The position numbers and the translations under genes are program-made. The notes below the pieces were generated by a model that saw only the letters and a program-made list of their open reading frames with translations, ran no database searches and was not told the origin of the DNA. 61,038 bases of DNA, taken from positions 1 through 61,038 of the IMG/VR virus record IMGVR_UViG_3300025168_017075; one strand, 5' to 3'. Positions 1 through 61,038 of this stretch are shown here, piece after piece. This DNA is from a virus. Position 1 is the first letter of the stretch, and each line of letters starts with the position of its first letter.

Positions 1-124
1 GATGTTTGTAAGTGACTAGATTTAACAAACAAATTTTATCTGTTTAGAAAAATAGAACAAGCCTGTGGATGACTTGAGTTGGAAAGTATCTTGGACGCGG
101 GTTCGACTCCCGCCGTCTCCACCA
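1..124 (+). ncRNA. ssrA: tmRNA (ssrA), 3' portion only
   Basis: Seen: a T-arm (GCGGG at 97-101, loop TTCGACT, CCCGC at 109-113), then a 7-nt acceptor strand CGTCTCC, discriminator A and encoded CCA ending at 124. Upstream there is no D-arm or anticodon arm at tRNA spacing. Instead the segment AAGCCTGTGG followed by about 25 nt and GGACGCGGGTTCGACT (93-108) closely matches the 3' end of bacterial tmRNA, where AAGCATGTAG precedes the same T-arm. Small pairings before it (TTTGT/ACAAA, TGTT/AACA) fit the last pseudoknot. tmRNA with SmpB rescues stalled ribosomes and tags the nascent peptide. The 5' half and tag reading frame lie outside the window. A phage copy is uncommon. The first downstream gene begins 8 nt after the CCA. 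Confidence 0.88.
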
Positions 125-131
125 TTTTAAA

Positions 132-344
132 ATGAAAGAAAAGAAAAAACTCCGAAGAGGGATGAGAGTCAAGCTTAAGACTGGACAGACAGTTATTATC
201 TTGGATGATCCTCCCGCTATAATCGGAAATAAAAATACAAAGTTGCGTGGTGGCCCTATTATTTTAGAGGACTATGTTTATGTTATTTCTCCAGATTATC
301 CAAATAAAGTTTTGATGGAGAAGATAGATGACATTGATTATTGA
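132..344 (+). CDS. hypothetical 70-aa protein
   Basis: Small basic-to-acidic protein with a Lys/Arg-rich start followed by a beta-rich body (RVKLKTGQTVIILDD, then a Gly-Gly turn and a hydrophobic strand). This is the look of a small SH3- or OB-like barrel, but no family is recognised. The first ATG at 132 comes only 8 nt after the tmRNA 3' end and has no Shine-Dalgarno. The in-frame ATG at 162 has GAAGAGGG directly before it, but the spacing is too short, so the start is uncertain. The gene would be exposed at the 5' end of the transcript left by tmRNA 3' processing. The function is unknown. Confidence 0.6.
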   Translation: MKEKKKLRRGMRVKLKTGQTVIILDDPPAIIGNKNTKLRGGPIILEDYVYVISPDYPNKVLMEKIDDIDY

Positions 345-366
345 CTACTTATGGTGACAGGCTGGG

Positions 367-428
367 ATAGGTATGCTGGGGGGCTCTCCTTATTTTATGA
401 GGAATACCTATTTCAGTTCTGTCTTTTT
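367..428 (+). terminator. inverted repeat in the gap, possible weak terminator
   Basis: ATAGGTAT (367-374) and ATACCTAT (404-411) are perfect reverse complements. Inside the loop TCCT and AGGA can pair as well. A T-rich stretch (CTGTCTTTTT) follows about 8-17 nt later. It lies in the 112-nt gap between the genes at 132 and 457. The distance between hairpin and T-run is longer than in a typical intrinsic terminator, so it may instead be an RNA structure or processing site. Confidence 0.35.
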
Positions 429-456
429 AATACCTTAAGCACTATTTACTATCAGC

Positions 457-729
457 ATGACGAAATACATTGACATGGCAATGAAAATTGCTTCTCTTGC
501 AGTTATTCCGCTTCTCGGTTGGGTTATAAGCCTAGAAGTCGCTAATGCCGAAAGAGATTTTCAATTACAAGTGCTTTACAATAAAGTAGATAACCTTGAA
601 AAAGTCAATACAGCAGTTCAGGAGTACGCTGTTCGTCTCGGTCAAGTTGATCAGAAACTAGAGTCTATGGAAGACACAGTTGACGAGATACGGCAAGATA
701 TTAAAGATCTTCTCCGGAGAGAAGAGTAA
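457..729 (+). CDS. small membrane-anchored coiled-coil protein (i-spanin- or holin-like)
   Basis: A 90-aa protein with one hydrophobic helix near the N-terminus (about residues 9-26, IASLAVIPLLGWVISL). The rest is a heptad-patterned, highly charged helix (about 32-88) containing repeated Leu/Val at coiled-coil spacing. Similar small TM plus coiled-coil proteins are widespread in marine T4-like phages. The next gene overlaps it by one base (TAATG) and encodes an exported-looking protein. That pairing resembles i-spanin/o-spanin lysis genes, but no endolysin is in the window. No Shine-Dalgarno precedes the ATG; an ACTATTTAC motif lies 8-16 nt upstream. The lysis role is inference. Confidence 0.7.
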   Translation: MTKYIDMAMKIASLAVIPLLGWVISLEVANAERDFQLQVLYNKVDNLEKVNTAVQEYAVRLGQVDQKLESMEDTVDEIRQDIKDLLRREE

Positions 730-1100
730 TGAAGACGGAGCTGTTGATTACTGGTGCCATTATGCTCACCGCAATGGCAATCCCGTTAACCTGTACAACA
801 TCTCCTTCGCTAATGGAAGCATCAGCCGCGCAAGAAGCAATAGTTTCATCAGTTGATTCGCTAAAGACGGAAACAATGGATACTATAGACAAAGGTATTG
901 AGTTTGTTGGGGACATCGTGCTTCCCAGTGAAGAGCAAACGGATTGTGACGTTGTAATCGACTCTATGAGCGATAAATCTTCGAAGATTGACGAAGACAT
1001 ATCAGAAATAAAAAAAGATATAGAAGAACTTAAGAAAAGAAAGAAGAAAAAGAAAACAACACGAAAGAAAATAAAAAAGAAGAAAGTTGTTGACAAGTAA
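729..1100 (+). CDS. exported, possibly lipoprotein, with Lys-rich tail
   Basis: A 123-aa protein. Residues 4-20 form a hydrophobic signal-like segment ending in PLTC, with Cys22. This is not a canonical lipobox because Thr is at -1 and Leu at -2. The middle is acidic and helical. The last about 28 residues are almost all Lys/Arg. GGAGAG stands 10-15 nt before the ATG, and the start overlaps the preceding stop. The order (membrane coiled-coil protein, then a signal-bearing protein) suggests an o-spanin partner of the gene at 457. A nucleic-acid-binding protein with a basic tail is the alternative if the N-terminus is a membrane anchor rather than a signal. Confidence 0.6.
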   Translation: MKTELLITGAIMLTAMAIPLTCTTSPSLMEASAAQEAIVSSVDSLKTETMDTIDKGIEFVGDIVLPSEEQTDCDVVIDSMSDKSSKIDEDISEIKKDIEELKKRKKKKKTTRKKIKKKKVVDK

Positions 1101-1118
1101 GTTTTAAAGTGTTATATT
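1090..1118 (+). promoter_or_regulatory. sigma70-type promoter for the histone H1-like gene
   Basis: TTGACA at 1090-1095, then 17 nt, then TATATT at 1113-1118. This matches the consensus -35, spacing and nearly the -10. Predicted transcript start is near 1125, just before the ribosome site AAAGGAG (1124-1130). The -35 overlaps the end of the previous gene. Confidence 0.8.
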
Positions 1119-1136
1119 CTAAGAAAGGAGAAAGAA

Positions 1137-1316
1137 ATGAATCTTTTAGAAAAAATTAGAGAATTAGTTGCATCAACCGAAGAGGACCATGATAGGTTTT
1201 ATAGTAAGGGGAATGCAGCAGCAGGAACACGAGTTCGCAAGAATATGCAAGAGTTAAAATCTTTAGCACAAGAACTTCGCTTGGATGTTCAAGAAATTAA
1301 GAATTCAAACAAGTAA
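1137..1316 (+). CDS. histone H1-like (Hc1-type) small DNA-binding protein
   Basis: A 59-aa ORF. The core reads FYSKGNAAAGTRVRK (about residues 21-35) followed by MQELKSLAQELRLDVQEIK. This is the signature of the short bacterial histone H1/Hc1-like family, normally about 57-60 aa, so the protein looks complete. Members are small helical proteins thought to bind or organise DNA. They are common in Bacteroidota and also occur in some marine phages. Here it has its own strong promoter (1090-1118) and an excellent ribosome site AAAGGAG six nt before the ATG, suggesting strong, probably early, expression. A nucleoid-compacting or host-chromatin role is inference. Confidence 0.85.
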   Translation: MNLLEKIRELVASTEEDHDRFYSKGNAAAGTRVRKNMQELKSLAQELRLDVQEIKNSNK

Positions 1317-1330
1317 TTGACATTAATTAA

Positions 1331-1340
1331 ACTATTTATG
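1331..1340 (+). promoter_or_regulatory. ACTATTTAT motif, candidate late promoter
   Basis: ACTATTTATG lies 29 nt before the start of the membrane-protein gene at 1370. The same core occurs in other gaps of the window (1678, 50508, 56971). Its complement contains ATAAATA, the core of T4 late promoters. TTGACA also occurs at 1317-1322, but no -10 stands at the right distance. Confidence 0.45.
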
Positions 1341-1369
1341 GGTATGAACAAATCTGGGGGCAAAATGAA

Positions 1370-1549
1370 ATGTTCAGAAAGTTTAAGAAAGTCGGTGCAG
1401 TTTATCTAGCATTCGGCGCAGGAACTATTTTTGGTTCAATAATTGCTTCAATAGTAGGTACATTAATCTATCAAGTTGTCACAGGAAATGAAAACGCAAC
1501 AAAAATATTAAAAATTACAGAGTGTTTAGAAGAGAGGGCGGAAAAATAA
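1370..1549 (+). CDS. small membrane protein (59 aa)
   Basis: A 59-aa ORF. After a basic N-terminus (MFRKFKK) comes a Gly/Ala/Ile-rich hydrophobic segment (about residues 9-38, containing GAGTIFGSIIASIVGTLIY), then a short charged tail with one Cys. GGGGG lies 10-14 nt upstream of the ATG; an in-frame choice at the nearby ATG (1365) is not possible. A single, possibly bitopic, helix plus a charged tail would suit a holin or antiholin, but nothing in the sequence proves this. A strong terminator follows at 1639. Confidence 0.6.
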   Translation: MFRKFKKVGAVYLAFGAGTIFGSIIASIVGTLIYQVVTGNENATKILKITECLEERAEK

Positions 1550-1638
1550 CTACCCCCCTTAAATCCCTTCGGCTGGGATGAGCGAACCTAAAACCATTGG
1601 AACCTTAAAAAAGCCCTTTCCTCCTCTCTTCTATCTTT

Positions 1639-1673
1639 GAAAGCCATCGCTTTGTCGGTGGCTTTCTTCTTTG
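1639..1673 (+). terminator. Rho-independent terminator
   Basis: GAAAGCCA (1639-1646) pairs with TGGCTTTC (1659-1666) across a 12-nt middle that can pair further, and TTCTTTG follows. It closes the small-gene block before the PhoH gene. A smaller hairpin (ATCCC 1563-1567 / GGGAT 1575-1579) lies just after the previous stop without a T-run. Confidence 0.8.
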
Positions 1674-1677
1674 TGGG

Positions 1678-1687
1678 ACTATTTATT
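1678..1687 (+). promoter_or_regulatory. ACTATTTAT motif, candidate late promoter
   Basis: ACTATTTATT stands directly after the terminator and 33 nt before the PhoH gene, exactly where a new transcript must begin. No sigma70 -35/-10 pair is visible in this gap. Confidence 0.5.
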
Positions 1688-1720
1688 AGTAAGAGTCGAA
1701 GACTCACATAGGAAAAGTAA

Positions 1721-3076
1721 ATGAAAAAAATTTATGTTTTAGACACTAGTGTCTGCTTGTCTGATTCGAACTGCATCTTTGACTATGATAATAATGATGT
1801 TATTATCCCTCTCAAAGTATTGGAGGAGATCGATGGGCATAAGAAGAGGCAGGATGCTGTAGGCGTACAAGCAAGATCTGCAATAAGGTTGTTCGATGAG
1901 TTAAGAGAAAAAGGATCCTTACAAAAGGGCGTACGTCTTGGGAAAGGCAAAGGTATCCTTAAAGTTGCCTCTCATGGAGTTTCAGAGTTACCTGATGATT
2001 TGAATTGTGAGCATAACGATCACATTATTATATCTACTGCTCTCGCAGAAAAGAATTCTCAAGAAAAAAGAAAAGTAATTCTTGTTAGTCGCGACATTAA
2101 CATGAGAGTTATCGCTGACTCTATTGGTGTACTTTCAGAAGATTATGATAAAAATCAGGCAATAAGAAAAGAAAGCGATCTTTATTCTGGGTTTGCTAAA
2201 CATCTCGTAGATGAACAAATGGTAGATCAGTTCTACTCTGGGGAAAGCGTCTTTATTGATAAAGAAGAAAAAGTTGGGCTCTTGCCAAATCAGTTTATTA
2301 TGCTTGTCTCAAATACGAATGAAAAGAAGACTGCACTTTGCCGCTTCATGGGTTACATGTGGCCACTACAAAAGGTTCAGGAATACAAAAATGGGCTCTG
2401 GGGAGTTCGCGCCAGAAACAAAGAGCAATCATTTGCCCTTGACTTGTTAATGGATCCAGATGTTCAAATTGTATCTCTCATCGGTAAGGCAGGTTCGGGA
2501 AAGACTCTATTAGCTATCGCAGCGGGGTTAGAGCAAGTTGTAAGCAACAAGACGGTAATGAGTGCAGCCTTTGATAACAAAGGCTTCTCAGACGGCTTAT
2601 ACAGGCGTTTAATCGTATCTCGCCCAGTACAGCCTATGGGAAAAGACATTGGTTTCCTTCCGGGCACAATGGAAGACAAGATGAAACCTTGGTTGGCGCC
2701 AATCGAAGATAACTTAAAGTTCCTAACTGGTGATGACAACTCTACGCTAGAAATGTACATGGAAAAGGGCATCATTGAGATGGAGGCGCTTACTTACATA
2801 CGCGGCCGCTCAATCGCAAACTCATTTATTATTGTTGATGAGGCACAGAACCTTTCGCGCCACGAGGTAAAGACTATCCTCACAAGAGCCGGTGAGGGTA
2901 CAAAGATTGTCCTTACTGGTGATGTTGAGCAAATAGACAACATCTACATCAATGAGACCTCTACGGGCCTAGTACATGCAGTAGAAAGACTGAAGAAGTT
3001 CGATATCGCCGGCCATGTTACGCTACGCAAGGGCGAAAGATCTAAGCTAGCAACCGTCGCAGCAAAGAATTTATAA
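1721..3076 (+). CDS. phoH: PIN-PhoH ATPase
   Basis: A 451-aa protein with two domains. The N-terminal PIN nuclease domain spans about residues 1-140: it begins with the strand ending LDTS, where Asp8 is the first metal ligand, and has the second acidic cluster near NDHIIISTA and the SRDINMR region. The PhoH-type P-loop ATPase spans about 235-451: Walker A GKAGSGKT is near residue 255 and Walker B IIVDEAQN near 371, followed by TGDVEQID. This is the PhoH2/PhoL arrangement, which in bacteria couples RNA unwinding to cleavage. PhoH homologues are among the most frequent auxiliary genes of marine phages; the old link to phosphate starvation is not established for them. The start is supported by AGGAAA 5-10 nt upstream. 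Confidence 0.95.
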   Translation: MKKIYVLDTSVCLSDSNCIFDYDNNDVIIPLKVLEEIDGHKKRQDAVGVQARSAIRLFDELREKGSLQKGVRLGKGKGILKVASHGVSELPDDLNCEHNDHIIISTALAEKNSQEKRKVILVSRDINMRVIADSIGVLSEDYDKNQAIRKESDLYSGFAKHLVDEQMVDQFYSGESVFIDKEEKVGLLPNQFIMLVSNTNEKKTALCRFMGYMWPLQKVQEYKNGLWGVRARNKEQSFALDLLMDPDVQIVSLIGKAGSGKTLLAIAAGLEQVVSNKTVMSAAFDNKGFSDGLYRRLIVSRPVQPMGKDIGFLPGTMEDKMKPWLAPIEDNLKFLTGDDNSTLEMYMEKGIIEMEALTYIRGRSIANSFIIVDEAQNLSRHEVKTILTRAGEGTKIVLTGDVEQIDNIYINETSTGLVHAVERLKKFDIAGHVTLRKGERSKLATVAAKNL

Positions 3077-3084
3077 AATAATAC

Positions 3085-3113
3085 TTGACTTTAGTGTTAA
3101 TTTAGGTTATAAT
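3085..3113 (+). promoter_or_regulatory. sigma70-type promoter
   Basis: TTGACT at 3085-3090, 17 nt spacer, perfect TATAAT at 3108-3113. Predicted transcript start is near 3120. It sits in the short gap after the PhoH gene and would drive the genes from 3132 on. Confidence 0.85.
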
Positions 3114-3131
3114 TATATTATGGAGAATAAT

Positions 3132-3452
3132 ATGGAAGATCTTGGAAATAAAAGTCCCGAACTTGAAAAAGAGGTGGAAAAAGACACGCCGCTAAAAGAA
3201 TGGCTTGTAAATTATGTAGGTACAGAGTTTCAAAAGAATCTGGAAGAAGATAATAAGGAGTGGGATGGCTCTGTCACGGTAGAAATGATTGTAGAGATCG
3301 CTTCGAAAGAGTTTCCAGAATTTATGATGGCAATTGCAGAAGAGAATTGGATCAGGGGATATCATCAGGCCTTAGTTGACGTAAGAGAGGGAGAGAAGCT
3401 CTATAAAGAAGAGTTGAAAAAGCAAGAAGAAAAAAATGTCAACGAGGAATAG
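3132..3452 (+). CDS. hypothetical acidic protein
   Basis: A 106-aa, Glu/Lys-rich, mainly helical protein with an aromatic-containing middle (EWLVNYVGTEF, then FPEFMMAIAEENWIRGY) and a charged C-terminal helix. No family is recognised. An in-frame ATG at 3120 would add four residues but coincides with the predicted transcript start. GGAGAA (3122-3127) then serves as the ribosome site for the ATG at 3132, so 3132 is preferred. The next gene overlaps its end by 17 nt. It is likely an early-expressed accessory protein. Confidence 0.65.
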   Translation: MEDLGNKSPELEKEVEKDTPLKEWLVNYVGTEFQKNLEEDNKEWDGSVTVEMIVEIASKEFPEFMMAIAEENWIRGYHQALVDVREGEKLYKEELKKQEEKNVNEE

Positions 3453-4131
3453 AATAAAGGAAGCAATTGAGAGATCTGTCAAAAAGACGAAAGCACAGCA
3501 GAAAGAGTATCTACTTTTTGGAAGAATAATTGTTTATGTAAATGGAGAGTTGACCCAAGGCGTATCGATGGACGATACCATTAAAAGAGTAGAAGAAACA
3601 ATTCCGGCGCATCTAATGGACGAGATTGACTCTATATTCATTGGATACTTTGAAGAAAATGAAGAAAGAGCATTAGAAGCTCACTACGATTCGGGTGCCA
3701 TATACATATCAAACATGTTGGATAGAGATTTTGATTTTTTAGAAAATATAATTCATGAAGCATCTCATGCTGTAGAAAAACAGCATGGCCTACAAATATA
3801 TGGCGATAGAAAAATAGAAATTGAGTTTGCCGGCAAAAGAAAAAGACTTAAGAGTATTTTAAAAAATGAAGGCTTTAGCGTTGACGCTTACGATTTTATG
3901 AATACCGAATATAACGAAACGTTTGATAATTTTCTATATAAAGAGGTTGGGTATTCAAAGCTAGGTAGCGCTGTAATGGGCCTTTTTGTTTCTCCTTATG
4001 CCGCAACTTCCCTAGAAGAGTATTGGGCCGTTGGCTTTGAGGATTATTTTGTAGGCGATAGAGAGTACCTAAAAAAGATCAGCCCACAACTATTTAATAA
4101 AATTAAGGAGATTAAAGATGATATCGAATAA
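3436..4131 (+). CDS. putative zincin-type metallopeptidase
   Basis: A 231-aa protein. Residues near 104-112 read NIIHEASHAV, a textbook HExxH zinc site (His107, Glu108, His111). About 85 residues later SLEEYWAVGFEDYF supplies acidic residues suitable as the third ligand, and the spacing recalls ATLF-like/zincin peptidases. Upstream the strand pattern ending GAIYISN precedes the active-site helix as in many zincins. There is no signal peptide, so it should act in the host cytoplasm or in the particle. It lies in the group led by the promoter at 3085, which points to an early host-take-over or protein-processing role; the substrate is unknown. Ribosome binding is weak (AAGAAG-type). Confidence 0.65.
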   Translation: MSTRNRIKEAIERSVKKTKAQQKEYLLFGRIIVYVNGELTQGVSMDDTIKRVEETIPAHLMDEIDSIFIGYFEENEERALEAHYDSGAIYISNMLDRDFDFLENIIHEASHAVEKQHGLQIYGDRKIEIEFAGKRKRLKSILKNEGFSVDAYDFMNTEYNETFDNFLYKEVGYSKLGSAVMGLFVSPYAATSLEEYWAVGFEDYFVGDREYLKKISPQLFNKIKEIKDDIE

Positions 4132-4438
4132 CTGCAAAATTGAAGTCACAGAAGAGGGTGAGAATGTTTTAGTTAAAATTACATCTCCCATTTATGATCC
4201 CCTAAAGACCCCGCGTATAAGAGTTGGAGTACGCGATGTAGTGGATTATTTAAAAGATAAAGGCTATCCAGATGTAGAATGCATTAAGGGCGGTACCTTT
4301 AGCAATAGAAGAGCCACAGAAGAAAATTGGATTTTTTCAAAGAAAGCGCTTGACAAACCTGCTGAAAAGGTTATATTAAGTAAAGAGAAGAAAGCTGCGC
4401 CTAAAAATAAAAGTAAGGCAAAGAAAAAAGACAAGTAA
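4118..4438 (+). CDS. hypothetical protein with basic C-terminal tail
   Basis: A 106-aa protein. The first about 75 residues look like a small alpha/beta fold (strand VLVKITSPIYD, helix VRDVVDYLKDKGY). The last about 25 are almost entirely Lys/Ala, as seen in proteins that touch nucleic acid. AAGGAG stands 7-12 nt before the ATG, and the start overlaps the previous gene by 14 nt. A partial ACTATTTAA motif lies at 4089. The sigma70-type promoter for the next gene lies inside its 3' end. No family is recognised. Confidence 0.6.
   Translation: MISNNCKIEVTEEGENVLVKITSPIYDPLKTPRIRVGVRDVVDYLKDKGYPDVECIKGGTFSNRRATEENWIFSKKALDKPAEKVILSKEKKAAPKNKSKAKKKDK
4350..4377 (+). promoter_or_regulatory. sigma70-type promoter inside the 3' end of the preceding gene
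   Basis: TTGACA at 4350-4355, 16 nt, TATATT at 4372-4377. It lies 75 nt before the nuclease gene at 4452. It is the last clear sigma70 promoter I can see before the glycan island, so it may also feed that island. Confidence 0.65.
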
Positions 4439-4451
4439 GTAGAGGTGGGTA

Positions 4452-5225
4452 TTGTCACACATTTCCTTTTCGGAAATGAAGATTTGGAACGAATGTTCTT
4501 ATCGTCATAAATTAGAATATCTAGATGGCCTTCGGTCATTTATGGGTAATGAGTATACTGCGTTTGGCTCTGCCATTCATGATTTCTGTGAGAACATCTT
4601 GGTTAAAGAGATTAACGAAAACCACGAAGTGTATTTTACCAAGAAGTTTGAAGATAGAATTAAACCACTATTGAAAGACGAAGTTGATTTAGATGGCAAA
4701 CTATTGCGCCAAATGGAACTTCAAGGTTTTGACTTACTGCCAGAGATACTTCCGGGAGTTAACGATTATTTCGAGGACGGCTTCGAAGTACTCCAAACAG
4801 AAGAATCGCTATACGAGAATATGGAAGGCACTGACTATAAGTTCAAGGGCTTTATCGACCTCGTTGTAAAGACACCTGATGGAAAGATTCACATTATCGA
4901 CTGGAAGACCTGCTCTTGGGGCTGGAATAGGCAACGCCGTTCCGAGCCAATGACGACTTACCAGTTGACACTTTATAAAAACTTTTATGCCAAGAAGCAC
5001 GGCATCGATCCAAGCAAAATTGAGACACACTTTGCGCTCCTCAAGAGGACGGCAAAGAAAGGTAGCAAGGTAGAAATCTTCCGAGTTACCAGTGGCCCAA
5101 GGAAGACGACCAGTGCTATGGCACTATTAAACAGAGCAATACAAAACATAGAAAAAAAGACATCCATTAAAAATCGTCTTTCTTGCAAGTATTGTGCATT
5201 TTACAAAACGGAAAATTGTACATGA
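4452..5225 (+). CDS. PD-(D/E)XK nuclease, Cas4/RecB-like, with Cys cluster
   Basis: A 257-aa protein. The opening motif SFSEMKIWNECSYRHKL (about 4-20) and the FGSAIHDF segment are typical of the RecB/Cas4 nuclease family. The catalytic core is GFIDLVV (about 133-139, Asp) and IIDWKT (about 148-153, D and K). The C-terminus has CKYCAFYKTENC; with Cys15 this gives the four-Cys pattern that holds an iron-sulfur cluster in Cas4 and AddB. Family members are 5'-3' or single-strand exonucleases used in DNA processing. No CRISPR elements are nearby, so a recombination or host-DNA-degradation role is likely. The start codon is TTG at 4452 with GAGGTG upstream. Confidence 0.88.
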   Translation: MSHISFSEMKIWNECSYRHKLEYLDGLRSFMGNEYTAFGSAIHDFCENILVKEINENHEVYFTKKFEDRIKPLLKDEVDLDGKLLRQMELQGFDLLPEILPGVNDYFEDGFEVLQTEESLYENMEGTDYKFKGFIDLVVKTPDGKIHIIDWKTCSWGWNRQRRSEPMTTYQLTLYKNFYAKKHGIDPSKIETHFALLKRTAKKGSKVEIFRVTSGPRKTTSAMALLNRAIQNIEKKTSIKNRLSCKYCAFYKTENCT

Positions 5226-6484
5226 AAAAAACAAAGATATTCGTGATATCAGATCACCCGCTAGCGCCATCCGGTGTTGGTACGCAAACAAAGTATTTTA
5301 TTGATGCTTTACTGGAGACAGGCAAATATAAGTTTGTTTGTTTTGGTGGCGCCATGAAGCACGAAAGCTATGAACCAGTAAAAACAGAACAATGGGGCGA
5401 TGATCTTGTAATTATTCCTGTTGATGGATATGGAACACATGATAGTGTTAGGTCTTTAATCAGAACAGAGAATCCTGATATTTTGTGGTTTATGACAGAT
5501 CCAAGATTTTACGAATGGCTTTGGGACATTGAAAATGAAGTTAGGCCGCTAATGCCAATGATCTATTATCATGTATGGGACAATTTTCCTGCACCCATGT
5601 ATAACAAGAAATTTTATGAATCCAATGATGTTATCGCATGTATATCCAAATTAACACGGGATGTTGTAAAAGAGGTAGCCCCAGATGTGTGGAGTACATA
5701 TTTACCCCATGCAGTAAATGATAAAATTTTCCAAAAACGAACTAAAAAAGAGATCGATGGCTTTAAGAAAGAGCATTTCGAACACATGAAAGATAAAGTT
5801 ATTTTCTTTTGGAACAATAGAAATGCGCGTAGAAAACAAAGCGGTACTTTAGTATATTGGTTTAATGAGTTTGCAGAGCAAGTCGGTCCTGAAAATGTAT
5901 GTTTGATAATGCACACTGATCCAAAAGACCCCAATGGTCAAGATCTTAATGTTATTATGCAGTCAGTAGGTGCCTCGGATGGTAGAATAATGATTTCTCC
6001 AAATAAAGTTCCCTCTGAAGGTTTAGCGACGATATACAACATGGTCGATTGTACAATTAATATTTCAGATGCAGAAGGGTTTGGTTTAGCAACTCTCGAA
6101 TCCCTTGCTTGCGGAACTCCAATTATTGTTAATATGACTGGTGGCCTACAAGAGCAAGTAACAGACGGCGAGGAGTGGTTTGGAGTTGGTCTTGAGCCAG
6201 CGTCTAAATCTATTATAGGATCCCAGCAGGTTCCATATATTTTTGAAGACAGGCTAAATAAAGAAGACTTTATCAGCGCCCTTCATAAAATTTATAATAT
6301 GTCTCCAGAAGAAAGAGAAGAACTTGGAGAAAAGGGAAGGCAGCACGTCTTAAAGAACTATAATTTTGAAAACTTCAAGAAACAATGGAATGATTTGATT
6401 GAAGAAGTTGTTGAAAAATGCGGCTCTTGGGAAGAAAGAAAAGGTTATAAATCTTGGGACATCAAGGAGGTAGTTTCGAAATGA
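5222..6484 (+). CDS. glycosyltransferase, GT4-like (GT-B fold)
   Basis: A 420-aa protein. The N-terminal Rossmann half begins KIFVISDHPLAPSGVG, with the Gly-rich loop of GT4 enzymes. The C-terminal half has the donor-binding motif SDAEGFGLATLESLACGTP (about residues 280-298, the E-x7-E pair) and a final helix region NFENFKKQW. Such enzymes transfer a sugar from a nucleotide donor with retention. The ATG at 5222 overlaps the nuclease stop (ATGA), which is preferred over an upstream in-frame start. It is the first gene of the 19-kb carbohydrate island. Donor and acceptor are not deducible. Confidence 0.88.
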   Translation: MKKTKIFVISDHPLAPSGVGTQTKYFIDALLETGKYKFVCFGGAMKHESYEPVKTEQWGDDLVIIPVDGYGTHDSVRSLIRTENPDILWFMTDPRFYEWLWDIENEVRPLMPMIYYHVWDNFPAPMYNKKFYESNDVIACISKLTRDVVKEVAPDVWSTYLPHAVNDKIFQKRTKKEIDGFKKEHFEHMKDKVIFFWNNRNARRKQSGTLVYWFNEFAEQVGPENVCLIMHTDPKDPNGQDLNVIMQSVGASDGRIMISPNKVPSEGLATIYNMVDCTINISDAEGFGLATLESLACGTPIIVNMTGGLQEQVTDGEEWFGVGLEPASKSIIGSQQVPYIFEDRLNKEDFISALHKIYNMSPEEREELGEKGRQHVLKNYNFENFKKQWNDLIEEVVEKCGSWEERKGYKSWDIKEVVSK

Positions 6485-7755
6485 AAAAGATTATTGTAAG
6501 AGGTCCACTTTTGTCGGCATCAGGATATGGAGAGCAAAGCAGATTTGCGCTTCGTTCTTTGAGGGGTCATGAAGAAAGATTTGATATATATATGGCAACA
6601 ACTGAATGGGGCCAAACTGGCTGGGTGCACGATGATACCGAAGAGCGTCGTTGGATCGACAAGATTTTGGCTAAAACTATAGCATATATTCAGCAAGGCG
6701 GTCAATTTGATATCTCGTTGCAGATAACAATACCTAACGAGTGGGAAAGGATGGCACCAATAAACATTGGATATACTGCTGGAATTGAGACGACAAGAAC
6801 AGCGCCAGTGTGGCTAGAAAAAGCAAACATGATGGATAAGATTGTAGTTGTGTCAAATCATGCAAAAAATGTTTTTGAGAGTACAACATACAAAGGCACT
6901 GACCGAAATACTGGCGAAGAAATAACTTTAGCATGCCAGACTCCAATAGAAGTTGTAAATTATCCCGTTCGAAGTTCAAAAAATCTTGAGCTAGACCTTG
7001 ATTTAGAATATGACTTCAATTACCTTGCAGTAGCGCAATGGGGCCCTAGAAAAAATTTAGAGAATACAATTAAGTGGTTTATAGAAGAAAATTTTGATAG
7101 AAAAGTGGGATTGGTTGTAAAAACGTTTGTAAGAAAAAGCAACGTCATGGATAGAGAATATACTTATAAAAATTTACAAAACCTAATAAGCGCACATCCA
7201 GAAATGGAATGTAAGGTGTACCTTGTGCACGGAGACTTGTCGGATGATGAGATGCATTCTTTGTATAGAAATCCTAAAATTAAAGCCTTTGTTTCTTTGA
7301 CTCACGGCGAGGGTTATGGTTTGCCGCTTTTTGAGGCAGCGTACACAGGGATCCCAGTAGTAGCTCCAGGTTGGTCTGGCCAGTGTGACTTCTTGTATGC
7401 TCCTTTTGAATCAAAAAATAAAAAGAATAAAAAAGAAAAGATGCGGCCGTATTTCGCTGAAGTAGAATACACGATAGAACCAGTTCCTCAATCAGCTATA
7501 TGGGAAGGAGTTATACAGGCCGACTCGATGTGGTGTTATCCGCAAGAAGGCTCTTATAAGATGAGGCTTCGTCAGGTTTATAAAAACTATGATAAATGGA
7601 AATCAAAAGCAGATTACTTGCAAAAATGGATTTTAGATAATTTTACAAATGAAATACAATATGGTAAGTTTGCAAACGCTGTATATCAAGAAGAAAAGTT
7701 TGAAATCGAAGACTGGCTTAATGAACTAGAAAAAGAGGCGGTAGAGTTTGACTAA
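6481..7755 (+). CDS. glycosyltransferase, GT4-like (GT-B fold)
   Basis: A 424-aa protein. It starts KKIIVRGPLLSASGYGEQ, the nucleotide-sugar transferase loop. About residues 275-290 read SLTHGEGYGLPLFEAAYTG, the E-x7-E donor site. Residues in between include YLAVAQWGPRKNLEN, the usual start of the second Rossmann domain. AAGGAGG (6464-6470) serves the ATG at 6481, and the four-base overlap ATGA couples it to the previous gene. It probably acts directly after or before that enzyme on the same glycan. The donor is unknown. Confidence 0.87.
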   Translation: MKKIIVRGPLLSASGYGEQSRFALRSLRGHEERFDIYMATTEWGQTGWVHDDTEERRWIDKILAKTIAYIQQGGQFDISLQITIPNEWERMAPINIGYTAGIETTRTAPVWLEKANMMDKIVVVSNHAKNVFESTTYKGTDRNTGEEITLACQTPIEVVNYPVRSSKNLELDLDLEYDFNYLAVAQWGPRKNLENTIKWFIEENFDRKVGLVVKTFVRKSNVMDREYTYKNLQNLISAHPEMECKVYLVHGDLSDDEMHSLYRNPKIKAFVSLTHGEGYGLPLFEAAYTGIPVVAPGWSGQCDFLYAPFESKNKKNKKEKMRPYFAEVEYTIEPVPQSAIWEGVIQADSMWCYPQEGSYKMRLRQVYKNYDKWKSKADYLQKWILDNFTNEIQYGKFANAVYQEEKFEIEDWLNELEKEAVEFD

Positions 7756-8593
7756 TGTATGTTTCATAGCAGACTTTTTTGTCAACCAAATAGCTGGAGG
7801 CGGTGAACTTAATAACGAAATCGTAATTAAAGATTTATCCGAAAATGGCTACAATGTGGAAAGAATGAATAGTCATTCTGCCGGACTGCAAAAGATTAAG
7901 GCTATGAAAGATGTATTCTTTATTGTATCAAACTTTATCAATCTTCACGAAGACAGCAAAGATTATATAGAAAAAAATACTGATTATGTCATATACGAGC
8001 ATGATCATAAATATTTAAAATCTAGAAACCCAGCAATGTACGAAGACTATCTAGCTCCGGAAGAGGAGATTATAAATTATAATTTTTATAAATCCGCAAA
8101 AGCTGTTTTTTGTCAATCAAATTTTCATTGTGAAATAGTAAGAAAAAATTTAAAACTTGACAATATAGTAAATTTAGGGGGAAACCTCTGGCATGAATCA
8201 GATTTAAAAAAGATGGAAGAAATTACATCCAGAGAAAAAAATAATATTTGTTCCATCATGGAGTCAATAGTAGATCACAAAAATACAAAAGGCTCAATTG
8301 TATATTGCAAATCAAAAGGCTATAAATACGAACTAATAGAGCCTTGTGACTATCATCAGTTTCTTGATAGGCTTGGTAAAAACGAAAAGCTTGTGTTCTT
8401 CCCCCTCACCCCAGAAACATTATCTAGAGTTGTTGTAGAGGCGAGAATGATGAATATGAAAGTTATAACAAACAATAGAGTCGGCGCGACAAGCGAAGAA
8501 TGGTTTAAACTTAAAGGTTTGGAATTAATTGACTTTATGAGACAAAAAAGAAAAGAAATAATACAAAATGTCGAGGAACATATTAATGGATAA
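7748..8593 (+). CDS. putative glycosyltransferase, GT-B type, compact
   Basis: A 281-aa protein. The N-terminus (NVCFIADFFVNQIAGGGE) resembles the opening of GT4 enzymes with a Gly-rich loop. A strand-helix pattern VIYEHDHKYLKSRNP follows. Near residues 215-235 comes FFPLTPETLSRVVVEARMM, a degenerate donor-site helix in which the usual second Glu is kept as VVEAR. It is shorter than the 350-420 aa normal for the family. The start is TTG at 7748, overlapping the previous stop, with GAGGCGG upstream. Because the usual GEGxG motif is absent, it could be a partner subunit rather than an active transferase. Confidence 0.65.
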   Translation: MTNVCFIADFFVNQIAGGGELNNEIVIKDLSENGYNVERMNSHSAGLQKIKAMKDVFFIVSNFINLHEDSKDYIEKNTDYVIYEHDHKYLKSRNPAMYEDYLAPEEEIINYNFYKSAKAVFCQSNFHCEIVRKNLKLDNIVNLGGNLWHESDLKKMEEITSREKNNICSIMESIVDHKNTKGSIVYCKSKGYKYELIEPCDYHQFLDRLGKNEKLVFFPLTPETLSRVVVEARMMNMKVITNNRVGATSEEWFKLKGLELIDFMRQKRKEIIQNVEEHING

Positions 8594-10076
8594 TAGTATA
8601 TGCCTTATAACCCCTCCATCTCCATTTTTGCTGGATGAAAGGGTGTTTATTCACCTAGGAATTTTAAAAGTAGCTTCTGTCCTAGAGAGAGAAGATGTGA
8701 AGGTTGATTTTTTAGACCTTAGCGGTGTTAACAATTATTTAGATGTAGTGGACAATTATATTAATTCAAGCGGCTCTAGCAATACATTTGGAATAACTGC
8801 AACCACACCACAGGTTCCAAACGCTGTCAAACTTTGCAAAATAATCAAAGACAGAAGTCCAGCCGCAAAAGTTATATTGGGAGGCCCTCATGTCACTCTT
8901 ATGAATTCTGCGTCGAAGAGAGAAAAGAAACGTGGCCTAGACAAGGGTAATAGGGCCACCTTTGACGTTGAAAGCCTATCTTCTATATTTGACATAATCG
9001 TCTGTGGAGACGGAGAAAAAGCGATATTTGAAGCGTTAAAAATTGATTCTGGAATTGTCGATGCTGACGATAGAAAGTCTCCGATGTTTTTGACAAATGA
9101 AGATTTTTCAAGCCTACCAATGCCGGCAAGGCACCTAGTAGACATTGATAGTTATAAATATTTTATCGAGGACGCAAGGGCTGTAAGTCTGATTGCACAA
9201 TTGGGTTGCCCATTTCACTGCGCTTTTTGTAGTGGAAGAAATTCTCCATTTTTAAGAAAAATAAGAACAAGATCAATTGACTCCATTATCGAAGAGATTG
9301 ATCACCTATATAAGAATCACGGATTCAAGGGTTACATGTTCTACGATGATGAGCTTAATGTCAACAAAGGCATGGTAGATCTGATGAATAAGTTATCGGA
9401 TTACCAAAAAGAAAACAATGTGGAGTTTCGACTAAGAGGGTTTGTAAAGGCGGAGCTGTTTACTGATGAGCAGGCCGCGGCCATGTATCGAGCCGGCTTC
9501 AGGTGGCTTCTTACTGGGTTTGAGTCAGGCGATGAAAAAATATTAAAAAACATTAAGAAGATTGCCACAATAGAAGACAATACACGCTGCGTAGAGATTG
9601 CAAAGAGAAACAATTTAAAAGTAAAAGCATTAATGTCAATAGGTCATGCAGGAGAAAGCAGAGAGACTGTTGAGAACACAAAGAACTGGCTTCTAGAGGT
9701 GAAGCCAGACGACTTTGATTGCACTATTATTACAACTTATCCAGGTTCTCCTTATTTTGACAACGCAGAAAAGCAGGACGACATATATGTCTATTCAGAT
9801 CCAAGCAACGGAGACAAGCTATATCAGTCCTCGATAAACTATTTGGAAGACCTAGATTACTATAAAGGAGACCCAGAGGGCGGATATGTTTCATATGTTT
9901 GGACAGACCACCTTTCTGCCCAAGGATTGGTAGATGCAAGAGGGGCTCTAGAGAAAGAAGTAAGAGAAAAATTGAATATCCCCTTTAACCCGTCACGACC
10001 AGGAATAAAATATGAGCACTCCATGGGTATGGGAAATATAAACATTCCAGATCATATTTTACGGAGAAGCAGTTGA
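8586..10076 (+). CDS. B12-binding-domain radical SAM enzyme
   Basis: A 497-aa protein. The N-terminal cobalamin-binding-like domain (about 20-180) shows GILKVASVLERE, FGITATTPQVPNA and VILGGPHVT. The radical SAM core carries QLGCPFHCAFCSGR near residue 206, the CxxxCxxC that holds the 4Fe-4S cluster, followed by the YDDELN and GFESGDEKIL segments typical of this class. Enzymes of this type methylate unactivated carbon or phosphorus or rearrange carbon skeletons. In a sugar island it may C-methylate or deoxygenate a sugar or its carrier. The start at 8586 has GAGGAAC just upstream and overlaps the previous gene; an ATG at 8568 is the alternative. Confidence 0.88.
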   Translation: MDNSICLITPPSPFLLDERVFIHLGILKVASVLEREDVKVDFLDLSGVNNYLDVVDNYINSSGSSNTFGITATTPQVPNAVKLCKIIKDRSPAAKVILGGPHVTLMNSASKREKKRGLDKGNRATFDVESLSSIFDIIVCGDGEKAIFEALKIDSGIVDADDRKSPMFLTNEDFSSLPMPARHLVDIDSYKYFIEDARAVSLIAQLGCPFHCAFCSGRNSPFLRKIRTRSIDSIIEEIDHLYKNHGFKGYMFYDDELNVNKGMVDLMNKLSDYQKENNVEFRLRGFVKAELFTDEQAAAMYRAGFRWLLTGFESGDEKILKNIKKIATIEDNTRCVEIAKRNNLKVKALMSIGHAGESRETVENTKNWLLEVKPDDFDCTIITTYPGSPYFDNAEKQDDIYVYSDPSNGDKLYQSSINYLEDLDYYKGDPEGGYVSYVWTDHLSAQGLVDARGALEKEVREKLNIPFNPSRPGIKYEHSMGMGNINIPDHILRRSS

Positions 10077-12016
10077 CATTTTTTAACATAGTCGTTCCAT
10101 TTTATAATGTTGATAAATGGATAGGAACTTGTATTAAGTCAATCAAGGCGCAAGAATATAAAGACTTTAGGGTAGTGCTGGTTAACGATTGCAGCACTGA
10201 CAACACGATTTCGACAATAAATGACATTATTAACAAAGATGATAGATTTGAATTAATACATACAGAAAAAAATGGTGGTGCACTCAACTCTACTTGTTTG
10301 GGTATAAGTCATTTGTCGCCAAAAGATGAAGATGTAATTATTGTTTTAGATGGCGATGACTGGTTTTCAAGAAAAGATGTTTTACAGATATTGGACAAGG
10401 CATATGAAGAGACAGAATGCCTGATGACATATGGAAGCTATCTTGAGTGGCCAAAAAAGGAAAGAGGCAAGTTTTCGAAACAATTGCCAGATAATGTTGT
10501 TAAGCATAAGTTGTTCAGGCAAAGCCAGTGGATGACATCTCACTTGCGAACATTTAAGTTTAAATTGTGGAATAAAATTAACAGAGAGGACATCACCGAT
10601 GAAAACGGAGATGTGTATAGAATGGCAGGAGACTTACCTGTAATATTCCCAATGCTTGAGATGGCAGAAGAGCGCAGTCACTTCATAGAGGATATATTGC
10701 ATGTCTACAATCGAAGTAATCCCCTAAATGAGGATAAAATAAATCATGAACTTCAATTGTCTATAGAGGCAGAAGTTAGAAGAAAGCCAATATATCCCAG
10801 AATGGTTGAGTCCTGTCACTCCGAGAACATAAATTTTTTTGACAAGAAGAAAGTTCCAAACTATAAAAAAATATGGGAAGAATCAGATTCAATATTGCTG
10901 TCTAACGATAAGTCTGGCAGTACATGGCTTAGGTTTTGTATAGAGTTTCTATCTCAAAGGCCGACTATTGGTCCTATTTTTTTAGACAAACAAACAGCTG
11001 TCATTGATCTTCCTTTGTTTTCGCAGGTAGATTATAAAAAATTTAATGGATATAATAACAAAAAATCTATTGTGGCCAAGACGCACGAAATTCTACCGAT
11101 AGAGAGTTTTTGTTCTGAGGGAAATAAAGGACAAAAACTAATTCTATTGTTAAGAAATTATAAAGAATTAATCAGCCGTCCGGACGCGCACAATGATGGC
11201 ACCTCTCGTAAACATGAACAAGTTGAAGAAAAAATACATAAGCTTAAAATAATAGATCGCTATGTAGAGAAAATAAAATTTTATGATAACTTTAAAGGTG
11301 AAAAAACTATTATTTTTTATGAGGACTTGATTAAGAATTTTGAGACATCAATGAAAGATATGATTAATTTTTTAAAATTGGGAGAAAAAGGATTACAAAA
11401 TCTTGAGTTAATGTTGGGAGACTTTAATAATTTTAAAAATTTAAGTATCAATTCTTATAAAAAATTACCACATATTTTAGTCGGCGCACTTAAGGATGAA
11501 AAGGTGAATATATTCAACCCCAATAAAAAGAACAATATTCCAGATAAAATTTGGAATGAAAAAAAACAGGCTTTTCTTACCACATCCATGGCTCCGGGCG
11601 CATATAGTGCAGAAGAAGTCGGCAAACATGTTTTTCTGATGCATCCATCAGAATATTATTTTAGTTATAAAAGTAAAGAAATTTTTTTAACAAATAACAA
11701 TGGCCCAAATGGAAAAAAAGTAATAAAAGCTAATGTTGAACATTTAATAACAAGCTGGGAAAGCTCTGATGATCAATTAGAAAAAAAGGAAATGACACTT
11801 TGGCCCGATGAGTTGTTTTTAATAATGCCAGATACTGCAATTGGAGTAAACTATAAAACACAATATAAGACACACACTGCAAAGTCCGCGGACATCCATC
11901 ATCATTCAAAAAAAGCTCTAAGCCTACCAGAGAGGATAAAAGTAGACTCTGAAGTGAGAGAAAAAGATTCGTCTTTATTTAAAAAATATTGTATCAGATA
12001 TCAGGAGGAGGCGTGA
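10073..12016 (+). CDS. GT2 glycosyltransferase fused to a sulfotransferase-like domain
   Basis: A 647-aa protein with three regions. Residues 1-220 are a GT-A family 2 transferase: VVPFYN at the start, VNDCSTDNT near 36-44, and the metal/donor motif DGDDW near 93. Residues about 265-460 look like a PAPS-dependent sulfotransferase: ILLSNDKSGSTWLRFC near 272 is the 5'-phosphosulfate loop, and LILLLRNYKELISR near 355 is the 3'-phosphate motif. Residues about 500-647 are a Lys-rich tail of unknown function containing a HHH cluster. One chain could add a sugar and sulfate it. The start codon is TTG, overlapping the previous stop by four bases, with ACGGAGAAG before it. Confidence 0.8.
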   Translation: MTFFNIVVPFYNVDKWIGTCIKSIKAQEYKDFRVVLVNDCSTDNTISTINDIINKDDRFELIHTEKNGGALNSTCLGISHLSPKDEDVIIVLDGDDWFSRKDVLQILDKAYEETECLMTYGSYLEWPKKERGKFSKQLPDNVVKHKLFRQSQWMTSHLRTFKFKLWNKINREDITDENGDVYRMAGDLPVIFPMLEMAEERSHFIEDILHVYNRSNPLNEDKINHELQLSIEAEVRRKPIYPRMVESCHSENINFFDKKKVPNYKKIWEESDSILLSNDKSGSTWLRFCIEFLSQRPTIGPIFLDKQTAVIDLPLFSQVDYKKFNGYNNKKSIVAKTHEILPIESFCSEGNKGQKLILLLRNYKELISRPDAHNDGTSRKHEQVEEKIHKLKIIDRYVEKIKFYDNFKGEKTIIFYEDLIKNFETSMKDMINFLKLGEKGLQNLELMLGDFNNFKNLSINSYKKLPHILVGALKDEKVNIFNPNKKNNIPDKIWNEKKQAFLTTSMAPGAYSAEEVGKHVFLMHPSEYYFSYKSKEIFLTNNNGPNGKKVIKANVEHLITSWESSDDQLEKKEMTLWPDELFLIMPDTAIGVNYKTQYKTHTAKSADIHHHSKKALSLPERIKVDSEVREKDSSLFKKYCIRYQEEA

Positions 12017-12804
12017 TATCAGCCGAGATGCTAGGTAGGCTAGGCAACCAGATGTTTGTCGCGGCAGCAACACACTCATTGGCACTAGACAACGCAGACG
12101 AGGCAGTTTTTCCTAACTCTATATCGGGAATTACTCCAACCGACCGCGAAACTATGCTGCATAGAAAAACAATATTTAGAAAATTAAAGTATACTGATGA
12201 CTTAAGTTTTATAGAGTGGCTGCATGCAGAAAACACAGATCATACGCATAGCCCCATAGAGTATAAAGACAATTTATTCTTAAAAGGATACTTTCAATCT
12301 GAAAAATACTTTAAGCATAATAGAAATGCCATTATTGAATTATTCGAGCCGCTAAAACAGATTGACGATTTTTTAGAAAGAAAATACTCTGACTTAATAA
12401 AAAATAAAAAAGCAGTCTCTGTTCACATTAGAAGAGGAGATTACTTGCAATTACAGCAATATCATGTTATAATAGGTAAAGAGTATTATGAAGAAGCAAA
12501 AAAACAATTTGATAAGGATAGTGTTTTTGTTTATTTTAGTGATGATATAAACTGGTGCAAGGATACATTTAAGGGTGACAATAGCATATTTATCGAAAAA
12601 CAAGATGATATCTTGGATATGTATTTGATGTCAAAAATAACAAACAATATAATTGCCAATTCTTCTTTTTCTTGGTGGGCAGCATGGCTCAACAAAAATG
12701 AAGACAAACAAGTAATTTGCCCATCAAGCTGGTTCGGTCCAGAAAATAGACATTTAGATGTGGCAAAAAAAGATTTAATACCAAAAGAGTGGAAAGTGAT
12801 ATGA
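12013..12804 (+). CDS. alpha-1,2-fucosyltransferase family protein (GT11)
   Basis: A 263-aa protein. The N-terminus contains GRLGNQMFVAAA, the signature of GT11. About residues 137-144 read VHIRRGDYL, the conserved GDP-fucose-binding motif I, and the C-terminal part has FSWWAAWLN. Length is near the family norm (about 270-300). The start is GTG at 12013 with AGGAGGAG upstream, overlapping the previous stop (GTGA). The donor GDP-L-fucose can be made by the products of the genes at 22502 and 23440 from host GDP-mannose. The acceptor is unknown, though the family usually adds fucose to galactose. Confidence 0.93.
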   Translation: MISAEMLGRLGNQMFVAAATHSLALDNADEAVFPNSISGITPTDRETMLHRKTIFRKLKYTDDLSFIEWLHAENTDHTHSPIEYKDNLFLKGYFQSEKYFKHNRNAIIELFEPLKQIDDFLERKYSDLIKNKKAVSVHIRRGDYLQLQQYHVIIGKEYYEEAKKQFDKDSVFVYFSDDINWCKDTFKGDNSIFIEKQDDILDMYLMSKITNNIIANSSFSWWAAWLNKNEDKQVICPSSWFGPENRHLDVAKKDLIPKEWKVI

Positions 12805-13739
12805 TAGAAGATGTAGAAGGATTTATCAAAAACCTACGAAGAGATTCGGATGGGCATGTAGTCTTAAACATGTTTGATAACTCTATCTTACACGATAGCT
12901 ATCTTGAGTCCTCTTTAAGGTGCAGCGCACCAGCATTCGAAAGAAAGCCTGATGTTGTTAGGTTTGTGCAAAGTAATAGTCCTTGGGATGGCATAACCAT
13001 CTTTACTGATAAAGTATTGCATCTGGCGCCCAAAGTAGAAAGCTCTATTAAGGTTGCTTGGCTTGTTGAGCCACGCGACCTTTTGCCTCAAATATATCAA
13101 GTTATATTGCACTTCGAAGATCATTATGATTTTATATTTACATACGACAAAGATCTTTTAAAGAGGGATCCTAATAAATATAAGTTTCACCCATGTGACA
13201 CCTCTGGAATAGAGCTAGAAAGCCACAAGCTTCACAAGAAAAATAAATTAGTATCAATGATATATTCCGATAAGAAGTGGCTTTTTGGTCACAAGTTAAG
13301 GCACATAATAGCCAAGGATCTTATACCGAAAATGGGCTATGATAAGATTGATTTCTTCGGGAGAGGCACAGATAAACCATTAGATTTAAAGTCTGAAGGG
13401 ACTAATGATTACATGTTCCAAATAGCAATTGAGAATGCAAAAAGGGACAATTATGTTGCAGATAAAATATATGATTGTTTTGTTTGCGGAACAATTCCAA
13501 TATATTGGGGAGCTCCTAACGTTGGAGATTTCTTTGATGAGAAAGGAATATTATCATTCAATACTCCTGATGAGTTGGAAAAGATACTGAACAACTTAAG
13601 TGAAGAAAAGTATCACTCAATGTACGAGCACGTTAAAAATAATTTTGAAAAAGTCAAGCAATATTTAAGGCCAGATGATCTTATATACGAAAGCACAATA
13701 AAGCATTTGAGAGAAGGAAAAGTTAAATGGCACATATAA
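12801..13739 (+). CDS. alpha-1,3/4-fucosyltransferase-like protein (GT10)
   Basis: A 312-aa protein. Residues about 220-240 read YDCFVCGTIPIYWGAPNV, the donor-site motif of GT10 fucosyltransferases, and the preceding AIENAKRDNYVADKI is also characteristic. Bacterial GT10 enzymes (for example from Helicobacter) use GDP-L-fucose. The ATG at 12801 overlaps the stop of the GT11 gene (ATGA), placing two different fucosyltransferases side by side. It could instead use another GDP-6-deoxy sugar made by the 20092-24414 module. The acceptor is unknown. Confidence 0.88.
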   Translation: MIEDVEGFIKNLRRDSDGHVVLNMFDNSILHDSYLESSLRCSAPAFERKPDVVRFVQSNSPWDGITIFTDKVLHLAPKVESSIKVAWLVEPRDLLPQIYQVILHFEDHYDFIFTYDKDLLKRDPNKYKFHPCDTSGIELESHKLHKKNKLVSMIYSDKKWLFGHKLRHIIAKDLIPKMGYDKIDFFGRGTDKPLDLKSEGTNDYMFQIAIENAKRDNYVADKIYDCFVCGTIPIYWGAPNVGDFFDEKGILSFNTPDELEKILNNLSEEKYHSMYEHVKNNFEKVKQYLRPDDLIYESTIKHLREGKVKWHI

Positions 13740-14473
13740 CTAAACAATATAATACAAATATATATAAAATTGATAAAGCCGTTTCGGACTTGTTTGGGGT
13801 TGAAGATTTAACTAAAATACATGAGCTGGATCTGTCTCTCACAAAAGACAAGCCGTTAACTCAAGATCTTGAGGCAGAGACATATTTTCATAAGAAATTT
13901 TATGCTAAATTAAATTCTGGATGGCCAGAGCTAATGAATCCTTTCACTTCTTTTGTGCAAAATGAAATAACAAAAATAATCAAAGGACCCTTTTTATATC
14001 AAAAGACACCAACTTTCAGAGTGCATGTCCCAAACCAGACAGCAGTATCGAAGTGGCACTATGACGGAGATCCAAATCATGGACATCCAGACTGGGAGAT
14101 TAATGTTCAGATCGCTTTGACTGAAATGAAAGATAGTAGCGCAACTTGGACCGAAACAGTACCAGGCTTGGGAGATTACTATCCTATGAATTTAAAAGCC
14201 GGAGAGTATGCTTTGTTTGATGGAAACAGGTGCATACATGGAAACTATATTAATAAGACGGAAAAAACTAGGGTTAGTTTTGATTTTAGGGTAATACCTT
14301 GCAAAAAATATGATGGCCACGGCGATCCTTCTTTTTATTCTTTTAGGTTGCCAGAAGTAGAAGACGACACAAAATATGGATTTGTTGGGAAATTAAACAA
14401 CAAGACTAGTTTTTATGGTCGACCATGGGACACATCTGATGGAGGATATTATGATTTCTGCAAAAATGAATAA
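13727..14473 (+). CDS. 2-oxoglutarate/Fe(II)-dependent oxygenase, StrG-like
   Basis: A 248-aa protein. The iron triad is visible: KWHYDGD gives HxD (about residues 110-112), and CIHGN (about 170) gives the distal His. Arg in TRVSFDFRV (about 182) would bind 2-oxoglutarate. The run from DGDPNHGHPDWEINVQ resembles the StrG-like family found in aminoglycoside and sugar clusters. It may hydroxylate or oxidise a sugar of the island product. The ATG overlaps the GT10 gene by 13 nt with AGAAGGA upstream. The final segment runs into the next gene. Confidence 0.82.
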   Translation: MAHITKQYNTNIYKIDKAVSDLFGVEDLTKIHELDLSLTKDKPLTQDLEAETYFHKKFYAKLNSGWPELMNPFTSFVQNEITKIIKGPFLYQKTPTFRVHVPNQTAVSKWHYDGDPNHGHPDWEINVQIALTEMKDSSATWTETVPGLGDYYPMNLKAGEYALFDGNRCIHGNYINKTEKTRVSFDFRVIPCKKYDGHGDPSFYSFRLPEVEDDTKYGFVGKLNNKTSFYGRPWDTSDGGYYDFCKNE

Positions 14474-15176
14474 TGAGGCGTATGATCCAAAAAGAGAATA
14501 TGCGCTAGAAGAGCTAAAAAGTCAAGGATTAATAGAAGATGCTTGGGACGCTGTGTCTCTTTTTGAGAATGCTATGGCTGAATATACTGGCAGTAAATTT
14601 GCCATAGCTATTGACAATTGTACCGATGCGCTATATTTGTGCCTAAAGTATTTGAAATGCGACTCCAGTGATGTGATAACAATACCTAAAAAGACTTATT
14701 GTTCTATACCAATGCTAATACACAATGCAGGGTGCAACTATAAGTTTGGAGATATTAGTTGGTCAGGGTGTTATCAGTTAAGCCCGTTACCAGTTTATGA
14801 CTATGCTTTGAGACTACGAAAGGGCATGTATAAAGAGGGAACGTTTCAGTGTTTGTCTTTTCACAGGAAAAAGATATTAAAACTCACAAAAGGCGGAATG
14901 ATATTGACCGACAACGAAGAAGCCGCAAATTGGTTCAAAGCGATGAGAGCCAAAGGCCGCCACCCACATGAAAAAACATTTTACACTGATGAAAGTTTTG
15001 ATGTAATGGGTTGGAATATGTATATGCACCCAGAAGATGCCGCAAAAGGATATTTAATATTTAAACAGCTTCCTGATTTTAATGAAGACGCTGGCGGAGA
15101 CACAAGTTATATAGACCTATCAAAACAGGAGATTTTTATAAAAAATGAAAAATGTTTACTTATTCGAAATAAATGA
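14451..15176 (+). CDS. short DegT/DnrJ/EryC1/StrS-family PLP enzyme
   Basis: A 241-aa protein; sugar aminotransferases of this family are normally 360-400 aa, so the C-terminal small domain is largely missing. The large-domain features are present: a helix with NCTDALYLCLKYL where SGTxAL is usual, and SFHRKKILKLTKGG, in which Lys141 is at the catalytic Schiff-base position. The usual EDxAHS is replaced by YDYALRL. The start at 14451 is fixed by GGAGG six bases upstream and overlaps the oxygenase gene by 23 nt. It would aminate a keto-sugar if active; the truncation makes activity uncertain. Confidence 0.75.
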   Translation: MISAKMNNEAYDPKREYALEELKSQGLIEDAWDAVSLFENAMAEYTGSKFAIAIDNCTDALYLCLKYLKCDSSDVITIPKKTYCSIPMLIHNAGCNYKFGDISWSGCYQLSPLPVYDYALRLRKGMYKEGTFQCLSFHRKKILKLTKGGMILTDNEEAANWFKAMRAKGRHPHEKTFYTDESFDVMGWNMYMHPEDAAKGYLIFKQLPDFNEDAGGDTSYIDLSKQEIFIKNEKCLLIRNK

Positions 15177-17076
15177 TGTAATTGCAAACCAGATAAAGCT
15201 ACCATATAGTACAGGTCTCCTGTGGTCTTATTGCGAGACAAAAGAAGCTATAAAAGAAAACTATAAGCTTGATGATTGGTTTTATCACAGAGAAGATGAT
15301 GATATAATCTTTGACAAAATAAGGAGCCCCTCAATTGTAGGGTTCAGTTGTTTTGTGTGGAATTGGAACTTCAACTTACTAATGGCTAAAAGAATAAAAA
15401 AAGCCCACCCAGAGTGTAAGATTATTTTTGGTGGCTGGCAGCAACCTATCTCTGATAGAAGTCAAGGCTTTTTCGAAAAGCATCCATATGTTGATATCTT
15501 GGTGCATGGAGAGGGTGAGGCCACATTTGCAGAAATTCTATTAGAGAACATAAAGGAAGACCCAGATTTTAAAAGCGTTTCTGGATGCTCCATAAAAAAC
15601 CATGACTTATCTACTTTCGTTACTCCACCAAGAGCAAGAATTAAAGACATAGACTCTATGCCGAGCCCATACTTAGATGGCTCTTTTGATAGGTTAGCCG
15701 CAAAGTGTGAATATGACATGGAGGCCACCATAGAGACGACTAGGGGGTGCCCATATTCTTGTACATATTGTGAAATAGGGGCAGCTTACCTCAATAGCAT
15801 TAAAAAACAAAGTGTCGAAAAAGTAAAAAAAGAAATTGATTGGATTTCTGATCATAAAATAGAATTCGTATATAATGCTGACTCAAATTTCGGACTAGTA
15901 TATAATGACCATCTTGAGGTCACAAAATATATGATAAGCAAAAAGCAAGAAAACGGATATCCAGTGGCACATAGATGTGATTGGGCTAAAAACAAAGCTG
16001 GCAAAATTTTGACAATTGCAAAGCTCTTTAAAGATGCAAGTATGGATAAGGGCTTCACAATTGCTTTGCAATCTAAAAATCCAGAAACTCTCAAAGCCAT
16101 TCGTCGTCGTAATATCGATGAAGGAAAATTGGGCGAATTTCTGAAGATGTATAATGATGCAGGAGTTCCTGCTTATGTCGAGCTTATTCTAGGGCTGCCA
16201 GAAGAGACAATGGGCTCTTTCATAAAAGGCATATCAGATGTTATGGAGCTAGAACAACACAACTATATTGGAATATATTCTTTGACAGGTTTCCCGAATA
16301 CCCCGTTTGGAGAGCCAGAATATGTAGAAAAATATGGCCTCAAATTAATAAAAACATATACTGCATTCAATCATTACGATATATCTGAATTTAACAATTT
16401 CGAAAGAGAGACAATGATTGTTGGAAGCAGAACTATGACCTTCGAAGAATATAAAAAGTGTCATTACTTTAGGTGGGCTGTTATGTTTGGTCATTATCTT
16501 GGAACAGTTCAATTTATTAGTAGATTTTTAAGAAAGCATTCCGGAATACATTACAGAGAATTCTATGAAAAATTACTAGATTTTGCTTACAAAAATCCCG
16601 ACTCTATAGTTGGAAAAGAGTTAATTGAGACGACCAATAGTTTGGAAGCAACGCTGGATACAAAGCATCCATGGGGCAGAATACTGAACGACGTAAGAAA
16701 GAATTTTGCTTGGGACTTTGAAGAAGCGACGGCAATTACAATAGCAAAAAATAAAGAAAAATTTTATACTGAAATTAAAAGCTTTATTACTAGTTTTCTA
16801 AATGTTGATCTTGAGGAAGAAGTTTTAGAAGAGTTAATCCAATACCAGACATCAGCAATTATCGATCCATCTGTTTCATATCCATTTGTAAAAAACTTTA
16901 ATTACAATATTCATGAAGTTATACACGGAGAAGAGAAGCTAGAAAGGGTAGATAAGCCAATGAGTTTTGCCGCTGAAAACTATGATAGTGACTACTATAC
17001 ATGGGGAAAAGAAAAGTTATGGTGGGGCAGAAGAATTGCCGGCTGTAAATCTAAGGTTGAGTATGCCACAGAATGA
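15145..17076 (+). CDS. B12-binding-domain radical SAM enzyme
   Basis: A 643-aa protein. The N-terminal B12-binding-like domain (about 30-170) includes VGFSCFVWNWNFN, IIFGGWQQP and ILVHGEGE. The radical SAM motif TTRGCPYSCTYCEIG lies near residues 199-213. The core continues with FVYNADSNFG and ALQSKNPETL, and there is a long C-terminal helical domain (about 440-643). It differs from the enzyme at 8586 in length and in the C-terminal domain. Many members of this class act in antibiotic, lipid or glycan modification as methyltransferases. The ATG overlaps the previous gene by 32 nt, and AGGAG lies 13 nt upstream. The substrate is not deducible. Confidence 0.88.
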   Translation: MKNVYLFEINDVIANQIKLPYSTGLLWSYCETKEAIKENYKLDDWFYHREDDDIIFDKIRSPSIVGFSCFVWNWNFNLLMAKRIKKAHPECKIIFGGWQQPISDRSQGFFEKHPYVDILVHGEGEATFAEILLENIKEDPDFKSVSGCSIKNHDLSTFVTPPRARIKDIDSMPSPYLDGSFDRLAAKCEYDMEATIETTRGCPYSCTYCEIGAAYLNSIKKQSVEKVKKEIDWISDHKIEFVYNADSNFGLVYNDHLEVTKYMISKKQENGYPVAHRCDWAKNKAGKILTIAKLFKDASMDKGFTIALQSKNPETLKAIRRRNIDEGKLGEFLKMYNDAGVPAYVELILGLPEETMGSFIKGISDVMELEQHNYIGIYSLTGFPNTPFGEPEYVEKYGLKLIKTYTAFNHYDISEFNNFERETMIVGSRTMTFEEYKKCHYFRWAVMFGHYLGTVQFISRFLRKHSGIHYREFYEKLLDFAYKNPDSIVGKELIETTNSLEATLDTKHPWGRILNDVRKNFAWDFEEATAITIAKNKEKFYTEIKSFITSFLNVDLEEEVLEELIQYQTSAIIDPSVSYPFVKNFNYNIHEVIHGEEKLERVDKPMSFAAENYDSDYYTWGKEKLWWGRRIAGCKSKVEYATE

Positions 17077-17485
17077 GTGGAAATGGGAAACAGCCCACTT
17101 AACTCCTGGCGCTGGAATAGTGGTCGTAAGAATGTTCGACGATGGCTGGAGGTATCTAGGATTAAGGAATAAAAGGGGCCTAGATATATCAAAAGGCCAC
17201 GTAGAAGATGGCGAGGATTTCTTTGACACTGCAATCAGAGAGACAGAAGAAGAATCAGGAATCAAAGAATTAAATTTTAAATGGGGAAAGAACTATATTA
17301 ATCTAGATTTTTTAAGAGTTTATGTGGCAGAGACAAAAGAAGACGCATCACCGGTTATTAATAAAAAATCAATGATTTATGAGCATGATTCGGCAGAGTG
17401 GCTAACATACGAAGAAATAAGAGAACAAGCTCTTGAATACTTGGTTCCGGCTATAGAGTGGGCCAGAGATAGGATAATGCCTTGA
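17063..17485 (+). CDS. Nudix hydrolase
   Basis: A 140-aa protein with a complete Nudix box, GHVEDGEDFFDTAIRET followed by EEESGI (about residues 41-63). This matches G-x5-E-x7-REUxEExGU. Family members hydrolyse nucleoside diphosphates linked to another group, such as nucleotide sugars, NADH, dinucleotide polyphosphates or 8-oxo-dGTP. Within a nucleotide-sugar island it could clear or recycle GDP- or CMP-sugars, but a general housekeeping role is equally possible. The start at 17063 (AAGG upstream) overlaps the radical SAM gene by 14 nt. Confidence 0.92.
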   Translation: MPQNEWKWETAHLTPGAGIVVVRMFDDGWRYLGLRNKRGLDISKGHVEDGEDFFDTAIRETEEESGIKELNFKWGKNYINLDFLRVYVAETKEDASPVINKKSMIYEHDSAEWLTYEEIREQALEYLVPAIEWARDRIMP

Positions 17486-18351
17486 AAATAGAAATGAAAG
17501 ATGTTCTGGACATAAACAAAGATAAGCCGTGTGTAATAACTCTTCACGGCCCAAGTCTTAATTTGCACAAAGAAGCAGTGTCAAAAAAGCAGGAATCCGG
17601 AGATGCTATTAGGATTTCTGTCAATAACTGGTTTGACTATTTTACTACCCCTCCGGACTACTGGGTACTATCAAGCTCTGAACACGGGTTCCCGATCAGA
17701 AATTTGTTTCATATAATAAAAGAACATAATATGCCTATATTTTATTCTGATGATGGAGATTTTACCCCCAAAGAGATGATACATAAAGAGTTGAATTCTG
17801 AATGGATGGTATATGATCAGAGGCATTGGAAGGGAGAAGACTGCATGCAGATCTTAAAATCCTTTAAGGCACATTGTAAAGATAATAAAAACTTTAGTTT
17901 TAAAAAATATGGAAACAACGAAATAATGTGGCACCCGCCAAGATGCTATACAATGTCAGGCCATTCATTGGACGGCAAATGTTGTCAACAAAATAACCCT
18001 CCCAGAACCACTTTACAAGAATATTTAATGAATCTTTCCGGACATGATGCTCATTATAGCACTGGAGACACTGTAGCCATGCATGCTATAGCTTTTGCTA
18101 TCATAATGGGTTGCAACCCAATATATGTGTCGGGACTAGATTTAGACTACAATAAGGGCTATGCAAATCCTGACATGTCGGATTGGAAATCAAAGGCTCA
18201 AAGTCCAAATGCTTGGACTCCTGTTCGGGATAATTTAGAGAACGATTTAAGGATATTAAATGCTAGCGCTGAAAAAAGAGGAATAAAAGTATATACCCTC
18301 AATCAGTCCCCGTGGTATGATGCATTTGAGATAGCCACGGATATAAAATAG
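17482..18351 (+). CDS. DUF115/MptE-like glycosyltransferase (Maf/GT42-related), possible nonulosonate transferase
   Basis: A 289-aa protein. The key segment, near residues 200-235, is STGDTVAMHAIAFAIIMG followed by CNPIYVSGLDLDYN. This is the conserved core of DUF115 proteins and resembles that of GT42 sialyltransferases; Maf flagellin glycosyltransferases, which attach pseudaminic or legionaminic acid, belong to the same group. The next three genes encode a CMP-sugar synthetase, a NeuB-like synthase and a phosphatase, which supports transfer of a nonulosonic acid. The start codon is TTG, overlapping the previous stop. The assignment rests on one motif region plus context. Confidence 0.65.
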   Translation: MKIEMKDVLDINKDKPCVITLHGPSLNLHKEAVSKKQESGDAIRISVNNWFDYFTTPPDYWVLSSSEHGFPIRNLFHIIKEHNMPIFYSDDGDFTPKEMIHKELNSEWMVYDQRHWKGEDCMQILKSFKAHCKDNKNFSFKKYGNNEIMWHPPRCYTMSGHSLDGKCCQQNNPPRTTLQEYLMNLSGHDAHYSTGDTVAMHAIAFAIIMGCNPIYVSGLDLDYNKGYANPDMSDWKSKAQSPNAWTPVRDNLENDLRILNASAEKRGIKVYTLNQSPWYDAFEIATDIK

Positions 18352-18992
18352 TGAAAATCGTAATACCTGCCAGAAGGGGCTCCAAGGGCGTTCCCTTCAA
18401 AAACAGAATATTGTTAGAGCACACTTTAAATATAATTCCAGATAGCCTTAAGGGTGATGTCATCATAAGCACAGATGACGATTTTATCATAGAAAAGGCC
18501 AAGGAATATAAGGTAAAAGCTGTCAGGAGAAGCGATAAGTTGTCTTCCGACGAAGCATCTGTAAAAGATGTGCTAATAAATTTAATAAAAAATGAAAATA
18601 TAAGTTGCCAACAGACGATAATCATGTTATATTTAACTTACCCTGAGAGAACTTGGGAAGAGGTAGAGAGTATACTTTCTTTTTTTAATGATAATGACGC
18701 AAAATCTGTTTTGTGTAAAAAAGAAGTTAAGACGCACCCACACATGTGTATGTTCGAAGCGGCAGATGGTTTGCGCGGAAAGCAGGTTGTAAGACATAAC
18801 TTGTATCGTCGCCAAGACTATCCAAAATGTTTTGAAATAAGCCATTACATGTGTGCAATAAAAGCTTCCGAAGTAAATAATTTAAATAAGAATCTTTATA
18901 ATGAAGACACGTTTTTTTACCAAATTGAAGATAAAATAGATATCGATTATAAAAAAGATTTAGAGGCCTATAATGACAAAAATAATAGCTGA
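18351..18992 (+). CDS. CMP-nonulosonate (sialic acid-type) cytidylyltransferase
   Basis: A 213-aa protein. The N-terminus IPARRGSKGVPFKN is the CTP-binding loop of CMP-NeuAc and CMP-Kdo synthetases. ISTDDDFI, RRSDKLSSDEAS, RRQDYPKCFE and the closing IDIDYKKDLE follow in the expected order. It activates a nonulosonic acid to its CMP form for transfer. It is slightly shorter than NeuA (about 225-230 aa). In place of the usual LQPTSPLR the sequence has MLYLTYPER, so the sugar may not be N-acetylneuraminate itself. GTG start at 18351 shares one base with the preceding stop. Confidence 0.9.
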   Translation: MKIVIPARRGSKGVPFKNRILLEHTLNIIPDSLKGDVIISTDDDFIIEKAKEYKVKAVRRSDKLSSDEASVKDVLINLIKNENISCQQTIIMLYLTYPERTWEEVESILSFFNDNDAKSVLCKKEVKTHPHMCMFEAADGLRGKQVVRHNLYRRQDYPKCFEISHYMCAIKASEVNNLNKNLYNEDTFFYQIEDKIDIDYKKDLEAYNDKNNS

Positions 18993-19791
18993 AATAGGAA
19001 TAAACCATAACGGCTCCATGGAGCAGGCTAAAAAGTTAATCAATGCATCAAAAGTTGCGGGATGTGACTTTGTAAAATTCCAAAAGAGAACACCAGAGAT
19101 ATGCGTCCCAGAAGAGCAGAAAGGAAAATTAAGAGATACTCCTTGGGGAGAAATGAAGTATATTGATTACAAGCATAAGATAGAGTTTGAAAAAGAAGAA
19201 TATGATGAGATTGAAGAATATTGCAAAGTAATAGGTATCAAGTGGTTCGCTTCAGTTTGGGATATCCCATCAATTGAGTTTATGAAGGGTTATACTAATA
19301 TTGGAAAGATACCTTCTGCTTTGATTACAGATCGTGAACTAATGAAAGCAGCAAGAGAAGCTTTTGAAGTTCTAATAATATCAACAGGCATGAGTACAGA
19401 GGAAGAAATTGAAGAGGCAGTTAGGGTTGGCAAGCCCGATGTGATTATGCACACCAATTCATCTTACCCATCCAAGGTCGAAGAATTAAATTTAAATTAC
19501 ATTACACACCTGAAAGAAAAGTATCCAGATGCTAGCATCGGTTATAGCGGACACGAATTCGGACTGACCACAACTTTTGCCACGATCCCACTGGGTTCAG
19601 AGTGGATAGAAAGACACATAACCCTCGATAGGACTTTATGGGGCAGCGACCAGATGGCGTCAGTTGAGCCACACGGAATGATAAAACTTGTAAAGGGAAT
19701 CAAGGATATTGAGAAGTCCCTAGGTTCGACAGGTCCAAGAAAATTACTGGGCTCTGAATTATCAAAAAGAAAATCATTGAGAGGTAATTGA
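18973..19791 (+). CDS. NeuB-like nonulosonic acid synthase without SAF domain
   Basis: A 272-aa protein. AEIGINHNGSMEQAKKLI at the start, FVKFQKRTPE, STGMSTEEEI, IGYSGHEFG and IERHITLDR near the end are the conserved elements of the NeuB TIM barrel. This enzyme condenses phosphoenolpyruvate with an N-acetylmannosamine-type sugar. Typical NeuB, LegI and PseI are about 340-350 aa with a C-terminal SAF/antifreeze-like domain; here the protein stops after the barrel. The metal/PEP region reads GSDQMAS where DPDHxAS is usual. The SAF domain helps substrate binding in the dimer, so this form may act on a different substrate. GAGG lies six bases before the ATG; overlap 20 nt. Confidence 0.9.
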   Translation: MTKIIAEIGINHNGSMEQAKKLINASKVAGCDFVKFQKRTPEICVPEEQKGKLRDTPWGEMKYIDYKHKIEFEKEEYDEIEEYCKVIGIKWFASVWDIPSIEFMKGYTNIGKIPSALITDRELMKAAREAFEVLIISTGMSTEEEIEEAVRVGKPDVIMHTNSSYPSKVEELNLNYITHLKEKYPDASIGYSGHEFGLTTTFATIPLGSEWIERHITLDRTLWGSDQMASVEPHGMIKLVKGIKDIEKSLGSTGPRKLLGSELSKRKSLRGN

Positions 19792-20108
19792 TGATTGTTT
19801 ATGTCGACATAGACGAAACAATATGTGAATCTCCAGAAAGCAGAGATTACTCCAAGGCAAAGCCTTTGTTCAAAAATATAAAAAAGATAAATAACCTATA
19901 TGATGAGGGAAATCAAATTGTGTACTGGACAGCCAGAGGGACAGGATCTGGCATTGACTGGGAAGAGATCACAACGGAACAATTCAAAAGATGGGGAGTC
20001 AAGCATCATGAGATTAAATTTGGCAAACCAATTTATGATCTTTTCATAGACGACAAAAATATTAATTCAAATTCTTTTTTTGAGAGAACAGATGATAAGA
20101 TTAGCTGA
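19791..20108 (+). CDS. small HAD-family phosphatase
   Basis: A 105-aa protein. The N-terminus VYVDIDETIC holds the DxDxT nucleophile motif, YWTARG gives motif II (Thr), and LFIDDKNIN near the end gives the acidic motif. A Lys in FGKP may be motif III. There is no cap domain. Small HAD proteins of this type are common in capsule and LPS clusters. Directly behind the NeuB-like gene, it may remove phosphate from a 9-phosphate-type intermediate or a precursor, as in the Neu-9-P route; that is inference. ATG at 19791 has GAGAGG six bases upstream and shares one base with the previous stop. Confidence 0.82.
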   Translation: MIVYVDIDETICESPESRDYSKAKPLFKNIKKINNLYDEGNQIVYWTARGTGSGIDWEEITTEQFKRWGVKHHEIKFGKPIYDLFIDDKNINSNSFFERTDDKIS

Positions 20109-21243
20109 AAAAATAATAGACAACGAAGATATAGAAAATCTCAAGGGCTGGCTTGATAAAACTGATATCTATACAAAGGGAGAAGAGACGATCATGTTTG
20201 AGAAAGAGTGGTCGGAGTGGATAGGCACAGACTATTCTGTGTTTGTTAATTCTGGATCTTCTGCTAATTTATTGGTAGTTCTGTCCATGATCCATGCAAA
20301 CAAATTAAGAAATAAGAAAATAATCGTACCAGCAGTTAGTTGGGTAACCACTGTATCGCCAGCAATGCAGCTTGGCCTTGAGCCGATACTTTGCGATGCA
20401 GATAAGGATGATCTAGGTTTCGACATTCAAGACTTTGAAAGGCTTTGTAAAGAACACAGACCATCAGCAGCTATTTTAGTACATGTTTTAGGTCACTCCA
20501 ACAAGATGGAGCAGTTAATGTCCATATGTAAAAAGTATGATGTCTTGCTTGTAGAAGATTGTTGTGAGGCTTATGGTAGCCAAATAGGAAACAAAAAGCT
20601 TGGAACGTTTGGTTTGGCTAGCACTTTTTCTTTTTTCTATGGGCATCAAATGTCGACTATCGAGGGCGGAATGGTTTCTACTAACGACAGAGAGCTTTAC
20701 AATGTTATGCTCTCAATAAGATCCCATGGCTGGTTAAGGGACAACGAAGAGTATTTTAGAGACAGACATATGAAAGAAAATGGGATAGTTGATGAATTCA
20801 ACCACAAATACTTTTTTGTTTATCCAGGATTAAATGTCAGAAACACTGACTTGAGCGCTTTTTTGGGTAGAAATCAATTAAAGAAAATTGATACTTTTGT
20901 GGAAAACAGAGACAGAAACTATAAAAGATTTTTACAAAACTTGGAAGGGCACACATGGGTCCAAAAAAGCGAAACAAGCCCCACATCTGCTTTGGCATTT
21001 GGGGTGATAGATCAATCAAAGAAGAGCATAACGAAAGCGTTGATTGAGAATAATATTGAATGTCGCCCTTTAATTTGTGGTTCTATTCAAGAACATCCTT
21101 TCTGGAACAAAGAATATCCAAAAAGAGATTTGCCAAACGCATCAAGAGTGCATAAATATGGTTTTTATGTGCCGTGCCATCAAGACTTGACAATCGACGA
21201 AGTTGACAAGATTAGTGAAATTATTATTCAAGGACGGATATAG
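20092..21243 (+). CDS. ColD-like PLP-dependent GDP-4-keto-6-deoxyhexose 3-dehydratase
   Basis: A 383-aa DegT/DnrJ/EryC1/StrS-fold protein of full length. In the active-site motif FFYGHQMSTIEGG, His185 stands where aminotransferases carry the catalytic Lys. That Lys-to-His change marks the 3-dehydratases ColD (His188) and the CDP-sugar E1 enzyme. Other ColD-like stretches are PAVSWVTT, FSFFYGH, RSHGWLRD, FVYPGLNVRN and ECRPLICG. ColD with PMP removes the C3 hydroxyl of GDP-4-keto-6-deoxymannose. That is precisely the product of the dehydratase encoded at 23440. The product would be a GDP-3,6-dideoxy-4-keto sugar. Start at 20092, overlapping the HAD gene by 17 nt. Confidence 0.85.
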   Translation: MIRLAEKIIDNEDIENLKGWLDKTDIYTKGEETIMFEKEWSEWIGTDYSVFVNSGSSANLLVVLSMIHANKLRNKKIIVPAVSWVTTVSPAMQLGLEPILCDADKDDLGFDIQDFERLCKEHRPSAAILVHVLGHSNKMEQLMSICKKYDVLLVEDCCEAYGSQIGNKKLGTFGLASTFSFFYGHQMSTIEGGMVSTNDRELYNVMLSIRSHGWLRDNEEYFRDRHMKENGIVDEFNHKYFFVYPGLNVRNTDLSAFLGRNQLKKIDTFVENRDRNYKRFLQNLEGHTWVQKSETSPTSALAFGVIDQSKKSITKALIENNIECRPLICGSIQEHPFWNKEYPKRDLPNASRVHKYGFYVPCHQDLTIDEVDKISEIIIQGRI

Positions 21244-21245
21244 AT

Positions 21246-22502
21246 ATGAAATGTAGAATTTCAAATAAAGAAACAACAGAAGTTTTTACACTGGGACAAC
21301 TACAGATGTCTGACTTCGTTGAGGGTGATGAAGAGCCTAGAACTGGTGTTGGCGAACTCAAGCTGATGCTTTGTGAGGAATCAGGCCTTCTTCAATTAGA
21401 AGAAACGCTGCCGCTTGAATCAATGTACGGAAAATACTGGTATAGATCTGGCACAAATGATACCATGAAGGGGAAACTTAAAGACGTCGCAGAATCCTGC
21501 TTGTCTTCTGTCTCTATGGAAGATGGAGATGTTTTTTTGGACATCGCCTGTAACGACGGAACAATGCTTGGCTATGTGCCAGACAACATTATTAAGGTTG
21601 GAATAGACCCCGCAGATGATTCTTTTTTGGAAGAATCCAGAACTCGCGCAGATGAGGTTGTGCAAGACTTTTTTAGCGCTGAATCTTATAAAAAAACAAA
21701 GTATGGCAGCATAAGTCCTAAAATTATAACTACTATTGCAATGTTTTACGATCTGGACAAGCCATTGCCTTTTGCGGAGGATGTTAAAGAAATTCTACAT
21801 GATGATGGAATATGGGTATTACAACTTAGCTACACTCCTCTCATGATAAAACAATTAGCTTTTGACAATATATGTCACGAACACATATGCTACTACTCCT
21901 TGGAATCAATTAAGTATCTAATGGACAAAGTTGGTTTTGATATAGTAGATTGTATTCTAGATGATGTTAACGGAGGAAGCTTCCGCATTTATCTTATGAA
22001 ATCTGAAGCGGACAAAACAAAATTTAGAAACCAACAACAAAGAGACGTTGCCGACTTTAGGGTCAATTCTATCCTCGAATACGAAAAATCATTAAAACTA
22101 AAAGATCCAGAAACCTATAGGGATTTTTATAAACAAATATGCAACCTAAGAGACAAAACGGTTTCTTTTATTGAGAAAGAGAAAGAAAAGGGTAAGAGCA
22201 TATGGGGATATGGAGCCTCTACAAAAGGAAGCACTTTGATGCAGTGGTACGGACTCAACCATGAACATGTTGATTTTATCGCTGAGAGGTCTGAGTATAA
22301 ATTTGGAATGAAAACAGCTGGCACATCTATCCCGATATGTTCTGAAGACAAGATGAGAAAAGAGCAGCCTGATTATTTACTAATATTGCCATGGCATTTT
22401 ATAGCAGAATTCTCCCAGAGAGAAAAAGAATATATCGATAATGGTGGAAAGTTTATTGTTCCGTGCCCAAAATTCATGATATACCCTAGCGAGGATAAAT
22501 AA
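21246..22502 (+). CDS. SAM-dependent sugar C-methyltransferase
   Basis: A 418-aa protein with the three-part layout of deoxysugar C-methyltransferases (TylCIII/NovU type). The N-terminal zinc-site region shows only two of four Cys (Cys3, Cys43); the CxxCG partner has become CEESG. The SAM fold has LDIACNDGTML (about 97-107) and ICHEHICYYSLESIKYL (about 211-227). The C-terminal domain has WGYGASTKGSTLMQWYGL (about 320-337). Such enzymes methylate the carbon next to a 4-keto group on a nucleotide sugar. A substrate made by the neighbouring GDP-sugar enzymes is the natural choice. Loss of zinc ligands is odd, but the catalytic HEH region is intact. Confidence 0.87.
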   Translation: MKCRISNKETTEVFTLGQLQMSDFVEGDEEPRTGVGELKLMLCEESGLLQLEETLPLESMYGKYWYRSGTNDTMKGKLKDVAESCLSSVSMEDGDVFLDIACNDGTMLGYVPDNIIKVGIDPADDSFLEESRTRADEVVQDFFSAESYKKTKYGSISPKIITTIAMFYDLDKPLPFAEDVKEILHDDGIWVLQLSYTPLMIKQLAFDNICHEHICYYSLESIKYLMDKVGFDIVDCILDDVNGGSFRIYLMKSEADKTKFRNQQQRDVADFRVNSILEYEKSLKLKDPETYRDFYKQICNLRDKTVSFIEKEKEKGKSIWGYGASTKGSTLMQWYGLNHEHVDFIAERSEYKFGMKTAGTSIPICSEDKMRKEQPDYLLILPWHFIAEFSQREKEYIDNGGKFIVPCPKFMIYPSEDK

Positions 22503-23443
22503 TGGATATTTTATCAGTACAAGAAAAGGTGCTTGTCACCGGCGGAACCGGCATGCTCGGCGTTGCCTTGCAAAAGATTATGCCAAACGCAAATTATGTT
22601 GGTAGCGAATTTGATTTGACAAGCTTTGATGAAACTATGAAATTATTTTACACAACAAAGCCAGAATATGTAATTCATTTAGCGGCAAAAGTTAGCGGAA
22701 TGAAAGGAAATATGGACGCTATAGGAGAGCATTATACGCATAATGTTCTTATGAATACAAATGTTTTGGAAGTAAGTAGGATATTCAAAGTAAAGAAGTT
22801 GTTGTCGGTGTTAAGCACTTGTGTTTATCCTAATGATGCAAAGCTTCCATTGGTAGAAGAAGACATTCACTATGGAGAGCCCCATTCTACAAACTTGGGA
22901 TATGGATTCTCGAAAAGAATGGTAGATGTTCAGGCAAGAACCTACAGAAGACAATATGGAGTTAACTACGTTAATGTTATTCCGAACAATCTTTTTGGAG
23001 AAAATGATAATTTTCATTTGGTAAACAGCCATGTAATCCCTTCAGTAATAAGAAAAGTACACGAGGCAAGAACAAATAACACTCCCTTGGTATTGTGGGG
23101 AGACGGAAGCCCCATGAGAGAGTTTACTTACTCTAGAGATTTGGCCAAAATTATTATTTTTTCTTTTGACAATCATGATGGAATTCATCCAATTAATGTT
23201 GGTAATCCTGGAGAATATTCGATTAAAGAGCTAGCAGAGACTGTTTGCGACATAATGGACTATAGGGAGCCCATCACATGGAACACAAACGTAAGCAATG
23301 GACAGCCGAGAAAACCTTCCGACAATACAAAATTTTTGGAACTCGGATGGAAAAACAATAATTATACAGATTTTAGGGATGCTTTAGAAGAGACCTGTAA
23401 GTGGTTTTTAGATAATTATCCAAATGTTAGAGGTGTAGAATGA
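22502..23443 (+). CDS. fcl: GDP-L-fucose synthase (or GDP-L-colitose synthase) family
   Basis: A 313-aa short-chain reductase/epimerase. VTGGTGMLG (about 12-20) is the NADPH loop, [14 protein letters not shown] is typical of WcaG, and the catalytic triad is Ser in LSTCVYP with Tyr and Lys in [19 protein letters not shown] is also characteristic. It epimerises C3/C5 and reduces C4 of GDP-4-keto-6-deoxymannose to GDP-L-fucose. ColC uses the same fold to give GDP-L-colitose from the ColD product, so with the dehydratase at 20092 either or both reactions are possible. ATG at 22502 shares one base with the previous stop. Confidence 0.92.
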
Positions 23444-24414
23444 GAACCGCTTTAATAACTGGTGTTACGGGACAGGATGGATCTTATTTAGCAGAATTTT
23501 TGCTAGAAAAAGGTTATAGAGTAGTCGGACTAAAAAGAAGAACATCAACAATAACCACAGATCGCATTGATCATATATTTGATAATCCTAATTTTATTCT
23601 TCGGTATTTCGAACTTAATGATGTTGGGAGCATGTGGAGATTGTTGCAAGAGTATAAGCCAGATGAAATATACAATCTAGCGGCCCAGTCTCATGTGCGC
23701 GTGTCCTTCGAAATACCAGAGAGCACGGCTGATGGCGTAGCTTTGGGTACAATGAGATTATTAGAAGCAGCAAGGCATGTCGTCCCAGATGTGCGTTTTT
23801 ATCAAGCATCATCATCAGAAATGTTCGGAGATAATCCAGAATACCCACAAAGCGAAGATACTGCATTGATGCCAGCATCGCCATATGCTTGCGCGAAGGT
23901 GTTTTCACACCACTTAATACGAAACTACCGAGTCGGATACGGCATGCATGCTTCGTCAGGTATCCTATTCAATCACGAGTCTCCCCGAAGAGGCGAGACT
24001 TTTGTTACAAGAAAAATTACATTAGCAGCGGCAAGAATTAAACTTGGACTGCAAGACAAGCTCTATCTCGGAAATCTTGATTCAAAACGAGATTGGGGAT
24101 TTGCTGGAGACTATGTTGAAATGATGTGGTTAATGTTACAACAGGAAGAACCAGACGACTATGTTGTTGCAACGGGCAGAACATATACCGTAAGGGCCTT
24201 TCTGGAGGTTGTTTTCGAACATGCGGGCCTAGACATAGAAAAGTATGTAGAAATCGATGAGCGGCTATTTAGGCCACAAGAAGTACCGCTTTTGCTGGGT
24301 GACCCATCAAAAGCAAGAAGAAAACTCAATTGGGTTCCAAAAGTGGGATTTGAAGAGTTAGCAAAAATGATGTATGAATCAGATCTTAAAAAGATCAAAG
24401 GAAATATAAAATGA
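23440..24414 (+). CDS. gmd: GDP-mannose 4,6-dehydratase
   Basis: A 324-aa protein, near family length. [17 protein letters not shown] at the N-terminus is the NADP site, then [13 protein letters not shown], the catalytic SSSEMFG, and SPYACAKVF (YxxxK). [16 protein letters not shown] and [13 protein letters not shown] complete the GMD signature. It converts GDP-D-mannose to GDP-4-keto-6-deoxymannose, the branch point for GDP-fucose (22502) and for the ColD-like route (20092). No GDP-mannose synthesis gene is present, so the host must supply it. It is the last sugar gene; its ATGA overlaps lie on both sides. Confidence 0.96.
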
Positions 24415-24602
24415 AAGAAATGAAACTAACCGATCAAGCAGTGGGCGCACTTATGATGGCACTACAGAAATCATTAATGGAGCAAAGTGATATTGTTCCG
24501 GTTATAAAAGGCTTTAGAATTAAATTGTCAGAAGAGGGCTTGGTTGTTATCAATCCTCCAGTAGTCAAACTTTCAGAGAATGTTGACTTAGAGGAAGAGT
24601 AG
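24411..24602 (+). CDS. conserved small phage protein
   Basis: A 63-aa protein that begins with a helix ([20 protein letters not shown]) and ends with a short beta hairpin and acidic tail ([21 protein letters not shown]). Comparable short proteins sit near tail-gene modules of marine T4-like phages, but no function is known to me. The ATG overlaps the stop of the GDP-mannose dehydratase gene (ATGA), so it is translationally coupled to the last sugar gene although it belongs to the phage core. Confidence 0.7.
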
Positions 24603-24605
24603 TAA

Positions 24606-24860
24606 TTGCCTAAATATACTTACAAGTGTAAAGAGTGCAAAAATTGTTTTGATATTGTTCATAGCATGCTTGTTAAGTTAAAAGATTGTGATGCCTGCAA
24701 TACGATTGGCACACTATTTAGAGTTCCTTCTGTAAATTATTCTATGATTAATAAAGAAGACAAAGGTCCAAAAACTGGGTCAGTTGTTAAGGAATTTATT
24801 GAAGACGCTAAACAAGATTTAAAAAAAGAAAAAGCAGAAATGCAAAGAGAAGAGTATTAA
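24606..24860 (+). CDS. FmdB-like zinc-ribbon protein
   Basis: An 84-aa protein. YTYKCKECKNCFDI and KDCDACNTIGTLFRV supply two CxxC pairs about 20 residues apart, the FmdB/Rpb12-type zinc ribbon seen in many regulators. The C-terminal half is a charged helix. The start codon is TTG at 24606, and the Shine-Dalgarno is weak. It lies two genes upstream of the late sigma factor, so a role in transcription (as accessory to RNA polymerase) is possible but unproven. Alternative: an assembly factor with a structural zinc. Confidence 0.8.
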   Translation: MPKYTYKCKECKNCFDIVHSMLVKLKDCDACNTIGTLFRVPSVNYSMINKEDKGPKTGSVVKEFIEDAKQDLKKEKAEMQREEY

Positions 24861-25238
24861 ATGGAAAATATTAATGGAACATTGTTGGGTTTTTTGTTTG
24901 CCTCCGCATCTTTAAATATATTTTTGCTTTGGTTTCTTGTTAAATCACTGCGTAAATTATTATTTGTATCTTATAATTTAGAAGATATAGATGAAGCAAT
25001 AAACAACTATAGGGAACATTTAAAGTCTGTATATGAGTTAGAGACTTTTTATGGTGATCAGACCCTGCAAGGCTTATTAACTCATTCTTATGGGTTGGCA
25101 GAATTTTTAGAACAATTTGAGGATATATATGAAATATCATACGATGAACAATCGGAGGAAGAAAATGATGAAAGAAGAGAACAAGCCTACGGCGAATATT
25201 CCCCCTCCGAAGAAGAGGAAGAGGAGAAAAAAGGCTAA
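24861..25238 (+). CDS. membrane-anchored acidic protein
   Basis: A 125-aa protein. Residues about 6-30 form a transmembrane helix (GTLLGFLFASASLNIFLLWFL), then a helical cytoplasmic part and a strongly acidic tail (SPSEEEEEEKKG). The ATG abuts the preceding TAA. Its 3' end overlaps the sigma factor gene by 74 nt. No family is recognised. The overlap suggests co-expression with the sigma factor. Confidence 0.65.
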   Translation: MENINGTLLGFLFASASLNIFLLWFLVKSLRKLLFVSYNLEDIDEAINNYREHLKSVYELETFYGDQTLQGLLTHSYGLAEFLEQFEDIYEISYDEQSEEENDERREQAYGEYSPSEEEEEEKKG

Positions 25239-25902
25239 AAGATTATATTTTACGCAGGTGCACGAGGACGCGATAGTTGAGTATGTCGCCACCGATAGTA
25301 TAAAAGTAAGAACAGAACTATATGTAAACTACATAGGCCCCGCCTTAGATGAGATGGTGGACAAAATTGTTTTTACATATAAGTTTACAAACCTTCCAAA
25401 TATCGACTACCTTAGAGATGAGTGCAAGATTTGGCTAGTAACTATATTAGATAAATACGACCAAAGCAAAGGCTCAAAGGCTTTTTCTTATTTCAGCGTC
25501 ATAACAAAAAATTGGTTTATACATCAAGTAAAGAAGCGCGGTAAAAAGAATCGATTGGAAGTCGACATTAATGAGATGCCAAGAGAACAAGAATTAAAAC
25601 ATGTATCCATAGAAAATCCCTATCAGGAAAATAGAGAACATGATGAATTTTTTATATTTTTAAGACAAGAGATAGACTCTTGGGAACACAAAAATATGAA
25701 AGAAAATGAAGAAAAGGTTCTAAATGCAGTTAAAATATTGTTTGAAAGCTCTTCTGATATAGAAATTTTCAATAAGAAAGCTATTTACCTATATCTAAGA
25801 GAGATAACTGGCTTGAATACAAAACAGGTTGTTAACAACCTAAATAAAATGAGAGTCAAATACAAAGTTTTTAAAAAGAAGTGGGAGATGGGAGACTTAT
25901 GA
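25165..25902 (+). CDS. 55: late transcription sigma factor, gp55-like
   Basis: A 245-aa protein. A basic N-terminal tail (KKRKRRKKAKR) precedes a helical domain. The stretch about 95-130 (YDQSKGSKAFSYFSVITKNWFIHQVKKRGKK) has the pattern of sigma70 region 2 (promoter melting) that marks T4 gp55 and its marine relatives. The C-terminal part (EITGLNTKQVVNNLNKMRVK) looks like a helix-turn-helix. gp55 directs host polymerase to late promoters with the sliding clamp. Start 25165 is fixed by GGAGG at 25154-25158; an upstream in-frame ATG at 25117 would lie deep in the previous gene. Its likely target is the recurring ACTATTTAT motif. Confidence 0.8.
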   Translation: MMKEENKPTANIPPPKKRKRRKKAKRLYFTQVHEDAIVEYVATDSIKVRTELYVNYIGPALDEMVDKIVFTYKFTNLPNIDYLRDECKIWLVTILDKYDQSKGSKAFSYFSVITKNWFIHQVKKRGKKNRLEVDINEMPREQELKHVSIENPYQENREHDEFFIFLRQEIDSWEHKNMKENEEKVLNAVKILFESSSDIEIFNKKAIYLYLREITGLNTKQVVNNLNKMRVKYKVFKKKWEMGDL

Positions 25903-26198
25903 AAAACCTCGATCATTATCTAAAAGATGCTATAGATAATATAAAAGAAGATCGTGAAGTTACACGAGAACTTCTAGATGATGTCATGAGGTACCTTTCA
26001 AAGTCAGAAGAACACCATCGTTCAGTTGGTCCTGTGGCTGCAAAATATGTTGAAACGTTGCAGCGCTCAAACGAACAGTTAGTTAAGGTCTCTACGATTA
26101 TCCAAAAACAACAACAAGGAGAGACTGGATTGTCAGATGATGACAAAGCAGATATCTTTGACATGCTCCAGGGAAAAGACGCGGATGAGCAACAGTAG
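25899..26198 (+). CDS. hypothetical helical phage protein
   Basis: A 99-aa, highly charged helical protein: LDHYLKDAIDNIKEDREVTRELLDDVMRYL is followed by a second long helix containing VGPVAAKYVETLQRSNEQLVKV and a Gln-rich turn. Similar short helical proteins stand between the sigma factor and baseplate genes in marine T4-like phages. It could be an assembly chaperone or packaging factor; I see no diagnostic motif. The start at 25899 uses GGGAGA upstream and overlaps the sigma factor stop (ATGA). Confidence 0.65.
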   Translation: MKNLDHYLKDAIDNIKEDREVTRELLDDVMRYLSKSEEHHRSVGPVAAKYVETLQRSNEQLVKVSTIIQKQQQGETGLSDDDKADIFDMLQGKDADEQQ

Positions 26199-26799
26199 CT
26201 GGAAACCAAATATTTTTGAGCTGAATCCTCACTCAAAAGATTCTATGGGCGAATATGATAGAGCCGCTGATGCTGATGGGATTGATCCGCTATATAAGGT
26301 TAGGGTCGCTATTAATGGATTTTATGAAGAAAAAAATAAATTAAAAATAAATTCATCATGGAAGGCCATATGTTTACATTCTCATGTTCAATATTTTGAT
26401 GATTCAAAGTCATATTCATTGGCTTCTTTTTTTAATAAAAACGATGTGGGGGTAATTACCGTTATAGCTAGAATTCCAGAACTTGACTCTATTATTCCAT
26501 TCCCAGACGTAACTGGAGAGTCACAGAATTTATCGGATATATCAGCCAAACACTTGGGCATGCACAGAAAATTTACAAAAAGAATTGAAAGCCAAAAAGA
26601 CATATCAACAATACCTTCTCCTGGCGATATAATTGAGGTCGACTTCGAGGGCGGTTCGCATTTAACTGGGATTCCAATTTATTTGGGTATTTATGAAAGA
26701 GGTATCGGGATTATCCCAGATGGAAACAGCAGTGTTGATTCTGGAAAAGATGCTTTCTCTAGCAACGGCAACGTCAATACATTAGATGGAGTATCTTAA
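26185..26799 (+). CDS. putative baseplate hub OB-fold protein (gp5-like)
   Basis: A 204-aa protein. Two features recall the OB-fold collar of gp5/VgrG hubs: VGVITVIARIPELDSIIPFPD in the middle, and PSPGDIIEVDFEGGSHLTGIP, which reads like the strand-turn region of such domains with the Pro-Gly-Asp turn. No lysozyme or amidase residues are visible. The next gene encodes a repetitive beta protein compatible with the spike. Start 26185 overlaps the previous gene by 14 nt. The role is inferred from fold-like pattern and location next to baseplate genes. Confidence 0.55.
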   Translation: MSNSSWKPNIFELNPHSKDSMGEYDRAADADGIDPLYKVRVAINGFYEEKNKLKINSSWKAICLHSHVQYFDDSKSYSLASFFNKNDVGVITVIARIPELDSIIPFPDVTGESQNLSDISAKHLGMHRKFTKRIESQKDISTIPSPGDIIEVDFEGGSHLTGIPIYLGIYERGIGIIPDGNSSVDSGKDAFSSNGNVNTLDGVS

Positions 26800-26801
26800 G
26801 A

Positions 26802-27692
26802 ATGGGCCTGACAAACAAAAGCAAACCTTCAGTAGATAGAAGAGAGACAGACGAGCAGAAAGCTGCATTAGAAGGTTCTGAATTTGGTTCCGGAATAGGC
26901 CTTAATAATGATCCTAGCTTTGAAAACCTTGTTGTCTTTGATCAGGCTCGCCGTGAAAAAGTACTTTCAAATGACGATTCTTATATTGTCCTTGGTGGGG
27001 ACAGAATAGCCAGTAAAGCCAGTGGTTATGGCGGCAAAGGTCATACCGGCGCACACATGATAGATTTAGTGGTTGGTAGAAATGATAGCTTAAAGGGTAA
27101 TCCTGTATTCGCCCATGACGCCGCAAGGGTATATATTTCTCAAAAAACTGATGTTGATCGATCTTTTGGATTGGTTGAAGGTACAGTGAAAAATCCAAAA
27201 GCTCGCTCTTCTGTAGCAATTAAAGCAGATGGAGTTAGGATCGTAGCTCGCGAGGGAATTAAGCTTGTAACTATGGGAAAGGGTACTTTGAATTCTCATG
27301 GAAACAAGCTTCAGACTTATACTGGTATTGATCTGATCGCGGGAAATGATGATAGTGAAATGGAGCCGATTGCCCTTGCCGATACGACGGCTGAAGCAAT
27401 GATGGCCATAATAGAATTAATAGAAAACCTTAGCACTATGACCGAGAGTTTCTGGAAAGAGCAAGTCAAGTATAATATTCAGATCGCATCCCATGTACAC
27501 GTATCCCCCGTTGGCCCAACAACTCCAGCACCAAATCTTGTGATTAGCGGAATACAGGCCACAATATTAGACGTTGCGAAAGCAGTGGCGCCAATGTATC
27601 TTCATCGGGTAAATTGTACACAAACTAAAGTTAATTACTGCAAGCCGTTCGCACAGAAATTTATTGGAAGCAGATATAATTACAGCAACTAG
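26802..27692 (+). CDS. putative baseplate spike/hub structural protein
   Basis: A 296-aa protein. The middle (about 60-185) is rich in beta strands with recurring hydrophobic-Gly patterns, such as SSVAIKADGVRIVAREGIKLVT. This is the repeat style of gp5/VgrG spike shafts. The C-terminal region contains HVHVSP, metal-binding-like, and helices (AMMAIIELIENLSTM). It directly follows the OB-fold hub candidate and precedes the large baseplate-associated protein. The function is inference; no enzyme motif is seen. Confidence 0.6.
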   Translation: MGLTNKSKPSVDRRETDEQKAALEGSEFGSGIGLNNDPSFENLVVFDQARREKVLSNDDSYIVLGGDRIASKASGYGGKGHTGAHMIDLVVGRNDSLKGNPVFAHDAARVYISQKTDVDRSFGLVEGTVKNPKARSSVAIKADGVRIVAREGIKLVTMGKGTLNSHGNKLQTYTGIDLIAGNDDSEMEPIALADTTAEAMMAIIELIENLSTMTESFWKEQVKYNIQIASHVHVSPVGPTTPAPNLVISGIQATILDVAKAVAPMYLHRVNCTQTKVNYCKPFAQKFIGSRYNYSN

Positions 27693-27700
27693 GTATAAAA

Positions 27701-30700
27701 ATGGCATTTGATAATCTTAGAAATGTAGAACCATTCATAAAATTAGTAAAAAATCTACTTCAAGAAATTGAAGGTATAGCTCTTCATGATGAACATAATG
27801 TTTCGGTTGCTAACGAAGAGTTGCCAATTAATGATGTGACGGAAGATGGAACACCTTATGCGGCTTTAATTCCAGCAGCTACTAATCTCTGGACAACGGA
27901 AGCAGAAGGCGGTATACCAGAAGTATGGGCCTCTAAAAATGAGTACTTCTTTTCATTAGTTTCAGAGCACGAGATACCATACCAATATCATACAATAGCT
28001 GCCGAATTCGCGGACGAGTTAGCTACGGGAATTTCGCTAGATGGCGAGATAATATGTGATGCACCAAGCGGAATATTGCCCATCGGAGAAAGATCAAGGC
28101 CATGGCTGGATGTCGGAAAGATAAAAAATGAAATGGATGCTAGTTCCCCCTCTGGCGAATCAGGTGTTGCTCTAAATAAAAATGACGCCGCGGCAAGAAT
28201 AGAGTTTTTGAGTCAAATATTGAAAATGTGTATCCTTTTACACGAAGGAGACTTCGATCAAGAAAATGCATACATGTTTCCAGAAAACCAAGATTTTAAC
28301 AATAACGACATAAACACTAGTCCTTCAAAAGTAAGTAATAAAGTTTCACAATATTATTCAGGAGATCCAGCGGAGCTTCAAGGTGTTGGCGTTGCAGCAA
28401 CTGGTTTTTTAAGCAGTCATGGTAATGCAAGATTTAAATTTACTTCCCAACATCATGATGGTCATCAAGTTAACTTAAATATAGATTCTTTCGCCGGATA
28501 TCCTTCCCTTTTCAGCGATGCACAATCTATATATGACCTGTTGACGACAGTTAATGATAACCTAGGTAAGTGGTCTCCAAAAACAATTTACAATAGTTTA
28601 GATGTCCATGCCGGCCCAAATGTGGTTGACGTAGATAGCCATCCTTCTTCTCTCGATCCTACTGATAGGGGATTCTCTTCAACAGGGACATATGGCCCAG
28701 ATGCAGCTCTTGCACATACTGGGGAAGTAAGAGAAAACCACAAAGAAGAATATGAAGATATAGGAGAATATATCAGCCTACTTGATCCTTTCACGGGAAA
28801 GGATAATACCACCGGTCAATTCGAAATAATCATAAGTCCTGGCTTGAGGTGGAATGAATGGGAGTGCGTGGCAAGTCTTGAAGGGTTCTTGTTTTGGTCA
28901 AAAGAATTAATAGAGCTTTTGACAACATATTACTCTGATTTTGCCCCAGCCCTCAAAGGACTGCCAGTTTTCTATGGCGGACAAAGTTCGATAATTTATC
29001 CAAAACAAGATAGCCCAGTTGATACTCAAGAGCAGATTGAACTTGAATCAATTCTCGCTGGATACGATGATATCTCTATAGCCGATATTCAAATAATGGA
29101 AGATGAAATATTTACCGAAGGCCTCAATATTACTGAAGATGTTAAAGCTTGGTGGTGCGAATTTATTAGCCTAACAGGGGTGGTTGTACCTGACTGCTCA
29201 AGTATGGAAGCTTCTTCTACCGACGCGGTGGAGTCATTGAACGCTGTTGATGTAGAAAAATGTGATCCAGATCTAGAAGCAGCCGTAGAAGAGGAGTGTG
29301 CCACTTGCATACCAGACCCTAATGCTTTCGTTGTCGACTGGACTACGCTAAATGATGGTGCTTATTTTTTAAATGAGAAAACTTGTGAATATTCTGTTGT
29401 AGTAAGGACTAGCGAAGAAAATCCATATAATAGTATAGGTGATTTATACTTGGCAGATGAAGTGGCAATCGGCGCACAAAGATTATTAAATGCATACATG
29501 AAGGCAGATACCCTAACATATACTGATTCTAGTGGTAATGTATTTGAAGAATCCACAAGTAATGTGATATTTTCAGATGCACTAATTCAGTCTTATTTGG
29601 GCTTTTCTATCAAGTCAGAAGAGTTTCCTCATATACCTTCTGATGGAATTTATGCCTCTACATCCCCCCTTATAAAAGGAAGAGTTTTAGTAGTTATACC
29701 CGCAATTTTATTTAATAAAATACCACAAAACTTGGACTCCTTAAGGTCAATTGAGCCTCCGAAAACTGGCGCGGTTGTAAGGTTATTTACCAAAGATATA
29801 AACTTTATGGTTAAACAAATTGCCGGCGCCATGAGGTATTATGCGATAAATTATGCTTCATGGGTATTGTTGGAAAGGCAAGACTCCGGAGAAGACTATG
29901 GAGAGTTAAATTTAAATGTTCAGGCAGAAAATCTTGAATTGTTTGCGCAAGATATGGATATGTATCTGCAAAGATTTGGATATACCTTTAATCGGGCAGA
30001 ATATTTAGAAATTGGTTTTAACGAAAATTTAGATCAAATAGAATACATGCTGGTTAATGAGCCTGGATGCCCTCCTATTCCGTTGGTGGTAGATGAACTG
30101 TTTGATGCATCAAATTTCATAAAAGCTTTTAGCGGGAGGTGGTTTAACAGAAGATCTTTAGCGTATATACAAAGAATTCCCGATATACATAACGATGTTT
30201 CTGCTCGCGAGCCTTTGTCGTGGAATGATTTTATTTTAAAATATACAGTGGATCTAAAAAATACAAATGAACTCAGTGAGGGCCTACCAGACAGCGCTCT
30301 TTATTGTTTGGCCGAGTCTCTTGTTGGTCCATTTGATGATCTATTAAAAGAAATATCTTTGGATGTTTTAGATCTACCACAAGCATATGCCGACAAGATT
30401 AACAAAATGCTTTGCAGTGGCGACAAGTATGACCGGCCGGACATTGAAATGGGAGACTGGGCAGCAATGTCTGAGAGGGCAGCTCTACTCGCTTCAGAAG
30501 AATTCTTCGCCGGCGATGCAATGGTTGATGATCTTCCACAGATTATAGCTGCACTTGCCAGCGGTGGAGATGTTAAAGCTCTCTGGAAAGAAGTTTTTAA
30601 CAAGTATGATTGGTGTGGATGGCTAGCATTAATCGATATGTTACTGGGTTGTTTACTTAAAGGAGTGCCGGCCGCAGATGGTATAGCGATAATGGTGGAA

Positions 30701-33700
30701 GCTGCCCTTCGGGCCCTCCCTGATGATGGACTACAGAGGCTATTTATAGGTCTAACCCCAGAACAGCAAAATCAAATAGCAGCACAGGTTTCCGAGTCAT
30801 TGGGGATAATTGCAGCCACTCCTCCGTGGGAAAAAGAATATGCAACTGGAACAAGCTACAGTACAGGTGGTACCAAAGAAAGTACCCCGACCATAACAGA
30901 AATATCAATCGAAAATGGTAAAAATCTTTGGAACCCTAATGATCAGCCAACTTCAAGCTGGAACCCACAAGACACATCAGATGTCTATAATTATAGATCG
31001 ACCCTCGATAGTGGTGATGAACATTACTTATCCTCTATAGAAGGTCAGCAAGAAATGACATCTCTTTATCCATTTTTAGGGCCAGACCCTTTCGCACAAT
31101 CAGGAATGGGAACGATTGCTACAGGCCTTCAAGATGTTGGCGAAGTAATAGTTAGTGCCTACAAGGATGCGATTCTAGGCACCATTGATACTGACGCGCT
31201 TTTGGGTCTATTAAATACACTACCAGGTGCTGAAATTCTTAGGACTACGATTTCTTCCGTGGGTTGCGCAATACCTCCACTTTACGATCCACCTTTGGAT
31301 TCTTTTTTCAAAGATGTCGAAATGGATTTCTGCCGCGGCAACATTTGTTTTGCCTCTTGTTTGCCAAAATTTCAAGGATTTAGTATACCATCAAACTTGA
31401 AAGATATTTTGATGGAGGCACTTCTTGAAGTTATCGAAAAGCTAGTAGTTCAAGCCCTCATCAAAATAATATATACAATTATTAAAATGCTTTTGGACGC
31501 CCTTTGTAAGGCCCTTGGTGCAATTGGCGCCGCTGTTGAAGGCGCTATCACTGGAGATTTTCACGAGGCGTTTAAAGATGTGTTCTGTAATGAAGATATG
31601 TCTGATGAAGATATCGATGAGGCAGCAGTTGGCATGATTGCCGCCTTGAATGGTTGCGATCCAGAAATTTTGAGAGCAGTGGCTTCGGAGTTTGTATCTG
31701 ATTTAACGCTAATTCTCACAGATCAAGAGCTTGTAGACCTTCTCAATGGAGATGCTGGTCCGACAACACTTGGCAAGATTGTGGAAATTGCAAAACTAAT
31801 ATATCCAGATACTTTTGGAACGTGTGATGGGTTCTCAAGTGTAGAGGCTGCATCTCTAACGTTTTCCACTATTGGAAAAGTAGTTCCATCTAAATACAAA
31901 AATATAACACAGCCAACGTGTGGCCCGCTATTGCCGTCTCTGTGTGAGCCTTCTGCTTTACAAGAGTGGGAAGATTTACAATGCTCTTTATTGCAGGAAA
32001 ATAAAAGCTTAAGTTTGGAACAATGCACCGAGCAATTAAATAACTTAAGATCAAGAATAAAACAAGACATATCCCAATTGGCTCGTGTTGCTCATGAGGG
32101 GTTCATTGATATACCGGATATTATATCTGATTCTGCTTATGGGGATCCTTGCGATGCAAGCAGTATCTTGCCATCTTCTGATCCTTCGACGAATGCTCTA
32201 ATAGGTGAGTTAACAAGCGGAATGTTTAAGACACTTAATTTACAACACACTCATGACATGACCAGCAACCAAGGTATTTTTAGTAGGGGTGGCATATTCA
32301 ATATGATACTTAGCAATAAAAGGGGGAGAGGGTTTGAGTCGCATATGAAACAAGTTATGGACGAAAGAAAAAACCTTTTTCCGGAAAGAGTAGCTGGATA
32401 TCTACAGGATTCTTATTTTAAAACGGGAGACATGATATCAGATTCTTTTTCCACCTCTGAAGAGGAATCAAACCAGTCAAGCGTTTGGGGAGTTGATTAT
32501 CCTAGAAAATTTAGGGTGTGTGATGTTGATGTTTCTACAGAGAAGCTAGAAGAATACTCTTATTCAAGCCTGCAAAAACCTTTGTCTGCTTTACCGGGAT
32601 ATTTTGAGTATACTGGCTTCGGACAATCTGCGGAAATAGAGCAGGAGAACTTTTTAGAAGTATCAAAAAATCCAGATCTGACACTTAAATATGAAGACTA
32701 CTTCGATGACGATAAAGATAGATACAAGTTTGATATGGAATATCACAACTTTCAAATAGTAGATGGAAAATCTGTGCTAAATGATTACTATAAGGTTAGA
32801 ATTCATGAAACAGCTGAAACAACGGGTGACGGAGATTTCGGTTCTTGGGTAGGTATTTCTGGTGAGCAATTGATGGAGTCAGAGGTGGCTTCATTAATAT
32901 CGGAAGCAGAACAAGGCACAATAAATCTTAATATAGATGAATACCTTTCTGATAAAAAATCCCCCAAGAATTCTATATATGCTAAATATATTATGGAAGT
33001 AATTTCTGAATTGGAAGGGGATAAATCTTCTACAAACTTAAATGACTTCTTTGATGGCTTTTATGGACAATACGATGAAATATTTGAAAAATATTTAAGG
33101 CTATTTTCAAGTCGACTTGCTGATGATTCGAACCCTGCATTTACTCATGGATTCCCAACAAACTATGATTTATCCGAACTTGATGAAGATGAAGAGTATG
33201 ATCCTTCGGCCGATTTCCCAGTGCCAGCAAAAGTATATTTAGATCAGACTTATAAAAACATATATACTGGAGAAAGCCAACCAATCCCCCCAGAGTCATA
33301 TGGCGGTTCCGCGGATAATCCTGCTTGGTTTATAACTCCTCCTGTTATGGGCGGTGTTGCTGGGGTGCTTCAAGCTTTCGTTCCTTCCGAAGTTGGCTGT
33401 AAGCCAAGAAGATCTCCTACTTGTGATTTCGAACAGCTTTCAGAGTTATTTGATGAATACTATGATAAATTAAAAGATGATCCAAGATTGCAGCAAAATC
33501 CATCATGTGCCTCCGAGCCTCCATGGAGCAAAATATTAGATCGTTCAGCGCAAGCGGGAACGGAAACACTCATAAGGGCAATCATCAGAATATATTCTGT
33601 TGAAGCTATTATATCTGGCTTGCCGTCCTTTGCAGTGTTCGAAGGAAAAGTTCCAGAAGTCTTTGATGAGTCTTTGATAGATTACATAATTGATATGATG

Positions 33701-35308
33701 GAAGAAGGCTTGTTGGAGCAAAAAACAGGTTTCTTCTTGAGAAACTTATTTACAGATCCTAACTCATTTTACTTTTCCTTTATGGAACAAATAGTTCAAA
33801 GCTATGGCCGACGTGTTGATCTTGGGGAGATAGTGCCAAGCGAGGCAGAACAACAAGCCGTTAATAGAATAAATCAATTGCAAGACAAATGGACTAAATC
33901 TATTGGACCAATGTTGGCAAAGAACGCTTGGCCTGGCTCTGTGGCCGCAGGAATAATGGCGGCAGTAGCCAGTCCGTTTGGAGATTTGGCATCGGCAGCT
34001 GGAGCTTTGCTTGGCGAGAGTGTTTTTACTGCTGGAAAGCTAAAGGAAAAATGGTGGTATTCTTTTGTCGGCAACGATCAAGCCTTGGAAGACACAAGAA
34101 TACTTATGCGTAGATATGTAAAAGATGAACTTAGGTATATTTTAGAAGGACTAAAAGAAGATTTACGTCCACCGATTTCAGACTTGCATAATGTATTTTT
34201 AGTTAATAGAGATTTCATGATAGGTTCCCTCGATTCAGGCGGACCATTGGATGTGGCTAGTGTAACTTATGGCGCCATTGATTCTGAAAAGTTTGATGCT
34301 GCTATCGGCACCGCGGCTGGAAATGGCGTCGATGACATTCCGTTTGTTTTGGAAAAATATATAAAGATAATAGATAAGCCTATGGAGGAAGTTACGACAT
34401 ATGGCGGTACTGGCTTTGGATCAAGCACCGCAGATTCTGCGGCAGTGCAAAGTTTGTCAGAGGCGCAAAAAAATATAATAGGAAGATCTGATATACCAGC
34501 ACTGCAAGACTTTATAAGCTTTGATGATTTTAATAATTATATTTTAGGCAGTCCAGATATATTTGCTGAAGGCGAAGACGTTTCAACTTATTTTGAAGGA
34601 TTGGAATTTGGAATAAGAATTTCTAAGATTTCTCACGCAATGACGGAGGAGGAAAAGACAGCGAATCCTGATGCAATTGACGAGTATTCAATGCTGCAAG
34701 ACAAAATTAAAGGTGGAACTGCTGATGCGGTCCTTAAGAACAAAGCATTTAATCTTGGTAATCACATTTTAATTCCTATGTGCTGGACATCTAAAACTAG
34801 TGATAATTTAAAAAATAACTCCATAACAGACATAGCCAATAATTTAGATGGGTATTTTAACGCGGAGCTAGATTGTTTGGTTGCGGATCTAATAGAAAGC
34901 CCTAGATACAAATTGTTGTTCGATTATGCAATTTCAATGAAGAGAATGGTTTCCCTTCTTACTATTTATACTATGAAGTCATATATTCCTTCTGTTGGCT
35001 CGAAAGAGTATGATGATTGGAGTAAGGATGGCGGAAAATTTATCTGGTTTAACTCTGGATTTAAATATTGGGATCGTCAATCACACTTTGAAAGATCTAA
35101 AAGGCTATCTAGAAACATGTTTATGTCTTACTACAATTCGCAACAATTTGATTGGTCACCTGGAGATACGGGCAAAGATAAGTCAACTTTTGGTTTTGAT
35201 ATTAACATTGGTATCCCGTTCAACCTTTTCTGGTGGATATCCAGAATGCAAAGGTTCCAAGCCCTCGATTCAGAAGGGAATCCTTGTAGCCTGAAAGAAG
35301 AAGATTAA
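27701..35308 (+). CDS. giant virion structural protein (2535 aa), baseplate/tail associated
   Basis: No homologue is recognised with certainty. The protein is acidic and rich in short helices. About residues 1235-1290 hold a strongly hydrophobic helical stretch (KLVVQALIKIIYTIIKMLLDALCKALGAIGAAVEG in pieces) preceded by several Cys. Cys pairs also occur near 500-540 (SMEASSTDAVESLNAVDVEKC, then CATC) and around 1400-1450. A Gly/Ala-rich hydrophobic patch lies near 2080-2110. No signal peptide, protease or peptidoglycan-hydrolase motif was found. Its place between the spike candidate and gp25 suggests a tail or baseplate component, perhaps delivering hydrophobic segments to the host envelope at infection. 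No frameshift is visible. Confidence 0.75.
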   Translation: MAFDNLRNVEPFIKLVKNLLQEIEGIALHDEHNVSVANEELPINDVTEDGTPYAALIPAATNLWTTEAEGGIPEVWASKNEYFFSLVSEHEIPYQYHTIAAEFADELATGISLDGEIICDAPSGILPIGERSRPWLDVGKIKNEMDASSPSGESGVALNKNDAAARIEFLSQILKMCILLHEGDFDQENAYMFPENQDFNNNDINTSPSKVSNKVSQYYSGDPAELQGVGVAATGFLSSHGNARFKFTSQHHDGHQVNLNIDSFAGYPSLFSDAQSIYDLLTTVNDNLGKWSPKTIYNSLDVHAGPNVVDVDSHPSSLDPTDRGFSSTGTYGPDAALAHTGEVRENHKEEYEDIGEYISLLDPFTGKDNTTGQFEIIISPGLRWNEWECVASLEGFLFWSKELIELLTTYYSDFAPALKGLPVFYGGQSSIIYPKQDSPVDTQEQIELESILAGYDDISIADIQIMEDEIFTEGLNITEDVKAWWCEFISLTGVVVPDCSSMEASSTDAVESLNAVDVEKCDPDLEAAVEEECATCIPDPNAFVVDWTTLNDGAYFLNEKTCEYSVVVRTSEENPYNSIGDLYLADEVAIGAQRLLNAYMKADTLTYTDSSGNVFEESTSNVIFSDALIQSYLGFSIKSEEFPHIPSDGIYASTSPLIKGRVLVVIPAILFNKIPQNLDSLRSIEPPKTGAVVRLFTKDINFMVKQIAGAMRYYAINYASWVLLERQDSGEDYGELNLNVQAENLELFAQDMDMYLQRFGYTFNRAEYLEIGFNENLDQIEYMLVNEPGCPPIPLVVDELFDASNFIKAFSGRWFNRRSLAYIQRIPDIHNDVSAREPLSWNDFILKYTVDLKNTNELSEGLPDSALYCLAESLVGPFDDLLKEISLDVLDLPQAYADKINKMLCSGDKYDRPDIEMGDWAAMSERAALLASEEFFAGDAMVDDLPQIIAALASGGDVKALWKEVFNKYDWCGWLALIDMLLGCLLKGVPAADGIAIMVEAALRALPDDGLQRLFIGLTPEQQNQIAAQVSESLGIIAATPPWEKEYATGTSYSTGGTKESTPTITEISIENGKNLWNPNDQPTSSWNPQDTSDVYNYRSTLDSGDEHYLSSIEGQQEMTSLYPFLGPDPFAQSGMGTIATGLQDVGEVIVSAYKDAILGTIDTDALLGLLNTLPGAEILRTTISSVGCAIPPLYDPPLDSFFKDVEMDFCRGNICFASCLPKFQGFSIPSNLKDILMEALLEVIEKLVVQALIKIIYTIIKMLLDALCKALGAIGAAVEGAITGDFHEAFKDVFCNEDMSDEDIDEAAVGMIAALNGCDPEILRAVASEFVSDLTLILTDQELVDLLNGDAGPTTLGKIVEIAKLIYPDTFGTCDGFSSVEAASLTFSTIGKVVPSKYKNITQPTCGPLLPSLCEPSALQEWEDLQCSLLQENKSLSLEQCTEQLNNLRSRIKQDISQLARVAHEGFIDIPDIISDSAYGDPCDASSILPSSDPSTNALIGELTSGMFKTLNLQHTHDMTSNQGIFSRGGIFNMILSNKRGRGFESHMKQVMDERKNLFPERVAGYLQDSYFKTGDMISDSFSTSEEESNQSSVWGVDYPRKFRVCDVDVSTEKLEEYSYSSLQKPLSALPGYFEYTGFGQSAEIEQENFLEVSKNPDLTLKYEDYFDDDKDRYKFDMEYHNFQIVDGKSVLNDYYKVRIHETAETTGDGDFGSWVGISGEQLMESEVASLISEAEQGTINLNIDEYLSDKKSPKNSIYAKYIMEVISELEGDKSSTNLNDFFDGFYGQYDEIFEKYLRLFSSRLADDSNPAFTHGFPTNYDLSELDEDEEYDPSADFPVPAKVYLDQTYKNIYTGESQPIPPESYGGSADNPAWFITPPVMGGVAGVLQAFVPSEVGCKPRRSPTCDFEQLSELFDEYYDKLKDDPRLQQNPSCASEPPWSKILDRSAQAGTETLIRAIIRIYSVEAIISGLPSFAVFEGKVPEVFDESLIDYIIDMMEEGLLEQKTGFFLRNLFTDPNSFYFSFMEQIVQSYGRRVDLGEIVPSEAEQQAVNRINQLQDKWTKSIGPMLAKNAWPGSVAAGIMAAVASPFGDLASAAGALLGESVFTAGKLKEKWWYSFVGNDQALEDTRILMRRYVKDELRYILEGLKEDLRPPISDLHNVFLVNRDFMIGSLDSGGPLDVASVTYGAIDSEKFDAAIGTAAGNGVDDIPFVLEKYIKIIDKPMEEVTTYGGTGFGSSTADSAAVQSLSEAQKNIIGRSDIPALQDFISFDDFNNYILGSPDIFAEGEDVSTYFEGLEFGIRISKISHAMTEEEKTANPDAIDEYSMLQDKIKGGTADAVLKNKAFNLGNHILIPMCWTSKTSDNLKNNSITDIANNLDGYFNAELDCLVADLIESPRYKLLFDYAISMKRMVSLLTIYTMKSYIPSVGSKEYDDWSKDGGKFIWFNSGFKYWDRQSHFERSKRLSRNMFMSYYNSQQFDWSPGDTGKDKSTFGFDINIGIPFNLFWWISRMQRFQALDSEGNPCSLKEED

Positions 35309-35321
35309 GGAGGTATAAAAA

Positions 35322-35858
35322 ATGAAAGGAATTAGCGCAGCGCTTCCATTAAGTACTGATGGTGTTGATGGGCCCTATACTTTAAATAAGAACATTTTAG
35401 AGGTCGCCAGACAAAACTTAAAAGTTTTATTTTTTACTAATCCTGGAGAAAGAGTCTTTAATTCTAAATTTGGGGTGGGAATGAGAAGAAGTTTATTTGA
35501 AAATAATACTTTATCACTACAAACAAGCATTATATCTCGTATAAGAAGTCAGGTTGGCTCATACCTACCATATATCGATATACTTCAAATTAATATTATT
35601 TCTCCACTAACAAACCCCAATATGGATGAAAATTCTATATCATTAATTTTTACTTATTCAGTGAATACCACAAAAAATTCAGAAACTTTGTTTTTAGATT
35701 TGGGCGGTAAAGGTGGCCTATCAATAGCAGCCCCGCAACAATTACAAAATAAATTTGGTAATTTTATTTCTGGTGCTCCCAGCTCTGGTCAGACAGCCAA
35801 TGGCGGTTTTGTACCTTGGGATCCAGGTAAATTTTCAGTAATAAATGTTCCTTATTAA
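35322..35858 (+). CDS. 25: baseplate wedge protein, GPW/gp25 family
   Basis: A 178-aa protein. The core LFFTNPGERVFNSKFGVGMRRSLFE (about residues 37-61, read in parts) is the hallmark of the gp25/GPW family, followed by IISRIRSQVGSYLPYIDI. gp25 forms part of the conserved wedge and helps start sheath assembly. It is longer than T4 gp25 (132 aa) because of a C-terminal extension of about 45 residues rich in Gly/Pro/Gln. A strong ribosome site AAGGAGG precedes the ATG by 8 nt. Confidence 0.93.
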   Translation: MKGISAALPLSTDGVDGPYTLNKNILEVARQNLKVLFFTNPGERVFNSKFGVGMRRSLFENNTLSLQTSIISRIRSQVGSYLPYIDILQINIISPLTNPNMDENSISLIFTYSVNTTKNSETLFLDLGGKGGLSIAAPQQLQNKFGNFISGAPSSGQTANGGFVPWDPGKFSVINVPY

Positions 35859-35908
35859 AATTAAACAAAAAGAACTAATTATAAGTTATAAGGGACGGAA
35901 ACAATTTA

Positions 35909-37711
35909 ATGGCAAATAAAAAGACATCATTCAATTATACAAGTCGAGATTTTGATACCATCAAGACAGATTTGGTAAAGTATGCACAAAGATACTATCC
36001 GGATATTTATAAAGATTTTGGTGATGCATCTTTTGGCTCTCTTATGCTTGATTCTGTCGCCTATGTCGGAGATGTCTTATCTTTCTATTTGGATTACCAA
36101 GCGAACGAAAGCTTTCTAGAAACAGCTACAGAGTACGATAATGTACTGAAAATAGGCAATAACGTAGGCTATAATAATCCTGCCGATGGTACAGTAGGCT
36201 CTGTCGGAGAAATTGATCTTTTCGCAATCGTTCCAGCAAATGACACTGGTTTAGGTCCTGCCGCCGAGTATATGCCTGTACTAGAAGCAGGCGCGGTTAT
36301 TACTTCAAATGGAGGAACTTCTTTTACTTTAGAAGAGGATGCTCGCTTTGATTATTCTAAAAATCAAGTTGTTGTTGCTAAAGTAAATGATTCTACTGGT
36401 GTGCCAACTCACTATGCAATAAAAACTACAGGCACTGTAGTTTCTGGCATCATAAGAGAAGAAAGCATATCTGTTGGGAGTTTTGAAAAATTTAAAAAAG
36501 TAAAACTAGGAAGCAACGCCATTTCAGAAGTTATAAGTGTTTTTGATGATTCTGGAAATGAATATTTTCAAGTAGATTATCTGTCCCAGAATGTGTTATA
36601 TAAAGATGTTGCTAACAGGGGTACCGATAAAGACAATGCTCCCTCAATACTAAAACCATTTATAGCATCTAGAAGATTCGTTATAGAAAAATCATCGAAC
36701 TCAACGCATTTAGTTTTTGGATATGGCTCCGAGTCAGAACTAACATCTTCTTCCGTTGCGGACCCTTCCTCAATTGCTTTACAGAGGCATGCAAAAAAAT
36801 ATGTAGCGGATGAGGCCGTAGACCCTTCGAAGTTTTTATCTACTGATAAGTTTGGCATCGGCCCATCAGATACAACTCTGACGGTAAAATATAGAATTAA
36901 TAATTCCAATACTGTAAATGTATCAACAAATTCTTTGGCAAATATTTCACAAAAAAATGTTTCTTTTGCTGACAGAACAGCATTAATAGATAGCAAGGCT
37001 TCCGAGGTTACTAATTCTATTGAAGTTAATAATCCTAATCCAATAGTTGGTTCGGTATCGCTACCAGACACTATAGAGCTAAAAAGAAGAATGATTGATT
37101 CTTTTGCGGCACAAAACAGGGCAGTTACTGGCCAGGATATAGAGTCTGCTGCATATTCTATGTCTAATAAGTTTGGCTCCATAAAGAGGTGCAAGATTGT
37201 CAGGGATTCAAGTTCTTTGAGAAGAAACTTAAATCTTTATGTATTGTCAGAAGGTACTGACGGAAAACTTTCCACTGCATCTCAATCTTTAAAAGAAAAT
37301 TTAAAAGTATGGCTAGGCAAAGGTCGTATGATTGGGGACACCATCGACATATTAGATGGTAAAATAGTTAATATTGGAATAGAGTTTACTATAGTGGCAG
37401 ACTCATCGAAAAATAATTATGAAGTTCTTAACGATGCACTTTCAACCTTAAAAAATGAATTTTCTGTGCCACTATACATGGGAGAGCCTTTATATATAAC
37501 TGACATATATAACATTCTTAATAAGAATGTGCCCGGAGTTGTTGACACAAAATCAGTTAAAATTTCTTTAAAATCGGGTACCAGTTATTCGGGTGTATCT
37601 TTTGATTTGGAATCCGCAACATCTGCTGATGGCCGATTCATAGAGGTACCGCAAAATGTTGCTATAGAGGTTAAGTTTACAAACTCGGATATCAAAGGGA
37701 TGGTTGAGTAA
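35909..37711 (+). CDS. 6: baseplate wedge protein, gp6/baseplate J family
   Basis: A 600-aa protein. The N-terminus SFNYTSRDFDTIKTDLVKY and the FGDASFGSLMLDSVAYVGDVLSFYLDYQ region are typical of marine T4-like gp6. A central beta-rich part and the baseplate-J-like C-terminus (RAVTGQDIESAAYSMSNKFGSIKRC, then YNILNKNVPGV) follow. gp6 makes the inner ring of the baseplate with gp7 and gp53. Length is close to T4 gp6 (660 aa). The 50-nt gap upstream has no clear promoter. The end overlaps the next start by one base (TAATG). Confidence 0.92.
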   Translation: MANKKTSFNYTSRDFDTIKTDLVKYAQRYYPDIYKDFGDASFGSLMLDSVAYVGDVLSFYLDYQANESFLETATEYDNVLKIGNNVGYNNPADGTVGSVGEIDLFAIVPANDTGLGPAAEYMPVLEAGAVITSNGGTSFTLEEDARFDYSKNQVVVAKVNDSTGVPTHYAIKTTGTVVSGIIREESISVGSFEKFKKVKLGSNAISEVISVFDDSGNEYFQVDYLSQNVLYKDVANRGTDKDNAPSILKPFIASRRFVIEKSSNSTHLVFGYGSESELTSSSVADPSSIALQRHAKKYVADEAVDPSKFLSTDKFGIGPSDTTLTVKYRINNSNTVNVSTNSLANISQKNVSFADRTALIDSKASEVTNSIEVNNPNPIVGSVSLPDTIELKRRMIDSFAAQNRAVTGQDIESAAYSMSNKFGSIKRCKIVRDSSSLRRNLNLYVLSEGTDGKLSTASQSLKENLKVWLGKGRMIGDTIDILDGKIVNIGIEFTIVADSSKNNYEVLNDALSTLKNEFSVPLYMGEPLYITDIYNILNKNVPGVVDTKSVKISLKSGTSYSGVSFDLESATSADGRFIEVPQNVAIEVKFTNSDIKGMVE

Positions 37712-39369
37712 TGGGCATTAAAAAATTTACTGCAATAGCAGACGCTACAATCACAAATGCTTTCAAACCTGATTTAGCAACCAGAGGTACCGGCGCTAAC
37801 ACGGGACTTGCAGACTCTTTGGAAGTTTTTTCTATATATAATCAGGTAAGCGGAAACGTATCTGGCTCCTCGCAGGAGCTATCTAGAGTGTTACTTAAAT
37901 TTCCAGTTACGACGACGGACGACTCTACTAATTCAATACAAGCGCAAAGAACTGCTGGCAAAATACCAAGCAGTGGAAGTGTTAATTTTTTCCTCCGTCT
38001 TTATAACGTCAAACACCACGCTACTCTTCCAAGAAATGCAAAATATAATATTTTCGCTGTGTCATCTTCGTGGGAAGAGGGCACAGGAATTGACCTAGAT
38101 ACTTATGAAGATATCACCAGAGATGCAGAGGGCACAAACTGGATTTTTAAATCAAGTGGTTCAACTTGGCTTAGTCCCGGTGGCGACTACCACACTGGCA
38201 CATCGGGCTCCAATTATTTGAGTGCTGATGAAAATAATGTTGGTGTAATGTATAATCAAACTTTGGAACAAGGACCAGAAAATATTGAGATTGACATTTC
38301 TGAACTGGTTGAACAATGGATGGCAGGAATTAAAAATAATTATGGAGTAGGGGTTTTCCTTACGGGTACCCAAGAAGCATATTACTCTGCCTCCTTTGGT
38401 GCCGATTTCCCTTCATGGAATGGTGGCATAAAGCATCATCCCACTGGCGCACTAAAGTCTTTCTTTACCAAAAAGTTTTCATCTCGAAGTTCTGAATACT
38501 TTTTTGGACGTCCAGTAATTGAGGCTCGATGGGACTCAACTGAAAAAGATGATAGAAATAATTTTTATTTTAGCAGTTCACTGGCCACATCAGCAGAAAA
38601 TTTAAACACTCTTTATTTGTACAATTACTTTAGGGGCGCTCTCCGTAACATTCCTAGCATAGGAGAAGGAAATATATACGTTAGTGTATTTTCGGGATCT
38701 ACGGAAAATACTGAGCCATCAGGATCCGCTCTTGTTTTGGTGACAGATGGCACAAATGTCACATCTGTTAATACTAGAGTGGTTACGGGCGGCTATGTAT
38801 CTACGGGAATATACACTGCCAGCTTTGCCCTGACAGCTGGAAGCACTCCAGTGTCTTCTGCTTTCGACGTATGGTTTAGTGGAAGTGGCGATATTGAGTC
38901 TCTTGGGTATACAGCGGAGGAAGGTGTGCAAATGCAAACTGGATCTTTTGCGCCAAAAAGTATAGAAAATACTAACATAGCCCCAGCAACAACATTTGCT
39001 AGCAATATAGTTAATTTGAGATCAATCTACTCCAGAAGAGAGGCAGCTAGATTCAGGGTATATACTCGTCAAAAAAATTGGAATCCATCAATATATTCAA
39101 GGGCAACGGCCACAACCGAGCCTTACGTTATAGAAAGTGGCTCATATAGGGTGTATAGGGTCATTGATGACCTAGAGGTAATTCCACACGGAACAGGCAG
39201 TAATAGGCATACAGAAATGTCTTTTGACGCATCCGGAAGTTATTTTGATTTTGACATAGACATGTTACAAGCCGGCTATTCTTATGCAATAAAATTAGCT
39301 TTTTACAACGGCTCAGTGGGGGGATGGGTTGAACAACCTGAGACATTTAAATTTAGGGTAGAAGAATAA
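37711..39369 (+). CDS. structural protein with DNRLRE-like domain
   Basis: A 552-aa protein. The first about 250 residues have the features of DNRLRE/disaggregatase-type beta domains: ADATITNAF at the start, LLKFPV, FFLRLYNV, a VSSSWEEGTG motif and a later ISELVEQWMAG strand-helix. These domains occur in surface and carbohydrate-binding proteins. The remainder is a Ser/Thr/Gly-rich beta structure ending in a strand set (YSYAIKLAFYNG) common to this phage's tail proteins. It lies between gp6 and the 3378-aa giant, so it may link wedge and fibre or bind host glycans. Confidence 0.7.
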   Translation: MGIKKFTAIADATITNAFKPDLATRGTGANTGLADSLEVFSIYNQVSGNVSGSSQELSRVLLKFPVTTTDDSTNSIQAQRTAGKIPSSGSVNFFLRLYNVKHHATLPRNAKYNIFAVSSSWEEGTGIDLDTYEDITRDAEGTNWIFKSSGSTWLSPGGDYHTGTSGSNYLSADENNVGVMYNQTLEQGPENIEIDISELVEQWMAGIKNNYGVGVFLTGTQEAYYSASFGADFPSWNGGIKHHPTGALKSFFTKKFSSRSSEYFFGRPVIEARWDSTEKDDRNNFYFSSSLATSAENLNTLYLYNYFRGALRNIPSIGEGNIYVSVFSGSTENTEPSGSALVLVTDGTNVTSVNTRVVTGGYVSTGIYTASFALTAGSTPVSSAFDVWFSGSGDIESLGYTAEEGVQMQTGSFAPKSIENTNIAPATTFASNIVNLRSIYSRREAARFRVYTRQKNWNPSIYSRATATTEPYVIESGSYRVYRVIDDLEVIPHGTGSNRHTEMSFDASGSYFDFDIDMLQAGYSYAIKLAFYNGSVGGWVEQPETFKFRVEE

Positions 39370-42300
39370 TGGCAATTCGTGATTTATTTAAGGGCGATAC
39401 CGCCACTTCTAAAGCCGCACCAACTAAAGCGGAGACAATTGATAGCATATTTGGCGCCGAACAAGGCTCATCTGTCGAATCTGCCGAAAATGTTGCAGAA
39501 AAAATAAAACAAAAGGATAGATTTGTTCCTGATGTTGATTTTTCTACGGCCTCTAACTTTGCTAGGTTTGGATCGGCTGAAGAATATTACAGAAGCTCAA
39601 TTAAAAGAGTTTATCAGCAATATCCATATGATGGCTCTGAAGCTGAAAAAAACAAATTTAGAAATCAATCAACTTTTTTAGATCTTTATGTATTAGATAA
39701 GTTGTATCCCTCTTCCACTGGTTACGCAGTTTTTGCTCCGGCCGGATGGGGAGATCAAGGATCTACTGTTGGTGGTTGGGGTTCTCCATCCTCTAATGAG
39801 TTTATTGCTATCAAGGGCGGTCCACATACATCATCTGGGGGCTTGATTGGGGAAGACCTGTATAAAGCCTTTGATGAGCCTATAAACAGGACTAGTCCCA
39901 ATTCTAACACATATGATGAATCAATATATGATTCTGCTGGTGTTCTAGGTGGCGACAGGGTTGGCTCTAACGAGTCTAATCTTAAATTTGATCTGTCCAA
40001 GGGAGTTTCTACGGAGTTTTGGCTCAAGAAAGGAGATTGGATAACCAGTCTGACCGAAAAAGAGGTCATATTTGATTTATGGAACGGAAAAGCCTCATCG
40101 AGCGCCGATTACGGCCGCTTATTAGTTTTTGTTTCTGGCACCGGCGTCGAGACACTTGGCGCAAATCCTTTCAGGGTTCACCTAGCTTCTGGTAGCGAAT
40201 ATTGGGACATGTCTTTTGGCGGCTCTACTCACACAACATCATCACTTTCAAATGCTTGGAAGCATGTTGCGTTTACATTCTTGTCAAGCTCTGAAGATTC
40301 AGAACTGCAAGCAAAATTTTATATAGATGGAGATCTTCAGTCTACAACTGGAACAACTCATATAGTTAATTTTGGAGAAATAACTGGTTCACTGATCGGT
40401 TATCTTGGAGCACTACAAACTACTCCTTCTGGAAATTTATATCACGGAAAGAGTATGACTGGCGACGGAAAGCTTTCCGGCTCCATCGATGAATTTAGAT
40501 ATTGGAAATCAAAAAGAACATCAGAAAATATTGGCCAAAATTGGTTTACTCAAGTCGGCGGTGGCACCAATGAAGATGTAGCAAATGCAGAGCTTGGCGT
40601 ATACTTTAAGTTTAATGAAGGTATCGTAGGCGCGACCACTAGTGATTCTGTGGTTCTGGATTACTCTGGTAGGATCTCTAATGGAGACTGGACTGGATAC
40701 TCTTCGGCATCAAGAAATACAGGCTCTGCTATTGTATCTGCTAGTGCAGCGGTAGAAGAGTTTGAAGATCCAATAATATACTCTACTCACTCTGGTGTTG
40801 ATTCTTTGTTGACAAGAATGGTAGCATCCGGCGCCGCTTGGGATAACCAAAACAATTCACGATTTGCTTACAATTTGCCTTCATATCTTCTAGAGGAAGA
40901 TGAGGAGTCATCAAAAGATATTTTATATTTGACTCAAATAATGTCAAGCTATCTAGATGATCTTCATTTACAAATTGATCAACTATCAAATATTTCTCAC
41001 AATAATTATTTTTCAAGCGGATCAAGGGGTCTTCCGTTTGTTGACAAGCTGCTGACTTCTAAGGGTTTCATAGCTCCAGACATGTTTGGTGATGCTGAAG
41101 TACTAAACATTATTGGCAACAGAGACGAAGATCGTAATTTTGAGCTAGAGCTATATGAAGTAAAAAACAAAATTTATCAAAATGTATACAACAACTTAAG
41201 TTATATTTTAAAATCAAAAGGTACGGAAAAGTCATTTAGGAACTTAATTCGTTGTTTTGGCGTTGACGAAGATCTGATAAAAATAAATCTATATTCTGAT
41301 AATGGCACATCTACATTAAGAAACAATTATAGATTAAAATCCACAAAGAAAAGATACGTTAATTTTAATACTCCCACCCACAATACAGCTTCCGTGTACC
41401 AACAATCATCAAGCGCGGATTCAAACACCACAGATGTAACATATATATCAGGTTCAGATGAATTACAATATTTGGCAAACACAACTGAAATTGAAGTAAT
41501 ATTCCCCAAACAATTCCCAACAGATCATAATGCTTATGTTGGCACATCTTTTCAGAGTTCTTCAATTTTCGGACACCACACGGCCTCAAACCAGCCAAAT
41601 GCTTTTGAGTGGCCACCTTCTGCTGTTGATTTTAACTTTGAATTGTATGCAATTAGGCCAATTACTGACGATTCAGATGCATATTTTGTAATAAAAGACC
41701 GGGCCGGAAACTTTACATTATCAAGTAGTTTATACAATAATGTATATGAAGACGAAAGATGGAATTTTGCAGTTAGAGTTAAGAATGATAAGTTCCCTGT
41801 AGGCGGCCTTGTTACTGGATCTTCCGGATCGGCCAGTGGACATAATGTTGTTACGCTGGAGTTTTATGGAGTTAATGTAGTATCTGATATTGTAAAGAAT
41901 GAATTCCTTCTTACTGCATCATCTCTTGATAAAAGATACTTGACTGGTCATCGTCGTTATTATGTGGGAGCAAATAGAACAAACTTTAGCGGCGCTGTAG
42001 TTCATAACTCAGACGTTAAGGTGTCTTCTTTGAGGCATTGGGGTAGTTATTTAGAAGATTCCGATATAAGGGAGCATGCAATAAATGCTGAATCTTATGG
42101 CGCCCCAAATCCATATAAGAGCTCATACCAGCTTCAGGGAGTACTATCTTCCTCCAATGTGCCGCAGATTGATACACTAGCGCTTAATTGGGATTATTCT
42201 GAAGTAACTTCTTCAAATGTTATTGGAGAATTTACGGTAGAAGACTTTTCGTCAGGCTCTATAATCGCTGGAAGAAGATATCCTGGAACCTTTGGGGAAA

Positions 42301-45300
42301 TCGTTGGCAATTTATATGCTGGACGAGGCATAGGTTTTGTGCCAAGCAGCACATCTTCAGTAAGCACAGAATATATTTCTAATGCAAAACACCAACTGCC
42401 AGAATCGATAAGTGGCGAAGACATGATCAGTGTATTGCAACAAGATGATGTAACATTCGGGAAAGACAACAGGCCAGTCGATTACTATATAACCTTTGAA
42501 AAGAGCCTATATCAGACAATATCAGAAGAAATGATGAACATGTTTGGATCAATCGTAGAGTTTAATAATTTGATAGGCAATCCTGTTAACAGATACAGGC
42601 AGGATTATAAAGAGTTAGGAAAGTTAAGGCAACTATTTTTTGAGCAAGTTCAAAACACGCCAGATGTAGATAAGTTTATTTCTTATTATATATGGTTAGA
42701 CTCGGCAATGTCGCAGATGATTCAGCAACTTATACCTTTGTCAGCTAATGCATCTGGAGAAATTCTTAATGTAATAGAAAGCCATGTTCTTGAAAGAAAT
42801 AAATATCGTTCAAAATTCCCAATGCTCGAAAACAAAGAGTCGACTGAAGTGAGTATCAGGGGCCATCATGAGATGAACTATTCTTGGAAACACGGCCACG
42901 CCCCAATCCCACAACAAGCGACGGCAACAGTCACGGTTGCAGATGGCGATGCAGATTCCGGAATGACAGAAAAAGAAAGTATGACTATTACTTCAACAGA
43001 CGGAACATCAAGGATTTATGTAATCATTGATGATAATGCAACAGCTGTCGCGACAGGCGCCGCATTGACCACTACATCCGACACTGGAGCGAACCAAGCA
43101 GGAATAAAAGCCACAGCAACTTGGACATTTACCGATAAGCCAAACGAAGCGACAACAATTACGCTTATTGATTACGAAGGCACTTCACTTGTATTTGAAG
43201 TTGATAACGATGGCGACGGTGGCGCCGGTTCTAACATAGAGATGGATCCTGCCTCTAACAACGCAGCCGGCATGTCCGCGATCTTAATCAGCAAAGTTAA
43301 CGCATCGGCCCTGAAAATAACCGCTACAGCAGGGGACGCAACTGGCGAGGTGCTTCTGACTCAAGACAACGCCGGCACAGCCGGCAATAAAACAATAGCT
43401 CTCAGTAACTACGCTAATTGGAACGCCAACACCGCAGCTACTTTCCCAACTGCCTTCACTGCCGGCGCCGAAGTTGCCGCAAATAGTGTCGCAGTCGCCA
43501 TCAATACAACTGGTACCGCAGCCACTCAAAATGAATTTTTAGTTCAACTTAAAGCAGCAATAGAAAGTGCCGCCGGCCACGCTGGCAAGATTACAGTTTC
43601 TGCTGTTCCTACTGAAGCCAACGGCGCTCAAACAATTACTTTAACTCAAGTTGTTGGGGGTACCAGCGGCAACGCTGCAACATTTAGTGATGACATAAGC
43701 CAGACTACGATTGTTGGCTTCACCGGTGGTCATGATAAAGAAAACGAAAACTCCCTGTGGTGGAAAGAAAGAGCAGAAGTTACACACCTAGCGCTGTCTC
43801 AGAGCAGGCCTTTTGTTAATGATCGAAGAGAAGAGCTTAGGGAAGTTATTATTAGTAAAATTTCTGGAACGGCTCCAACCTTTAAGCACAATCCTGCATA
43901 TAGTAGTTCACTATATAATGTACGAACGATGCCCGGCCTATATAGTATATCTGGAGATATGCAAAAGCTATATACATCTGGAGACAATTCAAATCAAGAC
44001 GATAAAAAATATTACTATAGAGAATTGATTGAATTTAGCAAGGCAACCGGTTTGATTATTGAGGATATTGAGGACGAAGTTTATATAACTGATGATATAA
44101 GCATGCCAAAATCCTTGCAAAAAATTAGAAAAAGATTTAGAGCCGGCGGAGAGTTCAAGCAGAATGTTGCTCCTTTTACAATAATGAGTTCCTCGACGCC
44201 ATCTCGTGGCTACAATACAAATCTATATAGTAATTTTAAATCAAATGTTGATATAACAAATAATCACACGGACACTACATTTGGAAACGAAATTTCTATG
44301 CAGAGCCCTTTCACAGAGAAGTTTGTGGGAGGTTCATTCCACAGACATGCCGATTTAAATCAATCTGCGTCCGCAAAAACCTTAACTGGTCATGCAGGCG
44401 GCCTAGATTCTACGGTGGAAAGGATAGAAGCATATGATATGACTCTTGCTTCTGATAAGATAACTATCGCTCATCGTGACATTAACAAACCAAGATCCTC
44501 ATACTTTAGAGAAGAGGTCGCAAAAAGACCGGTCAACATCAGAAACATAAAATTAACAACAGGTTCGGGTCCAAACCCAGCAGTGACACAATATGTTTCA
44601 GGTACTTTACAATCAACGTTGGGCAACTTTAGTAATATTCATGAAGTAGTTCAGACTTCAGATCGCTCAACAAATAATAGCTCATATGTTAAGGCTGGAG
44701 GTTTCGATAGCTCATCGGCTATCTCTTATTTATTATCTGATGGCGCCGACTTCGAAAAGCCAAGCAGAAGACGCACTGGTCATGTTTTTGTCGAAAGATT
44801 TTCAGCACCAGGAGGTCCAGAAACGTCTGGAGATAATCTCGGTGGACCCGCCCTAGATTTTGAATCTGCACAATTTTCTCCATATAATGATATGAATACT
44901 CGGAACAGCACGGTACGTGCAGCGCTTAAAACTTTACTGCAAGAAAGAGCAGAACAATTTGGAATAAGATCTGGCTCATCAGTAAGAGGGGTAGACTATG
45001 ATACGCTACCAAGTTATCATGATGTTAATAGGAATGCCCTAAGCAGGAGAAGAAACACTAGTGAGGTTGATCCCGAAAAAGCAACGGCAACTATAACTGT
45101 TGCTGATGGCGATGCCGCTAGCGGTATGGCTGAAAAAGAAACTATTGTTATAACATCTACCGATGGTACGGCGAAAACATATTGCGTTATCGATGATAAT
45201 GCAACCACGGTCGCAACGGGCGCAGTCCTTGCTGCTGACTCTGACATAGGATCAGAAGCTGCTGGCGCCGCCCTCGTTGGCGCCATCGCCGTCGCCATTA

Positions 45301-48300
45301 ACTTAACAGGCAGCGCTTCAACGCAAAATACCTTTTTGGTGCAACTTAAGGCAGCTATTGAAAGTGCAAACGGACATGCTGGCAAGATTACGGTCTCTTC
45401 CGTTCCCACTGAAGCCAATGGTGCTCAAGCAATTACTTTAACCCAAGCAGTTGGCGGATCTGACGGAAATGTAACTATAACAGATGATATAAGTCAAACT
45501 ACTATAGCCGGCTTTACTGGTGGCATTAATCAGTCTATAGTTAATGAGGTAGTTGCTACTTTTGACAATTACTATGTACAGCATGAAATACCAAGAAGTG
45601 ATCTTCAGTATTCTTGGATAACATCCTCTTATTTGTCGACGCACGTTTTTGGACATGCCCCTGCTGATGGCGAAATTTCAAGCTCTGCCATAACAAGTCT
45701 CGGCCGCGCCTTTGGCGTGGTACCAGCAATTACATTCGCAAGCGCTAGTAGTATAAGCACTGCTAGCTTTATAGTTGATTTTGTTGGCCTCAATACTTTG
45801 ATTCACGAGCCCTTTACTTCCTCGACAGGAAGAAGAGGGTATCCAGCCTCTCAGCCTTTAAATTCTTATAGAAACACTGCGCTTCACTTTCCTCCCACTG
45901 GGGGCCTTAGAATCGGATCTCATAGCCCTGTAGCTACAGACGGAAACGAAGTTTTAAATGCATTATTGCTGCACAGAAATGGACCATATAGCTATCCATC
46001 ATGGAAGCAATTAAGGAACGATGAAAATCCAATTGTAAGGCACTGGAGAAGAAATAGTACTATAGCGATAAATCCGGATGGAGAAGAAACAAATATCACC
46101 GTTGTGGCATCAAGCGCCGCAGGGGATGGATATACTATAGTTACTAAAGATAAATATGGCGGCCTGCGTACCTTTATAGAACCAGCTGTTATGTCTAGAA
46201 ACCTCCCATTAACAATAAATCTGGGAATAAAAAATGGTACCTCTGACGTCGCCACAAGTTTAAAAAGTTCTTTTTCTAATGATTTAGATTACTTTGGAAA
46301 CGCCTCGCTAAACAACGCGCTAACACTACCAGAAACCCAAGCAACTTCTTATGATTCCATTAAAAGCCTATATCTAGAGGGAGGCTTAGCCAACGCGGCA
46401 TCTCCCGTTAATACATTTATAGATTTAACTTATGCACAAAATGTTTGGCCAAAACCGGAAAATGCATTCCAGAACAAAACAAGAAAAAGAAATAATTATG
46501 AAAACAATTTCTGGCGTAAAGTGCGCACAGACAGAGACTCTTTGGGTGATAGAAAATATGTTTCAAATGGCGCTTTAAGTGGTGCTTATAGTGCTTGGGC
46601 GATGGATGCAGATAATGACTTCTCAACAGATATAACGGGAACAACAGCAGGAATATTACAGAACAACACAACACATATGTTCCAGAAAAATGTTAATGGC
46701 TCAACCACCGCCGCGTCGGCAACTGAAATAACAGCTTCTATACTTTTCCACAGAAAGCATGGTTTGGCATCCACGGGTTCAGTGAGAAAACTAGCAGGAC
46801 TTCAAGTGGTGGAGACTGGTTCAACAAATCTTGCAACAGCAACAGAGCCTCTTGGTGATATACAAATTGGTGGTGGAAATGCTGTATGGGAAGTTGACTC
46901 CGGAGCTGGATTCTATAGCGATGACGGAACTTTCAATCTTTCCCCCTCTTCACCTTGGTACGACGACTACTCGGAATTCTCTGATGACTTGAGAACAAGC
47001 AATAAAGATATGTCAATAATACCAGAATTTAGAATAAGTGAGCACATAAAAAAATACATGAATGTTCATAATGGAAACTTCTTGGCAGATAATGAGTCTT
47101 CCTTGTCAATATTCGGAGCTCCGTCTGGCTCTTCTCTTCCGCAGAATAGTTCTGAAACAGATTTTTATAATGTATATACAAATTCAGACTTTATGAAACA
47201 CTTTGCAACAATAAGAAAAGATCATGAAGGATTTGCCGATGCATCGGAAATAACATTAACGTGTGAAGCGTTAACTAAATTTGTTCCTTATGATGGCTTT
47301 TATCCTTCCGAACTTCTTGTCGACTTATACAATACATTCTCAAGTTCATATGGCAACTTTGTTCAATATGACGGCGCCACTTCCAACCTTGCAGCAGGCC
47401 TCAATGCAAAAATAAGACCATTTATTGCACCTATGTTCGCGCCAGGAATATGGTGTAACACGATTAAATCAGGTATTGCAGTTGACTATCCCGTATATAC
47501 TGGCTCCTATGTCGTGCATAGTCCGCTATTAAGCCCATCAGGCAAGACAACTTATAAGTTGTTGTCGACATCATCTCTTCAGTCTTTAGACGGATTCGAT
47601 CTTAGAGTTCCTTTCGATGCTTTGGTCCAGCCAGAAAAATATTTAACAAACATGACTCTTGTTGATATGGAGGCAAGTTTTAGCTCTTCTGTTAATATAA
47701 CTGCTTCGTGGACTGGTGAAGGTAGCATGCTTTATAAGATGCGAGCACACAATGCTTTGTCCTCTATGATTGAGTTTTTCTTGCAGGGAGAAGGCAACAA
47801 GGGAGACTTGACAACAATTAAGTCTTTGCCAGAAGATCAATTTCAGCCATTTGTCTCTGGCACAACTTATGCCATGAGGGTTAAGTTGAGAAAAAGCTAC
47901 AATAAACCTAGACAGGAAAATGCGACATTCTCAAGAGGGTTTACTCTGCCGCAAGATACAGCTGGAGATGTTAATGCTGGATTAGAAGAAACAATTACTA
48001 TTTGTAGTCGCCCATCTTCCTTTGGTCCGCCTGTCGCCGGCCGTAAAAATATTTCATTCGCCTCTGGTACAGCAAAAGCCAGCTACCCACAGACACTCGA
48101 TAGTCTAACAGGTATCAATCCAGCGTTTACTCCGCCTTATTACGATGGAGAATGTTGGTGTGATATTACATATACACACGCTACCAGTACGCAGCCGACA
48201 CTTAAAGATATACAGAGAGATGCTAATCTGACTCACTTCAGGTTTGATCCAGTTGTTTGGAATGGTGGCAGTAATTATCAGCCGTACGGCAAGGCCAACA

Positions 48301-49505
48301 TAAATCATTATGCAATGCAGCTTACGTCATCTGTGGATGTTTTGGGCCGAATAAGCGAAAAATCAGTCGAATATGATGCTTTGGGAAATCCAATCACAGT
48401 TAAGGATGATGAAACTCAAACTTCTGATGTCTGGGTAATTCAACCTAAGTTTGAGACGCCAATACTAAATATTCAAGGTGCACCTATGACCATACCGACA
48501 AATGGTTCGGCATCAGCAACTCGTAGTATTTGGAGTCAGTTTGGTAGAATTCCAACTGGTTCAGAGGGAATTTTCTTGGAAGTAGTGGATATTAACGAAA
48601 GCTGGCTAAATAATAGGGCAGACAAATTTGAAAACCAAGACTCAGGATTTGCTGACAGCGATAGTTTTGGAGCCAGAGATTTTTCTAACCTATATACGCT
48701 TTATGGCTCAGGAAGCAAAGTAGAGTCTTTGTCTGACATGGTAGGGTTCCAGTCTCCTTCAAAAAATCTTGGCCAATTGGCAGACCTTAGAACAGTTAAA
48801 GAGGCTATTGTGGCAATACCATTCTTGGAGATTGATGGAAAGAGGAGCTTCTTTGACGTACCTAAAGAGCAGATCGATGCGGCTGTATCCATGGCCGCTG
48901 GAGGAGAAACGACCACAACTGCTGGGGATTCAATTGTAGATATGGTAAATAAGATGCAAAATTATGTTATTCCGCCAAAATTTGACTTTATTAAAAATTC
49001 TGACTTTGTTGATCCTTTTGCCATGTATATATTTGAATTCTCCTACACATTTGACAGAGATGACTTGTCATACATTTGGCAGAATATGCAACCAAGAAGT
49101 TCTAAATTAGTTGAGAAATCAACTGCTTCTATAAATCATAGACTGCTGGCTCATGAGTTGATGGGCGAAGCTGCAAAAAATACAGGAAAACCATTGCAAG
49201 ACGAATTAAGGTGGATGGTGTTTAAGGTCAAGCAAAAGTCTGCAACAAATTATTTTGATAAAATTGTGCAATATGCCTCTTCTGATGATAAGTTTGATTT
49301 TGATTTTAATGTTGGCACCGCAGCCGCGTCAGCAGCTGGCCTTCCCGACTATAGTTTTAACTGGCCATATGACAATTTTTCCATAGTAGAGTTAGCAAAA
49401 TTAAACACAGAAGTAAAATTCACATCAGTAGACCCAGCTGAAGATGGAGCAATCCAAACTTCTGCCAACGCACTGAATAGTGGTATTAGCGAGGAAGGTG
49501 ATTAA
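39369..49505 (+). CDS. giant tail protein with LamG domain and inserted repeat modules (3378 aa)
   Basis: About residues 204-391 form a LamG/concanavalin-like lectin domain (VSTEFWLKKGDW, SNAWKHVAFTF, KFYIDGDLQS, GSIDEFRYWKS). Further on come phage-core segments and two copies of a Thr/Ala/Gly-rich beta module. One, about 1184-1456, is itself split by a related nested module at about 1248-1367. The other is at about 1905-2056. The last about 1300 residues are unique, with a conserved-looking C-terminal block (KFDFIKNSDFVDPFAMYIFEFSYTF). It is likely the main host-contact protein: a tail fibre, spike or tape-like outer protein. No stop or frame break interrupts the 10.1-kb frame. The start overlaps the preceding stop (TAATG). 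Confidence 0.82.
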   Translation: MAIRDLFKGDTATSKAAPTKAETIDSIFGAEQGSSVESAENVAEKIKQKDRFVPDVDFSTASNFARFGSAEEYYRSSIKRVYQQYPYDGSEAEKNKFRNQSTFLDLYVLDKLYPSSTGYAVFAPAGWGDQGSTVGGWGSPSSNEFIAIKGGPHTSSGGLIGEDLYKAFDEPINRTSPNSNTYDESIYDSAGVLGGDRVGSNESNLKFDLSKGVSTEFWLKKGDWITSLTEKEVIFDLWNGKASSSADYGRLLVFVSGTGVETLGANPFRVHLASGSEYWDMSFGGSTHTTSSLSNAWKHVAFTFLSSSEDSELQAKFYIDGDLQSTTGTTHIVNFGEITGSLIGYLGALQTTPSGNLYHGKSMTGDGKLSGSIDEFRYWKSKRTSENIGQNWFTQVGGGTNEDVANAELGVYFKFNEGIVGATTSDSVVLDYSGRISNGDWTGYSSASRNTGSAIVSASAAVEEFEDPIIYSTHSGVDSLLTRMVASGAAWDNQNNSRFAYNLPSYLLEEDEESSKDILYLTQIMSSYLDDLHLQIDQLSNISHNNYFSSGSRGLPFVDKLLTSKGFIAPDMFGDAEVLNIIGNRDEDRNFELELYEVKNKIYQNVYNNLSYILKSKGTEKSFRNLIRCFGVDEDLIKINLYSDNGTSTLRNNYRLKSTKKRYVNFNTPTHNTASVYQQSSSADSNTTDVTYISGSDELQYLANTTEIEVIFPKQFPTDHNAYVGTSFQSSSIFGHHTASNQPNAFEWPPSAVDFNFELYAIRPITDDSDAYFVIKDRAGNFTLSSSLYNNVYEDERWNFAVRVKNDKFPVGGLVTGSSGSASGHNVVTLEFYGVNVVSDIVKNEFLLTASSLDKRYLTGHRRYYVGANRTNFSGAVVHNSDVKVSSLRHWGSYLEDSDIREHAINAESYGAPNPYKSSYQLQGVLSSSNVPQIDTLALNWDYSEVTSSNVIGEFTVEDFSSGSIIAGRRYPGTFGEIVGNLYAGRGIGFVPSSTSSVSTEYISNAKHQLPESISGEDMISVLQQDDVTFGKDNRPVDYYITFEKSLYQTISEEMMNMFGSIVEFNNLIGNPVNRYRQDYKELGKLRQLFFEQVQNTPDVDKFISYYIWLDSAMSQMIQQLIPLSANASGEILNVIESHVLERNKYRSKFPMLENKESTEVSIRGHHEMNYSWKHGHAPIPQQATATVTVADGDADSGMTEKESMTITSTDGTSRIYVIIDDNATAVATGAALTTTSDTGANQAGIKATATWTFTDKPNEATTITLIDYEGTSLVFEVDNDGDGGAGSNIEMDPASNNAAGMSAILISKVNASALKITATAGDATGEVLLTQDNAGTAGNKTIALSNYANWNANTAATFPTAFTAGAEVAANSVAVAINTTGTAATQNEFLVQLKAAIESAAGHAGKITVSAVPTEANGAQTITLTQVVGGTSGNAATFSDDISQTTIVGFTGGHDKENENSLWWKERAEVTHLALSQSRPFVNDRREELREVIISKISGTAPTFKHNPAYSSSLYNVRTMPGLYSISGDMQKLYTSGDNSNQDDKKYYYRELIEFSKATGLIIEDIEDEVYITDDISMPKSLQKIRKRFRAGGEFKQNVAPFTIMSSSTPSRGYNTNLYSNFKSNVDITNNHTDTTFGNEISMQSPFTEKFVGGSFHRHADLNQSASAKTLTGHAGGLDSTVERIEAYDMTLASDKITIAHRDINKPRSSYFREEVAKRPVNIRNIKLTTGSGPNPAVTQYVSGTLQSTLGNFSNIHEVVQTSDRSTNNSSYVKAGGFDSSSAISYLLSDGADFEKPSRRRTGHVFVERFSAPGGPETSGDNLGGPALDFESAQFSPYNDMNTRNSTVRAALKTLLQERAEQFGIRSGSSVRGVDYDTLPSYHDVNRNALSRRRNTSEVDPEKATATITVADGDAASGMAEKETIVITSTDGTAKTYCVIDDNATTVATGAVLAADSDIGSEAAGAALVGAIAVAINLTGSASTQNTFLVQLKAAIESANGHAGKITVSSVPTEANGAQAITLTQAVGGSDGNVTITDDISQTTIAGFTGGINQSIVNEVVATFDNYYVQHEIPRSDLQYSWITSSYLSTHVFGHAPADGEISSSAITSLGRAFGVVPAITFASASSISTASFIVDFVGLNTLIHEPFTSSTGRRGYPASQPLNSYRNTALHFPPTGGLRIGSHSPVATDGNEVLNALLLHRNGPYSYPSWKQLRNDENPIVRHWRRNSTIAINPDGEETNITVVASSAAGDGYTIVTKDKYGGLRTFIEPAVMSRNLPLTINLGIKNGTSDVATSLKSSFSNDLDYFGNASLNNALTLPETQATSYDSIKSLYLEGGLANAASPVNTFIDLTYAQNVWPKPENAFQNKTRKRNNYENNFWRKVRTDRDSLGDRKYVSNGALSGAYSAWAMDADNDFSTDITGTTAGILQNNTTHMFQKNVNGSTTAASATEITASILFHRKHGLASTGSVRKLAGLQVVETGSTNLATATEPLGDIQIGGGNAVWEVDSGAGFYSDDGTFNLSPSSPWYDDYSEFSDDLRTSNKDMSIIPEFRISEHIKKYMNVHNGNFLADNESSLSIFGAPSGSSLPQNSSETDFYNVYTNSDFMKHFATIRKDHEGFADASEITLTCEALTKFVPYDGFYPSELLVDLYNTFSSSYGNFVQYDGATSNLAAGLNAKIRPFIAPMFAPGIWCNTIKSGIAVDYPVYTGSYVVHSPLLSPSGKTTYKLLSTSSLQSLDGFDLRVPFDALVQPEKYLTNMTLVDMEASFSSSVNITASWTGEGSMLYKMRAHNALSSMIEFFLQGEGNKGDLTTIKSLPEDQFQPFVSGTTYAMRVKLRKSYNKPRQENATFSRGFTLPQDTAGDVNAGLEETITICSRPSSFGPPVAGRKNISFASGTAKASYPQTLDSLTGINPAFTPPYYDGECWCDITYTHATSTQPTLKDIQRDANLTHFRFDPVVWNGGSNYQPYGKANINHYAMQLTSSVDVLGRISEKSVEYDALGNPITVKDDETQTSDVWVIQPKFETPILNIQGAPMTIPTNGSASATRSIWSQFGRIPTGSEGIFLEVVDINESWLNNRADKFENQDSGFADSDSFGARDFSNLYTLYGSGSKVESLSDMVGFQSPSKNLGQLADLRTVKEAIVAIPFLEIDGKRSFFDVPKEQIDAAVSMAAGGETTTTAGDSIVDMVNKMQNYVIPPKFDFIKNSDFVDPFAMYIFEFSYTFDRDDLSYIWQNMQPRSSKLVEKSTASINHRLLAHELMGEAAKNTGKPLQDELRWMVFKVKQKSATNYFDKIVQYASSDDKFDFDFNVGTAAASAAGLPDYSFNWPYDNFSIVELAKLNTEVKFTSVDPAEDGAIQTSANALNSGISEEGD
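42918..43740 (+). repeat. module copy 1 in the giant tail gene, split by a nested related module
   Basis: The encoded segment starts ATATVTVADGDADSGM and ends DISQTTIVGFTGG. Its two halves (42918-43109 and about 43480-43740) match the uninterrupted copy at 45081-45536 closely at the protein level. The middle (about 43110-43468) starts ATATWTFTDKP and ends PTAFTAG. It looks like a diverged version of the same fold. Local base use is clearly richer in G and C (many GCC, GGC, ACC) than the flanking gene. Confidence 0.8.
45081..45536 (+). repeat. module copy 2 in the giant tail gene, uninterrupted
   Basis: It encodes about 152 residues from ATATITVADGDAASGM to DISQTTIAGFTGG. Shared blocks with copy 1 include ITSTDGT, VIDDNAT, VATGA, FLVQLKAAIESA, HAGKITVS, VPTEANGAQ and LTQ-VGG. 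It is flanked by segments (RRNTSEVDPE before, NQSIVNEVV after) that look continuous with the host gene, as expected of an inserted cassette. Confidence 0.8.
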
Positions 49506-50491
49506 TGGAATTTTTTAATCCAAAAGAAGATGTATTGCATGTCGAGATGACTCAATATGGGAAATATTTGCTTTCGAAAGGAAAGTTTAGGCCATCGCAT
49601 TATTTGTTTTTTGACGAGGGAGTTGTTTATGATGCAAATTATGGTGGAATATCTACAGAAAAACAAAAACAAACTCACAAAAGAATAAAAGATGAAACAC
49701 CAAAGCTAAAAACTCAATATAGTTTTGTTTCAACAGAAAACAGAGTAAACGAATTAATAGAGGAAGAGCAAAACACAATTGAGAATACTTTTGCTCTCGT
49801 TAATCCTCTTGGAACGTCTGATAATTCATCAGAATTATATCCAAAATGGAATTTGCAATTTCTTAGCAAAGGAAACACAAAAATAGGCAATTCAGTTGAG
49901 CATATGACATCCAGTTATCAGACGCTTAGAATACCCCAAATAGAGATGAATGTAAATTATAGGACCGCGGTTTCCGCAGAGGGAATCCAGTCAGTTATAA
50001 ATGAAGACTCTAGCTTGTCTTCCAAGGTTTTTCAAGACAAAACATATATAGGGGTCGAGCCCAGAACTATTCTTTTGCAAGTTTTGGAAGAAAACTCTGT
50101 TTTTGAAAAAGAAAACTTTGATATAGAAGTTTATATAAAAGAAAGACAAGGCAATAGCAGAGTCAGCGGCTCGGCAGGCTACATAGATCAGTTTATCCCT
50201 TTGAATTTTAAGAAGCAAATCTCGCAGGTTGTGGATGGAATTTTGTTAGACGAACAAGAAGAAGAGTGTATCGAACTAGATCCTTCATATGTTGAGTATT
50301 ATTTTGATATATTTACAGATAACGAAATAGATGAAAACTTTATATGCCAGTCAATATCAGAACTAAAATCTAAAAATATATATGTCGACAGCAACTTGGA
50401 TTGTCCAGATTTGATAGAACCTGTTGTCGCTAATGTGTACGCACAAGTAGTAGATGATAGCTGCCCAGATCCAGATGATTCTTGTAAATGA
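49505..50491 (+). CDS. putative tail/virion structural protein
   Basis: A 328-aa protein. It opens MEFFNPKEDVLHVEMTQYGK and continues LSKGKFRPSHYLFFDEGVVYDA, a start that looks like that of other small structural proteins in marine phages. The middle contains TLRIPQIEMNVNYRT; the C-terminal part is acidic and Cys-containing (CIELDPS, CQSISELKS, CPD). No enzyme motif is seen. The start overlaps the giant gene's stop by one base. Structural role is inferred from place and style. Confidence 0.65.
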   Translation: MEFFNPKEDVLHVEMTQYGKYLLSKGKFRPSHYLFFDEGVVYDANYGGISTEKQKQTHKRIKDETPKLKTQYSFVSTENRVNELIEEEQNTIENTFALVNPLGTSDNSSELYPKWNLQFLSKGNTKIGNSVEHMTSSYQTLRIPQIEMNVNYRTAVSAEGIQSVINEDSSLSSKVFQDKTYIGVEPRTILLQVLEENSVFEKENFDIEVYIKERQGNSRVSGSAGYIDQFIPLNFKKQISQVVDGILLDEQEEECIELDPSYVEYYFDIFTDNEIDENFICQSISELKSKNIYVDSNLDCPDLIEPVVANVYAQVVDDSCPDPDDSCK

Positions 50492-50507
50492 TGAAACTTA
50501 TTGAACA

Positions 50508-50517
50508 ACTATTTATA
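50508..50517 (+). promoter_or_regulatory. ACTATTTATA motif, candidate late promoter
   Basis: ACTATTTATA lies in the 42-nt gap, followed by the ribosome site AGGAG (50521-50525) and the ATG at 50534, 16 nt after the motif. Identical to the motif at 56971. Confidence 0.5.
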
Positions 50518-50533
50518 GATAGGAGATCATAGT

Positions 50534-51622
50534 ATGGCAATGTTGGGACCGAGTGATAAAACCGTAGATCTAGGTAATGGCGATGATGATAGTGTCGATT
50601 TGCTTGTTGATAGCAAGCAGGATAACCTAGGTAGTGGCACTGATGATACTAGCACTGATTTGCTTGTTGATAGCAAGCAGGATAACCTAGGTAGTGGCAC
50701 TGATGATACTAGCACTGATGATAGTCCCGATTTGCTTGGCGAGAACAAACAGGATGATCTTGACAACATGTCGGGAGAAATTACTGATGCTGAATTGCTT
50801 GGTGAAAACAAACAGGATGTCCTTGATTCCAATTCTAACGACGTCGAATTGCTTGGTGAAAACAAACAGGATGTCCTTGATACCAGTTCTGACGACCCAC
50901 CTGTTGGCGCTGGTGACGATGTAGTTCAAATTGTAGTGGACGAAGATCCGCCGCCGGAGATCAAAGGCGTAACTGTAACTTTCGAAACTTATCAAAAAAC
51001 AGATTATGAATGTGGAGAGGTAGCAGAATACTCCGAACAAGAATATGAATTTATGAAAATTGGAATGATCTTGGCTTGGGATCCAGAATTGATTTCCGTG
51101 ATGGATTCTGGAGACTATGATGCGCCATATACTGATATAAAATTCATGAATAGTTTTGACTATAAAGAGCAAAACTATTCAGAGGGTACCTTTAGCGAAC
51201 CTCAAACAATGTCTGAATCAATTTTGTCCGAGGGGACATATGTAGTTGGCACCTTTACAGAAAGTTTTGATCTCGATCCATCATTCATGACAACGGCTGT
51301 AGTGTATGCTTTTGCATATATTGATATAGGCGCTCTTAATACGGCTTATGGTACTGATTATGATTCGCTTAAGCTTATATTGTTGGGTACATCAGAGGTA
51401 CTTATGAGCGGCGGGGAGACAGAAACAGATGCGGATGGGTGGGCCGATAATGGATACACATATGGCACCACAGAACAGGCGCCTAGCGATGACGCGCTTC
51501 AAGACCAACTTGAAGATGATGCCATGCAAATGGAAGGTTTTGAGATGGATAATCAGGATCTAGATATATCGGGTGGTGACCCAAGTGGTGTTCCGGGCAC
51601 AATTGGTGGAGGAAGTTACTAA
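50534..51622 (+). CDS. acidic tandem-repeat virion protein
   Basis: A 362-aa protein. Residues about 22-122 are five near-repeats of the type LLVDSKQDNLGSGTDD or LLGENKQDVLD. The remainder (about 140-362) is a beta-rich domain with aromatic residues (VTVTFETYQKTDYEC, FGTYVV-like stretches) and an acidic, Met/Asp-rich end. The repeat half is strongly acidic and probably an extended linker or fibre stalk. The ATG has AGGAG seven bases before it and its own candidate late promoter. No family is recognised. Confidence 0.7.
   Translation: MAMLGPSDKTVDLGNGDDDSVDLLVDSKQDNLGSGTDDTSTDLLVDSKQDNLGSGTDDTSTDDSPDLLGENKQDDLDNMSGEITDAELLGENKQDVLDSNSNDVELLGENKQDVLDTSSDDPPVGAGDDVVQIVVDEDPPPEIKGVTVTFETYQKTDYECGEVAEYSEQEYEFMKIGMILAWDPELISVMDSGDYDAPYTDIKFMNSFDYKEQNYSEGTFSEPQTMSESILSEGTYVVGTFTESFDLDPSFMTTAVVYAFAYIDIGALNTAYGTDYDSLKLILLGTSEVLMSGGETETDADGWADNGYTYGTTEQAPSDDALQDQLEDDAMQMEGFEMDNQDLDISGGDPSGVPGTIGGGSY
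50597..50899 (+). repeat. five tandem repeats inside the acidic protein gene
   Basis: Units begin with GATTTGCTT or GAATTGCTT: 50597-50656 and 50657-50716 (60 bp, virtually identical), 50729-50791 (63 bp), 50792-50845 (54 bp) and 50846 to about 50899 (54 bp). The first two are recent duplicates; the last two form a second near-identical pair. All keep the reading frame and the core KQD. Confidence 0.9.
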
Positions 51623-54015
51623 TGGCTGTACTGGGAAAACACATTCATAGTTACGCTGTTGATCCGTCTGGGAACGGACAAACAGGCTATATTCATAATC
51701 ATTACCATGAGATAATTAACGGGGTCGTACAAGAAGCTATAATTCCTGGAACAGATGGTAGCGAACATATTCATAACATATCAGGCCTGCAAATAAGCAG
51801 CAGCCAGAAGGTCGTGAATATAAAAATAAAAGACTACCCATCTGCTGAAAGTTTTAAAAAAGTAAATATTAATATTGCACAACTTACCGACATGGATCCA
51901 GGCGGAACATTTCTAGAGTTTAATGCCTCCATTGGCAAGGACGGCTATAGTAGATTTGCTTTTGATGTGGATGTCGAGAGGGCACTACGAGATTCTACTT
52001 TCGGATCAATGCTGGACAACAAGCTAGACTCAAGCACGAAAAGTGAAATAATGGCACTTTCTAGAATAGAGAATTTAAGAATATTAAGAAACAGAATAGA
52101 TGTTGTCTCTCCAGAAGAAGAAATAGTTTTTTCTACGCAGACTAGTACATATGGCGTTCTTGCTAGTGCATTGAACGATTATAAGTCTTCTGTAAACTCA
52201 TCCTCTGTCAGGGTTGGATCTATTTCTGAAATGACTATGAACTATGCGTCATCTATAAGAACATTCACAGGGGTAGATTATTCTTTGCCAGAAGAGGGTA
52301 CATATGAGTATGCTGTTAAGATTGACATGACGGATGGAATATTGTCTTATTTAAATCAAAAATTAACACAGCTTTCGTCAGCAATTTCTTCTGCACAATC
52401 ATGGCAAATGTTTTCTTCTTCTTCAGATTATACAGATTCAACAACTGGTAAATTTACAAACCAATATACACAAAAAGTACTTGATGACTATGGAACATCT
52501 AAAACCCCAATAGAAAGCTCTATAGCCGTATATGCCGGTATATTAAGCGTATGTTCTCCGAATATAGATGCTACATCGGTTATAAAGGTTTTATATCCCC
52601 TTGTTAATACGATTAGTGGCTCCACTAAAGGTATCAATATGATTGTAGAATTATTGCAAGATTTGGATCTAAAAATAAGAAACATACTGGTAGATAAGGT
52701 TTCTTCGGGACAATCCAGCACTGAAAAGAGTTCGATTACAACCAAAGATAAATTCTATATGAACAAAATTGAGATTGAGAAGTTTTTCTCAAATAACCAA
52801 GTTGTATCAAATAATCCTTCGAAAACAGGCTATGATTATTTAGCAGCACCAGATAGTGACGAATATGGCTTAAAAATAATTTCTACAGAAAATTATGATC
52901 TTAGAATAACAAACGAGCTCAATAAGTTCTCAAGCACAGAAATAGTAAGTCCACCTGAAGATATAGTATCACTTATCGAAGCAACAGATAAGCTGTCGGC
53001 AATTTCTAACTTAACAACATCTCAATCTTTTATGCTATCTCCAGAAATTATATTTGCTGGAGAATCATCTTTAAATCTCCAAACAGCTGAGCTTTCGCGT
53101 TGGGAGCCATCGATATATGGAGAGGTAGTTTCTCAGCTTAGGTTATCGAATCTATTGGACGAGGCAAGCGCAAGTACAAGTTCGTCTGGCCCTGATGACA
53201 TATTGTCCATTCTTGGGGTAACGATTGAAGAATATAGCGAGAGCCCTACTGAAGGCTATGCTGGTACGACTGCTGTTGATGAATCGGGATATTTTAGCGA
53301 AGGAGATAATTTTGTAGGAGATCTTACTAAAGATAGTGAACTAATAGATGCAGCAGAGGCCTCAGAGGTATCTGAAAATTATTCAGATATGTCTAGTATT
53401 TTGGCCGCTAGCTTGATAGGGGGCCAAGAAGGTATATTATCAAATAATCCAGACAACTATGATTTAAGTAACCCAAACAATTTATTTTATAACATAACAA
53501 CCCAAGAAGCTTTAAATCTACCTCTGCAAATAAAGACTTTATTTTATAGAAGCTTGGAAAGTATAAAATCTATTCCTTCCGATACACCACTAGATAGCCA
53601 AGATTTTATTGATCTTTTTTTGATGAATTATAATCAGCTTGTGCAAGTAGAGTCTCTTTCTTATAAGGACACAAATACGGGCACCAAACAGGCAGTGTGG
53701 TCCCCACTGACTATGACAAAAATGCAACAATCAACAATTAATCCAATAAGGTGTCGAGTCCGTAGGTATTCTAATTCAACAATGATGATTGATTCCAACG
53801 AAGAAATTCAGGCTGTAATTTATGACGATCATTTTATTATTAAATCGGAAAGCGTTGCTTCGTCAAAGACAAAAAAAAGAAGGACAAATTCAACAATAAC
53901 AAAGGCATCCAAGTTCATTGATGCCCAGAACGGACTATTTAGAAATGGAAAGTCTGTAATTATATCTACAAAAAAACCAACAACAGCAGCAAATAGCTCA
54001 ATTAACATTAAATAA
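51622..54015 (+). CDS. tail/virion structural protein with His-rich N-terminus
   Basis: A 797-aa protein. The first about 60 residues carry many His in HxH spacing (GKHIHSYAVDP, GYIHNHYHEI, EHIHNI), a pattern that binds metal at fibre tips and trimer interfaces of T4-like phages. The body is Ser-rich and helical with long amphipathic stretches (LSYLNQKLTQLSSAISSAQSW), and the C-terminal about 60 residues are basic (KTKKRRTNSTITKASK). No enzyme motif is seen. It starts at TAATG with the preceding gene. Likely a fibre or connector; inference from place and composition. Confidence 0.65.
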   Translation: MAVLGKHIHSYAVDPSGNGQTGYIHNHYHEIINGVVQEAIIPGTDGSEHIHNISGLQISSSQKVVNIKIKDYPSAESFKKVNINIAQLTDMDPGGTFLEFNASIGKDGYSRFAFDVDVERALRDSTFGSMLDNKLDSSTKSEIMALSRIENLRILRNRIDVVSPEEEIVFSTQTSTYGVLASALNDYKSSVNSSSVRVGSISEMTMNYASSIRTFTGVDYSLPEEGTYEYAVKIDMTDGILSYLNQKLTQLSSAISSAQSWQMFSSSSDYTDSTTGKFTNQYTQKVLDDYGTSKTPIESSIAVYAGILSVCSPNIDATSVIKVLYPLVNTISGSTKGINMIVELLQDLDLKIRNILVDKVSSGQSSTEKSSITTKDKFYMNKIEIEKFFSNNQVVSNNPSKTGYDYLAAPDSDEYGLKIISTENYDLRITNELNKFSSTEIVSPPEDIVSLIEATDKLSAISNLTTSQSFMLSPEIIFAGESSLNLQTAELSRWEPSIYGEVVSQLRLSNLLDEASASTSSSGPDDILSILGVTIEEYSESPTEGYAGTTAVDESGYFSEGDNFVGDLTKDSELIDAAEASEVSENYSDMSSILAASLIGGQEGILSNNPDNYDLSNPNNLFYNITTQEALNLPLQIKTLFYRSLESIKSIPSDTPLDSQDFIDLFLMNYNQLVQVESLSYKDTNTGTKQAVWSPLTMTKMQQSTINPIRCRVRRYSNSTMMIDSNEEIQAVIYDDHFIIKSESVASSKTKKRRTNSTITKASKFIDAQNGLFRNGKSVIISTKKPTTAANSSINIK

Positions 54016-54026
54016 GAGAATTTTAA

Positions 54027-56927
54027 ATGGCAGAAATAGACTCAAATGAACTTCAAGATTCAGTCAATACAGACAATATCAATGGTATTGGTCAAAAGTA
54101 TTTTTTTCTTGATACTAATAAGTTAAATGAGGATCTTGCAAGGGTTACTTTTGGCAGTGTTTGGAAACACCCTTTTGCAGAACCAAGCGCCTTACAGGCT
54201 GGAAATTTCGGCGCCGGCCCAGTTCAGATTGCAAATGCCAATCCAATTGATTACGCGACCATTAATCAAAATTTTTACTCTTCAAACATTTCTTTCGGCG
54301 CAGGTGTTGATAATGGGCAAATAATAGGAGATTTAACATTCGGAGCTATTGCTACTACAGATTGTACTTCCGCTCCTTATGTAGCTCACCACCAATCAAT
54401 TAGATTTGAAGCAAACTTATCAATTTATAATCCAAGCGATAGCTACGATGAATCAAATCAGTGTGGAGAGTGTGGTTTTGGCGAAGATCTTATAACTATA
54501 TTGGGGGGCACTTCAAAGAGTTGGGCTCTTGGTATGACACCATATGCGGCTATAGATTATTATCAAAAATATCAAATTGGATATGAATATTCTAGCATGA
54601 TGGATCCTGGCGAGGGCGGCGCTGACGGCACACTAATCGGGGCTTCCACGTTTAGAGATTGCTTCTTTGAGGTTGATACTCCATATAACGAGCAAGATAT
54701 CGAAATTTTTGAGACATCAGACACTGATGGCGTAACTAACGAAAGCCCTATTGCTGGAAATGTTTCATTTGAATATGGCGATTATATTGAAAGCATCGAG
54801 GCGCTTACAGAGACACTCTATGAGACTAATATAGTGAATATGTATTTAGTACTCTTCGCGGGGAATACAGAAAAATTAATTGGCCTAGGTCCAGTTTTAG
54901 ATTATTTGCTAGGAAACTTAACCTCGTCATCCGCTAATTTTATTAAAAGCGTAGCTACCGGACACTCAACTATATTGGTGCCAGCAGAAAGCGTAAAAAC
55001 AATAAAGCAGATGGACTCTTATAAGGACTACTTTCCTTTGAGGGCAGAAATTAGTTTTTCCACGGCCCAATCCACAGAAATCGCTAATGCTATCAGAGAT
55101 ACATCTTTGGATGCTAGAATGTTAAGGTGGGTTACCGAAAATTATATTGGATCTTCTACTGTGCAAAACCTTGCAACTTCTTTTGAAAAATCAATATCGG
55201 AAAATGGAACAGTATTAGTAACCGAAGATTTTTCTATAAACGAAATAAGATCTTATGATTTTTTTGACTGGATTAGGACAGATTCAACATTTTTATATGG
55301 CGACATGCTTTCTTCGGCCTTCGCAGGTCCAGAAAACTATTCAGTTTCTTTGGCTTCATCTGTTATACCATCTCAATCATCGATTACCGCAGCGCACTTG
55401 GCCTTTCAGGGGCAATTAAAAAATTTATTAAAAGAAAAAAATAGGACTTATCAAGATATTGTATTGGGAGTTAAGCCACATCAAGAAACTATTTTGTATA
55501 AAGTTTCTAAATTTGCCAAGGATGATTTTGGTACTGGGAATGATGATCAGGTTGAAATTACAAAGATGATTATGGCAGGCGATGCAGTACCAATTCAAAA
55601 CATTTGGTTTGCCAATTCAGATACAGAGGATATGATAAGTTATATTGATACACAAGCAAAGTATGACAAGGCATACATATATTTTGTTACTGCTTTTGTT
55701 ATGACCATTGGAAGTAAGTACTTCTATAGCAGCTTAAACCTTGCTGGTTATGATCAGTATTCTCCAAATTCAGGCTTAGGGTATACCGGACTGGACTCAA
55801 TGTCCGACGATGTAAATACGTTTCTTTTGGGCGCTACCGAATCAAAGTCAGGTGCAATTCCACCCGGCTGGTCGACAAATATTCTTTCAACGGATCCATA
55901 TCAGAGCAACCCAGCTAACGCTGCTGGCGTTTTGGATTATGGGTGGGACACTAATAATAGGTTTTATTTAACCGATTCAGGACTTAGTAAGTGTGATGCC
56001 GAACTCGCGGTAACCACAATGCCTACTGCTATGATTTATGAAGTTCCGTTCTTCTTATATGAGGGAAGAATAATGGACAAGCCGCCCCGCGCCCCAGATG
56101 TTAGGATTATACCGATTAAGGGAGTTTCTGATCAGATCACCTTCTTCTTTAATGACACCGCCGGCGTCAATGAATTCGAAGAACCTTTCATAATCAACCC
56201 AGAAGAGAGAGAAATATTTGAAGGAATAAAGAAGGCACAGGGTCGCTACGATGGCCTTATATCTTTCGGCACAGATGACCCAGCGCAGTTCTATGAAGTT
56301 TACAGATTAGAAAGTATGCCGAGTAAATATGAAGATTTTTCTGGCAATTTAATTAAGTTAGTATCGACTGACTACGACCCCGCTACCCCTCAAAAGGCGG
56401 ACTCTGCTGTGTATACTGATAATATTGTCGCAAACACAAAATATTATTATACTTTCAGATCTGTTGATATTCATGGCCACTTTTCAAACCCATCTTCTGT
56501 TTTTGAAATAGAAATTGTCAGCGAAGATGGCGTATCGATACCCAGCATACGACCAATAGAAATTGGAAAAGAAAGCCATAAAGATAATTTTAAAAATTTT
56601 AAAAAGATGATCCATGTGGTGCCAAGAATAACACAGGCAGTAGTTAACGAATCTATGTCTGGTATCACGGATGACGATACTACGGCCATTGGAGTTAATA
56701 AAACAAACGGGCCAGTCCTTGGGCTAGAAAAAGAATCAATATGGGGACAAACATTTAAAATAAGATTAGTTTCTAGAAAAACTCGTAGAAAAATAGATAT
56801 TAATGTGACCTTCGGCACAGAACATACAATAGGAGTAGAGGTTGCACCGGTCGTGATTACGGCCACCGCGCAGACTGCAACTGTAGTTGTCGCCAACCCA
56901 GTGTTGCCCTCAACGCTTATAGTTTAA
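54027..56927 (+). CDS. virion structural protein with fibronectin III-like domain
   Basis: A 966-aa protein. About residues 680-830 look like a fibronectin type III/Ig-like domain: PPRAPDVRIIPIKG opens it, YEVYRLES follows, and NTKYYYTFRSVDIHGHFSNPSS is the typical last strand pair. CGECGFG near 150 is a small Cys motif. Otherwise it is a mixed alpha/beta protein with a Val/Thr-rich end (TATAQTATVVVA). It is followed by a 90-nt gap holding a candidate late promoter. Likely a tail or capsid-decorating component. Confidence 0.65.
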   Translation: MAEIDSNELQDSVNTDNINGIGQKYFFLDTNKLNEDLARVTFGSVWKHPFAEPSALQAGNFGAGPVQIANANPIDYATINQNFYSSNISFGAGVDNGQIIGDLTFGAIATTDCTSAPYVAHHQSIRFEANLSIYNPSDSYDESNQCGECGFGEDLITILGGTSKSWALGMTPYAAIDYYQKYQIGYEYSSMMDPGEGGADGTLIGASTFRDCFFEVDTPYNEQDIEIFETSDTDGVTNESPIAGNVSFEYGDYIESIEALTETLYETNIVNMYLVLFAGNTEKLIGLGPVLDYLLGNLTSSSANFIKSVATGHSTILVPAESVKTIKQMDSYKDYFPLRAEISFSTAQSTEIANAIRDTSLDARMLRWVTENYIGSSTVQNLATSFEKSISENGTVLVTEDFSINEIRSYDFFDWIRTDSTFLYGDMLSSAFAGPENYSVSLASSVIPSQSSITAAHLAFQGQLKNLLKEKNRTYQDIVLGVKPHQETILYKVSKFAKDDFGTGNDDQVEITKMIMAGDAVPIQNIWFANSDTEDMISYIDTQAKYDKAYIYFVTAFVMTIGSKYFYSSLNLAGYDQYSPNSGLGYTGLDSMSDDVNTFLLGATESKSGAIPPGWSTNILSTDPYQSNPANAAGVLDYGWDTNNRFYLTDSGLSKCDAELAVTTMPTAMIYEVPFFLYEGRIMDKPPRAPDVRIIPIKGVSDQITFFFNDTAGVNEFEEPFIINPEEREIFEGIKKAQGRYDGLISFGTDDPAQFYEVYRLESMPSKYEDFSGNLIKLVSTDYDPATPQKADSAVYTDNIVANTKYYYTFRSVDIHGHFSNPSSVFEIEIVSEDGVSIPSIRPIEIGKESHKDNFKNFKKMIHVVPRITQAVVNESMSGITDDDTTAIGVNKTNGPVLGLEKESIWGQTFKIRLVSRKTRRKIDINVTFGTEHTIGVEVAPVVITATAQTATVVVANPVLPSTLIV

Positions 56928-56970
56928 AAGTATCAGTATAAAAATTATGGAAAGATAAACAAAACCAAGT

Positions 56971-56980
56971 ACTATTTATA
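56971..56980 (+). promoter_or_regulatory. ACTATTTATA motif, candidate late promoter
   Basis: ACTATTTATA in the 89-nt gap between 56927 and 57017; AGGAG at 57003-57007 and the ATG follow. This gap is one of the longest in the structural region and has no sigma70-like pair. Confidence 0.55.
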
Positions 56981-57016
56981 TAGTGAAATATCTAATTAGA
57001 TTAGGAGCAGAATAGC

Positions 57017-57919
57017 ATGGCATTTTTAGATAACAGTGGAGATATTATTCTCGACGCAGTTTTGACCGACACGGGTCGAATGAGATTGGCGAAAGGAGAT
57101 GGAAGTTTTAATATAACAAAATTTGCTTTAAGCGACGACGAGATTGATTATGCTAACTTTGTAGCAAATACCGGAAGTGCATATGCAGATCTTCAAATTT
57201 TACAAACACCAGTATTAGAGGCATTTACAAATAACGGCTCTTCGATGAAATCAAAATTGATTAGCATCTCGGACAACAATTTGCTTTTCTTGCCTATCAT
57301 TAAATTAAATGAAATATTTAGTGGCGATGTCGATAGACATGGCAACGATCAATATACTGTAGCAGTTAATACTACTACAGAAGACAAGTTTAGTACCACG
57401 CATAAAGTTATGTCTGGTGAAAATCCTGCTGACAATCCACGATATATCAGAATTGATCAGGGCCTAGATACCACTTCTTTTTCTCCTTCTAGGACATTAG
57501 CCAGCGCATTGAATGAGACGCAGTACATTATTGAAATAGATAATCGACTAGGAACTATAATTGGCAAAAGCACATCAACGTCCGCTCCCTTGAGCTACAT
57601 TGATGATGATAATATTGCTAGTTATTTTGTTTCAACTTCAAACGCAGAGTTTGTGTATGACAACCCAATTACAAATGTTGATTCCACTACACAGGCAATT
57701 GCAGGGCCTAGGGGAACAGTTTTAGAATTTAAATTAGGTTCTTCTCTAGATCTTGCAGATGGCGCATATTTTGATGACCTAGGAGCTACCGTTAGCATGA
57801 CAGACGATGGCGGCACATCAACTTATAAGTACATTGATACCTTTGTTAGGATTCAAGGCGCTACAACCGGATATCGACTGGACATACCAGTTCGATTTGT
57901 TAGATTTCATACTGAATAA
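57017..57919 (+). CDS. virion structural protein (conserved marine-phage type)
   Basis: A 300-aa protein. The N-terminal block GDIILDAVLTDTGRMRLAKGDG followed by ITKFALSDDEIDY is a conserved opening I associate with structural proteins of marine tailed phages. The rest is beta-rich and ends in a strand set (YRLDIPVRFVRFH). The ATG has AGGAG ten bases upstream and its own candidate late promoter, which suggests high expression, as for a capsid or tail component made in many copies. Exact position in the particle is unknown. Confidence 0.7.
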   Translation: MAFLDNSGDIILDAVLTDTGRMRLAKGDGSFNITKFALSDDEIDYANFVANTGSAYADLQILQTPVLEAFTNNGSSMKSKLISISDNNLLFLPIIKLNEIFSGDVDRHGNDQYTVAVNTTTEDKFSTTHKVMSGENPADNPRYIRIDQGLDTTSFSPSRTLASALNETQYIIEIDNRLGTIIGKSTSTSAPLSYIDDDNIASYFVSTSNAEFVYDNPITNVDSTTQAIAGPRGTVLEFKLGSSLDLADGAYFDDLGATVSMTDDGGTSTYKYIDTFVRIQGATTGYRLDIPVRFVRFHTE

Positions 57920-57935
57920 ACAAGGATAGTTAATT

Positions 57936-59000
57936 ATGGCAACAACTTTTAAGAACTTCGCTTCTAATGATAAAATAAATACAAGAACTTTACTTCACGA
58001 GGCGATTCCTATTACTGGTACAATCCCTTCTGGAACATATGGTGATAATAATGTTAAAAACTACTCTCACGGAATGTTCCAGAGCGTTTATGATTATCCT
58101 TTTTTAAGTTCGTCAGCAAATCACATATTTGATATTACTGTGGGATATTCTGCCCATTCTCTATGTTCATCTAGTGCTGCTATCCAAAACTCTAAAAAAA
58201 TTAACTTATATAACCAAATGGCACAGATGCTTGTTGGCTTTGATCATACAGGCTCTGTTAGAGAGTTTGATAGAGATGGAGATTTAGCTTCTGGTACAAA
58301 ACATAGAGAGGTTATTTTCTTGAACATCGCCCGTCTTTTAGGAAAAGACGAGCTTAAGAAAGAATCATTTAAGATCACGGCTGCAACAGGTGGCGCACCA
58401 GAGACTAGAACTTTCATTACGACCCATCAAGTGACGATCTCCGACTATAGTTCTTCTACGGATTACCGAGTTAATTCCCCCGCTGGAGAATATGGAATTC
58501 TATACACAGGTTCGGGCGCAGAAATTGTTGCTGGTTCCGGTGTCGGACTGATTTATTACCAAGCAGGTGTTGCAGTTTTAACTGGTAGTATTTTCCCTCA
58601 CGATTGGGGCGCACCAGATGCCACTTATCAAACAGGAAGTGATACCAGCGTGAATGGGTTTGAGATGGTCCTAACTGGGGCTGCTATATCAGCTTCTTGT
58701 GATGGCTTTAGAAATGTTTTGAATACCATGGAGTTTGATAACACTACGGAATTAAATTCAACCATTTACTTCTGTAGAGCAAATCATAGTGATTTTAACT
58801 ATAGTGCAAATCCGACCTACTTGACTGGAAGTAAGATTAGAGTCAAGAACAATATGAGAAAAAATCAACCAATCTCTTATGTTACATCAATTGGATTATA
58901 TTCCGCAGACAATGAGTTGTTGGCGGTTGCAAAGTTGTCGGAGCCTTTAAAGAAGACTCCATCAAATGAGTTAACATTAAGAGTAAGACTAGACTACTAA
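57936..59000 (+). CDS. virion structural protein, C-terminus shared with next gene
   Basis: A 354-aa beta-rich, Ser/Thr/Gly-rich protein. Its last about 45 residues (SYVTSIGLYSADNELLAVAKL, then LKKTPSNELTLRVRLDY) are clearly related to the end of the protein at 59010, so the two form a paralogous family. A Cys at SLCSSSAA and another in ASCDGFRN are present. AAGGATAG upstream gives the ribosome site. Such shared ends may be docking or trimerisation units of tail fibres or other surface proteins. Confidence 0.7.
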   Translation: MATTFKNFASNDKINTRTLLHEAIPITGTIPSGTYGDNNVKNYSHGMFQSVYDYPFLSSSANHIFDITVGYSAHSLCSSSAAIQNSKKINLYNQMAQMLVGFDHTGSVREFDRDGDLASGTKHREVIFLNIARLLGKDELKKESFKITAATGGAPETRTFITTHQVTISDYSSSTDYRVNSPAGEYGILYTGSGAEIVAGSGVGLIYYQAGVAVLTGSIFPHDWGAPDATYQTGSDTSVNGFEMVLTGAAISASCDGFRNVLNTMEFDNTTELNSTIYFCRANHSDFNYSANPTYLTGSKIRVKNNMRKNQPISYVTSIGLYSADNELLAVAKLSEPLKKTPSNELTLRVRLDY

Positions 59001-59009
59001 GGCGAGAAA

Positions 59010-60251
59010 ATGTCGAACTACTACCATAAGTTTGGTGAAAAAGACATTTTTTATAACCAAATAAAAGCTCACCCACAAAATGAGTTTTTTATCTTTGATT
59101 GTAAAGTTTATCATAACAAAAAGATGGCAGAGTCTGGCGCTTTTACTGGCAGCGTACTGGCAGTTTCTAGCGGCTTTACTAGCTTATTTGAGATGAATGT
59201 CGATAGGCATCCAGGCAAAACAGGAATGATCTATCCATATATTGTTAAAACATCGGATAAGGTTTCATTCAAAAATATATCAGATCAATCATGGCAACTT
59301 GATTATAATTACGGCGCCAATATCACGGGATCATATCCCATGTCTGCGTCTTTGTCGAGAGAATTTTTCGCATCAGGCTTGACAGGTTCATCAAATTATA
59401 CTGGCTCTGCTTTAAAAAATACATTTAATTATTATAAAATTATGAGCCCTCATTTCGCTTATACTGGCTCAATCACTCTAGGTTCTGACGGCAAAAGGCA
59501 TGTAATGTCAAAAGGGTCACAAAGGTCTTGTTTGGTTGCTATACCTTCAATATTTTATGGCTCCTCTATTCAGAAGGGTACTATAGATTTAAAATTCTAT
59601 ATAACAGGAACTTTAGTTGGTCAACTTAAAGATGAGCGAAAAAATGGAGAATTAATACAGATAGGCCCAGAAGGAAGTACTGGTTCTGGTTCCGTCGCCG
59701 GCGTAGCTCTATATAATGAAGGGTTCTTATATTTATCTGGTGCTTGGGGTTTAAATTCCAACAATATAGCTTTTGACGAAGCCCCAATATTGGATAAACC
59801 AAAATGGATATATTTTGGGGCAGGGATTAGCCCTATAAACTCTGCTGATCCTCCTTGCCATGGCAGTGCTAGTTTTGCCAACTTATCTTCTGCAAGTTTT
59901 GAACTCAACTTCTCCGGAACAAGCTTTGTACCAAACATCACCATGATGGCGCATGCAAAAAGAGGAGAATTAAATCATTCGAATAACTTTACCTATATAA
60001 AATTTAATCAAACATCTTCTTTATTACCAAAGTCTGGATCATATCAGTGGATCGAAAATAACCTCCAAATTAAAAATGTGGTCAGTTCGGCATATGAAGA
60101 CCCGACAGGAAGCTTTGAGAAGACAACTTATATAACCAAGATTGGTATATATGATGATAATAAAAACCTTATCGGTATCGCCTCTACTTCAAAACCAATT
60201 AAAAAAACATTAAATAGGGGCTTGACATTCAAGCTAAAACTTGATATATAG
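59010..60251 (+). CDS. virion structural protein, C-terminus shared with previous gene
   Basis: A 413-aa protein with many YTGS/FTGS turns (for example FTGSVLAVSSG, YTGSALKNTF, YTGSITLGSDG), typical of beta-structured marine-phage fibre proteins. The last about 45 residues (TYITKIGIYDDNKNLIGIAST, then IKKTLNRGLTFKLKLDI) repeat the motif at the end of the preceding protein. Ribosome site AAGGCGAG stands before the ATG. It is the last structural gene before the replication genes. Confidence 0.7.
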   Translation: MSNYYHKFGEKDIFYNQIKAHPQNEFFIFDCKVYHNKKMAESGAFTGSVLAVSSGFTSLFEMNVDRHPGKTGMIYPYIVKTSDKVSFKNISDQSWQLDYNYGANITGSYPMSASLSREFFASGLTGSSNYTGSALKNTFNYYKIMSPHFAYTGSITLGSDGKRHVMSKGSQRSCLVAIPSIFYGSSIQKGTIDLKFYITGTLVGQLKDERKNGELIQIGPEGSTGSGSVAGVALYNEGFLYLSGAWGLNSNNIAFDEAPILDKPKWIYFGAGISPINSADPPCHGSASFANLSSASFELNFSGTSFVPNITMMAHAKRGELNHSNNFTYIKFNQTSSLLPKSGSYQWIENNLQIKNVVSSAYEDPTGSFEKTTYITKIGIYDDNKNLIGIASTSKPIKKTLNRGLTFKLKLDI

Positions 60252-60257
60252 TATAGT

Positions 60258-60782
60258 ATGATCCTCGGCTTAGACATTTCTACAAGCATAACTGGCGTAA
60301 CAGTTTTAAACGATGAAGGTGAGATCCTTCACTGCGAAGCAATAGATACAAGAAATAAAAATCATTTCCCAACTCTATTTGAAAAAGCAAGCAAAGTAAG
60401 AGATTACCTTGGTGACATCGAATACAAGTATGACATCGAACACATCTACATTGAGAAAAGCTTACAGACATTCCGCTCTGGCTTCTCATCAGCAAAGACA
60501 CTATCAACGCTCGCATCCTTCAACGGAATAGTAAGCTGGCTCTGCTATGAAATCTGGAGCACTCATCCAGAATACCTTTCAGCAACTTCCGCAAGAAAGT
60601 CCTGTGGCATCAAAGTTCCCAAAGGAATGAAAGCCAAGAAAGTCGTCATTGAGCATCTCGTCGCAAACGAAGCGGACTTCTCAATAGAATACACAAAGCA
60701 CGGCAATCCAAAGCCACACGAGTTCGACAGAGCAGATTCTCTTGTCATAGCCAAAGCCGGATACAACTCTCTCTTGACATAA
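60258..60782 (+). CDS. RuvC-like Holliday junction resolvase
   Basis: A 174-aa protein with the RNase H-fold acidic residues of RuvC: Asp6 in ILGLDISTSITG, Glu66 in IYIEKSL, and Asp157/Asp160 in FDRADSLVIAKAG. RuvC cuts four-way junctions; in phages it resolves branched replicating DNA before packaging. T4 itself uses the unrelated endonuclease VII (gp49), so this phage differs. It is followed at once by a sigma70-type promoter and a primase gene, marking a change from structural to replication genes. Confidence 0.9.
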   Translation: MILGLDISTSITGVTVLNDEGEILHCEAIDTRNKNHFPTLFEKASKVRDYLGDIEYKYDIEHIYIEKSLQTFRSGFSSAKTLSTLASFNGIVSWLCYEIWSTHPEYLSATSARKSCGIKVPKGMKAKKVVIEHLVANEADFSIEYTKHGNPKPHEFDRADSLVIAKAGYNSLLT

Positions 60783-60802
60783 CCCTTCTGCCGTGTTATA
60801 AT
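60774..60802 (+). promoter_or_regulatory. sigma70-type promoter for the primase gene
   Basis: TTGACA at 60774-60779, 17 nt, TATAAT at 60797-60802: a full consensus. Predicted start near 60809, then GGGGG (60811-60815) as ribosome site. The -35 overlaps the end of the resolvase gene. Confidence 0.88.
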
Positions 60803-60819
60803 ACATAACAGGGGGTAGA

Positions 60820-61038
60820 ATGAAGAGTGAAAAACTAAAGATAGTTCGTAATGCTCTTGGGCGCAGCTACAAGTCAGGCAGCGAGCACTTATTCTCTTGT
60901 CCGTTCTGTCGACACAATAAGCTCAAGTTAAGCGTCAATATAGACAAAAACTACTGGAAATGCTGGATTTGTGACAAAAGCGGCCGCAATATAGGCTTCC
61001 TTGTGCGCAGATTTGGCTCTCAAAACGACAAAATTGCG
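60820..61038 (+). CDS. DnaG-type primase, N-terminal zinc-finger part (runs off the window)
   Basis: 73 residues are visible. SCPFCRHNKLKLSVNID and WKCWICDKSG form the CxxC...CxxC zinc-binding domain of DnaG-type primases (or of a primase-like protein), with the aromatic WKCW in between. This domain recognises template DNA to start RNA primers. The catalytic TOPRIM part lies beyond the window end. GGGGG with five bases to the ATG is a good ribosome site. Confidence 0.82.
   Translation, partial: MKSEKLKIVRNALGRSYKSGSEHLFSCPFCRHNKLKLSVNIDKNYWKCWICDKSGRNIGFLVRRFGSQNDKIA

Follow-up and report, generated by a model that had tools for sequence, protein, structure and literature searches.

At the left edge of the window (the whole stretch of DNA analysed, an entire IMG/VR virus record of 61,038 bases with a GC content of 38%), a match to RF00023, the family of tmRNA (transfer-messenger RNA, by which stuck ribosomes are released), was obtained with Rfam cmscan on the plus strand (53.1 bits, above the gathering score of 47; whole-window E 4.5e-18). 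The alignment covers positions 236-374 of the model, is truncated at the 5' side and stops exactly at the encoded CCA. T arm, acceptor strand and CCA of the tRNA-like 3' domain are all present (Table 1), as the sequence-only reading had described them, and the T in CGTCTCC would pair with the expected G3 (alanine identity pair G3.U70). Up to the CCA the elements follow the model in linear order and not in the permuted order of a two-piece tmRNA. Neither a complete tRNA nor a complete tmRNA was reported by ARAGORN for the window, because the gene there is an incomplete fragment. Positions 1-124 are confirmed as the 3' part of a one-piece tmRNA. Neither a tag frame nor a 5' acceptor strand was found within the window; since the window is the whole record, the 5' part of the tmRNA and its tag lie off the contig.

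Table 1. Features at the left end of the window
Feature	Position	Strand	Evidence or remark
tmRNA (ssrA), one-piece, 3' part, 5' truncated by contig end	1..124	+	RF00023 match
Linker / helix 2 3' strand AGCCTGTGGATGACTTGA	60..77	+	exact 18-mers and alignment; letter-identical in phage relatives L038, L042, L043 and L076
T arm GCGGG-TTCGACT-CCCGC	97..113	+	
Acceptor 3' strand CGTCTCC, discriminator A, encoded CCA	114..124	+	
Small ORF, 70 aa	132..344	+	starts 7 nt past CCA
phoH-like gene	1721..3076	+	phrog_2765, E 5e-108; syntenic downstream neighbour of tmRNA in relatives

The proposed position of the fragment directly upstream of phage genes on the same strand was borne out: the small ORF is followed by phoH, an exonuclease and glycosyltransferases, and later by baseplate-wedge genes. 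The window probably represents a large contractile-tailed phage. No relatives of the small ORF's protein were found among viral contigs. An overlapping ORF pair at 457-1100 (TM and coil; signal-like N-terminus) could be a spanin pair, and the structural region contains two giant ORFs (2535 aa at 27701-35308 and 3378 aa at 39369-49505). Sigma-70-like promoters were noted by eye at 60774-60802, 1089-1118 and 60221-60250, with TTGACA-17-TATAAT at ~60774.

The exact 32-mer GGACGCGGGTTCGACTCCCGCCGTCTCCACCA from the 3' end of the tmRNA was found in 27 stretches of viral contigs, in one copy per record and mostly in mid-contig (e.g. at 29.9 kb of 203 kb, 75 kb of 194 kb and 20 kb of 155 kb). The region 1.7-7.5 kb of the window aligns to many of these contigs at ~64-72% nucleotide identity. 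In most of the loci a complete tmRNA with a pairing 5' end and a tag ending in AA was predicted by ARAGORN; for L001 and L016 the gene was complete once a longer stretch was taken. With PhoH as starting point, 54 relatives were obtained, and a tmRNA above the Rfam cut-off was present in 14 of the 41 records searched whole. The nearest PhoH relatives that have a tmRNA (L076, L077, L078, L079, L108, L123 and L125; PhoH identity 68-69%) carry it on the phoH strand, upstream of that gene. In the more remote group L088-L093 the two genes are on opposite strands, and L074 and L075, the closest relatives by PhoH, are contigs that end short of the tmRNA position.

The phage tmRNA genes of the relatives are 313-422 nt long and encode tags of 12-14 aa. 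An extension upstream had been proposed, with the expectation of a 5' end GGRGACG and a tag frame ending in Ala-Ala. Performed by way of the relatives, it yielded complete tmRNAs with 5' strand and tag, including those syntenic with phoH. The Ala-Ala end holds in these genes; their 5' ends pair with the 3' strand as expected and mostly read GGGGAYG or GGGGGTG, and the window's own 5' end is off the contig. No suffix-prefix overlap between the window and any fetched locus was found for its own upstream part, and the sole match of a 19-mer search for that part (L128) was a chance match in protein-coding sequence. An RF04321 match in L044 had indicated a permuted tmRNA; the DNA there has the one-piece order, and the contig stops inside the gene.

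One relative (L080) begins inside the tmRNA 3' domain, as the window does, and shares 99.88% identity over 12,299 nt with L125, where the tmRNA gene is complete and encodes the tag ANNNNYELALAA. Because a contig cut at that spot is nearly identical to one with the whole gene, the cut at the window start is probably an assembly effect as well. Three further contigs (G019, L044 and L050) likewise end within the tmRNA gene. Assembly graphs break at sequence that several populations have in common, and the conserved tmRNA 3' end may be such a sequence. A remnant or decoy consisting of the tRNA-like domain only, which could inhibit the host tmRNA, would also show a 3' part as seen in the window, and the mycobacteriophage DS6A does carry little beyond this domain (PMC4131195). 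For the present phage this is very improbable, as the fragment extends ~60 nt further in the 5' direction than the conserved linker and tRNA-like part and matches the model from position 236 on, the relatives have the full gene with tag, and the like truncation in L080 is an assembly effect, as judged from L125.

The whole gene occurs at the same place in many related uncultured phages, and for this reason the tmRNA of the window is almost certainly the phage's own. The complete gene was seen within phage DNA in the relatives; the left flank of the window is missing, so the same setting is presumed for the window. The sequence-only interpretation was supported in part: its claim of a phage-encoded tmRNA is backed, by way of the relatives, by complete, syntenic mid-contig genes, by the pair L080/L125 and by the absence of an integrase. 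The position of the fragment exactly at the window edge could also be explained by the 3' end of a host ssrA at a prophage junction (attL/attR), the fragment then being a host gene or an att copy; phages and islands classically integrate at ssrA, as is generally known and noted in PMC9004378. However, no PF00589 integrase was found in 19 records (the window and 18 relatives), the 32-mer occurs once per record, and the complete gene of the relatives has virus DNA on both flanks. Furthermore, linker and T arm of the window match those of L076 and L043 at 87% and those of 26 genes of Flavobacteriales, the only cellular group in this comparison, at 79% or less. For an att site, an integrase and a duplicated ssrA 3' end would be expected; neither was present in the record, which may be incomplete. 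On the basis of the missing integrase and the single 3' end the prophage junction was rejected, and we consider it highly unlikely.

Conservation was analyzed in 50 of 51 distinct tmRNA predictions; a doubtful one located in a bacterial bin (L130) was left out. A CCA is encoded in 41 of the 50 (strict motif) and is absent in nine relatives, the nearest among them: the phage tmRNAs closest to the window (L038, L042, L043, L076, L079 and L125) are without it, and the window has it. All 7 acceptor and 5 T-stem pairs are formed in 41 of 41 CCA-encoding tmRNAs, with two-sided changes at several pairs of both stems, and G3.U70 is kept in every one of these genes. In the 36 genes whose tag has 14 aa, pairwise differences, which are non-independent counts, amounted to 1473, 538 and 321 at codon positions 3, 1 and 2, respectively; such a third-position excess is expected if the peptide is kept. 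Judged from these comparisons, both tag and RNA structure look maintained.

A homologous gene of ~115 aa was found just upstream of the tmRNA in 32 of 51 cases, often preceded by a second conserved gene of ~280 aa. Distances of the tmRNA and of this upstream marker gene were correlated (r=0.56, 0/2000 permutations), which is consistent with a long co-inheritance of the two. G036 and G037 contain the neighbour gene and no detected tmRNA; the tmRNA gene is therefore dispensable. No Pfam or PHROGs family was assigned to the neighbour, the C-terminal part of which (e.g. in L076, L038 and L012) weakly resembles a Fis-type helix-turn-helix. A coactivator like T4 gp33 was considered for this gene but not borne out: the profile gave only a weak match to Fis, and a structure model (pLDDT 74, pTM 0.49) had no good PDB match. 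A tubulin/FtsZ-like gene (weak PF00091 match, E 9e-5) is next to the tmRNA in L036 (823-2040), L003, L006 and L052 and occurs more distantly in the L088-L093 group; none was found in the window.

The commonest tags of the relatives are ANNNNHFESVRLAA, ANNNNNFESVRLAA and ANNNNHFDSVRLAA; others are ANNNNHFEAAALAA, ANTDTYSEYALAA, ANDNVEFDYALAA and ANNNNFVLAQAA. The 14-aa form, typically ANNNNHFESVRLAA, is common to many of these uncultured phages, with codon changes mostly at third positions. A degenerate DNA pattern for ANNNxxF[DE]xVRLAA, which needs exact residues and misses cellular tags of similar but different form, matched 45 viral-contig stretches and one locus in 84,980 cellular species genomes. 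This sole cellular match comes from L036, a contig of 4.7 kb in the bin of a Flavobacteriales MAG. A phage origin of the contig is most likely, because its tubulin-like gene is 57-68% identical to the gene adjoining the tmRNA in the virus contigs L003, L006 and L052. The SVRLAA-type tag thus appears in no proven bacterial gene and, by the sequences compared, seems to go beyond the published phage tmRNAs found in the literature. Among the phage isolates of INPHARED, no match to the tag DNA or to the upstream gene was obtained. The tags of Flavobacteriales, of standard form in 26 of 30 loci, end in YALAA in 25 of the 26.

The suggestion that stalled proteins may receive an altered peptide is supported for a large part of the relatives, namely those with SVRLAA tags; the window's own tag is off the contig. 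A further step would be that the phage tmRNA mainly replaces or outcompetes the host tag and sends stalled products elsewhere, rather than adding rescue capacity. This is a sub-case of the best explanation as far as the gene is concerned and a rival as to its use. The tag frame is conserved in the relatives, tags of the type ...F[DE]SVRLAA are frequent in phages and occur in a single cellular assembly, on a phage-like contig, and the cellular tags of Flavobacteriales nearly all end in YALAA. On the other hand, the LAA end, a ClpX signal in E. coli, is kept in most phage tags, and the nearest full relatives of the window carry several different tags (ANNNNFVLAQAA, ANNNAHFDSVRLAA, ANNNNHFESVRLAA and ANNNNYELALAA), so that replacement as the main use seems rather unlikely. 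Equally tentative is the wider proposal that a widespread group of uncultured phages, by means of its own tmRNA and a phage-specific degradation tag (...HF[DE]SVRLAA) unlike those of the hosts, might re-route stalled products during infection, e.g. to another protease or away from host adaptors.

Together with the full genes in phage DNA of the relatives, their acceptor and T-stem pairing and their conserved tag frame, the fragment very likely represents the last third of a one-piece tmRNA gene that the phage owns in complete form, the 5' part having been lost to an assembly break, and that would act in ribosome rescue assisted by host SmpB. Transcription probably occurs within the rightward operon of the phage, because a search upstream of tmRNA genes in the relatives revealed no consistent sigma-70 site, hence no consistent strong promoter, and hardly any gap separates the tmRNA from the next ORF. 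The transcript would be trimmed by host RNases and charged with alanine by virtue of the G3.U70 acceptor stem. No SmpB was found in 28 records; therefore, as far as the records are complete, the host protein would be needed, and the phage-borne ssrA probably borrows it. Host SmpB would bring the tmRNA to ribosomes that have come to a halt on broken or non-stop messages, where a template switch would add a tag usually ending in LAA and free the ribosome. Phage translation could thereby continue during message degradation, to the presumable benefit of the phage. Of the functions first suggested, free ribosomes or altered tagging, either may apply.

Phage tmRNAs are already known (PMC4131195, PMC9004378), and the window adds another. 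They are uncommon in isolates (402 of 18,146 genomes; PMC9004378). In the literature, phage ssrA has been suggested to keep the hijacked machinery running or to tag host proteins, and host SsrA stays stable in T4 infection (PMC9697503); no functional test for the present phage group was found there. In this group, complete one-piece genes are available by the dozen in a constant genomic setting, close relatives that have the gene can be compared with others that lack it, and the tag family was encountered in cellular assemblies on a phage-like contig only, so that added rescue capacity and a different tag become directly testable against each other.

Mycobacteriophages and phage G are among the listed carriers of ssrA (PMC4131195). 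Of these, Bxz1, Catera and Wildcat and the Bacillus phage G infect other hosts and resemble the present phages in encoding a tmRNA. Methylophilales phage Melnitz and the pelagimyophages are aquatic T4-like phages with a tmRNA near a small transcription-factor gene and no integrase found (PMC9004378). The tmRNA of Melnitz is two-piece (permuted) and associated with a glutamine riboswitch, in contrast to the one-piece form described here, and the upstream neighbour gene of the relatives may be unrelated to the Melnitz coactivator. Huge phages encode tmRNAs too, and SmpB occurs among them (PMC7162821), unlike in the records searched here. The cellular ssrA of Flavobacteriales is likewise one-piece with a conserved T arm, but measures ~400 nt and encodes tags like GENNYALAA, compared with the 313-422 nt and 12-14 aa of the phage genes.
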